Below, one piece after another: positions 1 to 64,000 of a stretch of 64,000 nt of DNA (position 1 is the first letter of the stretch; each line of letters opens with the position of its first letter). The notes below the pieces were generated by a model, which worked only from the letters and a program-made list of their open reading frames with translations, made no database searches and was not told the DNA's origin. Origin of the DNA: Paramacrobiotus metropolitanus (Eukaryota > Tardigrada > Eutardigrada > Parachela > Macrobiotidae); contig NW_026570234.1 in NCBI RefSeq assembly GCF_019649055.1, forward strand, positions 1,178,001-1,242,000, written 5' to 3'. The position numbers were made by a program, and so were the translations under genes.

Positions 1-459
1 TATATATACTTCGAGTATGTATATATACAAGCATTGTGAATGTTATTACTGCACTTATTGTTATTAAGAATGTTATTATTTTAATACGTACGTAGTAGTT
101 TTGAACTTTTGGTATTCACTATTCACAACGTGAGGGGGATGCGCTTCCCGGCTGTCATTTGCTGAAAGTTTCGCTCCATAAAACGTTTACTTTTTACTTT
201 TCCTGGCAGCCTGCCACGGTGCCGCTACAGATATTATAATTTATAGACTTTCAATCTCAATAATTAAAGTGCTTAAAAATAGGTAAATAGATTCTGAAAA
301 AGTGTGCACAAATCTTTGATGTGAACAATATCAGGCAGTTAGGAACTGCAGAAAACAACTGTCTTCAGTCAGGTACTACTGTAAATCACATGAAAAATGA
401 ACCAACCGTTTTGAAAAATTATCAGTCTGTCTGTACATTATACGGACATTTCGTTGTAT
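1..459. other. 3' flank of the ARL13B-like gene
   Basis: This AT-rich stretch begins with TA-rich simple sequence. I see no coding exon in it. It lies downstream of the minus-strand ARL13B-like stop codon and probably holds its 3' UTR. Confidence 0.4.
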
Positions 460-3400
460 CTACAGTATCCCATTGGGCAAGCTGAGACGTTTTCTGGTTA
501 TATTATCCGCCATCCTCTTGTACAACGGTGGTCGCGAAAGTTTAGGTTTGTAGATTTGCACGACGTCTTCCGTATCCGATATGATAATATCACCATTATC
601 TGGCGGAACATCGGGGACATCATCGTTGTGAAGGGCTTTCAGATTGATGACCGATGGCCATTTCGTGTCGGTCTGCTTACTGGTCGGTGTGGTAGTAGTG
701 TTGACGACGGGATCGATAACAACATCTTCCGATGCAGCATCCTCGGCTATCATTTTCAGGTTGGGCTCGGATTTGGATATTGACAAGGTCGACTTGCTGG
801 GTGCCGGCTGCTGCACGGTGGACGCCGTATGATTTATGCCATTTGGCACATTAACACGGACGGTGCTGCTATCATTAAGCGCTGTGTTCACATCGTTTTT
901 CACAGCGATTGTCTCTTTTTCAATACGCTGTAGGTGTTCGGCTAAGGGAATAAAGGTTTCCGGTACAATATTATCATCATCATCCGCTGCGTCATTCTCC
1001 GCGGCTTCACGCGCCGCTTTAAAACGCAACATCCTTTCCTGGCGCTCCTCTTCCTCCTGTTCAATTTGATGCCGGGAATCCAGTTGGACTTTCATATGCA
1101 GTGACGGGTAACTGTCCTCAATGCGCCGAACAATCCACATTAGAGATTCTTCGAGATTTTTCCAGCACAGCTGTCGTTTCATGGGTGCTGATCGAATTAG
1201 TTCTTTTTCGCGGATACAGACGGGGAAGACTTTGTAGGGAATGGAGTATTTCTCAAGAAACTCTTTAATGTCAACGCGTGCTTGCAGCTCACTTTCATTA
1301 ATATTGGGTTTTACATCCTGCAAGGATTAAAGAAGGATGTTACTTTTTTTCGGTTCCACTTGCCCACTTACAAGTATCAAACATAAGAGAATCAATAATT
1401 ATTAGGCGAAACTAAATTAAAGCATACGGAGACACGCATGTACAGTACATACTTACGCATACGGCTGTAACGATAATAATTTCAAAATCAATAAGCATGT
1501 TCAATGGCTGCGCGCGACAGTAAGTATTAATGCGTTTGTTAAAAACTCCAGTATATAGGGAAAGGTTGGGTCACAGCCCAATACGTAGTCACTAGTCACT
1601 GTGGTCAGTAGTACTCATAATACTGGGAATTGTAGTGTTCGCTAAAACACAGGGCAGTGTCTGTTAGCGTTAAGCCAGCTCTATCCGAGTATTTTTTGAT
1701 AATTAATCTCGTTTTACAAATATTTTAAAATCTTTAAAGCTGTTATAATATTTGAGCAGCCTCCCGATTGACTTCAGGCGATACGACATGGATTGCGTAG
1801 TTTTTACTGTTTAGTCGTAAGCCGTTATAAAAACAATTCACCTTTTTTCGGCATTACTTGTTGAATGTTGACACAAGTGTGTAAAATTGTAAATGCGGTT
1901 ACGCTCGTTATGCATTTCCCAGTCACGGTTCGAAATTTTAGTCCGTTATTTTTTAAAATTTTGTCATTTATTTTCCAAATTAATCTTCACATATGCCTTC
2001 TTCTAATTTATTCTTCGCCTGTGCTAATTAAATTAAAGTGTAGTAGCGATAATAATTATTCTTTGCACACATACCGTGACTGTTCGGATTAATTATTTTA
2101 AACAAAGGTTTCTCGTACGGCGTTTTATAAAGCAGTAGTTCTGAAAATGAGAATGTGAAAACGTATCAACGATTGTGCGCAGGAGTGAAATGCCATGCGG
2201 TTAGAGCGGAAGTCCACAGAATCTGGCAAAACACTGCGTCAGTTCTGCGCGCGCGTACGTAGGAAGTCAATACAATTTGTAGTACAGTATGCCGATAATT
2301 AATAATACACAACGGCGGAATTGTTCCTGATCCAACGCAAAAGCTTGGTAGAATCCGAGATTCAATATCCGTATATTCAATATACCAAGCAAAACTCATA
2401 TCGACACAATTCCCCCACGGTGATTACGTGCGAAATTTAATTTCTTCGAGTAAGATAGGGATTAAATGTTACAGCATGTGGCACTGCATAATATAACTCG
2501 CGCCAGGCAGTCGAGAGAATTTGCATTAGCTGCATGTTATAGAAAACGGAAAACAGTTCTTGGATGGAAACATGATGAACTATACAATGCGAACTGCGAA
2601 GCTTATGCAATCGCATTTGATATGTCATACAAATGTTATTCCCCTTCATAATTAAGTAACAGCTCGGTGATGCAGAATGGTGTTCGAGACGTATAGAAAT
2701 ATGGTAAATACCGTAAAAAATCTTGTCATGACTTCTTTGCAAAATTATATTGGATGCAACACTTGAGCTATTCGCGCGTAATCGCCTTGAATACAGTAAG
2801 CACTTGAATTTCAGCTTGCAATTGTGATCATGATTCAACAAAATTTCGGGAAATGGATCGAAAAAATTGCAAACCTCCTTATGTTTTGCAGACTAAAATA
2901 ATACTGCAAGTTACTATTAATATCTATTAAACCATTATCTATATACATAATTTAAAAATGCGGTAATTAGATTTAAAATAATCGTATTTCTTAATACAGT
3001 AATAATGTCCTATACACAACTGTGGTCTGTAGATACATTCGTAGTTTGCTAATATGAAAAGCCAACTGTTTCTGAGTGCAACCGATAATCCGGAAGCCAT
3101 TGAAATTTACCTGTTTGTTTAATAGGATCACAGTTGGTTTGCCCTGCAGACCGACCAATTCGGTTTCCGTTAAGGAACTCAACACTTGATTGAGCTCATC
3201 CCATTTGGGGCTGGTAACGTGCATCGACGCATCCACCACCAGCACAATGCCGTGCGCTTCAGCAAAATAATTCCGCCAAATGCCGCGGATTGTCGCGCGG
3301 CCACCCAGATCATGCAGGACCACATCGTGCTTGCGGAAACACAGCCGCTCCTTGGAAAAGCCCAGCGTCGGCTTCGGATCTTCCATGACATTCTCCGCAC

Positions 3401-3773
3401 GGCTTTCCCGAATGGGATTACGGCCGCGCGGCGGATGACGGTGCATAACGGTCTGGGCAAAGGACGTTTTACCCGCATCATCCAGGCCAATGACGACAAG
3501 GCACATGGGGCATGTGTATTTGGTGAATTTCTCAAAAATATCCGATCCTACGGAGGCTGCATTAACATAGGCTAACGGCGCAATCGGGATGTGACCGGCC
3601 GGGTTGTTGATGGCCGGATGCAGGACAGCGTTCCGACCGTTGGATACGGGATTGTCGGTGCGAATTTTCCCGTTATCAATAATAATCACATCGGCATTCT
3701 CCGAAGCGGGGGTGATTTTGTGGCTGAACAAACATGCACAGGCTCCGCGCTCGCTCGAATACAAACCGCCCAT
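460..3773 (-). CDS. ARL13B: ARL13B-like ciliary small GTPase (two exons)
   Basis: ADP-ribosylation-factor-like GTPase of the ARL13 group, known in other animals as a ciliary-membrane protein that activates ARL3. Exon 1 is 3773-3111 and exon 2 is 1317-460, giving 506 aa. The intron of 1.8 kb has a GTAAAT donor and a CTTTAATCCTTGCAG acceptor, and phase 0 is kept. Seen: P-loop GLDDAGKT (96-103), PTLGFS switch I (135-140), DLGG switch II (155-158) with the glycine that replaces the catalytic Gln in this family, and NKQD (219-222), which is created only by joining the exons. After the G domain comes an acidic, Glu-rich predicted coiled coil (EQEEEERQER), then a disordered tail, as in ARL13B. The start ATG has an in-frame TAA just upstream. 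Odd: about 90 residues precede the G domain, beginning MGG (possible N-myristoylation) with a CAC cysteine pair at 12-14. No clear RVxP ciliary motif is visible in the tail. Confidence 0.92.
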
Positions 3774-5371
3774 GGTATTTTCGCATTACCCACAACGCGG
3801 CGAATCAAGCATTTTTCATGAGGCTTGTATAGCATGACAATTAGAATCCTCCACAATTACATCTCACTGTCGATTACATCTACAATTACATCTAGTTTTA
3901 GAATATCATCAAACTGGCAACAGAACAGAAAAATAAACAACCTTGACGGTCGAGAAATGGTTTGTAATTTTGTCGAATATGTTGATGGAATCATGGGAAG
4001 GAAATGACACTTCACGCAGACGAGACCGCAGCCATTTGCTCGGGAAAAAAGCTGTGATTCTTCATAATTTATCGTGAATATGCGGAACACGGGAGGTATG
4101 ACTCAACGTTGGCTAACACGGTAACACGTAATCATGGGGTACTTATGCTTAGTCAATAATGCTTTCCTGCTTGGATATCTGGAGTGCGGCGGAATCATAA
4201 GTAAAGAGTGTTAGTGAATCGATCGTTTACCGACGGACGCGCCAACTGTATAGCCGTCTGTAGGTACAACTTTTTCTTGCTCCAGCGATTCTCCATCAAC
4301 ATTGCGGCATACAGAGAGATACACACACAATCTATTACGACGACGGTGAACGCGGACGGGAGCGCGGTGCATCAGGTGGAAGCTGTCAGTCGTTGCACTG
4401 CACAGGTATTTTGCTGTTCCGTTGCGTGAAAGAATTATCGATTGATTACTAATAAATCGGCCTTACAAAGGTACGCTGTGTGGCGGTAAAGGGATGTTGC
4501 AAGCAAAAGGAAGTCCGATACAATCCACTGGGTGCATGTGTGTGCGCCTTAAGCTTATTAGTATTGGCTCATAATTCCCTAATATTTTGCGGCGATCCAT
4601 GATTGAACAAGGAAACACTGAGCGTTGTTTATCCACGACGTGCATCCCGTAGTCAACGGAATATTAGCACATGTAGCGCACGTATTGTAAATGTAGGCAA
4701 TAATGCAGCCTGTACACCGTACACGTATGTACGTGCTATCCACACCTTAATCTGGCGCCGAAACTGCAAATAAATTTCTTGGTTTCTCCGCGGCTTCCGG
4801 ATCCGGGAGCTTTATATGCCGGTAATAACCAGGCGGGTTCAGAAACCTGTATGCGCAGCAGGATGCATTTGAAATAGTCAAATTGACCAGTAACACAGCA
4901 CTGTGATACATTAAAAATAACTCCGTCCGTTGCTTTATTCATATCACACTGGAAGAATATGGTGGTCATTATTTTATAGCCTGCTAAAAGGTCGAGCAGT
5001 ATATCACTCTGATCATTGTAATACTGTAGATATCGTTAATGATGATAAAAATGATGAAGAGTGTTTCCCAGTTAGAAATCTCCTAAAGGCTGAATATATA
5101 ATCGCTCGCAATGTTACCAAAGTACTGAAATCGAGTGTGGACGCTGAAGATACTGTATGTATTAAGATGGCACATAAAATGCATGCACATGGTATTATAT
5201 ACGACAAATACTGTACAAGGGAATTTACGCGCGCCATGCATCAGCGGCCCGAAAAGTTGCCCGAATTCAGAGTGGCTTCCCATTAATGTTTCGCCACGGA
5301 CTGCATGTCGTCCCGTACAACGGCACGCGGACGTGCACGTTTTTGCGAAGAAAATAGCGCTGCATATTTTC
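3774..5371. other. Intergenic region, no gene seen
   Basis: Only short overlapping open frames on both strands, without splice logic or family resemblance. The part next to 3774 presumably holds the ARL13B-like promoter and 5' UTR; no TATA box or other element could be assigned. Confidence 0.4.
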
Positions 5372-5409
5372 TAAAGCAATATTACATAATTATATGTAAT
5401 ATTGCTTTA
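5372..5409. repeat. Perfect 17-bp inverted repeat (hairpin)
   Basis: Arms TAAAGCAATATTACATA (5372-5388) and TATGTAATATTGCTTTA (5393-5409) are perfect reverse complements around a 4-nt ATTA centre. It lies about 20 bp beyond the apparent 3' end of the neighbouring retrotransposon. Its role is unknown. Confidence 0.9.
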
Positions 5410-5545
5410 AGCTATGGATCCACGTCGCGTGATATTGTAACTTGTAATTTTGTAACTTAAGAAAGACAGAAATGTGTGTTTATTGGGCAATAGCCGCCAT
5501 AACAACAAAAGTGCAAGCGCGGGCACACTACTTTACAGTTAAAAT

Positions 5546-8116
5546 TTAAACATTAAAAAAACAACCAAAATCTCTATCCGCCCGCGGGTTAAAAGGCAAC
5601 GTACTTAACACAGCAGTAGCATTTCCCTTAATGACAGCCAAACTAAAACGTTGCTTCATAAAAGCAGTAGAACGCGCTTCTCCAGTTAATTCACGAGTTT
5701 TACGGCCCATAAAATGTACAAATTCACTTAAAGCTAGGCCAAAGACACCGAACGTTTCAACAACTAAGGGATAGAAAAGGTGTCTACTTTCCAGTGGAGA
5801 GTACTTCCGTCGCTTCTCATTTTCTGCCAGGTGAGCCACACTTCCTGCCTTCTTCGAACTTCCGTGAACATGGGAATCGGCTACTGTACACCAACTTGTG
5901 ACATCCCATACAACAGACTTTCCTTGACGGACTGGAATAAGGGTCATGCCGTCAGGTCGAATCGCCGCACTTGGTGATAGGCCTGTCGGTTCCAGTTGAC
6001 ATGGGAATCCTGCACTCTCGCAACAGTTTTTGGCGATACTGTTCATTTCTCTATGTCTGGCCCATCGCCCTTTCGTTGATTTATTGCAGGAAAGCCCGTG
6101 ATGGCCATTCGTCTCCACTAATTTGCCGCATGCCACGCAGTTATGAGCTGTCACTACGGGCAATCCAAAACGTAATGCCACTCCTACTCTGACTTCTTCA
6201 TCTCGTAAAAACGTTCCAAGACAAGGCGCCGGTAATGCATTCAGCCAGGCCCCAGAATCTCTGCTAAATGCAGCCAACAATACGGCTCTTGCGCGCTCAT
6301 TACCAACCGTTGATAACATCAGTTTTGATACATCCCTGTCAATCATCGGTACATCCCACACGTACTGAAACTTCCGCACACAATCTTCTGGTAGCGAGCA
6401 GTGTGTCACCTGAAGCCAGTTTTCTACAGCCGATTGCGTCATATGTTCACCAGCTGGCGCGTAAAATTTGGAAACGAGAGGCTGCACAGCGTACACCGAT
6501 GCCAAAAGGCACAAATAGCTAGTGACTCTATGCGCCGCGTTCCCAATCCACCACGCCGAACTGGTAAAGCCATCTGCATCCATTGGGCTTCTGTTATGCT
6601 TACGTTGGTCAGCTGTTCCACACCATTCCACAGTTGTTTGTCATAATCTTTCAACAGCTCTGGAAATTCATAGCATCGGGCAGTGCGTAGGCCATATAAA
6701 ACCTTGGGGATGCTAAAGCAATTTTTTAAAAGAAAAAGACTGTAATGTGCAGGTAGCTTCGTGAGCCGCTGAACAAACTTGCATAGGTGATCTTTCTTTT
6801 CCTTCAGGAATTTCGCACAACCGGCTGGTTGAAAAGGTGCGCCCAACAGGAAAAGATTATCTGGATTCAACTGGATCATTGTTGGCCATATTTCCAACAA
6901 AGGCTTACCCGCATTCGCAGCTGAATTGATGAGGTAGAACTCGCATTTGTTGAAATTCAATTCAAGGCCCATCTTCTTCCCTTTTTTCTTCAATATTTTT
7001 ATCGCGGCGATCACTTTCTCCATGGTACCGGCCAGAGTAACATCATCAAGAAAGCCCAGAAACAGATCGCAATCCAGTCCATCGAAGAGCGGTAGCGATG
7101 TGAGGCTGTAGCCGAAGGGGCCACTTGGATCGCCCTGCTGCACCCCCCGGGCGGACGACAAGACTTCTTCCCCACAAACCAAATGGCTCGCGTAACGATA
7201 AGATTGCCAGAAATAGCCGTAATAACTGGGAAAATGCTGTCTTACGGCTTCCAATAACGCGTCCCGTCTCAAAAGGTTAAATAGCTAGACTCGAAAGGCA
7301 CTTTAAATGCGTTCTGTACGATACAGAGCCGGAAGTTCTGTAACGTTTCGATCACACCCCCTTACCGCTGATTGGACGAACGAGTTAAAGTGTTCTGTAT
7401 TTAAAAGGAACTCTCCTGGCTCCGTTACGATACAGAACTCGCATTTCTTGCTAGGTCAAATTTATTTTTTGATGTGGATGCACAGTCCGCTGTACGTCTA
7501 AAGTCCTGTTTTTAATTTTCAAGTTTTGAGGGTGTAATTAACGGGAGTTTAATTGTTTCTATCAAATCAACATATTCCAGTTCTGCTTTGTTCACTGATT
7601 TTAGCTGCCTCCGACTGTGCATGTTTGAATTTGTATCGGTGGCAACAGGCAACTTCGCCATAGCCGTCAGCGCGAGGAATACCTCGGCGTACTTTACGTG
7701 CAATTGCCTTTCGCTTTTTCAGCAGTCGTTTGATTTCTTAACTTAACAGAGCTTAAAATCGCCAGAAAAAGAGAAAGGAAACGGCCACAAAATTTTTGTG
7801 AGAAATAAATAAATTGTTGACCAATTCAATTACGGTAACTGGGCGCTTTTAGAAACCATGGTCTCGTTGCTCTGTAACGCTCTATAAGATTCAGCGCTGT
7901 ACCATTGGTAGATACACTTTTATAGAACTCCCGGCTCTGTATCTTACAGAACGCATGTAAAGTGCGTTTCGAGTAGTACTAATGCGTTTTTAAAATCCAG
8001 CTTTACCAGTACTCGCTCTCCGTCGTGTGTAGCTTCCAGGTACGAGCGGACCCCGTGGATAATTGCTTCGGCTCCGCCTTTCGTGCCACAGCCATACTGC
8101 ACAGTGCCGCATAACT
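5546..8116 (-). pseudogene. Reverse transcriptase / RLE endonuclease ORF, broken
   Basis: Read on the minus strand in three pieces. Piece 1 (about 8116-7984) holds the start of the RT domain, with the palm motif A stem LVKLDFKNA and its catalytic Asp. Piece 2 (7279-about 6510) holds motif B-like GVQQGDPSGP, motif C FLDD and the thumb. Piece 3 (about 6510-5546) holds a CxxC...HxxxxC zinc knuckle (CVACG ... HHGLSC) and the endonuclease signature RPDG ... VVWDVT. Pieces 1 and 2 are separated by an inverted-repeat element. Pieces 2 and 3 are out of frame because of one missing T in a T run near 6510. It is clearly non-functional. The upstream frame beyond 8125 is repeat sequence, not RT. Confidence 0.85.
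7283..7980. mobile_element. 698-bp terminal-inverted-repeat element nested in the retrotransposon
   Basis: The ends are long imperfect inverted repeats of about 55-60 bp. The left end contains GACTCGAAAGGCACTTTAAA, and the right end, as reverse complement, ACTCGAAACGCACTTTACA, followed on both by TGCGTTCTGTA and GATACAGAGCCGG. The element is flanked by the 3-bp direct repeat AAT (7280-7282 and 7981-7983). Removing it together with one AAT restores the open frame of RT motif A, so the boundaries are well supported. No transposase is seen inside, so this is a non-autonomous element (MITE). A 3-bp target duplication is typical of PIF/Harbinger elements, though AAT is not their usual TWA. Confidence 0.88.
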
Positions 8117-8127
8117 CCTTCATCTTG

Positions 8128-8245
8128 TCAGAACAGAAATTAACTGAGAGTAGAGAGAAAACTAACTTTTGTAAACTCAGGAGAGACAGAAATGTTAACT
8201 TTTGTAACTTAGGAGAGCTAGAATTGCTGTAACTGAGAACAGACA
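8128..8245. repeat. About 30-bp tandem repeats at the retrotransposon 5' junction
   Basis: Three degenerate units of about 30 bp containing AACTTTTGTAA-CT-AGGAGAG-AGAAAT. A related unit (TTTTGTAACTTAAGAAAGAC) occurs once at 5442-5466, next to the retroelement's 3' end. Probably tail repeats of this retroelement family. Confidence 0.6.
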
Positions 8246-8437
8246 GGGTGCAGATGCATGGGAGGAGCAGGTTATGTGAACGGTGAAAGAATGCACTGAA
8301 TTCCATGGCCAGTTGATCCAGAGTTTCAAGCGCTATTTTTGCGTTTACCCTTCCATAAAACTTGTTAACCTATATCTCAGAAGAAAGAGAAAAAATTTAT
8401 AAGCTTTTTGATCTCTGATTAGTAATTATTTATGGCA

Positions 8438-8560
8438 AACCAAGAAAGTTATGCTTGTTTTGGTTTCTCGTAGACAAAGCATAGGGTGCAAGCAACGCCC
8501 CCATCGCACGGACCCATGCTATGTCTATGAGAAACCGAAACGAACATAACTTCCTTGGTT
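8438..8560. repeat. Fold-back repeat with about 50-bp arms
   Basis: The left arm runs AACCAAGAAAGTTATGCTTG through CTCGTAGACAAAGCATAGGG. The right arm, reverse complemented, gives AACCAAGGAAGTTATGTTCG through CTCATAGACATAGCATGGG. The loop is about 25 nt and GC-rich. It resembles a small fold-back MITE; a microRNA-like precursor cannot be excluded, but the arms are longer than usual. Confidence 0.8.
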
Positions 8561-10261
8561 CCTTATAAAAAGCTACTCTAAAGATATCAAAAAAATTCTG
8601 AAATTTTATTCTCTGTTCTGAAACATTGACTGGAATGTTTCATTAGGGAAACGTAGAAAAACGGAGGCTGCAAGTTTTGGAGATCAAGTGGCAGTCGCGA
8701 CTTGGATCTGCTAGCCAGACTAATACATGTAAGCGCTACGCGAGGTGACTGCCGCAGACCAGCTCGCTAAAACGGGCCAACAGCCACGCACTCAAGCCAA
8801 CTCCCCAGTAAACAAATTCTATAACATCATTTTTTTGCAATTTTAAATACCTATGTAATTAAACCGTCCATTTTCTTCGCAATGCGGCTACGAGCCGCGC
8901 CACGCTAAGTGTTTTGTATCTCCAGCACATGCATATGTGTACTGGACAATGGACATAAACAGTTGAACACAGTGGACTTTCACGTTATGGTAACATGAGC
9001 CGCAATTGCCATGGCGATTTTCTGTGCCGAATGGCTGGAGAAACGTACTGTACTGTATTAAAACAACATTACCGGAGCAATTTCTTAGCCTGCGAGCCGC
9101 TCATTCAAAAGCGTCGTAAATGAGTTTACTGTATTATGTATAGATCTGTCTGTCTAACGGCATTTTATATACAAATTACTGTACTGCGTGTACCATCAAA
9201 CCTTTTACCACCTAGGCTTTAGTAAATTTTTGGTTTTTTATCGTTAGTAGTACGTACAATACCAGGCATAGCTAGAAAATTATAGAATGACCTTTAACTT
9301 ATATCAATGTCAACTACCAAAATGCAGTTCTACTGTTCTACTACTATGTCTGTCTACGAGTACGTTTTGCACTTCTATGCTTTTTTGGTATTGTGGCGCT
9401 CTGATGTGATCTGTGCATGACCACTTGAATTTTTTAGGACTGCGCTTTTTATATGCTTACCATTAGTGCTTACCTGTATTAGCCGCATTCACTTTCAGAT
9501 GTCCGTCATGCTGCAGTTCTGTATAAATCTGACAAAACACAAGAACAACGAAGGGGGAAACACTTCACGATAGCGAAAAAGATGCTGCATATCTGTATAG
9601 TAAATACTAAATAGTAAGCATTCCAAGTGACCGCATTATCAACACGTTGTAAGAAGGCATTCGAAAATTCTAGCGGAATTTCGCCGAACGGCATGGTATA
9701 CGTAAATAAAGTGTTATAAACGTAAATTAAGTAATGATGATGTTGTACTTTGTAGAAAAAAGTAAGAAAAAGTAAGTATTAAACGAAGTACTCTGTAAGT
9801 ACTGTACTTCGTACCATACTTTATTTGTTAAAGGTCTTCATTGCATTTAAATGGCGGGCCGCCCTTGCAGCCGCCACTTGTTTGTGGTTGTCAACAGTCC
9901 CTGCTCACTAGTGAGCTGAAGCGTACAGAAGGGCGTTGTGTAACTCGTGTTTCATTAGCAACAACAAGTTCGGCCCGACACGCTCTTTGGTGTCATATTG
10001 TGAGTTTGCTCACGAGTCACAGAGCACGTCTCTACTCTACTCTACACAAGTTACCATAGATTACTTACTGGCATACATTTTATTTGTTCACAAATAAAAA
10101 TTCGACATTCGAATTCTGACAGTTTGCTGCCTCTCTTACCCTTGGGGATAGGTGTGGTGTTTTAATTTTTTTAATTACATCGTTAGCAAGTTCATAGCTT
10201 ATTTGAAGCGGTGTTCAAAAATTTAAAATTGAGTTTTATCATTTTATTGTGTTTAATGCAG
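8561..10261. other. Intergenic region upstream of the HP1-like gene
   Basis: No coding exon recognised. A small hairpin lies at 9784-9813 (ACGAAGTAC ... GTACTTCGT). The region may contain the promoter of the HP1-like gene, but nothing specific can be pointed to. Confidence 0.35.
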
Positions 10262-10344
10262 TCGGTGACAGGCTGAACCAGTGTGCCTGGACGAAGCTGG
10301 CTCCTCGTTGACGTCCTGGAAAAGTTCTAGAGCAGAGCCAGAGG
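10262..10344 (+). other. Candidate 5' untranslated exon of the HP1-like gene
   Basis: An 83-nt GC-richer segment is bounded by a good acceptor (TTTATTGTGTTTAATGCAG) and donor (AGAG|GTATGT). It has no open frame of note. The coding start at 11711 is preceded by another acceptor (GGTTTTTTAG, ending 11701), so splicing of this exon to 11702 would make a 5' UTR. This is inference from splice signals only; an unrelated non-coding transcript is possible. Confidence 0.45.
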
Positions 10345-11710
10345 TATGTATTGTAGGCCTGATAAGAAGTAACATGTAAATTATTGCATTTGTTCTTTAT
10401 CACGTGAAGAATTTGATTACACGGTAGTTATAGTTGAAGTTTCCATCAGGAAAAATTTTTATTTGGTTCTCCAGTTTATCGTATCTGTGAACTGCAGTTC
10501 GAAAGTTTCTCTCATTTTCCTGATTTGTTTGTATTGAATTTCTTAACGGTTTTACCGTTTAAATTTTAATTAACTTTAATAATTTTAGTACAAGTAGCTG
10601 CTGCCGTTTATAAGGTGCATTTGTAAGTTTTTTGACTCTACTGAAAGTTTATTCTTTGTGATAAAAAATATACGCGTATTGGTTTGGGCGGTTAGGGCTG
10701 TTATCAGTATTGTGGTGTTATGATTCTTGTCTCAGTTATCTGCATCGACTTGCTATCTGGAGGTAAGTCTTACCGGTTGGTTTGGACTTTTGGGGTCAAT
10801 GATATTGCGTAGCTAACAGTAAGAAGCACTTACTTATTGTTAGCTTGATGTTGAAGGGCAGTGTATAAATAAGTAATTATTTATTTTGTCGTACTTCGTA
10901 TACTTCTATTTTATTTAGTTTTCAAATGCTGTAAGTGTATGTGTCTGTAAGTGTTAACAGTGGTCACTGACTGGTGAGCATTTGGGACATTTGTTGCTAA
11001 TTGACAATAATTAATTTTATAATATCCGAAAATATTACACAGTAACGCAAGAACACACTGACGTTTATTTTCAGCGGAATATTGTTCTGGTTGTTTCGGA
11101 GAGCAAGAGGAAGAACATCCCTATTTTTCGCAGAAAACTTTTTCTGATACTCGATAGATGATTATTTTCGGTAATTAGCTGTGTAGAGTCAATCGAAACG
11201 CCTAAAAAATTTATTGGGATTATAATAGAAACAGAATGTTTGAATGGTATTTACTTGCTAAGATAATTTCGTGCCGCACCTTGTTTGGTGATCATTATTT
11301 TTTTCCGGGTTCTGGTCGCACTGGTCCCGCGTTACTTTGACTGGCGGGCGACTGAATTAATCGTTCGATCGTTTCACAACAGTTTTTGCATTTACGGTGC
11401 CTATTCCGTCCGTTTCGAATTGCATGCGCAGCCGTATACTGCTGTAGAGTACCGTGTTAACTAACGGTGGGGCGGAAAGAACTAATCAGTTCGTTTTTCT
11501 TTCGCTTTCGCTGTCGCAGATTTTTCCCTATCGTTCGCATTTCCATATAATTTCGTCCATAATTTCTGTGACCTCTGCTATAGTGACAGTTTTAAGTGTA
11601 GGAATTAGCTTTGATTGGTATGCTTATTTTTGTTTACCTGGCGCAGTATGCTGTGTCTTCTGTGGAGATAAAAAATTGATGGCTAATGATTAGGTTTTTT
11701 AGGAAATAAA

Positions 11711-14700
11711 ATGGCCAAAGTGAAGAAATCCAGGTTCGGTGGCAGAGACTATGAACCGCCGCCACTGGAGGAAGAGCCTGCTGCCATGGACGACGCGGAT
11801 AGCAGACTGACTACGGAATCTGAAGATTCGGATAGAGAATATGAAGTATGTGCTGTACATTGTAAATCTATGGTACTCGTTGCGAATATTTTCGCAGTTA
11901 TGTATTTTTTTCTTGGTATTTGTTTCTGGCAGTTTTGCTTTCTAGGCATTTTTGCTTTTCTATAATTTCCATTATGAAGCCTTTATTTATTAAAAAGTAA
12001 GCACAGCAAATTTTTGGCCGGAATTAGATAATTCAAATATTGTTTGTTCATTTGCGAACAGGTAAGTGGCAGTTGTAAATCTGAAGAATTTGAACCAGAT
12101 ATTTACGACTGATGTCATTTTGCCTGGGGGAAATCTTATCTTCGGTAGCGTTTTACGTGTGTGAGGAAAAGCATTCATTCATCCTGATAACTGAAACTAA
12201 CGATGAATAATTAACAATTCTATCAATAGAAGAGCTATAACTCTTTAATTCTTAGTCGTTGGCCTTTTTTCTTCAATGAAGCGAAAGTCACATTTATTAA
12301 AGTTTCGTAATGTATATTGTATGCTTGTAAATTGTGTACATTGTATGTACAATATAATGTATATTGTATATATGACGTATTGTATTTTTTTAACCAAGTG
12401 TTGTTTTGTACAGTACCTTATAAGGTTTCTCTAGATTTCTGGCGGCTAGATTCTGACTGATTTTTTATAGATTTCTGAATTTTTGTTTTTCTTAAATCTG
12501 AATCGCATGAAAACATTACTTTGACAGATTGGGGGTTATGTTTAAAAGTCAAAATTTGTAGGTTTTAGAAATAATGGAGCATCGAATAAATGCGCAAGAT
12601 CCCACAAAAAAAGATTATTTGATTCGTTGGAGAGCATATGATGATCCAATGTATGATAGCTGGGAGCCGGAAGACCACCTCCAGTGCGACTTAAAGATTC
12701 AGTTGTATTGGAGTAAGAAAGGCAAAGGAGAAAGGCTCAGTCGCGCTTCTGAAGATAAGGAGGGCAAAGGAGAAAAGCTCAGCCGCGCTTCTAAAGATAA
12801 GGAGGGCTCCAAAACACGAAAATCAAACAAAAGCAGGAATTTAGCAACACGAACCAGACTGTCGGATGATTCGTCCGCTTCGGAATCAGATAAGGAAGTT
12901 GAAGAACAGTCTGGGGAATCTTACAAGAAAAAAAAGGATTTAGGAAGTCGTCCTCAACCTGGGAAGGATCGGCTCGTCAGTAATATTGAGAAATTTAAGG
13001 AGGTGGTCGAAGGGAAAAAGAGAAAAAAAATAAAGACGGAAAGTCTGGAGAAGGACAATCCTGCTTGGAACATACCGTTAGCGCCGCGAGCAAATCCGAT
13101 CAGGGAAGAATTCTGTAGGAAGCGAGCTGGTGCACCGGCTGCAGAGTGCGGGGTTAAAACGGCTAAACCGCCTAAACGTGAAGCCGTTGAGGTGGCGGGT
13201 GGGTTTGGGAAAAACGAGGACCTCAGAATCAGTTCGAAGCCTCGTAAAAGAGCCCTTCTTGATGCGATCTCTAGTGAGGAGGAGGGTGATAGCAGGCCCA
13301 AAGGCGACAGTCATAAGACTCGTGACCGCTGCGATAATGGTACGTGATATGTTTACTTTAAACGTTTAATGCAGTAAATATTACTTGCAGCTATGTAAAT
13401 TAATACAAACGAGGTCTAGATTTCCATAATTTTAAGGTGTGAATTCTTTGTATGACTGCAGTAACTGCTTAATAAAAAGTAGCAAATTACTTTCTGCAGT
13501 TTTGATAGAAACTGTTTGCAAGACTTACTTTTTTAGGTAATTTTTATGTCATTTAGCTGAATAATTTTTTGGGGAATGTTCACCGGAACTCACGATCCTT
13601 CTGGCATTGGTTCCTTCGAATGAGTTAGATTTATTTACTTTGTGTGGAAATTGAAATATTAGGTGGAAATTAGCTTGCAGTTTGATGAATTTTAGTTGTT
13701 ACAAACACAGATTGAAAGTAGAGTCTGTTGAGGACATAAAATTTCAAAACTAACGTGCATTGTTGTAGCCCCATTATTACCTGCATCATCACGCGAAATC
13801 AACCGGGATCTCTTCGGCAGTAGCCTTTCGTCATTGAGTCCATCGCCGTCATTCCGCTCTCCTACCAGATCATCCAGCTTCGAACGCAGAAAGCGCGGCA
13901 GAAAGCCTGAGACACCCACCTCACCGCCACCACCGCTTTCTCCCAGTGATTCTGTTCTCTTGTTCGGAAAGCGTTCCAGGAAATCTCGTGTTTGCTATTC
14001 TCCTTCAACTTCATCTTATTCTCCTGTGAACGGCAGTAGAATTTCGCACACACCCAGTTCTCCAAATACGTCCTTTAGTTCAGATGGCGGAAAAAAGCGG
14101 CGTGGAACGCAAGCTGTAGAGAAGAATGTTGATATTCCTGACAATCCCAAGGGCGAAGAAATGAGTCGTGTGGCATACAGCGGAAAGTGGGTCACATTCA
14201 AAATCTCTGATGACTGGAATGAGGCTTCTGAATGGGCGGTCTACTACGATATCTTAGGCCCAAAAGATACTGCACCAACGGAAACACGAACCCAAAAACC
14301 GACGAAGAGGAAAAAGAAAACGATAGCGCCGTCATCTCCCGGAAGTTCAGGGGTTACACTGACTTGCGAAGCTCTTGAAACGACAGTATTTGAAAAAGTC
14401 GCTGACGAGAAACTGGTCAGTGTCAGTGTCGTCGGTGCGGCGCCGATACAGCCCGAGGTTCATCCTGTGGTTACGGAGATGACACCGGAAATTCCCCCAG
14501 TTACAGGTGATTTGGGGCGTCAACTTGAAGGTCAGTTTGTGGACAAACCGTTAAGGAAGAAGAAAAAGAAAAAGGTTGTCCCGCTGATTGAGGAAAGTAT
14601 GGCGATCTGTGACAGCGTAGCCGTTGGTAGTCCACTCGATGAGCCCGTCACTGATGTAGCAACGGTGCATTTACCTGTCGATACTTCTCCTGGCGACGTG

Positions 14701-17700
14701 GAGATGGTAACAGCGGAATTGACACCGGAAGTTTCCTCGGCAAAGGAGGATTCTAAGAATCAGTTTCATGGGCACACAACGGACGATATTCCCACAGAGG
14801 AGCAGAGTACTACGCCTCCGGTGTACGAAACCGCGGATGCTGACATCATGACAATGATCGGCAACGCTGCTGAAGAGATAACTAAATCACCTACAGCCTC
14901 GTGTGAAGAAGTGGTCGCTGTTGCTTCAGCGGCTCACAATCAGTTGGATAAGGGTATGAATGATGGGGATGTAGAAATGGTCGTGATAAGAATGACACCG
15001 GAAGCGCCATCAGTTAACGGTGATTCTCAGCATCAGACTGTCGACGAATGCCTACCGGAGGAAGAAACAAATGAGTCCGCGTTTCGGAAAGAACAGGATG
15101 CAGTAGCGCTGGAAACTGTGGACGAGACTAATTCAGAGGCATTTCCACGTGCTCAGCCGGTCAGTGTGATCTGTACAGCCTCGACGCAGGTAGATGTTCG
15201 TACGACAGATGCCGAAATGGAGTTGATAGGAACTGTACCGGAAGTTCCTTCAGTTTACGGTAATGCTAATTGCGAGATAGTCTACGAAAGCATACCAAAG
15301 GAGGATACGAATGTGCCGGCGTTCCGGAAAGATGGAAAGGACGGGGATGCAACACGGTTGGATGTTTGCATGACAAATGCCGAAATGGAAGTGATAAGAA
15401 CTGAACCGGAAGTGCCTTCAGTTAACAGCAATGGTGAGCATCGGGCAGTCGACGAAAACATACCAAAGGAGGATACGAATGTCCCGGCGTTCCGGAAAGA
15501 CGGAGGAGACGGGGATGTAACTGCGCTCGAGACTAATAGAGAGACTATAATAGAAACATTTCCGCGTGATGAACAAGTCACTGTCGACATTGCAGCACCG
15601 ACGCAGTTGGATGCAGATGCGGAAATGGGCATGGTGGTAACGATCCCGGAAAATTCCCTTATTAGGGGTAAGTTCTAAGTTTAGAAGTTAAGCTTACGCT
15701 GAAGATGTTGCAGTTTAGTTTAGGTTTCTCGGTGATTTGTTAAATTTCGTACCGGTAAATGCTCTAAATGTATATGAACTCTGTAAAAATCGGTACCATT
15801 ACGTAATCATCTTTGATGGCTATCACTGTACTTATAGAACTATGGCCACTATCCTGTGTAAAATACCATGTCTTTTCTCTCAGTGAGTTCTCACATGGTC
15901 GGTTGCGGTTCAACAACTCACTGTGACGAACAGACGACGACATAGAGCATTTTTTTGTGGCTTGTTTTGTCCTTTTTTTGGCCTTGCCGGTTGCCCATAT
16001 GGTATTCTGTAATTTCTTACCGGTTAGTAATTTCTTACCGGTTAGTTTAACTAGTTTATGCCTGGGTTGCAACTTGCATTCGAAGTAACTGAACCGGACT
16101 GGTGCCAAACAAACATTGAAATTAATATAATATGGGATACGATTGAACAAATAAAAATTTTCTTCAGTAAATATTTTACAGAAAAGGAGAACGAGTAGAG
16201 AAAAGGCGAAGCAGATTGTCACGATTGCTGCATCGGTGTCCGTTATGTTAATGGCCCGGTTTGATGAGCTAAGCTCGCTTGTTTCATATTTAATACTGCA
16301 TTCTGTTTGCCAGTTTAAAATGATTGTTATCTTTTGAAGCGTCACGGCATTGATAAAGCACGAGAAGGCAGCACTGCAGAAGTTGCGACTACGCATACTT
16401 TATTTTTAACGGCTAAATGGTCTGAACTGCGTTAGTTTGTGACGAAGGTATAATACGGGCATATCGTGGATATCGAAGTTATGGCAGCTGCCTTCAGTGG
16501 CTTGCTTGAATGCTTCTGAATTCTGATCGTTGTTACTGAATTGGTCGACTAGTGTGGCACTGGCTGAGGGCTTGTTTTGCCATGAAAATATTTTACTGCG
16601 ATAGTTGTCGTGCACACGTGCAGTATAGTTATTACGAAAAGTTTTCGAAATTTGTATTTCTTTGATAACAGAAGTCTGTAGAAGTGGATGTTTGTGAGAT
16701 CCCTATCAACTGATTTCAACCGGCGCGTGTAGATTCTGATGATTTTGTACCCGGCGGTTTACAGTTTGCAAAAAATGCATAAAGGTACAAAGTACGGAAT
16801 GAATGTAACTAAAATTATTGTATCTAAAATTATTACGTGAGTTCGTATTTTTTATTTTACAATGTTAGTGAAGGCGTTAAGTATAAAAATTAATAGTACT
16901 TACATTATTAGTTGAAGCATCCGCTTGAGTGAGTACCTGTCGTTCCAAGGATACACATACTTTTGCGGTTTTCATTACTAGCTATAACTAATGCTAGGGC
17001 CACACTTCAAGTGCGAAGGCCTTCGCACAGTGCGAAGACGAAAAGTGCTAATAAGTGTGAGCGCAAAATGTTCTAAGGGATCTTTCGCATCGAACAAAAA
17101 GTATGAGCGCCTTTCGCACTTTTTTCTTAAAACGAGTGCGAAGAGCGTCTTCGCACCGTTTTTGGTGGGAGGGGATATTCTTCCTCCTTCGCACAAGTGC
17201 GAAGGAATTGACCAATACCGAGCAGCCGGATGTGATTGTGATTATTTCTAAAACGGACAAAAAGCATATTACATGTATTTGTGCGATTGGTTATTACGTA
17301 GCATCAACAATAAAGGTCATCCTTTGCCAAACCATAGTACGGTTTCATCCGGGTGCACTAAAAGCGAGCCAGTCCATGTTTTAATTTGTTGAAGTCGAGC
17401 GGGACATGCGGAAGCAATTGAAATGCCGCTGAGGATCGTGTTGACGGAGATCTTTTATAAGTATGGCAAACTCTCCATTTATGCTCCGATTAATATTAAT
17501 GTCTCGCACACGAAATTTTCGTGAGGATTTTTTGGCGAAATGGCGCGAGATCAAAACGCTAGACAGCAGTATGGTCAACAACAACCGTTTTTGGGAAAAT
17601 GTTCGGACGCATTTTTCAGGAGAAGAATCCAGTTCGGAGTGAGAATATTATTACGGATTATCTTATTATCCTAATAATATTCAAGATTGTGGTTATAAAT

Positions 17701-18705
17701 TGACTGCAAAATGTTGTAGCTCTCGACCTGAATCCCGTAAATTTTGCACTCATGGCCTGCTCAAGGCGTAGCTAATCTCAATTTCTTTTAAAAGTTCGAT
17801 GAAGTGTGAGTGCTCACGTTTTAAGCAAATTTTGTTCGAACTTTTTCTTCGGTTCCCACCTCTCGCACTTTTTGGTGCGAAGAAAAGCTTCGAACTGTGC
17901 GAAGGAAAAAAGTTCGATGAAATTTGCATCGCACTTGAAGTGTGGCCCTAGCATAAGGCATGTTTAAAGCTATCTTATTCACCTTTCACTTTGTTGAGAT
18001 TTCGAAACTGCTGTTGCCTGGCTGGAGTTGTGTAAATCTTGTAAAGTTGTGAGTGAGTCAGCTTAAGGTCGGCCGTTTCCCGCTCGGAGAAAGAGATAAA
18101 TATATAGTACACCTTCGGTTGCCCTAAGGTTTGAAAACGCTACGCAGGATATTTACTTTCCCCTAGGACCATCAATTATACTCGTATATTAATTTCTTAT
18201 GTTGTTGTTGCAAATTAGCACTAGATGAGACCGCTCATCAACTTTTAGTTTTTGGAAATTATGCTTATTTTTTGTATCGTTTGCAGACGCCTCTGACGAG
18301 CAACGCGTCTTGCTTCGCGAAACGATCTCAGAAGAAGATTCTCAGAATATCCAAGTTAGCAACCATCAACTGAAGACTTCTCTCGAATCACAAGAATCGT
18401 CTGCTCCTGCATCTTTCCAGACTGGCGGTGTCAGTTCGGCGTACCGTGCCGTGGAGATACTGCCAGCAGCCTATCAACTGCTGGAGTCGACACCGCTAGC
18501 CGATTTAGTTGTGGAGGAGATCATGTTAGGGGATGACCGCGTGAATAACGTGGCCGGTTACGGCGTCCAGTTCAAGGGTTTTCCCAGCATGTTATTTCTT
18601 CGGGAGGATACCATGCGGAAATACTTCATGGATGACCTACTGCATTTCTATGAGAAGGTGCTTGTTTTCCCGTCGGTGATGGAGCTGGGAAATCAGCTTC
18701 CCTGA
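11711..18705 (+). CDS. Giant HP1-like chromodomain / chromo shadow domain protein
   Basis: Heterochromatin protein 1 family architecture in 1076 aa. Exons: 11711-11845, 12562-13339, 13769-15667, 18287-18705; all splice sites are GT-AG and the chain is in phase. The chromodomain spans about residues 42-93, beginning REYEVLEIM (split across intron 1), and keeps the three aromatic cage positions known to bind methylated H3K9: Y44, W68 and Y71. The last 70 residues (about 1008-1066) match a chromo shadow domain ending LHFYEKVLVF, where HP1 has FYEERLTW; the tryptophan used for PxVxL partners is a phenylalanine here. Between them lie about 900 residues: basic Lys-rich segments, a Ser/Pro-rich block, and four degenerate repeats around the core EM-(x6)-PEVPSVN. 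Typical HP1 is about 200 aa. Likely a nuclear, H3K9me-binding scaffold. Because the linker is so long it could equally be a divergent MPP8- or Rhino-like protein. Confidence 0.88.
16992..17953. mobile_element. PIF/Harbinger-derived TIR element in HP1-like intron 3
   Basis: A 962-bp element with perfect 25-bp terminal inverted repeats (TGCTAGGGCCACACTTCAAG plus TGCGA) and a TAA direct repeat on each side (16989-16991 and 17954-17956). A 3-bp TWA target duplication is the hallmark of PIF/Harbinger transposons. Both ends are rich in GTGCGAAG/CTTCGCAC subrepeats. A transposase fragment lies inside, so this is a deletion derivative rather than a simple MITE. Confidence 0.9.
17384..17560 (-). pseudogene. 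Harbinger transposase N-terminal fragment
   Basis: A minus-strand open frame contains NGEFAILIKDLRQHDPQRHF followed by NCFRMS. This resembles the conserved start of Harbinger nuclease domains, which have a G-x-F-x-x-L-x-x-x-L-x-x-x-D-P-x-x-F-x-x-x-x-R-M-S pattern. The frame stops directly after it and no DDE catalytic residues follow. It is a relic inside the TIR element. Confidence 0.65.
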
Positions 18706-20633
18706 AAAGGTGGGGTTTCCACTGCAGTCAAAGTGTTTGGGCTGGTCACCCAGCAGTCAATTTGATCTTGTTTCAATTTGTTCCCTACATAGTCTAAAAC
18801 GCATTTTAACATTTGGTGAAAATGGAATATATTTTTTTCGAATAACGGTAAGCCATGCGTGGTGGTTTGGAACGAATGTGTTTTTGTACAACGTTTTCGC
18901 GGTGTTCTTTGATGCTTTTCACATTTATCCCGGAGATGTGCGTACACATCGGTTTCTATTTTAACTGTGCTGCTGCATGTTCGAACTTGTTGTTATTAAT
19001 TTAAACTGGCGTTAACTGCTAACGACGTTCTCATAATGATATGATTGTACCATAATAATAGCTGTGCTGTGCATTTTCTTGTTATTGAAATTTCGGTAAA
19101 TTACAGCGTTCGGATTTCCGTTTGACGCTAATGAAGCTTTACAGAAGTTAATACAAGAAGACAAGAAGAACACCTGTAGAAAGGTGAAGAAGTCACTGTG
19201 TAAACTGTAAAGTAAAATGAATCTCCCAGATGTAGTTGACGATATTCAAACTTCGATTGTGCCAAATGCCCTTTTTCGATTCCCATCCCTGGTAGGTTAC
19301 TGGAGCCCATGCGAAGCTGATAATTAACATTGCTTTGTTCGACATTCCTGTTGAACGGTGCGTGGATTTTTCGGGCCGCATTCATTTTTTGTTGACAATT
19401 AAAATACTCTTTTCAGATGTCCCTATAGAGTAGCCGATGATAGACCAGGTCGAAATCAGACAGGTTATTCATTATTATTATACATACCAGTACAGCGAAT
19501 TCAGCTTTAACTAAAACGGCTTCCTTATTGTTTATGTGGTCACAAAGTCATTAATAGCGATTGCTGGTTGCCGGTTTTAATTTCTTTATGGTAAATTAGT
19601 GTGAGAAACACTTTACTCTAGCGAGTAGAAATTATAATTTTATGTTACGATGGTGTGTGATGCGCATGCCGTGTCGTATAATAAAACTGTTAAATTTGTT
19701 AGTGCCGTACATATTACATAGTTTTCTATCGGTTAAAACTAGCGCGCACTGCTTCAACTAGGAAATTAATATCTGTATATACTGACAAAGACCTGAGAGT
19801 GGACAGTTGCACTGTTGAACCATCAAAAGCAGTGGAATATTGACTGAATAATTGTGAGCAAATAATTAGGCAGTGGTTAGAATTAAAATATACAAAATCA
19901 ACAAAATATACATAATTTATACAAAAATTTGTAGTTTCCCATTGTTGTTGGTGTTTGGGGTAGCGGGAAACGTTTTATTTTGGCGTTATCACCAGCAATA
20001 CCTATTGTCGGTACATGCAGAGCAGTTGTTGCCGTCACCGTCACTTGCGTGTATTGTACAAGAGAATGTTTTTGTACCGGTAACTTACCGATTCATAAAA
20101 TAATTTATAGCTATATGAATAACTTGAGTAGGTCAATCAGATCAGCGGGATGTTACTACGTGATCATTGTTTGTTCCCCCATTTTTGAGCCTACTGCAGC
20201 AACAAACCGTACGAGTACAATATTACTTCACTGAGCTGTGGTATTACTTCAATGCAGTTGCTACACAGACAGTCCCGGACATCCCGGAACTGCAGTTTCG
20301 CAGACCAGAACCAATTTAGAGCACAGTACCGGCTTGCTACACAGGATCGTGCAGAGCCATCGGTGAACTTTTTTCATGGCCACTATTTGTAGGCGTGGGT
20401 GAATCTTTTGTTAAAACTTTCGTGTGACCTTCGAAGATAAACTCACGGTAAAAGTCTAGTTTAGTTTTCTATAAATACCTCTGGCACAAAATTTTTACCC
20501 GACCATTTGGATGTTTTTCGAAATTGTGCTGGACACTACATTAATCCGTTTTATCCATTTGTAAGAACCGCTGGCCGGTTCCACATTGCTTTCTAAATTA
20601 GCGTATAGGTTATTGCTCCATACTTTCGTCATC
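18706..20633. other. Intergenic region, no gene seen
   Basis: AT-rich sequence with only short open frames. It holds the 3' UTR of the HP1-like gene at its left end and presumably the promoter of the next gene at its right end. No convincing exon or RNA gene. Confidence 0.4.
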
Positions 20634-21880
20634 ATGAATTTCTTAGCAATTTTTCCTTTACTTGTTATTGCACTTCCGTTGGTAGCTAGTCAGTCAGACA
20701 GCGCCACTAACGGTACGTTTGGCAATCTCTCGCAAGAACGGAAGCAGCAGATTCGTGAGGAATTTAACGCTGAGAAGAAGTTTAGAGAAGAAGTCCAGAA
20801 AGAAGAACAGCAACGTCTGGAACGCGAAGTGGTCCAGAAGCAGCAACAGCAGCAGTTTGCCCGACCGGTCGCCATGGCCACGCAACCGATCACCGCTGTG
20901 CAACCGGTATGTACTTAAATAACTATCACTTTGACCTTAAATTCGCAACTCTGAAACTGCATAAACCACTCGGTGTAATAAATTAGCGGAACATTGATTA
21001 ACTGATGAAAATCAATGAGCTTTTGAGATAATTTCCTAATTAATAACAATATCAAAAATTTTCAAATTAAGTATTCTGTTCGACTGCTATCTGATTAGGG
21101 CCGACTCGTGCATACAACGTTAGGTAATTGATTGTATTGTAGGTGGGAAGCAACCAACCAATCGCCGCGATCCCCGTCAATCAACAGCGAACGTCGATTG
21201 ATCCGGTGCAGTTCCTGGTTTCTGGAGGTGAGCGTATATCTGATTCGTCAAACACAGAATTTTGCATTTTGCACTGCCATATTATAATGGGTACATAATT
21301 GTTGTGTACATATTGCCATATTTTACAAATAAAATTTGAGGAATATACTTCATGTAAGTACTTTTATAAAACTTTCCTAATATTTAGTCCTAAACACATG
21401 CACATGCGTTAGACTAATAAACAAATCGTACAAGTAATATCTTTGCGGTGTTAGAAACAAGTTACCCTTTATGTAGCGTTTGGGAACATCTTAGCGCCGA
21501 AATACATGAACCCCGAGCAAGCCGGTAGCCAGCTGATTCCTCCGTTGGTCGGGCCTCAGCTGCAGCAGCAACAGCAACGCAGTCTCCAGCAAGCACAGGC
21601 CATGCAACAGCCCCTGCAGGCGGATGCCCGCCAATTCATGCCGGGTCTTACCAGCGGTCAGATGCAGTATCCGGGAATGGGATCGACTGGCGCTCTTCCG
21701 GGTTTCGGACAAGCGCTGCCCACCTTTGGCAGCTACCCGCAGAACCAGATGACCTATCCGAACCAGCTGGGAGCGGCATCCATGATGACACCAGCCTACC
21801 AGGCTTACAATCCGCAGATGCAGGGTGCCGGTGTGGGAATGAACTACCAGCAACCATTAGGAATAGGGACAATGGGTTGA
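20634..21880 (+). CDS. Secreted Gln-rich protein of unknown function
   Basis: Three exons: 20634-20906, 21143-21227 and 21477-21880 (an in-frame alternative acceptor at 21495 removes six residues), giving 253 aa. It begins with a clear signal peptide (MNFLAIFPLLVIALPLVASQ), so it is predicted to be secreted. Residues of about 30-70 form a charged predicted helix rich in Glu/Lys/Arg. Then come poly-Gln tracts (QKQQQQQF, LQQQQQRSLQQAQAMQQ), and a Gly/Met/Pro/Tyr-rich, low-complexity C-terminus (SGQMQYPGMG, MMTPAYQAYNPQMQGAG). I do not recognise a family. The composition would suit an extracellular matrix, cuticle or secreted intrinsically disordered protein. Splice junctions and phase support the model; homology support is absent. 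Confidence 0.75.
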
Positions 21881-24169
21881 TCGCGATTGTAAAATGTTTT
21901 GTAATGCTTTTTGCTCTTCGTACTGCATAAAAAATTGCAGATTGTGCTTAGTTTATGTTTATCTGGGAACGGACAAAGTTCGATGAGGTAGATGTGTATT
22001 CCGTGATCGATAAAAAATGTGACTATGACTTATGTAAGTGACTTCGTAATTCTACATAAATCAATGTTATACAGTTTTGTAAAAAGTTGTTTGAATTTTT
22101 ATTTTCTCAAAATCCTTGGTAGTACAATTTTGGTTGGTCATATTCTCTACCATCCGTTGTACGGTAGAGAATATCGAATAGAGAATACGTATATGTAGAG
22201 AATATTGTTGTAGTTATGTAAAGTTATAGAGGTAGTTGGTGATATTCTCTATTATCCAGCACAATGACTTAAACGAAAATCGTTGAGAAAGAATCACAAT
22301 TAACAAATCACAGAACAGCAGTGTACCGTAAAACTGTATGCTGCATCTTTTGCGAAATATGAGGCATTACTGCGATGGACAATGCAATGGCAATCTCAAG
22401 GGCACTCACTGTTCGAGCTGATACGCGGTGTTTTTTAAGTGTGCTAACCGGTAAACACCGATGTTTTGCGATTACATAGTTGGAAGAAATTATTAAATTA
22501 ATAGTAACTAGAATTGCAGTCTGTAGGTGGTACGAAAGTTATGGGAAAATAATGTAATCTGACGGTTGTGTTGTTAATATGAACTGGTGCAGTTTTACAG
22601 GGATACTTATGTATCTGTAGACTGTAGCTAACGATAACTTGTAAGCTATTTTGTTTTCGTATACAGTAAATGACTGTTTTCTCTTAAAACCGAACCAGGC
22701 GTTTAATTACCAGATCACACATTCCATTCTCAGCACATTGTACTTAGTACTAACATTTTTGTGAAGTTACAGCTCTCCATCTATTTAAACCGTGGTTTAT
22801 GTAACTGGTGTAGTATTGTACAAGTATGTAATTGTAAGTACAGCATTTGCACTCCGTCTTAACAATTATAAGACTGATATTCCTTGATCTACAGTACTCG
22901 TATTTTGCAGAGGCGAAGCACTATTTCTGTTGAAGTGATAACAGTGAAGGATCCAGCTCGGTGGGATGGTGCTTCCGGATTACGCGCTTTAATTTAATAA
23001 AAACTAGATACGGTACATCACAAACCACGTATTGTATACGTCATCGATTTAAAGCACTCTATCCTAGAATTTATGAAGCAGAACGCTTATTTACGATGGA
23101 TAATTAATTGAATTTTTAATCTTTTGCGGATAGAGTACGTAGAATTTTTTCTCCTTCTGCAGTATGCCCAGAGAACCAGTGAACAGCAGCATGCTTATAT
23201 CACTTAATAAGATGAAATGAACAGATGTTTGTACCACTTGTTCCCACAAAACGTATGTGCGATTAGCCTTAAATCAATAGAATCCTCGTTATTTTCTTCA
23301 GCAAGATAAAAAACCTCCAACGACAACTCGCAGCGAGAAAATCGCTTTCGATTTTTGCCATAGCAGCAGTCAATAGCCAAGTGGAAATTAGCCGGTAAAA
23401 TGTAAAAGCCGAAAAACAGCATGCGTACCACGAAATTAGTCCGGTAGTTCATTACAAAGGCGCACTGGATCATTTTACATATTTCCCGTTAATATCACGT
23501 TATTATTTAAACAATTTGGAATTTTTCTCATGTGCCGGTATATCCGCAAGCCTAAATGCAATTTCCGCTATGCTACGTACGTAAGAAACAACAATTCGCC
23601 AACTCGCATCGTGTTTGCTTTCCCGTCCTCTGGCGGTGATATTATTTGTACCTTCCCATCCAAGTGACCTTTACAAATCTCGTCCATCTGCCGCCCGAAT
23701 TATCGACGTTGGCGGCTAAAGTAAATAATTCACAATCAAACATTCTTTTGAAATCGTCGTATACCATCCGTAATCCAAAACTTTCGGATGTGCACCTTAA
23801 TTTACGTATTGACGCAAGTTTACTCGATGCGCGCACCAGTGACAAAAAAGGAAGACGCCGGCAAGCAAATACTGTACGCAGGAAGAATACCGGCATATCG
23901 CTAATCAATTAATGGTTTTCTTAGAGAAGACGGCGGTTTAAATCAGTAAGAAATTCAATAAATATCGCGGTGAAGCACCGTTTAGTTCGTCAGTCAAAGT
24001 CCATTTCATTAATTCGGGCCAACATCTTTGCGTCGACAGCTAGGTAGTGGTGACCTTTAGTATCAGCAGCAGCAAGCGTGCATACGACGACTACCGTGTT
24101 TGTCTAATAATCATTTTTTTACATACTGTGCTTGTAGCATTACGCTGTAAACTATTCTTATTCGCAATA
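21881..24169. other. Intergenic region before the tachykinin-like gene
   Basis: No recognisable gene. It contains the palindromic cluster at 22140-22252, listed separately. Open frames around 23640-23910 exist on both strands but lack ATG starts or homology. Confidence 0.4.
22140..22252. repeat. Cluster of TATTCTCTA / TAGAGAATA motifs
   Basis: ATATTCTCTACC (22140-22151) and GGTAGAGAATAT (22163-22174) form a 12-bp hairpin with an 11-nt loop. Further copies of the 9-mer follow near 22179, 22195 and 22242 in both orientations. Origin and function are unknown. Confidence 0.75.
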
Positions 24170-25317
24170 ATGCTGTGGCTATCTATTGCTGTGTTAAGCG
24201 TGATCATTGTATCCAGCGATGCTCTACCTGCGCAGGACTCTGCGGTAAACCTTCGTGCTGCACCAATGGCCATGTGGCGTATGCAAAGGATCCTGTTGGT
24301 GAGAATCTCTTTAGTCGAAGACGCGTACATGACTTCTAATTATCTCCAATGACTGAATGAGATATTTATATTTATACACTTTCCGATTGTCATAGTCGTA
24401 ATAGGTTTTCCAAAATCAACATGTGCATTTAGTGTTCCAAAAATATTCCGTTTGATATTTCAGCCGATACGATAAACGATCTGCCTGTAGGATGACGTAG
24501 GTTCCCATGCTACGAACATCTGTTCATAAGCTTTTTCCGTAGCCCTAAATAGAGCGCCCTTTCCTTATGCGGAAGCATATCGATTGTTTCAAGTCCGGTT
24601 TGAATACTTCTTTTTATTTACTTAACATCCATAATTAATGAGAACTCCAGTTAATGACAGACGGTATCAGAATCCCAATCTGTTACTTATCCCACTCGTC
24701 TGGCTGCTTAATCGATTACGATATCTTACACCAGCGTTACATGATTAAACTGTGACATTCTTATAAATTTTTACGTAACTGGTTATAAGCAGAACACCCC
24801 AGCACGTACATATTGTACTATAGCCATAATTATAAGATGCATATTTTTAGTAAATTCGTCGCCAGTTTATATTTTATTTAATCTACGTAGAAGCGACACC
24901 ATTTATATTTTTAAAAAATTTTTATACCAACGCGTGTACTTTTGTGAACAGAGAAAACTGCGTGCTTGATATGCGAATTCTTTCGCCAAAAATCAATGCG
25001 CCCTCAAAGGACGGCATCGATTAATATCCGCAACAAATCTATCAAAAGTTGGGTCGCCATGAGTGCACTGGGCTAATGCACTTGATCATGAAAATTTGGA
25101 TGTGACAATTTATCGGTAATTAATGTGCTTCTAGGACGGCACGGCAGATAAGCGTGATGGGTCGAAGCTGTTGCTGCTGGAGCCGGGCGCTGTGGATGAA
25201 ATAGGGGTGCGCGACATTATGCCCATCATTTCAGCGGAAAAGAGAGCACCACCCGCTGGCTTCTGGGGAGCACGGGGAAAGCGGAGCGTGCCAGATTTCT
25301 ACGACTATGGTTTTTAA
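24170..25317 (+). CDS. Tachykinin-related neuropeptide precursor (single copy)
   Basis: Two exons, 24170-24298 and 25135-25317, give a 103-aa precursor. It starts with a signal peptide (MLWLSIAVLSVIIVSSDALP). Exon 2 encodes KR-APPAGFWGAR-G-KR (25246-25284 for the peptide, amide glycine and dibasic site). Dibasic cleavage and amidation would give APPAGFWGAR-amide. The C-terminus FWGAR-amide fits the FX1GX2R-amide consensus of ecdysozoan tachykinin-related peptides and the preceding Gly is also typical. A second dibasic site (DKR) lies early in exon 2, and the C-terminal tail is SVPDFYDYGF. Arthropod TRP precursors usually carry several copies; only one is visible here. An additional exon inside the 836-bp intron cannot be excluded. 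Natalisin, a related family with FxxxR-amide ends, is the main alternative. Confidence 0.83.
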
Positions 25318-25322
25318 ATAAA
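25317..25322 (+). promoter_or_regulatory. Polyadenylation signal AATAAA overlapping the stop codon
   Basis: AATAAA begins at the last base of the TAA stop of the tachykinin-like gene, implying a very short 3' UTR. Confidence 0.55.
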
Positions 25323-26477
25323 CTCTCGTAAATTTGAAAATTTATAACCTACTCTTCCCGACAGATATTATCTGTGTTATCCAGTGCCAGGAATATAACC
25401 CGCACTAATTTTAAGGATCCTATTGTGCACTAATATTATGTCATAGTTGGACTGGAATTATTGCAGTTTACCGAGTATAGCTATAGTATTGCTACTAAAT
25501 TCCTTCAGTTGTGTTTGCCATGGCAGATTTTTATAATTGAGTTGGAAAATGTCAGAATGTTGTCAGAATTTTGCATGGTATTCGTCATAATTTATTTATT
25601 GCTGTCACGTATACAGCGCATCATTTTCGCCTCATCCGGATTTCTTATGAAATCCTTTTGCAACAGTGCTAGATTAGAAATATAGTATTATGTAAGACTG
25701 AGTATTTAGCATGACCTTAGAACAATAAGGTGAATGTCGGCGACATTGCTATTAAAAAAAAGAAATGACAATTAACGGCAGCGTCTCAAGTTAAGATGGC
25801 AAATTATGTTGGCGATGCAGCATACAGACAGACAGACGACCTCGTGTACAGACTATAAAGCGAATTATTATGCGAGACTCAACATTCCGAAGTCATAAAT
25901 TTCTGCAACAAATATACAATTTGCAGTGCTTCCATGTTTATTTAATACTGGATGCAGATATTAAAAAGACATTGAATTGGCATCAAGCAATGAGAAATTT
26001 CATTTAATGTCGAAAAAAATAAAGCCGGTCCTTTAATTTTGTGGTAAGTTGTTTTGAAGCCAATCCGTCCGATTCCTATTAAACCAAAGACTCTTTAATT
26101 TAATATGAGTACATCGCATACCATCGTGAATTCTTACGCGGAAAACATATCTATACAAATAATTTTGCCATGTTAAGCAACTGGAAAATAATAAAGTTAG
26201 CACTTCAAGAATCGCACAAACTCGCTGATGTAGTTTAGTCTGATTCGAATACGTTGTTGCACATTTTCGTTAATATTAGTAGATGATATAAAATAAAAGC
26301 TTCGCAGCTATTGACATAATAATAATTATTACTGGATATCAAAAATACGAAATTATGTTTTCGCGTAGTGTTCGCCGAACACACAGTTAAAATGCTGCAG
26401 TTAGAGGTCGTTGATAATTGTGCTTACTGATAATAGATTTGGCGAAGGCGGTAATTATGTACTTCCGCTCGCACCCG
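25323..26477. other. Convergent intergenic region between two neuropeptide genes
   Basis: AT-rich, with no exon or repeat that I can support. It holds the 3' flank of both neighbours. Confidence 0.4.
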
Positions 26478-26861
26478 TTACGTATCGGCCAGATGATGTT
26501 CATTGACGGGCATCGGTACGATAGTGTCCATGGCCGGATCGGAGCTGCGTTTGCCGCCCCAAGCGAAGTAGCTTCGTCCGCGAATTTCAGGCTTTTGCAC
26601 ATAGTAGTTTCCCGGTGAGCCATCACGTTTCCCGCCAAAAGCGTAAAAGGGCACGGAGGCTTTCCGCTTCTGGGTCAACGTGCCAAAGGGCGGCAGCAGC
26701 CGTGCGGGACGATACAGCGATGCATCGACTAGAAAACTGTCATCGGGAAAAATGCTGGAGCTCGACGCAGCAGCCAGCATGGGTAAGGTCATCACGGTGG
26801 CGATCAGTGCAGCGAGGATGGTCAGTATGGTGACGACGCTGGGCGCTCTGACGGAAACCAT
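26478..26861 (-). CDS. Kinin-like neuropeptide precursor
   Basis: A single-exon precursor of 127 aa. The hydrophobic N-terminus VVTILTILAALIATVMTL is a signal peptide. Two amidated peptides are predicted. KR-KASVPFYAFG-G-KR (residues 65-79) would give KASVPFYAFG-amide. RGR-SYFAWG-G-KR (94-105) would give SYFAWG-amide, or a longer form if only the upstream KR is cut. Their ends, FYAFG-amide and YFAWG-amide, each differ by one aromatic substitution from the arthropod kinin consensus FX1X2WG-amide, which acts through a diuretic/myotropic GPCR. No other peptide family I know fits better, but both copies are non-canonical, so assignment to kinins is inference. The gene converges on the tachykinin-like gene 1.2 kb away. 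Confidence 0.74.
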   Translation of the reverse strand: MVSVRAPSVVTILTILAALIATVMTLPMLAAASSSSIFPDDSFLVDASLYRPARLLPPFGTLTQKRKASVPFYAFGGKRDGSPGNYYVQKPEIRGRSYFAWGGKRSSDPAMDTIVPMPVNEHHLADT

Positions 26862-29800
26862 GGCTGCCTATGTAGAACAGGAGATCTACAACCAAGCAAC
26901 CATGAGCAAGTTTTTCATTTAGTGTGTCAAATAAACCATTTCAACCATTTTTAGTGTGTCAAATAAACGCAACAAAAATGATCGGTTGATCGTATGTGTC
27001 AAAAACATAATGGGAAGAATTTAAGCCGTTAATTACAAGTTTACGCGAGGCTGGCCAGATGTTTGTCTGTCAAAGTCAAATGGAGACCGCTTTCCACCGG
27101 TTTATCGTCTGACGTGTATTACTGGGGAGCGGATAAGCTTCTTGGGATTTTCCAAGGAGCTGATTTAAAATTAAACGAGTATGCACAATATATTCAAATG
27201 ATGCACTGATGTAAACTAAACAACATACAGAGTAGTACTGCTGTAATGCGCAAAAATAAATATAGATATATATACCAAGCAATGATAACTGTCTTTAAAT
27301 GGAAGATACGGACTTGTCAATCTGCCGTTAATTAACGACGTATTAATATTTAATTTAGGAATGGCTGTCACACCTTATCGTCAAGGTTGTCAAGTTTCCA
27401 TTCGTTCGGTTTTCCTCGTTAATTTTCTATACGGATGCAGATTTCGATTTCCTGCGCTGCATTCGTCATGATCACGATCATGCGCTTGTTTATTAATTAC
27501 CTCCGCGTATCGGATAAACGAACAGATTGATAATTATTTTTCAGTTAAAATAATTGATACTGCTGACGTAAACTGCAGTTTTTGCAATCAGTTAAACTGG
27601 CCTACAACAAAGTCACTTAAAGAATACTCAATTAATCTCTAATAAAGGGACGACGGATGTATTAGACCAATGAAGATTTTTTTTGCATTGTAAGTTGAGT
27701 ATCCGTAGGCAAGTTTACTAATGATTTCCGTCGCTTGGATATTTTTCTTATGTGTGCGACTGACGCAGTAAATCAAAGGTCATAGAATAAGTCATGGATA
27801 GACTGGCTACCGAATTACCCTGCGGATTCACGAGGATACAAAACATCACCGCGGGATGGTGTGACACCTGCAGGCTGCACTTGTGATGCTGTGACCTCAC
27901 CCATTCACCGATGCACGCTATCATTACCAACAAATTAGCAGTACTTTTGGGATACAGAAAAAAATGCCGCTGTATCTATTGCAAGCAACTGCAGGACGTA
28001 TACGGTTATGAATTGTTAACAAACTACGGTCTGGATTCGCTTTAATTCAATAACCGGAAAAGGAAACAAAAATTACGCAAAATAAAATATATGGGAGATT
28101 ATTTTTGTAAATGCTTTCAATATACAGTATGTATACACGCCAATTTACAGCTATCACAGCACAAATTAAAAAAAATGTAAAGAAGTTATAATTTTATGAT
28201 CATAAAAGATGTTTTTCCGTTCGTAAAATATAATACCGGTAAATGCAGCAATGAAACTAAAAATGACCGGCATGCATAGTTCGCTTTACCTCGTCGGGAT
28301 GGTGAATCGATGATAACCTTACTGTTAGCTGTTCACAGGGATTATACTCGTATTATTAATGGAAGGCTGATGTGATATGGGGTAATAAAAGAATTCGGCC
28401 GCTTCGGAACAGTCGGCACTCAACTCTAGGAATCGCGAGAACACCAGAACCGTAAATGACAACGAAGCGCAACGCAGCTGGACTTTTATGTCAACAGTAT
28501 CATGTACGGGATAGCCGCGGCGGCAAACTGTTGCAACATTGTCGAAGTACTGTATCAATTCCAGAGAAGGCGCAAACCGGATATATATCCTTCCCGTGGG
28601 CTGGTCTTATCGATATATGGCTACATATGCATTACGCAGTATATACTCCAACGGTTACGCCCGGCACATTCGCGTCATTGGATACGCTTGACAAACGTGG
28701 ACTCTTACGTCGGCCGCGGATCAGAATCTTATCGGTAAGGAGCACCGACGCCACCCGCGACAATCAAATGAGAATTTGAATATATTTATTCAAGTAGCCA
28801 AGGCTTTTAGCCTGCCAGCTTCCATGTTTACTCTGGCACCCTTGTTGACAACAATTTGCTTAATCAAAAAAGACTGGTCAATGTATGCGCATCCTGAGAG
28901 TTGGTTCGGCGGCCCGGCGCCCTGCATCTGCAGAATCCGTTTTACTTTGCACTACATCCTGAAAAAATATTTCACCGAATGTTTCTTGCTCTAGGAGAGA
29001 CTTGAACCTGTTTGTCGTTAAGAGCGGACGTACCTCTTTTTGCGTTGACCTCTTAACACAATAAAAGTGACAAATACAAAATGACACTTGTGAAATTGCG
29101 TTAACTTCCGTTTGCTTTCTTGATTTGCTATTCAAAAAACACTGTTATTCTTTTCCCACTGCTAATCTGCGTCATGTATAATCTAATAATTTATGCTTTC
29201 GCAATTGATTTTAGTCGATTACGGTTTTCGTTTAAGTCATGCTGAGATACGACATGGTGCTGCATCATGCAGCGCATGATACAGAACATCGCCAGCCAAG
29301 ACCGCGCTGTTAAGAACTCCAAAAATTCAAACAAATTCTGACCAGTGCGTCTATACAAAATTATAAATAAATTTTGTACAGGATTGGACGGCAAGTAAAC
29401 AACTTACATACGTCAAAGACAGAGTTCACTATTGACCATGTCACCATGGAATAAACACCTACATCCCGGATCCACAAATCCCGCCCATCCCGGAATTCAA
29501 TGCGAAATCGAACGAGTCCACCTAGCTGCATCACAGCCTCAGATTTCCTTTCTTTTAGCAAAGGATTCGAGAGACGCTCTTGGACACATCTGCAACAAGT
29601 ACTTACCCGAAATGTTACATATGAATGCTGTAGGATCACAAATGCATGCAAAATTGTATAAAAAATTTGGCTGTAGTTAATGGCATAAAACGTGAACACC
29701 TTTACATATTTTATGGAAACGCGGCGTCCAGCGAGTACGAGAAAGCGATAGTTGTCGTGAATGCCATACATCCAAACTTGATACCACGTACCGGGTCGTT

Positions 29801-31095
29801 CCCATAATCTGCAAAACTTCTTTGTAGCCGAAGACCAGAAACTAAAATAATTTTTAAAAATTCCTAAACTCTTATGATACCTTGTAGCTAATGAATACGA
29901 AGATTCGAATGAGTGAAACTTACAGAGGAACTAGTAGCGATATTGGTCTACTGAAGTTTACCGTGGCCGTGGCGCGTATTTGCCCATACACGGGCAACGT
30001 AAAAAAATTCAAAGTCACAAACTTTGTCGCCAACTGACTTGTGAGTACTATTCATCTAACTCAGAAAGCGGATGCACGGCAATCTGTTTATATGTATGTG
30101 AGCCATATCGTTGAGAGATCATTCGATTTATTCTTTTGAAAATGTAGAGAAATGTGAAGCGCGTATATGTCAACGCTTATTATAGCGCTTTAATCCCGGA
30201 CCCGGTTCCCATCTCGGTAGATGAGCAAAACGGGGTTACGAGACCCGATTTCCCGTTCGGATCCGGTCCGCAAAAACCGATTGGCGCGTAAAACTTCAAC
30301 AAAATGTGAAAAGGGATGTGAAAACTGAACACTGCAACCTGTTTTTTTCCAGGGTAGCGTTGGGCGGAATTTGATAATCTACTACGTTTCTTATCGCTCT
30401 CATCAATATCTATTATCGACGGCCGCGATATCAAATTGTATAAAAAATAACCTTTGCATATGGAATTCGAAGTGGTTGACAGCACTGGACTGGTAAGTAT
30501 TGTAATGGTTCATTTGTTGTTATAGTCCTCGGCCGGTGTAACATTTCATGGATATACAGCTCATACATGTACTCTGTATAAGGCCACAACCAAATAAGCT
30601 GTTCTGAAAAGAAGTGTTCTCCCGTTTTTCGCATAAAAATTTCACGAGACGATGCTTCTCCTAGTCTCTTGCTCATCTGTGTGCTAATATTAAAGCAGTG
30701 TGCGCAAAATATTCAGACAAGATTCAGTATTAATCACGCTGCTTATGCGTTGTTTTATGCAAGGTAAGCAGCAAAATAAATCATGTTTTGAATTTTTTGA
30801 TTGAAGTTTCATCACACCATCCGGTGATCATATCAAGTATTGTACAGTAAAGGTCTGCCGTTTTTGTCTGATTATCATGTCTATTTACGATTTTGAGATA
30901 TTCAGTTACGTTTATACTCCATAGCCCATACATAGTTCCATACCTATTCCGCAGTCATCGGACCAAACTAACAATAATTTATTGACATACAAGAAAGATT
31001 GCATTAAATTAACCACAGCTCTCGCAAATTGGGTAGGCCAGTTTACCAAGTGCGAGTCAATTCTTAGAACGAAAAACACCAATGGCAAGCAAAAT
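26862..31095. other. Long intergenic region without a supported gene
   Basis: Over 4 kb with only short open frames. A 16-bp direct repeat AGTGTGTCAAATAAAC occurs at 26921-26936 and 26953-26968. A GC-richer block at 28456-28738 is open in more than one frame and ends with a GTAAGG donor-like site, so it might be an exon of an unrecognised gene; no homology supports it. Confidence 0.4.
30978..30983 (-). promoter_or_regulatory. Polyadenylation signal for the ZC2HC1-like gene
   Basis: AATAAA on the minus strand, about 115 bp after the stop codon of the ZC2HC1-like gene. Confidence 0.45.
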
Positions 31096-32931
31096 TTACT
31101 CTGTCAAGTTGACCAAACGCTTCATACCGCAATGACAGCAAAAGGCTGCTTCTTCGATGGGAAATCGTTTGCCACAATTATGGCAGAAATGCGGAATGGA
31201 CGGCAGTTTCGTTGTAATCGTTGGATAATTACTAGCCGGAATTCCACTGGAAAAAGACGATAGAGATCCGATGGCACTACTCTTGACAGAAGCAAAGGAT
31301 CCAATTGCGCTGCTTTTGATCGAACCCATGGAGCCCGGTGGCGACAACGGGCTGTTACTTTCCGAAGTCAAATAAGCGTCCTCCACGCTTTCTTCGTGCG
31401 ACACCGGCAGTTTGTATGCATTATGTCGGCGTTCCATCAGCGGTGAAGGCGACAGCAATGGCAAGCGACCATCCAGCGAATTCGTCGTGAAATTCCGAAA
31501 GTTTTCCGTCAGATCATCGGGAATTTTTGTCAGATTATCCTGATCAGTGGGTGCGCGGAGTCGGTCGCCATCCCACTGGAAAAAGCGCAAATTATCCGGC
31601 CGGGAATTAGTCGTATTCCGCAGAGCGGCTGGTTTGAGAAAACTATCCCAGTCCACATTGATCGTACCCACCGAGGCACTTTTGGCTTTAACCGAATTCG
31701 ATCTGTGCAGCTGCATCATCCGCTCTTTCTGCTGCGACGCCACATTAAACGGATACGGTCGGTCATGTCCCATAGCCACCGACTGGACTTTGTGAGTGAG
31801 ATTCGCAGGCGGCGACGGTGTAGCGGGTAATTTGTGAAAATCGGTCTTCCGCAAGGATTCCACTGAATGGAAAGCTCGTTCATCCATCTGGATGAAAACC
31901 GAATTATTCGCACCAGGCTTCCGTGCATTCATATCTATAACCGTTTCCTTCGGCAAGGCCACAGGATTATTGCTTCGCTCACGGATGAACGCATCTTTAA
32001 GTTGCCCATTATTCTGACTTTTCATCCGCAACGACGCCGTGCGAATCAGTGTTTCAGCACATCCAAAACTCGCCGGCGATGCGGTGCTCTTGAACATTGC
32101 CGGCGTACTAGTCTTCGACAACACAGCGTCTCCGACGCCCAGATCATCGTATAATTTCTTCTCCCGCGGTTTTTGGGCGTAGACGGAGGGCGTAACAAAG
32201 CCCTTCGGCTTGGTAGGAACTTTCTTCACATTCGGCGTGGCATTGAGCTTGGCCATGGCCGACTGACTGCTGGCAATCTTGCCAGTGCCCTCTTTATTGG
32301 CACGCGTCACGTGTTGGCTGGAGAAGGCACTGACTGCTTTGCGATGCGATTTCGGCGGCGGTGGTCGGTATTTCATCCGCCGCATGAGCAGCACCGACTG
32401 CGGATTCTCCCCGGACGCCTGCTTCCGCAGTTTGATCTCGTACTGCTGCTTACAGAAATCCACATGCCGCTCGTACGCCTTCTCCCGGAATGTCCGCTCA
32501 CAGTATTCACATCTGGAATGCCCAGCAGGGATCTCCTTGGCTTTGACTTCCGGTCGTTCCGCCCGCGGGGGTTGGCGTTTCTTATTGACGGGCAGGCCTT
32601 TGGACATAGCACTACCATCTTCATCCGCAGACTGCTTCTCGAGATTCTCGCGGATCACAGGCCGGATGGCGTCCTCCTGAGCAACATGGGCCAAGCGCTG
32701 AGCAATGGCCTGGAAGGCTTCGCGTTTGGGCTTCTGCGCCAGTCTTTCGCAGATGGTCGTGTGACGCTCCAAATTGGCCGGATTGAATTTCCTCCCGCAG
32801 ATGTCGCACGGCACGAGGGGCTCACGCGACGGCGATCCAGCAACGTCGAAGGGACGTTGCGGAGAGGGACGGATCTGGACTTCATCCAGACTGGGAGAAC
32901 ACGGGGATTGAGCGTGTTTCATCATGGTCAT
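31096..32931 (-). CDS. ZC2HC1 (FAM164) family zinc-finger protein
   Basis: An uninterrupted coding exon of 611 aa. Two C2HC zinc fingers are spaced about 100 residues apart: PCDICGRKFNPANLERHTTIC (Cys42, Cys45, His57, Cys61) and RCEYCERTFREKAYERHVDF-C (Cys141, Cys144, His156, Cys160). This pair is diagnostic for the ZC2HC1 family, whose function is poorly known. The middle is long, basic and Ser/Pro-rich (disordered). The very C-terminus has a second metal-binding pattern, CHNCGKRFPIEEAAFCCHCG, a CxxC...CxxC ribbon. The vertebrate ZC2HC1A is roughly half this length. Start: an acceptor (CACATGCAG) ends at 32935 and a matching donor (CTAG|GTGAGT) lies at 33007, so a 72-bp 5' UTR intron is likely and the ATG at 32931 is preferred over 32940. 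The gene is divergent from APEH. Confidence 0.9.
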   Translation of the reverse strand: MTMMKHAQSPCSPSLDEVQIRPSPQRPFDVAGSPSREPLVPCDICGRKFNPANLERHTTICERLAQKPKREAFQAIAQRLAHVAQEDAIRPVIRENLEKQSADEDGSAMSKGLPVNKKRQPPRAERPEVKAKEIPAGHSRCEYCERTFREKAYERHVDFCKQQYEIKLRKQASGENPQSVLLMRRMKYRPPPPKSHRKAVSAFSSQHVTRANKEGTGKIASSQSAMAKLNATPNVKKVPTKPKGFVTPSVYAQKPREKKLYDDLGVGDAVLSKTSTPAMFKSTASPASFGCAETLIRTASLRMKSQNNGQLKDAFIRERSNNPVALPKETVIDMNARKPGANNSVFIQMDERAFHSVESLRKTDFHKLPATPSPPANLTHKVQSVAMGHDRPYPFNVASQQKERMMQLHRSNSVKAKSASVGTINVDWDSFLKPAALRNTTNSRPDNLRFFQWDGDRLRAPTDQDNLTKIPDDLTENFRNFTTNSLDGRLPLLSPSPLMERRHNAYKLPVSHEESVEDAYLTSESNSPLSPPGSMGSIKSSAIGSFASVKSSAIGSLSSFSSGIPASNYPTITTKLPSIPHFCHNCGKRFPIEEAAFCCHCGMKRLVNLTE

Positions 32932-34318
32932 GGCCTGCATGTGACAAGCAATCGATTTTTAACATTATGGATCGCACCCAACCCAGAATTATGCTAAATT
33001 ACTCACCTAGCTGATTTTTGAATCTCCAATCGATGGATCGCCAGACAAACGAGAAATTATCTTCAAAATAAGGTTTTTCCGCTAGTGTTCATAATCCGCA
33101 GTGTTACTTAATACCATCACTTCCATTCACTGTAAGGATAGCAGCAGAGACAATAAATTTATCGAAGCTGCACAAAAGGTAACAGAGTCACGAGCGACGA
33201 AAACACAATATTAATCCCGTAATCGGTTTGCGTAAACCATTTACCTGCAGAGAGCACGTATCAAAGGGGTTTACGTGCTTAAGCTGTATGCCAAGCCGCG
33301 GCGCTCAGCGCAAATCAAAAGGCTCGTGAAATCCACAAATGGCGCAATTTATCGGAGACTCCGAGATAAAAGCAATAAATCAAACTTTAAAAGGCACTTG
33401 ATGATTTATTAGTGCGCTTGGTGCAGTCGTGTAGTGGACTTGGAACGGCAAAATGTGTACACTATGAGCAAGAGGGTTCGTGGGACGTAATTATCACAAT
33501 CACCATCCAGAGAACAAAACCAAGTCTAATGAAAATGGGTAAAATAAGGGAAAATGACAAGGCAACAGTGGCATTGAAGATTTGGCACTGTGGCTTGGAA
33601 AAGCCGTTAGTTACGCGAGCGTTTGGATCGATTGCAGATACGCAATAATTCATAACTCGATCAGCCTGGAATGCAACGGCTGAACGATAACCTGTAACTG
33701 CATTTCACCTGCGTGATGGTGCAACTGAGGGTGGGAAAAAACGGAAACACTTATTACGACGCACCACTCTCCCGCTCGTCCGTCGTCCCATAACACTCCA
33801 GACAGGTGCGCACCAGTGCAACAGTCTGTATAATGGGCGACCGCACAGGTTGTTGGTTGCACGCGCGCCGGAGCCAGCCGCACCGTGCTGTACTTACTTT
33901 AAGAAAACATTCTCAAAAAACTGAAAAATCATCGTTTTGGGGAAGACAGAAATTTTCGAAAAACTGAATTGAATTCATACTAAACTCATACTGTTCTATT
34001 TTAATACATACTCTTTTTATTTTGGAAAATCTTCACATTGCGGCACTTCGTACAGCTGAAACTCGATGTATGTAAGAATTTTATGGTGAGATACGGGACC
34101 TCAAAAAGGAGTCCGTATCTGTCCGTAGCACAGCTGTGATTTCGTGAGCGTCTGCGCTGAAGGGCGTTCTAAGCCGTTCTTCCCCATTTGTTCGTCGGGC
34201 AGCCAGGTTTGTGAATGGATTAGCAATTGTGAATTGGGCTTTAAAAAATTATAGCGATTTGCCTTGTAATTTTAATGTTTGGATTAGATAGGTGATGATT
34301 CGACATTGCTGTTCTAGG
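32932..34318. other. Divergent promoter region between ZC2HC1-like and APEH
   Basis: Contains the likely 5' UTR exon of the ZC2HC1-like gene (ending 33007, intron 33006-32935). A GTTCTAG acceptor-like site just before the APEH ATG hints at a 5' UTR intron there too. No other gene is seen. Confidence 0.45.
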
Positions 34319-37300
34319 ATGTCGGAAATTGCGACGGAATTTCAAGCAGTCGCGCGCATTCCCTTCGTTAAATCTGCCTTCATTGCTTCCAAAAGCGGGT
34401 CTTCCGACGGAAATGCTCAGTTCGTCATTCATACCACCTGGACGCAACGAGATTTGGTACGCATGGAAAGGACATGCTTCCATAAATCATATCTGGCTAC
34501 CGCCAGCAGTGGTTTCGGGAAGTTGGAGTGTCACCAGTTTGGAATGCCCGTCGATAATACGAACGAGTAAGGCTCAGTAAGCATAATAGTAATACTGATA
34601 ACACAATTAGGCTGGCAATAAAAGCTTAAGCTCGCGATAAAAAACAGTCATATTTATGTGACAACTGCAAGCAGTAGTTTTTCTTTTGATTGCTTGTAGT
34701 TAAAAGTACAACTGTGCTTTCATAGAATACAGTGGACACTGGAAGGCAATTCTGAATCTTGATTAGCTAAATTATTAAATAACAAAATCGTCTCAGCATT
34801 TGAAATGTGAAAAGTAATGCCCGTGGTACTGATGAAAAATAAACGTTTATTTATTTTATGCAATCTCTTTGACTGCTTGCTTGACTCGACTTAAACAAAC
34901 AAGTATTGTGTAAAGTGGACAATTTATAAATGTTAACATTAAATTTGTATAATTTCTCAGTGAGACTGCAAAAAAATTATTACCTTAGATTGCGTGTGGC
35001 GTATTCGCAAGATGGATCGTTGAAAGCCGTATTTGCCAAGTTTTCCCCGAAAGATAAAAAAGGTGCGGAGGACAAGGAATCCGTGGAAATTTATTCGCCA
35101 CTTGGCAAAGTCGCTACGAATGATGTAGCCGCTTCTAAACGACATGGAAACATTTACACCGACAGTAAGCTATTTTGTGAATTACTTGATGAATTACCTA
35201 ATAATGTCTGCTGTTAGCATGGACTTTTTTCTACCTGATCTTGTTCTGCAAAGTTAGTTTTGCTGTTTCGTTTACAGAAGTGCCCCTTGAAAGGGCACGG
35301 TTTTTTTCGGGTTTAAACTTTTGGTTTCTCAGGTGAGCTGGGTTGTTTCGAACTGAGCCCAGTGGAGTCCAGCACGCATATTTTGTATGTCGCGGAAAAG
35401 TATCGCCCACCGTCGGATTCCTTCTTCTCGGTTATGGCCAATAAATTTCCGGAAGATCCAGAACTGGCCAACAAATCTTTGGTACGATTAACGAAGCAGT
35501 AACGTGTGCTTCTGCAGTGGTGTTTAATTTTTGTTTACTTATATTTTATCTGGTATTGCTGCCATTTAAGTTTAATCGTTGACTGTAATCGTTGACAGAA
35601 TCTTTTTGTGCTTAAAATTTGAATAAAATGATACACTTACAGAATATTTTAGATTGAGATTAAATGTTTTTAGGGTGAAAAGTTTGTTTATCGTGAAGAC
35701 TGGGGCGAACAGATGCAGAAGAAATCGCAGCCAGTGCTTTGTATTTTGGACTGGAATGACAACAACGCGAGTATCCTTGCCAACATTCCTGATGGAATCA
35801 GTCCTGGACAGGTAAATAAATTTTCTAAAACAGTAATACTCATTTTATGATCGTGTTACAGTGAGACCGAAATGCAGTCTGAATGCACTTGCAGTAAAGA
35901 ATACTTTTGAAAATTTGCACTGTCTTTAACATCTTAGAAATTATTTCGTGGCAGTGTAGCGTCGATTTGATTAATGTTTAGCTATTTTGGCTTACAAATA
36001 AGGTTGATGAGCTACGATTTTTAAGTTATGATGAAAGTTGTAGCCTTTTGGTGTGTTTTCAAAGGCCGTCTGGACACCTGACGGAAGCGGTATAGTTTTC
36101 GTTGGATTCGATCATCTTCCGGAACGCTTGGGGCTGGTATATTGCCCCATCCGACGTAGTCGTCTGTATTATTTGGAGCTGGGTCATTCGAAGATGGCAC
36201 TGCCGTTGACGTTTACGGATTTAGCCGTCCGATCTCCACGTTTCAATTTGTCAGGAACAGCGCTAGTTTACCTGGAAACTGAAATGGGTGGACCACATTT
36301 TCACGCTCTGCGCCTGATGATGGTAAGCAACGTCGTAATTGATGCAGCCTAAATAAAGGGAAGTAACAGTATAAATGCAGCCTGCGCATTACAAATGATT
36401 TGTAATGCGTACGCAACTACAGACGCATTTGATCGCAAATGTCTCTTATTTTTAGATGTTAAAATTTTTGTACGTTATCGTTAAAGACAGTAAGATGATT
36501 GTGATGAACATGTTATGAATAGTTTGGTATGGTATTTTATAGTTTAGTTTTGAATGCTTTTTAGTATTTTGACGTCGATGTTAGTGGTTGTGTGGTGTTT
36601 GCATATTGGAATCTTTATCTGTCATATTTTACAGATTGACTGGAACAATCAACAGTCTACTCCGACTGTGATAGTGCCGGTTCCTGTTGGGACTATCAAG
36701 CAGACAGATTTCCCTGGATTATATACGGATGCGCTGCCCAAACGTTGCTGGTCGAGAGATAACAAACGGATTGTATTGCACACCATTTGGAGAAGTTCCC
36801 AGCAAATTATTGTAGTGAATACAGAAAATAAAACAGTGCAGTGTCTTACCGGGCCGCAGTTGCTTGAAGGCATGCGTTTGGCTCGTTGGGAAGTGTTAGA
36901 CGTTTGGGATGATATTATCGTGGCGTCCGCTTCATCACCTAACATTTGTCCGCGACTATTTGTGGCTAAATTACCTCCGGCCGGGAAAGAAATCGAAATC
37001 AAGTGGGCGTTGATCGATGAGGGTGCCGGAACGGATAAGGAATTAGAAAAAGAGGTCCAGCTAATGGAATGGGATGTGGAAATCATAAAAGACCCGGTAA
37101 AAATCGTACCTCTGCAGTATTCTGCGCTGGTCTTGTTCATCCTTGCAGTTTGGTAACGAAACTGGGGGTGCTAGTTTTTGCTGATTATTCGGTAGTTAAA
37201 TTTTTTGCCTAGGAACTTAATTTAAATGAATGGATGTTTTCGATGTACATGTGTAAAACTGAACTGAGATTGTGGTATGAAAACCCGAAACATAACATCC

Positions 37301-38777
37301 ATTGCTAAAATATTGTTTTAGTTACAACAGGTAGGAACTATTTTGATTGATGGATCATCATGCTGTTGTATTTGAGCCTAACAAGAATGTTGATAATTTG
37401 GTGACACTTATCCATATTTATTTAGGGCTCGGGGATAGAATATGAGGCAGTTTGGATGTTCCCTAGTTTGCGGCGCAGTCCCCCGGTGATACTGTGGCCT
37501 CATGGTGGTCCGCACGGTTGTTCCATTCCGGGATTCGATGTTTTCATCAGTACTCTAATTCGTCTGGAATATGCTGTTATTTTTGGTAAGGTTTTGCGTC
37601 AAACCTGTAATTATTTTTGTATAGTGCTAGTTATAGTTAGAGTTCTCATTAGTGTATATTCCCTGCGCCCGCTGGCCCCGCTCATCTGGCAGCTTAGAGC
37701 GTTTTGTATCGCTGGTTTGTTAATTGCAGAATACGGGCTTTATTTTTAACAGCGTTCAAGATAATAGGACGCATGTTAGACGAGAACAGTGTTAATCGGA
37801 TTGTTTTTCGCCTCTAGTGAATTATCGCGGATCCGCTGGGTTTGGTGAGAAAAACCTGCGGTCTCTGCTAGGCAAGATTGGTCAGAATGACATCGAGGAC
37901 TGCTTCCGGGCGTTAGACGTGGTACTTGGCAAAAAAGGTCTTAACAACACCGATACCGATCTGTTTTATCAAGGCGGCTCACATGGTGGTTTTATCGGCG
38001 CACACCTTATTGGCCAGTTTCCCGATATTTTCAAAGCCTGTGCATTACGTAATCCGGTTATCAACCTCGCCAGCAAACTTGGCGGTACAGAAATTCCCGA
38101 TTGGGGATATGTGGAGTGCGGTCTGGAATATCGTTACGACGATCCTCCAATTATTCCCATGTATTCGCAGCTTATCGCTCGGTCTCCTATTGTACACGCT
38201 CACAAGGTAATTACGCTTAAAACCTTGTACCGAAGTTTTACAACACTAAAGTTGGAAACTAATAAGTCAAAAACCATTGTGAGGTTTCAGCATATCCAGG
38301 CACGGTGTAGCTGGAGTATTCGTACCTTGACTTTATTTTGTCGCAATGTTTTGCTTTCATTACGTAGTTTGATTTTGTCCTGATACATATCTGTTTAATG
38401 ACTATATACATGTCATTGGAGTTTGCGCATATCAGCTGGTTAATGCACGATGAAACATCGAAACACTTTGCTTCAGGTAACCACACCGACGTTGATATTG
38501 ATTGGTGAGAAAGATCGTCGCGTTCCACCAACTCAAGGAATGGAATTATACAGGTACGTTTTGCTACTACAACACAAACCGCTTTTTTTGGTTGACTTTG
38601 TGCTTATCTTTTTGAAGGGCTCTAAAGCTGCGTGGTGTACCGACGAAAGTGTTGCGCTATCCAGATTCAGATCATCCTATTGCTGAAATCGAAGCTGAGA
38701 GTGACTCCTTCGTGCAGATGGTGAACTGGTTTAGACAATTTGGGCGAACGGACACGAAAAGTGCCGGAAAATCGTAA
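34319..38777 (+). CDS. APEH: Acylaminoacyl-peptidase (acylamino-acid-releasing enzyme)
   Basis: Cytosolic serine peptidase of the prolyl oligopeptidase family (S9C) that removes N-acylated amino acids from peptides. Ten exons: 34319-34566, 34989-35164, 35333-35481, 35674-35811, 36065-36322, 36635-37096, 37426-37585, 37818-38206, 38477-38553, 38618-38777; total 738 aa, against 732 in human. The first six exons form the beta-propeller (for example WTQRDLVRMER, FVYREDWGEQ). The rest is the alpha/beta hydrolase: WPHGGPHG oxyanion region, VNYRGSAGFGE, nucleophile in GGSHGGF (Ser codon 37979-37981), Asp in GEKDRRVPP, His in PDSDHPIAEIEAESDSF. All triad residues are present, so it should be active. 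The least certain junction is the exon 6 donor: GTAAAA at 37097 keeps phase, but the join is about eight residues shorter than human there. It converges tightly on HPRT. Confidence 0.96.
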
Positions 38778-38895
38778 ACCTTCTTCCAAAGACGTTAACG
38801 TTTTTTATCGATTTTTTATTAATCAAAGATTAACCGCTACAATTGCAATGTGATGTAAACCCATATCGTAAACCATTAGCTCTGCAGAAATTGTC

Positions 38896-38901
38896 AATAA
38901 A
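38896..38901 (+). promoter_or_regulatory. Polyadenylation signal of APEH
   Basis: AATAAA about 120 bp after the APEH stop. With the HPRT stop at 39024 on the other strand, the two 3' ends are almost touching or overlapping. Confidence 0.5.
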
Positions 38902-39023
38902 TTTTCTTTTGCTAATACTGTAACCTATAGGAGACATCCAAGTCGAATTTCTAATAAAATCTGTATATCAGAGAACTGCGTCACATCATCAGAATCTAGA
39001 GTAGGGTTCAAAGATCCAGATCA

Positions 39024-41034
39024 TCACACCTTCTGTTTGGATGCGTACTTGCGCTTGCCGTTATCATTAACGACGCATAAATGCTGCAAAAAAATACATA
39101 CGCACTTACTTGGTAAAAAGATATACTTGAAACAAATATGACCTGCCATTCATTTTGACCATGTCAGTGTCATGGCCAAGTTTACAAGATTAAATCGCCT
39201 TACCGGAACATCGCGAAAATGTTGATTGTAATCTATGGAGAAGCCCACAACGAACTTGTCGGGAATATCAAAACCAACAACTGCAAAAATAAATTTGTTA
39301 TTGCAAAAATAAATTTTACTATTGCGTGGTCACAGGTGCAAGTACCGACAACAAGTAATAATTAATACTTCAATTATCCCTGCTTACAGTCAGGCATATA
39401 TCCCGTTCCATGAGGACAGCGTTTGCGGAGGAGCCTGTTACGAAAGCAAAAATTGTCAAATAACCTCGATAACAACAAAAATAAGACGAATATAAAGTAC
39501 TAAAAACCACTGATATTCTAGCAATCTAAGGGATAAGCATTTGCTCACGTTGCCACTTTCAATGATTTCGGATCAAAAGCTTCGAATTGCTCCAGAACTT
39601 TCTGCATTGTTGCTCCCGTCTGAAATGACAGTATAGTGCCTTCACTATTTATCAGCTTCTAATAACGCACGTTCACCATTTAAAAATCAGTTTTAAAGAA
39701 CTTACATCAATCATATCTTCCACAATTAATGTATTCTGAAAAAGTAAACGTTGACCAGATCACAGGCTGCACAATCACAGAGCATATTCAGTGTGTGACG
39801 TATAATACTTTCTGTATACTGTATAATAAAGGAAAATTTTCTTTTGAAATTTGAAGCGAATCGTTGCTCTGGCGATCTGTATAGCAGAAATTATCCCACA
39901 AAGCAACTTGTAAATAAATTTAGTACAGATGATCAATAGTTTTGATAAGGTACGAAATTTAATTAATCCACCAAAATGCCTAATTTCGCAATTGTCAATT
40001 TCCGAAGGTATCGAAAGAACCGAGTAACGACTTCTCAAGAAGGGAGTTCACATACCGCAATGCTCGGACAAAAAGCGGTCACTTAAAAACAGCCTTTATA
40101 TACCTTTCCCTGAATGGATGCTTTCATATTCATGATCCCCTGAATCTCCACAGATCCCGATGAATGGTCGTCCATATAGCTCTGAACGCGAATAAACTCA
40201 AAGAAAAGTGGCCGGGTAGCGTTGTGGTGCGCCTGATCAATGCCGTTTTCATCCCACGAGGTCAACGAGTACATTTCACTGGAGCTGCGACCTCCGGGAT
40301 GACACAGCAGATTTACGCGCTGCAAAGCGCCGGTTAAAGCGGTGAAAAATCCCACTGCACTCTTTAGAATGCACACACAGATAACAGGCTCTCCCGGTGG
40401 ATAACTGGACAGAATGTCCAATGCCATGCGCTCAACTCTAAAAACATATATTTACAATATTAGTGGACAACGGTCACTCAGGTGCACAATCCCCTTACAT
40501 CAGAACACATTGTGCGTCAAAGCAGCTGCCAAAAGTTTAACTCTGATATCAGGCAAAGTTATCATTATTTAATAAAAAAATATTTATCTAGTGAAACTAA
40601 AATATTCATTTGCGACGCTCAAGTTCAAAACAGTTCTATCTATTTCCAATACGTAGTGTCTACATATATCCAGCTGTGCTCGGTCGGTGTGTTTACTTCG
40701 TTATCGACATTATGCAACAGATGCGCACCTGTCACACAGCAAACCATGAGGAATCAGTACATGCTCCAAATCCTCGGAATAGTGCTGCGGCACTAGAAAG
40801 GATTCCAGTGAATACCCAGCGAAATCATCATCAATCTGCAATGATTGTCAATCAGCGGTGTGGGCTGTCAAAACACCCAAAACACGGCGATTTCCATCAA
40901 TTTATCCAGACATGTAAACAATTTGCAATCGCAAGTTCGGTAAGTAATTACTGGAATCCGAATATGTTTTGAATTATCACGATTCCACCATTACTTACCT
41001 TTATCACTCCAGCCCGCGTGAGCTCTCCAGCCAT
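39024..41034 (-). CDS. HPRT1: Hypoxanthine-guanine phosphoribosyltransferase
   Basis: Purine salvage enzyme making IMP/GMP from hypoxanthine/guanine and PRPP. Eight exons on the minus strand: 41034-40999, 40835-40729, 40437-40104, 39735-39706, 39619-39549, 39434-39388, 39280-39204, 39083-39024; total 253 aa. Seen: N-terminal [44 protein letters not shown], the PRPP loop [13 protein letters not shown] split by an intron, purine-pocket [17 protein letters not shown] and FRDVP. In the PRPP loop the usual DTGKT is DTGAT. Odd: about 26 extra residues ([20 protein letters not shown] and on) between the FF-x-AL helix and FIRVQSY compared with human, and a 30-nt microexon (exon 4). All junctions are GT-AG and in phase. 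Confidence 0.96.
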
Positions 41035-41599
41035 GGCCACAATAAAACGTAAGACAAAATGATCCTCAGAACTTCAAATAGTTCGAGAAGAAGGGAGAAG
41101 GGTTCACTTGCAACAGACAAGTTACTAGATTGAACCAGTCAATTATCAAAAGAACCTACAGGATCCAAGCGATTGCACAAATCCGAAAACTCATACCGTT
41201 GCATGATAAAATCAACCAAGTTGTAAGAATGCTCTCAGTACCTCAAAGAGAATGAAAAAGTGGAAAACGCAACAATGTGAAGGAAAGCACATGGATTTAA
41301 AAGCTCCCTTTTTCGATAAAGTGTAATCCGAATTATTCAAGTCCAAACGTAACAAAGCTTATGGCTGACGATGGAAATTTGCCAAGGATGACGGCTGTGT
41401 GGCTAGCGGGTTAACCGAACCCACCGCGCTACCTGGGCGGTAACGCGGCGTCTTCTCTCAGCGCCCCGGTCGGGTTATTTCAAAGACAGTGCATAAAGCT
41501 AAAACGATGGTGCGTGACAAAATGAGATGACTGGTGAGCGAAGACTGTGCGTTTCCAAAATGTTTTTAATTTCCGTCAGAAAAGTGCATCACTCACTTT
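41035..41599. other. Gap between HPRT and the tetraspan-like gene
   Basis: Probable HPRT promoter and 5' UTR plus the 3' UTR of the next gene. A GC-rich patch at 41395-41470 stands out against the AT-rich surroundings; it has a weak A-box-like string but no tRNA cloverleaf. Confidence 0.35.
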
Positions 41600-42513
41600 C
41601 TATTCGTTCAAATGCGAACAAAATTTCTGCTCCGGTTCTCGAGTGTCAGACCCAAGATTCGAAACAAAATAAATCTTGCGAATTTTGAGTCTAGTAATTA
41701 GTTTATAACATATATCTGCAAAGGTTGACCTTTTGTGTCCGTAGGTGCAAACATTCATCATACTGAGGGTAATCAAAAGCAGCTGGCATAAAAAACTAAA
41801 AATTAAAGCATTAGAGAAAACTTGAAGGTATTCCGCAACGTATGCAGAAGTGTTGTGATCACTTTGGTTTTTTCCCGGGAGACAGTCGTTCGCAGTCGAT
41901 GACGAGAGATCTTTACAGCTGGTCTGTGTTCCCAGAAGGAAGACCACAACTGCTGCAAAACCGGCACACAGCATGTTGAAGATTACAAAGCCGACGTATA
42001 GAACGCTTTTCTTGCTGAAGCTCCAACCGGGAAGAAGTTTGGATTGTCGAATGGTGAAAGCAGCGTTCACAAAAAACAACACATTTCCCCATAATCCCGC
42101 GCCGAACTGATCCATCCCGGCAGAGCTGTGGGCATGACTCACCTTGACTACTGTAAATTAAAATGTTCCTGATATCTTCACATTATTAATTACGTATACC
42201 CAGTAGTAGTACATACTTTTATTAATGGACTAATGCATCGATTAACAAGCTTTGCGTTTATGTTATGTGTACGTAATAGTTAACCATACTCCATAAATAC
42301 ACCCACAAACTAAAGCCTCTATTATAAAATAAAGTATTCTCAAATATCTAAATCACCTAAAATTTGCAGCGCCAGGGTCACAAATGCGGTAACAATCTCG
42401 AAAAGTGCAATCAACTGCAAATGCACAGCCGTGGTAGAGGAGTAAGCCGGCGATGGTCCATTCCCGGGAATATCAAAATTGTGACTGCTTACATCTCGCA
42501 GTGCAAAAGCCAT
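41600..42513 (-). CDS. Four-pass membrane protein of unknown function
   Basis: Two exons, 42513-42357 and 42150-41600, total 235 aa. Four hydrophobic segments: LQLIALFEIVTAFVTLALQI (TM1, about 33-52), GLWGNVLFFVNAAFTI (TM2), VLYVGFVIFNMLCAGFAAVV (TM3) and ALIFSFLCQLLLITLSMM (TM4). The TM3-TM4 loop has two cysteines and potential N-glycosylation sites (NQS, NTS), so it is likely extracellular. The cytosolic tail is about 45 residues. The layout (short TM1-TM2 turn, larger second loop) resembles MS4A- or CD20-like and other small tetraspan families, but I cannot name one. The 206-bp intron keeps phase (GTGATT donor, TTAATTTACAG acceptor). Confidence 0.68.
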
Positions 42514-43246
42514 GAGTACTATACACGATATTAAAGCAACGTCTGCGGAATCAGCGCGTATCAGTCAAGGAGTCAGTAATAATGATATTAATTATTAATA
42601 GTAAATTAAGTAAATGATATTAATTATTAATAGTGCTTGTACGTAAAGTGAATAAAGTACTGAATACACAAAAAATTAGAACTGCTGAGCACATCCAGCT
42701 GTGCGTGTATGCATAGCAAAAGGTAAAAATATCTGTTTAGTCTTCTCTAACACATCTACACAGAGATTTTGGTTTGTAGAAATAAGTATCGATCATGCAT
42801 GGTAATTTAATAATATGTATGACCATTGCGTACGGAGTTTATACGGTTCTCATAAATATTAATCTCTTTCTTTTGTCGCTACAAGACATGAGCGACAACA
42901 ATTCTTTAAGCAAACACCAAAGTTCATTAGAAATGCAGACGAATATATACAAACAGCTGGTGTTGGAAATTCGAGCTCGACCTGTGAAAAGTCGTTATAC
43001 TGCTAATAAAACAATATTGGTGTTCTTTTGTTGCACGGCTCCGGTGTACGGTAAACAAAGGATAGTGCTTTCGGTTTTACCGGTTACTGCCAATGTTCCG
43101 TCTACATGGGTAATACAGTTAATACGAGTACAGTACGAACAAAACATTACGTTTTACCAAACATTAGGTTTAACCGTAGCCGGATGCCGGTGGGCGAGTG
43201 TGTTCACTAATTGATCAATCAGAGTCCGCACTTCTGGATTCTGGAA
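42514..43246. other. Gap between the tetraspan-like gene and prominin
   Basis: AT-rich. Around 42580-42640 the string ATGATATTAATTATTAATAG is repeated twice in tandem. No gene is seen; it should hold the promoter of the tetraspan-like gene and the 3' UTR of prominin. Confidence 0.4.
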
Positions 43247-46200
43247 CTAGAGCGCAATGGGAGGTTGAACCTGGAGCTTAGGCTCTTTAGGCACGTCTAG
43301 TGCTTTTGCTCGAAGGTAGAACCGTGCAAGACGGACATTCATGAATAAAAGCGGGATATGCAATGCCAAACAAAGTCCGATCGCGAACCACACACCATTC
43401 TGCAAGTACAAATATGAAGCGCATTCGTACTACATGCATGTAGCGTTAACTTCAGTTTTTGTTAGCCCATATGTATTTTGTACAAATAATTCACATATGA
43501 TGTTTAATTTTGTTTCTGAAGTCCCACGCACGTAGCTAAAAATTTTCAAGCATTAACATGTGTTAGTTCGCATATTTACAAGGAAAATTAAGAATCATTG
43601 CGGTTAATGCGCACAACAGTTTCAACTTGAAAGATATTTCTTACTTTTCAAAAATTTTATATTAATATTAGGTAGTCTTTCATATTAGATAGTCTTTCAT
43701 ACGATCTTTCGTACTCACAATTGGTTGGATAATTGATCCACAAAGCAGTCCAACAAATGCATGAAAGGCGGTGTAAACTGGCTTGCAAAGACCGATATTA
43801 CTTTGCACCTGTGCACAAAAACGTATTTTTCTACAGAGTACTGTACAAGAGCTAACGATAAATTGTATTGTGCGCGACATAAAAATTTGGCATATCACTA
43901 GTATTTGTTACGCAGTACTCGAGGACTGTACAAGATCAAGACAGATGTGCATTCGAGCAGAAAATTTGTATATAATATATGAGCGTAATTTTATGCAGGA
44001 GCATAATCAATTGCTCACCGAAAAAATCACGAATCGCATATATTGTTGCATGTAATTGTTGATCCGACGGCCAAAATTTTGACATAACTAAAAATAGACC
44101 GAACTTCAGTTGCTCGTCTAAAGCACGAAATTAAAGATTCAAGGGACAGCTTTGTACCTGTAAAATCAAAGCGGTGGCGCTGGTCTGAAAATCAAGAAAA
44201 CTTCAGTTATAGGCGGTGCGAATTACTCAAGTGCATTCAATACTGCGCGGAGAGCTACCAGAAAAGATTCTGAGCCACATATCTGTACTGTAATACTCAC
44301 ACTATAACGAAACCAGAACCTGAGATAGTGTGACTAGATGTTCAGGTAGAAAATCACTGATAGCGAAGTCTCGCAGAATTACGCAATATCTTAAAAATAT
44401 GTCAGGTAATGCACGCAATGAAATAATGCGCTTCATATACTACAGTACTGTGCGCGTACTCTACCTTAGGCGTTCCCTGTTCGGCAGGTTTTGCAAAAAA
44501 GTCCTGAGCTCCTCTTCCACCGGCTTTTGCTGATTTACCTTGTGCTATGTAACTTCGAGTTGTATCATTTAAAGTCCCGATTTTTTTTCGCAAAATATCC
44601 TACAGTAAAGATACGATCATATTGTTCAACGTTTAGGATACGCATTAACTTTGTAAAATCCAATGTCTTCGCATGCGCATGCCGTATTCAATTGAACAGC
44701 AAATTTATAAAATCAATCAACATACAATTTTGAATGCATTCGAACCTTTGTGTTTTTTAGTTTAGAAAGTGCAGTTAAACAGATCGTAGTAAATTATTAG
44801 TTTAGCAGTTATCCGAGTACGTATAGAATTATATTTGTACACACAAAATTACATTATTTTGTAAATACAAATGAAAAAATTAAATTAAAAAAAAAAACTT
44901 AATTCATGGAATGTACCCGGGAAGTTTGGGTCTGAGTGATAGATACTGCCAAGGTCCGACATTGGTTGACTACGTCTTCAAATTTAGCAGCATCATCCTG
45001 TGGCAGCGTGCTGTAGTATTCGCTCCTCAATTGATTTGCAAAATCCGTCAGTGTCGGACTTTGGGGATTCAGCAGATATCCTGTCTAACAATGTCAATTA
45101 GTTTTAGTCTAAGACTTAGAGCATCTGTGAAACAGGCTGCAATAAAAACATCTAGTATTTATATTTGAAATTAAGTTGTGCGTAAAATTACTACGTAAAT
45201 GTTCTCACAGTCTTCCGTTACCCCAATATCTGTTTTAAGGTATTCGTCCATCGGCTGCTGCAGTTCAGCCGTAGCCTGCAAGCCGTCCTCGATGACCTTT
45301 TCGGTGTCGCTATCGAAGACCTTTATTTTCGTTAAATCCACCCGCAGGTTAGACATTTTCTTGTCGATGTCGAATTTTTTTGTGCGATCTTGTAGACTCG
45401 TAACATCGAACAGATCCTTCATGTCCATGGCTGTGTACATTGGGGTGTTGTCCTTACAGCTAGACAAAAGTGGCGCCACTTTTAATGTTTTTCCTCCAAG
45501 ATCCAGGTTGACAGGGGTTAAGGACTGATTGACACTTTCCAATGTCTGCAATGCAATATTATGACTTTATGAGTAACACTGGTTTTGGCACTTATGTACA
45601 ATACCAGTATACTGAATACAGAAAGAATGATAGTATGCTCATTAGTTGTTCTTACAATTAACATTTTATGTGCTATTAGACAATTGTATTACTTATATGG
45701 TTCGTTTGAAGTAGGAGTATATATCTGTCGGTGGTACTCAGTTCGTATGTTTGCCGCCATAACAATCACTTTCGATGAGCTAATTTAAAAGAGCAAAAGA
45801 CTTTTTCGTAAACCTTGATTGCTTGAAAAACTCTTATCTTATTTAAAATCCTAAATATTATGTAGTTTATAGATATACGTACGATTCTATAATATATACA
45901 TACTTGTTGTCATTTTATGCTCTCAATACAGAATGTTAGTTTTGAGACAATTCGGTTAGTTTCGATTTACCGTAGTCAGTTTTGTATCCGTTAATTCTGC
46001 ATACCTGATCGAGTTGTACAAATTGAGTTTTCTCGCTCTCCAGGATAGGACATAAGACTTCATCAATCTGAGTTCCAAGAACCATTAGTAAGACCGTCAG
46101 CAACATCAGCAGCCAGGCCAAATACAACATCAAATGCACTGCCCTGCCATTCACGATTTTAATTGTTAGCGCGCACTCATCAAATTTTATCACGATACGT

Positions 46201-49200
46201 AATACAGCTTTTAGGTTGTTGTACTTACACGAACAACAAATTTCCCGCCAGAACCACCCATCCCTTGCGGTCAGTAGGCAGTACCGTGCGATCGAACTTC
46301 CAAGCTCCCAAAATACTTCCGGTAACGTATAACAGGGTGATCAGCAAAAACCAACTGGCGATAACGCTTCCTGCGGTCGATCTGTAGGCAAGTGTTCATG
46401 AAGCCTGGGAGCGACCTCTGCCACATTTTGTTGGTACCAACTGAATGGCTACTTCTATCGGTTTTACTCGTACATACATGTATGGTCCATATGTTTTTGG
46501 AATGTCTGTGAACGAGTGTGCGGTGGCTCGAGCATCATCCAGGATCCGCATCATAGAGCTCGTCATGCCCTCTATCGGTTGCAAATAGTCGTCCAAATCG
46601 TCGTGCAAATTGGTCATGGATGTTTCAATATCTGCGCCCATATGCATATTGTGCAAATTGCAAGATTGTTAAGTACTACTTGTGCCTATATGGGCCAAAC
46701 GTCGGTAAAACTGGGAAAATACCTTGCCGTGATTGCGCAGTTTGCGTAGTGACAAGCTGGGGTATCGTGTCAATTTCGGTAAACGCATCTTGCATACGTT
46801 TAGTAAGGTTGGCTTGCTGCACGGATTCCAGTCCGGTTTGCAGAAGCGGAAGTGTCACCGGCTACAATTAAGCGAATACGAAGAATACACAATGTGGTAA
46901 ATAATTGAAAGTTCGATGAATTGACTAATCGCATCCGATTAAGAAGTAATTCAAATCATATATAACACTGGCAAATGTACATAATAAACGAATTACTGAA
47001 CTAATACAAACAAATAATACTTCAAAACAAGTAACACGTATGAAAGTTGGCACTGATGTTTTCTTACTATAAACGTGTTATCCACGAATATTTCGGTGAT
47101 TAAAGCACCAGGCGCTGTCTGACATGATACCGGTGCGGGTGGATTAGACTGTGCGTTGCATGCTGTTATGAGATCGCTCCAGATTTTGTTCAGCTGGCTG
47201 TTGATAGCGTTCTTCTGACCCTGCAGATCCCTGGCGGCTTGTTGTACGAGTATCACTTGCCCCAACATGGCATTATTCACTGCTCGACCAATAGAACCCA
47301 AAATTACGTATTAGAAAATTGGTGTTGGGGGGGTCCATAAATTACGTACGCAGCGAACCAGGGAGGGAGGGGTCCAAAAAGTGTGACAAGCTGTGACGGC
47401 CTCGACGAACCCATGGGAGAGGGGGTGGTCAGCTCCATGTATTACGAGTGAACGAACCAGGGGGGAGGGGTCAAGCAAACGTGACGGACCGCTACGAAGG
47501 GGGAGGGAGGGGGTAAAAAATCGTGGTTTTCTGCGTACGTAATTTGTGGATGCTCCCTTGTGATATTTAACAACTGTACATGTACGGATATACGTACACT
47601 GTACTTACATTGCTCAAATAATCCTATTTGGCGTAGTTCACTGACAACTCCCAGAGTTTTAAGGTTTTCCTTAAAAGGGGCGTAGATTATCGAACCAATC
47701 GCTGCATAATAAAAGCAACAAATAACTGGACTTAAGTAAATTCGATACTCGTCCTGTTGTGAAATAAAGCTGAGAAATTACCGTTTAAGTCTTTAGACAC
47801 GTTCCCATGCGCAACATCGAAACCTTCTTTTGTAATGAACTGAATTTGGATGTTGGTATCGTTCATCATATTGCGCATGTCAACGATAACCCCGTCAATA
47901 ATATCTTGTGAAATATCCAGTCCATACGCTAGATCGTTACCGGAAAGGTACACCAGAACAAGACCGCAACTGTAATTGGAAAACACGCTGTACTGTCCTC
48001 TGTAGAACAGTAGATTCTTCGCGTATTTGAAAATTTGTCATCCTGGTCGGGAAACTATATAACGTGCTGATGCGAGAATATCTTCTCAAATGTGTACAGT
48101 ATTGTACAACCTACGTACAATGTAAGAATGCCGCACATCCAAATTCCTAAGCTGAGGGATCCCCGCTTTTTCCGCTGTCCGTCGGGATAGTACTTAAGTC
48201 TTCCTTTACGGCAGCAGCATCGGTAACTGACATAGAAAACACATCCCAACAGCATAACAATGACATAGATGACACCAATGGATAGGAAGACCACTAAACC
48301 CATCACTTCCTTTAAAAAAACAGGATTAGTTTAACCTTTTGTTCGTATTTAGCAGCGACGAGTTTTTTACGATAGCGGCTGGCTATCGACCTTACCGGCT
48401 TTTTCAGATACCCGACGAAATCGGAATTTTGTGTGATACCTTTGTACGCCTCAACCATCCCCTCTGAAAAAAAAATTCAGAAAAATTATTTTGAGGGTGG
48501 AAACATGTCTTGAAGACACGACTTGAACTTTTATTAATGCAATAATATTGTATAATTAAAAGTTAGGCGTTCTTTGTCATGATAACAGTCATGAGTCAAA
48601 TCACTACGGCCAGCATTAATTAAATGTTTGATATTATGCAAATGCATTTGGACAATTTGAACGGATATTTTTTCATCACGACGGTACTTCGTAAACAAAG
48701 AAAGTGAAGTTCATTTATCCATTGTGCCTACCAACCAATAGTCAGTTTTTGTGGTTGTACGATATCCATAAATGACCTTTCCATTTGATACCAGTGCCTG
48801 AAAAATTATCCCAATATATGGCAACACGGTATTCACTCCCAAACGTAGAAAGCCATCAAAGGAAACAAAGAGTAAAATAAGTAATCAAATTTTTGCTGCT
48901 TTGCAAATCAGAGCAAACACATTTGGAACGGGTAATCGTCATGATAAATTTGTAAAAATGTTACCTTTTTTGAATAACCGTACATCTAAAAACCTTAATA
49001 TAAAAGGTTTATTGTAATTGGTAATTTGTCCCTTATAACCATTCAAAAATTATTGCTCTTATAGTACTTACCGAATGCCACTTTGGTTTGTTGAATCAGT
49101 TTTTAACTCCGACGGGTGGCTTGCTGGAAGCGCAGGAAATATCAAAGTCAGATTTTGCACATCAGTATTATTTTCAATGGATTGTGCGATAGAAGACTTC

Positions 49201-49298
49201 AATTGCAAGCCAATAAAGCCATACAACAGTTTAAATATCAAAAGGATGACATTTCCAGAAAGCGGTTCCCGACATAAACGGGAGAGCATTAAGAGCAT
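43247..49298 (-). CDS. Prominin (CD133 family) pentaspan membrane glycoprotein
   Basis: Cholesterol-binding protein of plasma-membrane protrusions and photoreceptor/ciliary membranes in other animals. Nineteen exons on the minus strand: 49298-49072, 48797-48736, 48463-48396, 48309-48098, 47969-47782, 47701-47609, 47279-47068, 46861-46723, 46631-46478, 46381-46229, 46143-46005, 45545-45195, 45084-44917, 44529-44465, 44282-44259, 44200-44158, 44087-44019, 43808-43719, 43399-43247. The chain stays in phase and gives 869 aa, against 865 in human prominin-1. Seen: N-terminal hydrophobic segment; DIVQPQKLT near the first loop; TM pair VVFLSIGVIYVIVMLLG / GIWMCGILTLYVGC around a Cys-rich turn (YRCCCRKG); TM pair VIASWFLLITLLYVTGS / LMLYLAWLLMLLTVLL; last loop GLCKPV; final TM VWFAIGLCLALHIPLLFMNV followed by LARFYLRAK. 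Exons 14-16 are short and the exon 15/16 junction is the weakest. The C-terminal tail is short. Confidence 0.94.
47327..47557. mobile_element. 231-bp G-rich TIR element in a prominin intron
   Basis: 27-bp terminal inverted repeats: left GGGGGGGTCCATAAATTACG (47327 on) and right, reverse complemented, GGGAGCATCCACAAATTACG, both continuing TACGCAG. The inside has repeated GAACCAGGG(G)AGG and GGTCAAGCAAACGTGACGG-like units, very G-rich on the plus strand. It sits in the intron between prominin exons 6 and 7. No coding capacity: a MITE. The superfamily is undetermined. Confidence 0.82.
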
Positions 49299-51364
49299 TT
49301 TTATTTTATGGCATTCAGCTTGTAATCAAATTTATAGCATAAATCAAGCGTGTGCTTCTGCTCAGTAACAATGCTAATTCCGTAAAAATTTGCATTGCGC
49401 CTTCAAAAATAAACGAGACCAAAGCTTGAAAGAGGTGCAGTCTCTGTTTTGGTTACGATTAATCATTTTCCATTATAGCGAATAACATGTTTAGATTATT
49501 TTCACACCGCAAGATTTTTTTAAATACTGTACAAAACTTTAGTGCAGAATCAGCTGTAAAGGTCAACATATTACAGACACCTACGGGACTTTATGCCTAA
49601 TATTATATGAACCGTGTATGACTGAGGCAAGAAAAAATGGTAATTTTTTTTGCGCTTTTGCAAACTACGTGCTAGTATTTTGCGATGTAAGTACTACTAC
49701 TATTCATACAAATTTCTGCGTTTGTCTGAGTCGGTTTGGGCTGTATGTGATATTACTGATGTAACTACAGAGTATATTGTAAGAAAGTACCAAGTACCGT
49801 ATTAATTGTCGTTATGGATACTGAGAACGGCTTACCAGAAACAAGTAATACGTACTTGAACCTTGAAAGCCAGTGACCATAGTTACTTATTATAATAATC
49901 ATACTTCATTAATGGTGAATTTCGAAGAGACAACGTTAATATTGTGATAAATCTACAAAAGCTAATTGAGAACAAAAGTTGACAAAGCGCTGGAAGCTTT
50001 GAATAAGCAGTTAAGCTGACAATAAAAGCCACACAAGTCCATGCACAGAACAAAACGCAGAATCATCTGTCGTTTTTGTTGAGAACACTGTAGTTGAGAT
50101 ACAAGATTTGCCTAATTTGTCTGGCAAAACTTCCCCTAACCTTGCAAATTTTAAACATCGTTGCACATATAGCATCGTTGTTTAATTTTGTTGTCTTGGG
50201 TGTTCTTATTTGCTTCTGCGGAAGTGATTATTCATGTGCTTGCAGTGAAGAAATTAGTAATCAAATTAAAATAGTGCACCAACAATTAGCTCTACAGATG
50301 CATGCATTTGTGAGCCGAATGAAAGATGTTCTGTAATTGCGTGATCGGTGTCTTTTGGGTATAACATGTAGCAGCACGCCCATGCCGGCCATACACACTG
50401 GTAATTAAGTACGAGCACGAATTTTAAAACCGTCAACGCAAATCCCAGCGCAGCTTTTTGTGTTACAGTTCTGCATGTGTTTTGATCACTTTTGGTATCA
50501 GCTGGTTGATCAGTACTAGACTACTAGCCGATTCATCAGAACGACTTTTTTGTTTACACTTCTGCCGTGCTACGACCGGATGCTATGCTGTGCAGCGAAA
50601 AACTGCTCAAATCTCGATTCATGCAGACATAAAATGCATATTGTGCAGTAACTTTGCGTTCAAGCACCTATCAAACATCATGACAATCGCCTAATCTGCC
50701 GACGAAATTGATGTAAACAGGTGTAGAAATATATCTAACTGTACAATACAAGTACATCGTTATAAGGTTGCCGACAAAACTACCGTAAAGAGGTGCAGAA
50801 GTGTATTATATATAATCTATGTACTGTACAATACATGCACATCGCGAGCAAAGGTAAGTATTAAGCCTGCATGCTCGAACTTTAAATTCTGTTTTCATTA
50901 TAAAAGATGCACTCCCTGGGGCGTTATGTTCTTATACTTATGTTGAACGCAACAGAGTACCCAAAAAAACTGTGCGGCAAAAACGTTTTCCGGTTCTTGA
51001 TTCGCTTGACCGAAGCTCGCAAATTTAAACAGCGCTATTACGGCTTTAGTCCACTCTGTGCACCGACTCTTGATTACCACATTTGTACCGCGCACCGACG
51101 ATACCTGGCTTCCACTAACAGTGCGAAATGTTCTCGTCTTTGCGCTGATGCCGTATAAAGCTGCGCTTATCGCTGTCGTAAACAAGCGCAACAGCTTTAA
51201 TGACCATAAGATTGCAGTATATTTATCGCAATCTTCTAGCTGCCAGGTTTTATGCGCAGTGCAATTTGTACTTATGGAACGCTATGCTAAACGAGATATT
51301 CATTCTGTAATCATCCCTGTATTGCGGAATTTCTTAATGTTCTGACACTGAATTATATATTCCC
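49299..51364. other. Divergent region between prominin and the Slo channel
   Basis: Two kilobases, AT-rich, with only short open frames lacking ATG starts or splice logic. It must contain both promoters; no element could be singled out. Upstream non-coding exons of Slo are possible. Confidence 0.4.
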
Positions 51365-54300
51365 ATGAGCAGCTCGACGCACGTGCCACCTGTTGATAGC
51401 GAGAATGCCATTAATGCGTCGTCCGATCCGCTCGAATCAAACAAGGTTTTCACAATATTCAAGTACGTACAGTATACGCGATGGATTCGTGCATATATGA
51501 TTTACATTTGTTAACTGTGTGCATTATTCAGAGTTAAAATAAAACGGTTGCTAAAAGTTAAAATTTATTTTTTAGATTTCAGTTAGTCTTATGCAAAGTC
51601 TTTACTTGAACTTCGTTGGAAGTACTCTTATTTTATTACGTATATGTTACACTTGACGAATTTATTTCGCTTGATCGACGGAACTAAACTCTTTTCTCTC
51701 TGTAAAGACGACTTACATATTATATGATTACCGCATGTATTACAACGTGAGCAGATACGAGGATGTACCGTGCGAGGAGAATTTGTGGTGGTTGTTCCTT
51801 CTGTCCTGCGTCGCCTTCCCAACCACTATGTTACTATGCCTGGGAACATGGCGATGTATTCGGCGGTTGGTGCAGGGACGACATCCTCTGGGTTACCAAC
51901 CGGTTAACATGCGCGTACAACCAACCCTGTCCCGCTCTATGACCACCCTTCTCGGCGGATCGACAATGCTGAATGCCGATACTTTCAGTATTAATCGAGA
52001 TGGGAGTTTTATATCCCATCCAAAAATTTCCGTTATTGATCCATCAGGTCATCTCATTATGCACGAGCCGGTACTGGAAGCGCCGTTACCGGAAATGCAC
52101 TGGTCAACCACTATTCAAAAAACGGCAAGCGAAATTGTGTCCGCTCAAAGCGTCACCGGAAAGATTGCGGTAAATACATAAGAACCAGCTGTTTCAGTTT
52201 AATATGTTACTGTACGTTTATCAGTTATTTTGCTTTTAATGGGCTTTGCGGTCGTTTAGGTTGTCATTATGTTCATCGTGAGTATGGTTTCACTTGCCTT
52301 ATATTTTCTGGAAGTTACGAAGTAAGTAATTAAAATCTAGAACTTAAACTTTTTAAACTGATAGCTGGTTTTTTAGCGCATCGGTTTAATGTTTTTTGAC
52401 GGATCTTTTTGCTTCGTTTGTAGTTCGCACAGTATGGTAATGATATGGGAAAAGTGTGCTCCCTGGACAACACGCCTGGACTGGCAACTGGAGTTTGTTT
52501 GCAGTGTCTATTTGTTGTTGGATTATTTTATACGAGTAAGACTATCGCGTATGTACTGTATGTGTCAGTATGCGATATAATCGTTTCCTTGCAAGATTAT
52601 TGCTGTTTTATTTGCTTTAACGATAACTTTATGCCTTTTAGAAACCATTTGACTTACCTCATTGCTTTTTTATTCCAGTTTGTTGCCTCGAGTAATAAAC
52701 TTCGCTTCATGTTTGAAGTGTTCAGCCTTGTGGATTATTTTACTATTCCACCGGCATTCCTAGTGATTTTTCTCAATCACCACTGGACAGGTAACATTTT
52801 TAAAACACTAAATAATTCTACGAGTGATTAAAATTAATTTCCTTGAACTGCACAACCAAACGCTATTATAATTTGATTTTGACTCGTTTCATTAATTTTA
52901 CAGGACTTCGTTTCCTGCGAGCTCTATATGTGATATCCATACCAGACATTTTGCAGTATTTCAGTATTTTAAGGAGAAGTGCCCATATCCGTCTCGCACA
53001 ATTGTTATGTTGGTTATCTGGCGTCATATTCGTCAGTGCCGGCTTGATCCATATGGTAATTACGAATGTAAAATGTTGTAGAATTGCTTTTCTTACAGAT
53101 TAATAGTTTTTAAAATTTTGGAGAACGGTTTTGTGGTATTAATGTGGACATACCCCCGTAGTGTATAAACCTATACTAACCGTCAGGTTTCTTGTTGCTG
53201 TTGCGCTAGGTTGAAACATACGGCGATCCACACCTGGAGCATACAAACGCCGCCTTACGTTCGTATTGGGAATACGTTTATTTTGCTGTGGTTTCGATGA
53301 GCACAGTTGGCTACGGCGACGTCGTACCTGTGACAAGACTGGGAAGGTTTATTACGGTTATCTTTATCCTCTTTGCATTTGTAAGTTTCCTATAAAAAAG
53401 TCGTTTGGTTAATCATGTTGACTGCACCTTGCGTTTTGTAGACGGTATTTGCGGCATCAGTTCCTGAGTTGTACCGTTTTCTGGGTAGTCACAAACGGTA
53501 CAGCACCAGCTACCATATTTCCCGCGGCGTCAGGTATGTACATTATTCGCACACAGTATCAGTCGATTTTAGTTGCAGTAGCGGTGGTTGTCCTAAGGGG
53601 AAATTTATAGCATTAAAAATCTATTTCAAAAATAATTTCTGGAAGTGGATTGATGCAATAGAAAGTCATAAGGCACATTCGTGTGAAAAAATGGTAGAGG
53701 AATGGGCCCGTAGGTTAAACTCTGTCAATCCACAAAACCTTGTAATAAACGAGTATTGTTAATTTAATCAGCCGGTGTGTTGAATGATTGCTGCATATGA
53801 CCTCCAACTATTACGTATAGATACGTGTGGGTGTGCTGCAATGACGATTTTTTTAGGCATGTGGTTGTTGCCGGACAGATGTCTGTCCATTCCATGGAGA
53901 ATTTTCTCCGTGTATTCTTCAACACACAAGGATACACCACGGATTTGCAGATAGTTTTTGTTAGTCGGTACGTTAGCTTTCAGTATTTAAGGACGGTGAA
54001 AGATGGTTATTTCATAATTAGTGCGAATAATTCGTTAAAGTGCTAATAAAAATCTTTTCTAGAGTCGATCCGGACTTGGAAATGGAAGCGCTGCTGAAGC
54101 GCAATACGACCAGGGTGTTTTACATCCAAGGCTCCTTATTACAGCCGGATGATCTAGTTAAAGTCAAAATCAAGGATTGTGCGGCTTGTTTGCTGTTAGC
54201 TGACAGAAATGCCAGTAACCCTACAGCCGAAGTAATTATCCTTATTTTCCAGTTTTCACGGTATACAGTGATAATTTTCCTCCGTTATTTTGTAGGATTC

Positions 54301-57300
54301 CCGCAACGTGATGTCGGTTATTTCCGTCAAGAACGCGTGCGCAGCAACACGGTGCTTGGTGCAGCTGCTACAAAGCCGAAGCACGGTAATCCTTGTTAAA
54401 TAAAATTAAACTGATGTTTTGAAAATATTTCTATTAATTTTCTGAATAACGACAGACACATGTGCGCAATATTCCCGGCTTTTGTGAGACCACTGGAGAT
54501 TCTGTGATCTGCGTTAGCACCTTGGGATTGGGTCTCCTTGCGCAGAGCTGCTTGGCTGCTGGAGCTTCGACTATGCTCTGCAATTTGTTCAACCCGGCAT
54601 GCCGAACTCATGATTATGAGGTAAGGAATCTGTTGATCTGTTCTTTCCAGTGCTAAGGAATTTTTTCATGATGAATATCTTGGTTGGCTTTTTAGAATGA
54701 GACTATAAAGGATTATACGCGTGGAAGCCAAATAACGCTGTTCATGGAACATTTGAGTGATTATTTTGACGGGAAATCATTTGTCGATGCGGCAAAGTAA
54801 GCATTTGCATGGTTTTTTGTCTTCAAATATGCAATCTGATTGTACAGATATATAAAGTTTTTAGTGTTATACAGTGTCTGTGTAAAGGGCATAAATTATG
54901 TCAGCACAAAATTAATGGAAATGCGAACAAAGTTTTTAGATGAATGCTATTATTATTTAGAACATGCTATTTAAAACTGAACATACTGCTGATTGGAATA
55001 CTGGAGCATGATACGGAAAGGCCATCCGGAACGGTTTTGTTGAACCCGACCATTGTGGTACGAACCGGTCACGTTGGCATATTTCTTGCCAAATCAGCAG
55101 AAGAAGTCAGCAAGTAAGGCGCTCTTTGTCAGTAATCAAACAATAACTAATCAACTTATAGGTAACTTTACTGACACAAGTATTTCCCATTTAAATAGTA
55201 AGTACGTTCACATAAAAGAATTCACGTTTCTATAGAGCGTGGTACATCTGCAGCCAGTGTCATTCGGATGTGACCAACTACCATATATCTCACTGTGGAT
55301 GCGAAAGTAGTGAGTAAAACCTATAAAGTTTCGACCAACAAAATTTAAAACAAGGCATTCCGCTAAAATTGCAGTTTTTTAAATTTAGGGCAGCCGACGC
55401 CTGCTATGATAGCCGCAAGAAATCCACTGGAACGTTTTCGTAATTTTACAACCTACGGAAACTTCCGGTGCCGTAGCGGAACAACACTTCCTAAAGGATG
55501 GGAAAAAGCTATGATAAGGGTGATGCAGTCGCATCCTTCAACGTAAGCGTGTAGAGCACATATTACGTGAAATGCTTTTTTTTAGCCTCTGGGCCGGATA
55601 AGTAAAATCACTAACAAACATAACCAACAAATTTGTTAGTTATGGTTGTTTGCAACGGCAGCCTTTTATGATAATTTTAAAATTATCATAAAAAGGCTGC
55701 CGTTGTTGGCTAACAAGCTAATCACATAAACGTTTTGCACAGGGCTTCGCTGCACAAATCTTCCATTGTGGACAATCCATTTGAACGTATTCACCATCTC
55801 GAAGCAATCGAAGAAGATGCGGAGCACGAGTTTCTCGGCTTGACGTTGACGGCAAAAAATCATAGCGAACCGGCGCTGACCAGTCATACGTTTTCGGAGA
55901 ACACGATTAGTGCACATAAAACGACATCAAGCGACGAATCCGTTCTGGACGTTACCAAAGCATTCTATTCCTGCTCTGCCAAACCGTATAAATCGGTTAT
56001 GCTGGTAAAAACTGCAAATCCAAAATCAACTAAGTAAAACTGTAAAATTAAGCATGTACAAAAGTATTGGCATTTAAAACAGAGTCGGAGTAAGGCGGCA
56101 AAGCGAGGCTTCACCGATCACATTTTAGGTGAGAAAATTAATTTCGACAAATACGGTTAATAATATTGTGATTTAGATGTCACACGGACACCTCTTTTTT
56201 TGTTGCAGTGCTTGTTTTAGCCAAACCCAATGATCCGCCGATTGGCTTTCAGGATTTTATTTTGCCATTGCGTTCCACAAAGATCAAACACGAGAATCTC
56301 AAAGAAGTTGTCTTACTGGGGGATCCAGATTACCTAGAAAAAGAGTGGTACAAAATCCGAAATCTGCCAAAAATTACTCTTGTTAAGGTATCGTAAATGT
56401 CGCAGAAAATAGAATTTATTTACGTCATGTAAATATAAGTACAAATGGCAAAATGCCTGTTTAATTAATATAATTACTCACCTTAAATTAAATTTTAAAG
56501 GGTGATCCACTGGATCGAGCCGATCTACGAGCAGTGTCCATTAAAACGTGCGCCATGTGCGTAATTCTTCCGTCGCGATCGGGCAGTTCAGAGGACCCGG
56601 TGCTGGATGATAAGGACGCCATTCTGGCTTCCCTCAATATTATGGCCATGACCTTTGAGCGTTCTGACGCGCGCAGCCGGTCTGCGTCGGTTGTAACTCC
56701 TCTCCCATTTATTCGCAAGACAATCAAGGAAGGCTTTGAAGTTCCTATGATTTGCATTTTGTGTACGTTGTCAGAACTCTTGCACGATATTTTTTAGCTG
56801 CAAATATATATTTGTACATAGTTCCGTACGCAGGAAAAATTGAGCTAAATATCAAAGAATAAAATATGAAGATTACAATAAGAGTATTTTATTGCAGATC
56901 GTGATATCAATATTCCGTTACTGGATACCTACGATCCGGAAAAATTAACGAATACGGAAGTGCTGTTGATGGAGCCATATGTGTGCGGTTACGCATTACC
57001 GCTCAGCGCACTGGATTCCATTTTGATCAAGGTACATTTTTTATGCTGGTATGGTGAATAAAAATTTGCGGAATTTGCGGTTTTGGCCTTCCGGATGCAC
57101 GTACATAAAAGTAGATCTGTACAGTAAGTCTGTTGGACGTCAAAACATTGCAGCCGACAAGCCAAGCGGATATTGTTAGAAATTATGATCCCTTTTAGGA
57201 TACTGTATAAAAGACTTTAGAAAATCCCGAACTGCCGAACTGTTAGCAGTATCTGTAAGTGTAGAGTATAGAAGTACACTAGTATTACTTTTGAAGTGTC

Positions 57301-58060
57301 TACATTACATTCTCAATACGATGCGGATGGTTTATTGCAGAGTTTCTTCAATCCCTACGCGCTGGAGCTCATAAAGGCGCTGCTGTTTGGCGATATGAGT
57401 GCGCTGACAGAAACCTTCTTGACAGAAGGTATTGGATTAATCAGCGGTGAAGTTCCTGCATCTGAAGCCGGAGTGACTGCCGGGCGGGCCGGAAATAGCC
57501 AACTCCGACTGATCAACCTAATGGAACCACCATTAGGTTACCGAATTCCAGGAGTGAGTACTTACCATTTAATAAGAGTGTTTAAATTTTTCTGCTTATT
57601 GGCTGTAACATGCATCAGTATGCCGTACTCGTAATTACAGCACATACTGTACGGTAGTACGTGTAACCAGTGTGCGAATGTCGCCCCCAGTTATGAGTTA
57701 TCAATACAGCAACGGATTATTCTACCGTGTAAGCATTAAACGTAAGCATTACATATCTAACCTTAATTTAATGATAATATTATATAGACATCATATTTTA
57801 CAAATTATGCAAATACAATCACTCACTACTACTGATGGCGTAATTCTCAAGTTCCTTAACCACGCCTTTTATTCCAGGGCTGGTCGTATGGATCCTTGTT
57901 TTCCGAAGCCATTGCTCACGGTATGATCTGCCTGGGACTGGCCAGGAGGGTTTTCCCCGACGCAACGGGATCCCGCTCTACTAAACGATGTGTGATAACA
58001 AGTCCACCGCCGACTTTTCAACTACGCTTTGATGATCTGGTTTATGTTTTGTCTAGTTAA
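51365..58060 (+). CDS. Slo1/BK-type potassium channel with degenerate calcium-sensing sites
   Basis: Voltage-gated K+ channel alpha subunit of the Slo1/Slo3 type, 1169 aa in 23 exons: 51365-51462, 51755-52169, 52260-52321, 52424-52535, 52679-52790, 52904-53055, 53210-53380, 53442-53533, 53857-53967, 54063-54231, 54296-54385, 54456-54620, 54696-54796, 54961-55113, 55236-55309, 55389-55542, 55743-56004, 56083-56128, 56209-56387, 56501-56762, 56898-57031, 57341-57553, 57878-58060. Seen: S0 (WWLFLLSCVAFPTTMLLCLG) with a long S0-S1 linker, SAQSVTGKI before S1, S4 GLRFLRALYV, pore MSTVGYGD (residues 347-354), RCK1 starting RHVVVAG, GLLAQSCLAAGASTML, RCK2 starting DHILVLAKP, and C-terminal TKRCVITSPPPTF. 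S0 and the YGD filter exclude Slo2. Odd: the S4 arginine equivalent to BK R213 is Tyr275, and the acidic calcium bowl reads LDTYDPEKLTN (1002-1012). All junctions are GT-AG and in phase. Confidence 0.96.
55613..55705. repeat. Two adjacent hairpins in a Slo intron
   Basis: Hairpin 1 (55613-55651) is an imperfect 39-bp palindrome centred on CAACAAATTTGTTAG. Hairpin 2 (55653-55705) has arms CAACGGCAGCC-TTTT-ATGAT and ATCAT-AAAAA-GGCTGCCGTTG that pair along about 26 bp with one bulged base. Both end within 40 bp of the exon 17 acceptor at 55742. Confidence 0.85.
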
Positions 58061-59229
58061 TTAGCCCATAATTTGGACAGCTTTAGATTTCCTTGAATTT
58101 GGTATTTCTGGTACTTATTTTAATTGAGTACTAGTCCAGTTTTCTGTGGTGCAAAGCTGAATGTACAGTACAAATCGCTGATAAGAAGGTCACAAAAAGT
58201 AGAATAAAACTGACCCTAACTGACTATGAGACAGCTTATATCCGTAAAATCAGGAAGAAATTTACTAATATAATATTAAAATTCATCAATTTGGTTAATT
58301 TGCTTCGATAAAAAGAAGTGTGTTCGTAATGTTATTATGAAATCTCATAGATCGTTGATTTAATTTCCGCAAGGACTGTTCGTTTGAACTTTGAAGTTCT
58401 AAACACAACCTTCTTACTCGTATTAGCCATGATAATTCTAAACTTTTCATCAATTAGTACTGTACGTAGATACTATTTATTCGATATTTTTTCCATGACG
58501 AAACTCTGAGTACTCTGGAAGACCACGGAAGAGTTTGAAATTATCATCAGTTCAGTTCGCCAAAAGGTAAAATATTAAAAGTTAAAAGTACCCTCACAGT
58601 CACGGCTGTAACTGCTGGACGTAACAAAAAAACAGGGACTTGAACTTCCGGTTTTGAGCTGAACGGCAGACCAACGCATGTTTAAACATGTTGTGGGTCT
58701 TCTCAGCGCTGCTGACTTTCCTATCCGCCAAAAGTTCTTTTACGAGATTCATTTGGTATCATTTTGAATTTCACTGGGTTTTAAAACGGATTTGGTTTTC
58801 GTAATTCTGAACCCTTTTGCTTTTCTGGAGTTTCGGATTTTTTATTTTATTAGCTTTTGTAAGATATGATTCACACGAAGATCTGTGCATATTAATCTGG
58901 TGAGTGTCATATTGTCATATAAAGCTTTTGTATAGCGGCGCAAAAGCTAAACAGATGTCTGTGCAGTGTGGACCTAGTCGTTAGGCTACAGACAGGGCCG
59001 CCAGATTGTTGATAAAAAGTTTGAGCATTCTAATTCAGAAAATAATGTTAAATTAATAATGTTTTTCCGCTCATACACTATACTGAAAATGTTGCGCTGT
59101 GTTGTGCTCGTTACAATGTTACCGTACCAATTACGGCGTGTTTAAACGGAAAAAGTGGCGAGCAGGGTTTTGCCTGCGTCGAAGATCGAGGACTCAGTAC
59201 TCACCCATCACTGATAAAGCAATAATCTA
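58061..59229. other. Slo 3' flank and SBNO upstream region
   Basis: AATAAA at 58203-58208 is a plausible Slo polyadenylation signal. No gene is seen. A tRNA B-box-like string on the minus strand near 58630-58655 has no matching cloverleaf. Confidence 0.4.
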
Positions 59230-59492
59230 TTATCTATACGTAGTAAACCGAATTTCCAGGTTTTTGAGTAATTTGGAAAGATGGAGAACAAACCGCCGCG
59301 AAAGCCTGGAAGGGGCAAGAAGAATGTGAAGAAGGAAGGCCAGTATGTGCCAGGCATCGGAATGACTCCTGTTCCGCTGGGAACTGCGTGGAACGTCGAC
59401 GAGGGAGCTTCATCAAGCAGCCAGGTACTTGATCTGTCTAACATCGTTATCTGTACTTAGTAAACCGAATTTCCAGGTTTTCGAGTAATTTG
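59230..59492 (+). repeat. 46-bp direct repeat flanking the first SBNO exon
   Basis: TTATCTATACGTAGTAAACC ... GAGTAATTTG at 59230-59275 recurs at 59447-59492 with three mismatches. Each copy contains a splice-acceptor-like CCGAATTTCCAG. The ATG-containing exon 59281-59424 lies between them. Confidence 0.88.
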
Positions 59493-62400
59493 AGTAAAAG
59501 TAGTAACTCCGTTACGTAGTGAATGACTTTGCCGTTTGAAAGTAGACATAACGGCAAATCTTTATTTCTTGCTTCTTAAATGTTTTGGGGAAGTTAAACT
59601 GTTAAATACATGATTTTCGGTGCTCTGTATTTTAAATTGGAATCGTTTAAATTCTGTCGCTTGATCAACTTGGAATTTTTATATTTTTTTTTAAATGAAC
59701 TGGTTAAATAAACGTAGCAAAAATTGGCATTGCACGGCATTTAAACGGAGTTATGAATATTCTTGTGTTGATAGTGGTGAACATTCTTCTGCTAACTCGG
59801 AAATAGATTTGGCTTGGAAATTTAATATAAAAATTTTGTTTCGTATACGCTTTAGAGGCTCGCTTTTTTCGATCTTCTGATCAAAATCAATTGTTTAAGT
59901 TGCGGCGATAATTGTTTATAAACTTGTAGCAATGTAGTTCACCATCAAGCTGTTTATCAATTTGAAAACTGAACCATCGGGTTTTGTCAGCTGTTGTGGC
60001 GATAACCTCTTCCCGCCTTGACGGTGGTTAAGTGATGGCTCATCACTCATCCATATTGCTACGGTTGGTCAAGTGTGTCTGTGCTTGTGTTTTACCAAGC
60101 AAAGACAGCGCTTTATCCTTACATTTAAACGCACGCAGTAAACTTTAGAAGCTTATGCTAGGGAGATTTAAGTTATTCGAAATTCAGAAGTGCATGGGTC
60201 GATTGAAATTATTTGATTCTTGGTTTTGCCACTGATACATGTCCGATCTCCGATCTTGGAATTGTGTTAGAACATTTATCTAGTCGCTAAAAATCACACC
60301 GATTGCTGGAAGGCTGAGTTTTAACTGCAGCAGCACTGCAGCAGAGTTGTTTTGGTAGATTTGAACGCTCAGAGTGCGATTGTTAACTATGCAGAGTTAA
60401 CTGGCCAACATGGATTTTCGATCCGCTGTAGAGTTTCTTTCTGAGTGTGTCGATTCTTATAACAGTATATTTCGTTCCCAGTACGGCCCAGACGGAAGAC
60501 CGTTAAACAATCGTCCAGGCGGGGCTAACGGTGCAGGGCCTTCCAAGAAGGACCATGAAGAGCGACTGGTGGAGTATCGTGATGAAGAGGACGGTCTGGT
60601 TATGGGGGAGACCTTCATGGAGTACATGCCAGCCAAGCTGAAAATCGGAATGAAACATCCGGATCACGTTGTCGAAACGACTTCACTGCGCAGTGTGGCA
60701 CCCCCTGATATCAAGTAAGATTTAGCAGCATGCAAAATAGCAGATATGGTTCGATTATTCACCGTTAATTAGCAGGTCATTAAAATTTGTCTTAAAAATA
60801 TTATCTCAGGGATTTTTACTGCTCAGCTACGTTTTTTGACGAATCCTTTTTCAAAAATGTGGTTTTAATTCTGCCACAGTAGGCTAAAGCTAAAGTGCTA
60901 AACTAGGGTTGAAATCATGCTTTCATGATTTCACATTTCCTTCTTCATTTCCTTTTCCTTTCATAATCATGCGGACCCCCGCGTGAAATGTGAAAATGAA
61001 ATGAAATGAAATGTGAAACTTCATGAAACGAAGAAATTATGAAATCGCATGAAATGCAGTAACAGTGAATGAAATTAGCGTGATTCACAATATTTCATGA
61101 AAAGAAATATGAACACTGGTGTAATTCTTTGTGTAACCATTAAAAATAATGGAGCTTTTAAAGCGAAAAACACGTTTTTCGTGTGCTTTTGATGCACAGG
61201 TAACTTCAGAATGCCGAAAACTTAAACCGTTAGGCTAAACACACTATGATTTTGCAACCATAAGAAAAGCAAAAATATTCAATTTTATTTAATTTTTTTA
61301 TTTCATGTTTCATTTCCTTTCATTTTAATTTCCTTTCACAAACGGCTCTAAGCCTCATGAATTTCAACTCTAGGCTAAACTCTGGTCTTTTTACCTACGA
61401 AATTATTATTCGACAAGGTTTTGGTTTTTGTTGTAAGACAGCCTAAGTTTATTTTGCGAAGTTGGGTAGGCTTCTGCAATGTGAAATGCATTGCGCTGAT
61501 AAAATAGATTTGAATTGAATTTAAATAATTTCTTCTGCCAGTTAAATTGATCGAATTTCGACTCAAAGAGCTTCAGTCAAAGCTCAAAGAGCTTTATTCA
61601 GCTTTGACATTAATTCATTGGTTGCAAATGAATGACTGTATACATGTATGTTTATTGTTTAGGTATGAATTGCATTTGCCCAAAAATATTATTGAGGGCG
61701 GAAAGCTCTCCGCTCTTCAGCTGGAAGCGGTCGTTTATTCCTGCCAGCAGCACGAATCATTGCTGAATAATGGCACCCGTGCCGGATTTTTAATAGGTAC
61801 GTGCAGATCTTCGTGGCATTATAGTCGAGCTGTGTACCGCGGACGCATACAGTTTTATGTGAGGTTTCTTTCTTATGAATAATCGGCAAAAGGGGAGTTG
61901 TTCATGGGTTTTGGAACTAAATAGGTAAGTTGGAATTATAGGTAACTTGTTTGTAATGTTGCAGGCGATGGCGCCGGAGTTGGAAAAGGGCGCACCATAG
62001 CTGGAATTATTCTGGAGAACTATATCTGCAAGAACAAAAAATCTCTTTGGTTCAGTGTGTCGACAGATCTGAAAGTGGATGCGGAACGAGATCTGAGCGA
62101 CATCGGAGCAGAATATATCCCCGTTTATCGACTGGAAAAGCAAACTTACAACTCTCTTCCATACAGTGAAGGTGTGATGTTTGCTACTTACTCAGCCCTG
62201 ATATCGCGGACCGGCAACAAAAAAGGGAAGTATCAGTCCCGTCTGGACCAGCTGATTGCGTGGTGTGGACCAAAATTCGACGGTGTCATTGTGTTTGACG
62301 AATGCCACAGAGCTAAGAATCTCTGCCCTGCGAAGGACGCTAAACCCACAAGAACGGGAATCAATGTTGCTGAACTTCAGAAACGACTGCCAGGAGCCCG

Positions 62401-64000
62401 CATTGTTTACGCCAGTGCTACAGGTTAATATTCATAGCAGCCTGCACCATTGTTCTAATAGTCTTTACCCAGTGCTGATAGTTTTTTTCAAATATGATTT
62501 TGTGGGCTCGTTAATTTAAAAAAATCTGCTATAGTATTTAAGTTGTTTTAAAATGATGTACTTCAGTTTAATGGATCTTACGTTCTGTTTAGGCGCTTCG
62601 GAACCCCGAAATATGGGTTATATGGTCCGACTCGGATTATGGGGGGAAGGCACGCCTTTCGAAGATTTCTCTAAATTTATGGCGTCTATTGACAAGCGGT
62701 ACGTATATACTCAAAGGAATTTGGCGAACGCTTAAAATGTTTGAAGCTTAACAGTGTGTTATTATTTTCGCTGATTTATTTTACTACCGAACACGAATAA
62801 TGGACGCGCGTACAATATATATACGATACACACTTTACTAAACCATTAAAGGTAGAAAGCTGAATAAGCTTTGGTTAGTTGAGCTTGGCTTAAAATTGCA
62901 GTGGAGTGGGAGCAATGGAATTGGTGGCTATGGAAATGAAACACCGCGGAATGTACATTGCTCGCCAGCTAAGTTTTGAAGGGGTTTCGTTTGTGGTACA
63001 GGAAGTGGAGTTGAAGGAAGATTTTATTCAGTTGTACGATCGGTGCTGTAAATTCGTAAGTCCTTCTAGCTCTCCCTCAATCGATGATTAAATAAAGATT
63101 ACAAAACTGCGCGTTTTTTTAGTGGATTCACGTGGAAGAGCAGTTCGAACAGGCAATGGTCTTAGCTCATAAGAACTCGAAAAAGGAGTCTTTCATAGTG
63201 TAAGTGGTATATTTATCGTTTCCCTTCGATGTATTTGGTTCCTGTGTTGTGTGCTAATGACGATCGACATTTTTGTGTTTTTATTTTATGTAGTACTCTA
63301 ATTCAGGTTTATGATAATTCTTACTAGTTATGACTTTTGCCCATGGAGCCATGAGTTGTCAGTGATTTTGATTTCTTTGCATTTGCTCCAATTTTTCTTT
63401 GCAGTTGGCTTCAATTTTGGGGAACACACCAGCGCTTTTTTAAGTATTTGTGCCTATCATCGAAAGTCGAGGCAGCTGTAGCTGCGGCAAATAAGGCTGT
63501 TGAGGAAGGAAAGGTCAGTAAATTTTTAATTAAATCCAATATTTTTTGGTAATGATTGCCTGTTTTAATATGTATTATACTCTAATGATTTAATTCTGGT
63601 AGTCAGCTATAAATTCATTCCTTATAGTGGGATTCGTTCACAAAACTTGTATACTAAATTAAATTATACTGTACTTGTAGTTAATTTTTAACAGGTGTGA
63701 TTTGCATTTTTTTAGTGTGCTGTCATTGGCCTCCAGTCTACTGGTGAACATAAAACAGATCAAATGCGCTTGGCTCTTGAGGAGGATGGTGAAGAACTGA
63801 CCGACTTCATATCCACTGCACGGTAAATTGCTGCTTGTGATGGTCAAAATAGTCCTGCTGGTCTTGTAAAAATCTGGAGCCGTTTATATGCCTGTGCAGG
63901 GCTGTATTCATGAGCTTGATGGAGAGGTTCCCGGATAAAATGAGCGACGGTGCCGGCGGGCGTGGGGGTCGGTTTCGTTTTGATAATGATGATGATAGTG
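59281..64000 (+). CDS. SBNO: Strawberry notch (SBNO) helicase-like transcriptional regulator, 5' part
   Basis: Nuclear DExD/H-box protein linked to Notch and other signalling outputs; the gene runs off the window end. Exons: 59281-59424 (candidate first exon) or a start at 60410, then to 60714, 61663-61796, 61965-62423, 62593-62698, 62902-63055, 63123-63199, 63405-63513, 63716-63822, 63900-64000 (open). Seen: [38 protein letters not shown], Walker [12 protein letters not shown] (61965 on), DECH box (62297-62308) in [63 protein letters not shown], and [10 protein letters not shown] at the start of the helicase C-like half. Two N-termini are possible. The ATG at 60410 has an in-frame stop upstream. 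Alternatively exon 59281-59424 ([14 protein letters not shown] ... ASSSSQ, ending phase 0) can splice to the TTCGTTCCCAG acceptor at 60481 in frame. Confidence 0.95.
60903..61373. mobile_element. 471-bp MITE built of GAAAT/ATTTC repeats in an SBNO intron
   Basis: Ends CTAGGGTTGAAATCATG (60903-60919) and, reverse complemented, CTAGAGTTGAAATTCATG (61356-61373). Flanked by the direct repeat GCTAAA (60897-60902 and 61374-61379). The left third is a self-complementary block of CATTTCC / GGAAATG-type pentamers around CATGCGGACCCCCGCG. No coding capacity. Superfamily not determined; the 6-bp flank could partly be chance because CTAAA recurs nearby. Confidence 0.75.

Follow-up and report, generated by a model that had tools for sequence, protein, structure and literature searches.

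The window examined here, a 64,000-nucleotide stretch of the Paramacrobiotus metropolitanus genome (GC content 40.9%), contains a gene for a Slo1-type channel whose calcium bowl has lost its run of aspartates. This raises the question of whether the gene encodes a working potassium channel and, if so, whether that channel would still be gated by micromolar calcium.

Features of the window

Features of the channel gene:
51738..58051, + strand: Slo1-type channel gene, 22 modelled exons (spliced alignment to Slo1 reference, score 1741, no stop or frameshift)
52904..53055, + strand: exon with S4, LRFLRALYVIS; R207 and R210 kept, R213 replaced by Y (spliced alignment)
53303..53320, + strand: intact K+ selectivity filter TVGYGD (the family filter being TVGYGD or TVGFGD)
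53857..53967, + strand: RCK1 exon; D362 replaced by V, D367 by Q, E374 by Q (spliced alignment)
54696..54796, + strand: RCK1 exon; E535 replaced by T (spliced alignment)
56898..57031, + strand: RCK2 exon carrying the calcium-bowl region (frame reading, phmmer, spliced alignment)
56918..56953, + strand: degenerate calcium bowl, LLDTYDPEKLTN (canonical Slo1 here, FLDQDDDDDPD)

Other features:
2991-3785, - strand: Arf GTPase (Pfam match)
6439-7284, - strand: reverse transcriptase (Pfam match)
12562-13347, + strand: chromo domain (Pfam match)
31096-32958, - strand: C2HC zinc finger (Pfam match)
37796-38383, + strand: S9 peptidase (Pfam match)
61500-63100, + strand: exons that we take to resemble strawberry notch

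Gene model and Slo1 identity

The gene was modelled with our own spliced aligner against a reference that is mostly Drosophila Slo1. The predicted product has 958 residues, with ends (start and stop codons) that the spliced alignment does not fix, and is 43.7% identical to the reference; identity over the first 44 reference columns is by construction, since the window's own letters were used there. Exons 1 and 2 are separated by a 198-base "intron" (51870-52067) that stays open in frame; if it is coding, as it may be, the two are one exon. A sequence-only reading of this DNA had described a frame intact through 23 exons; the absence of stops and frameshifts agrees with it, but the model has 22 exons and could have 21.

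In phmmer searches of PDB, for which open-frame pieces were joined by hand with a few intron letters still inside, the pore/RCK1 fragment matched BK chains at E 1.4e-53 (185 bits for full chains) and the RCK2 fragment matched them at E 1.3e-19. The RCK1 stretch alone scored 105-123 bits with Slo1 gating rings, 88 with the Slo3 gating ring (the only part of Slo3 among these matches), 36 with the Slo2 gating ring and 68-70 with full Slo2. Membership of the Slo1 family by descent extends over the transmembrane core and both RCK domains, with Slo1 scoring above Slo2 and Slo3, and the BK homology proposed earlier for the channel and for its bowl exon is borne out by these matches. Slo2 identity was ruled out for the window gene and for three other genes of this genome, C24, C11c and C105d, the four compared singly, each of which matched best with Slo1 in PDB. 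The window gene shares with Slo1/KCNMA1 (BK, slowpoke) segments S0-S6, the TVGYGD filter, the tandem RCK1-RCK2 arrangement and its best PDB matches, but differs from it in that the RCK1 calcium site, the poly-Asp bowl, E374/E399 and R213 are not conserved.

Functional sites and the calcium bowl

Sites were scored under residue numbers that we take to be those of Slo1. The roles of the scored residues, including D895 and D897 as the two side-chain ligands of the bowl and R213 as a major gating charge, follow the available part of one account (PMC4319557). With its filter intact, the window product would be a K+-selective, tetrameric Slo1-type channel. Both residues of the RCK1 calcium site, D367 and E535, are replaced (Q and T), as are E374 and E399 (Q and F), the two Mg2+ ligands scored, with D99 and N172 set aside. 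E324 is replaced by R in a column that presumably lies at the inner mouth of the channel. The change of R213 to Tyr would probably weaken voltage sensing as well.

The bowl exon at 56898-57031 is bounded by AG on its 5' side and GT on its 3' side, and TEVLLMEPYVCGYALPLSALDS follows LLDTYDPEKLTN directly in the same plus-strand frame. The poly-Asp bowl is not conserved: the Asp run is absent, and the loop has one inserted residue, with Pro at position 896, a Lys following the Glu, and Tyr in place of Asp 894. D892 is kept, and phmmer and the spliced alignment agree in placing D at the 895 column and E at the 897 column. Both side-chain ligand columns are thus still acidic, and this finding speaks most strongly against a bowl that is wholly lost. 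The earlier description of a degenerate bowl keeping only two Asp is literally right, although a Glu is also there. Its further claim, that the high-affinity calcium site is lost, is uncertain for the RCK2 site because both ligand columns remain acidic, and the D/E pair may bind calcium weakly. In one respect the case goes further than that reading did, the RCK1 calcium site, E374, E399 and R213 being altered as well.

An alternative acidic bowl exon would bear directly on this claim. No such exon was found in a genomic scan of the window between 50 and 60 kb, a scan blind to bowls split by an intron; for the full-length bowl, the exon already identified scored highest, at 29 against 15 for the runner-up. 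Across the whole window, a 13-residue bowl core gave a best score of 24, near position 6087, within the range of 14-28 obtained when the 10-kb gene region was shuffled 10 times.

It is rather unlikely, though far from negligible, that the D/E pair still lets the bowl of the window gene bind calcium, with reduced affinity, leaving a Slo1 channel with the RCK2 site only and a response shifted to high calcium. Such binding is consistent with the agreed placing of two acidic residues in columns described as side-chain ligands, and the window gene alone has both columns acidic among the 10 genes of its clade in the tree (clade A, below). In each of the other nine bowls of that clade, one or both ligand columns are not acidic, and this, together with the inserted residue, Pro 896, the Lys after the Glu and the loss of Asp 894, argues against such binding. 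We consider it probable instead, on the present sequence evidence, that the window gene is a working member of a large tardigrade expansion of Slo1, a K+-selective paralogue that micromolar calcium no longer gates.

A large family of Slo-type loci

The assembly (169.8 Mb, 533 contigs) was searched with PF03493 (25 exon-wise matches), a bowl query (24) and PF22614 (68), followed by spliced models. At least 31 Slo-type loci were recovered, 26 in the tree described below and five outside it (a C107 gene at 116118-90468, C84, C323, C105c and C283). C107d.2 and C107b/c were counted once, as parts of a single long-intron gene. The number of loci would be smaller if C84 and C323 (dS 0.15) are unmerged haplotypes, as they might be, and perhaps also C22 and C325 (dS 0.60). 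By comparison, one Slo1 copy each is reported for Drosophila and C. elegans in the part of PMC5337896 available.

The search also recovered a canonical Slo1, C183, with the full DDDDDPD bowl and all scored sites kept. Across reference columns 97-966, the stretch that its model covers, it is 75.8% identical to the reference. The sequence-only reading had suggested a lineage-specific second Slo paralogue and a search for another Slo gene with an intact bowl. C183 is that gene and the window gene is a lineage-specific paralogue beside it, but it belongs to a set of 31 or more Slo-type loci and is not simply a second copy.

Four Slo1-type genes, the window gene included, lie within 240 kb on one contig (C14:1070454-1308562), and a further cluster of four, one with introns of several kb, lies at C107:81422-130372. 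C323 and C84, close to C14b, carry one stop each with dN/dS of 0.52-0.66, C323 also having 3 frameshifts, and are likely pseudogenes or unmerged haplotypes. In a separate search of the genome, a CAHS-D query gave 20 matches (best 65% identity, E 3e-69), a mark of a tardigrade genome; a COX1 search gave no match, and a search for FABP/SAHS-type genes gave a single FABP-like match that says nothing about the organism.

Phylogeny of the expansion

The tree was built from 28 rows and 829 columns, with the filter and bowl columns excluded. Nine of 35 alignments were dropped as partial, broken or merged (C107b, C107c, C107bc, C107d.2, C107e.2, C84, C323, C105c and C283; C107e.2 appears to be a 5' portion of C107d), and C18 was masked over its first 389 columns, where its alignment was judged unreliable. 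C183 grouped with Drosophila Slo (83/78), beside Aplysia Slo1, and the remaining 25 genome copies formed a single clade (100/100). C45, which keeps its filter and calcium-site residues, was the first branch of this clade (support for the rest, 86/85), followed by clade A with 10 genes including the window gene (96/95) and clade B with 14 genes (87/75). The deeper branching order is provisional because of long branches (C11b, 1.54; C103, 1.42), the odd letter make-up of C24 and a tree without Slo2 or Slo3 rows. A tree placing C120 with clade A was rejected (p-AU 0.0002), the group having been named after the tree was seen.

Two clades with different losses

All 10 clade A genes have the K+ filter and none has a poly-Asp bowl. 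D367 and E535 are both acidic in three of them (C107a, C107d and C14a), and the C107 gene outside the tree, which pairs a K+ filter (TVGFGD) with a degenerate bowl as the clade does, also keeps D367 and E535. Calcium independence is therefore not general in clade A. R213 is altered in C45 and in every clade A gene.

The altered filters make clade B the more unexpected finding. None of its 12 readable pores has the K+ filter (C18 was unreliable and C46 not covered), and all 12 readable P-loops lie within continuous open frames. A search of every frame of these loci for a TVGYGD-like motif was negative, although one split by an intron, as in C45, would escape it. In 10 genes an acidic [LI]D[LV][STI] loop replaces the filter: C11c (L015), C11a (L013), C11b (L014), C14b (L022) and C120 (L007), together with C295 (L024), C105a (L039), C105b (L040), C105d (L042) and C103 (L043). 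C3 (L018) and C14c (L019) have TIGGSE and TIGSPD at the filter and keep D367, E535, D895 and D897. Both bowl ligand columns are acidic in six of nine readable clade B bowls, the exceptions being C120, C295 and C105d; among the first five loop genes named above this holds for three of four readable bowls (not C120; C11b was not covered). Calcium sites have been lost in part of the clade, because five genes (C295, C105a, C105b, C105d and C103) lack an acidic residue at D367, at E535 or at both. R213 is altered in the seven clade B genes with a well-aligned S4 (C3, C14c, C120, C14b, C11c, C11a and C11b), S4 being missing or badly aligned in the others.

The fewest changes on the tree are one for the filter, four for RCK1, and three (counting the window bowl as lost) or four (two ligand columns only) for the bowl. 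Since there is only one filter change, the complementary pattern of clades A and B is descriptive and not a statistical association. This bears on whether the window subunit might work only in heterotetramers, with C183 or other family subunits supplying calcium sensing. Several clade B genes without a K+ filter do keep calcium sites, a complementary pattern in favour of such a partnership, but a filter-less partner would break the four-fold K+ filter, and both the single filter loss and a clade A bowl loss countable as one weaken the pattern as evidence. We regard an obligate heterotetramer as improbable.

Intactness and selection

The long end branch of the window gene (0.86) and its many altered functional residues could also suggest a gene decaying towards a pseudogene. 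However, its 22 exons carry no stop or frameshift and its filter is intact, in contrast to C323 with its frameshifts and stop. When random substitutions were introduced into the window-gene frame at 0.05 per site, a mean of 4.8 stops arose and only 1 of 500 runs was free of them, so that a stop-free frame is unlikely under neutral change. Decay is thus very improbable. Nine of the 10 clade A models are likewise free of frameshifts and stops, C107d having one frameshift. Between C22 and C325, two clade A genes without an intact calcium site, dN/dS was 0.164 over 913 codons, which points to purifying selection within the clade; in comparisons of the window gene with C14a and with C45, dS was saturated, so dN/dS there carries no measure of selection on the window gene.

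Comparison with known channels and implications

According to the available part of PMC5337896, Slo3/KCNU1 is a Slo1 duplicate without a calcium bowl and is placed in vertebrates. The window gene resembles it as a Slo1 duplicate with a degraded bowl, but its RCK1 stretch is nearer to Slo1 gating rings than to that of Slo3 (scores above). Because Slo3 is vertebrate-placed and the window scores are closer to Slo1, the window gene would be a parallel to Slo3 and not its orthologue, a judgement from scores, the tree having no Slo3 row. The parallel with vertebrate Slo3 drawn from the sequence at the outset is supported to this extent.

For tardigrades, PMC5531438 describes the duplication of a "calcium-activated potassium channel" in both species that it studied, Hypsibius dujardini and Ramazzottius varieornatus, with a loose tie to anhydrobiosis. 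This is the same kind of channel; copy number and bowl and filter states are not given in the part of that paper available. We found no published account of tardigrade bowl or filter states in the literature covered, outside of which lay subscription journals and the supplements of PMC5531438.

If the favoured reading is correct, the gating ring of the window channel would no longer act as a high-affinity calcium switch, with its RCK1 site gone and its RCK2 bowl remodelled. Opening might then depend on the remaining voltage dependence together with another cytosolic cue (compare pH in Slo3), or be set by partner subunits. More tentatively, it is possible, though doubtful, that Slo1 has been split in this tardigrade into near mirror-image groups: clade A as K+ channels that answer to a new trigger, possibly one connected with drying, and clade B as calcium-gated channels of other ion selectivity or as filter-less calcium-sensing subunits. 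The family numbers about 30 Slo-type loci, and its losses of calcium sensing and of the K+ filter fall largely in separate clades. It provides natural mutants of both modules, and thereby a way to ask what each module does without the other.
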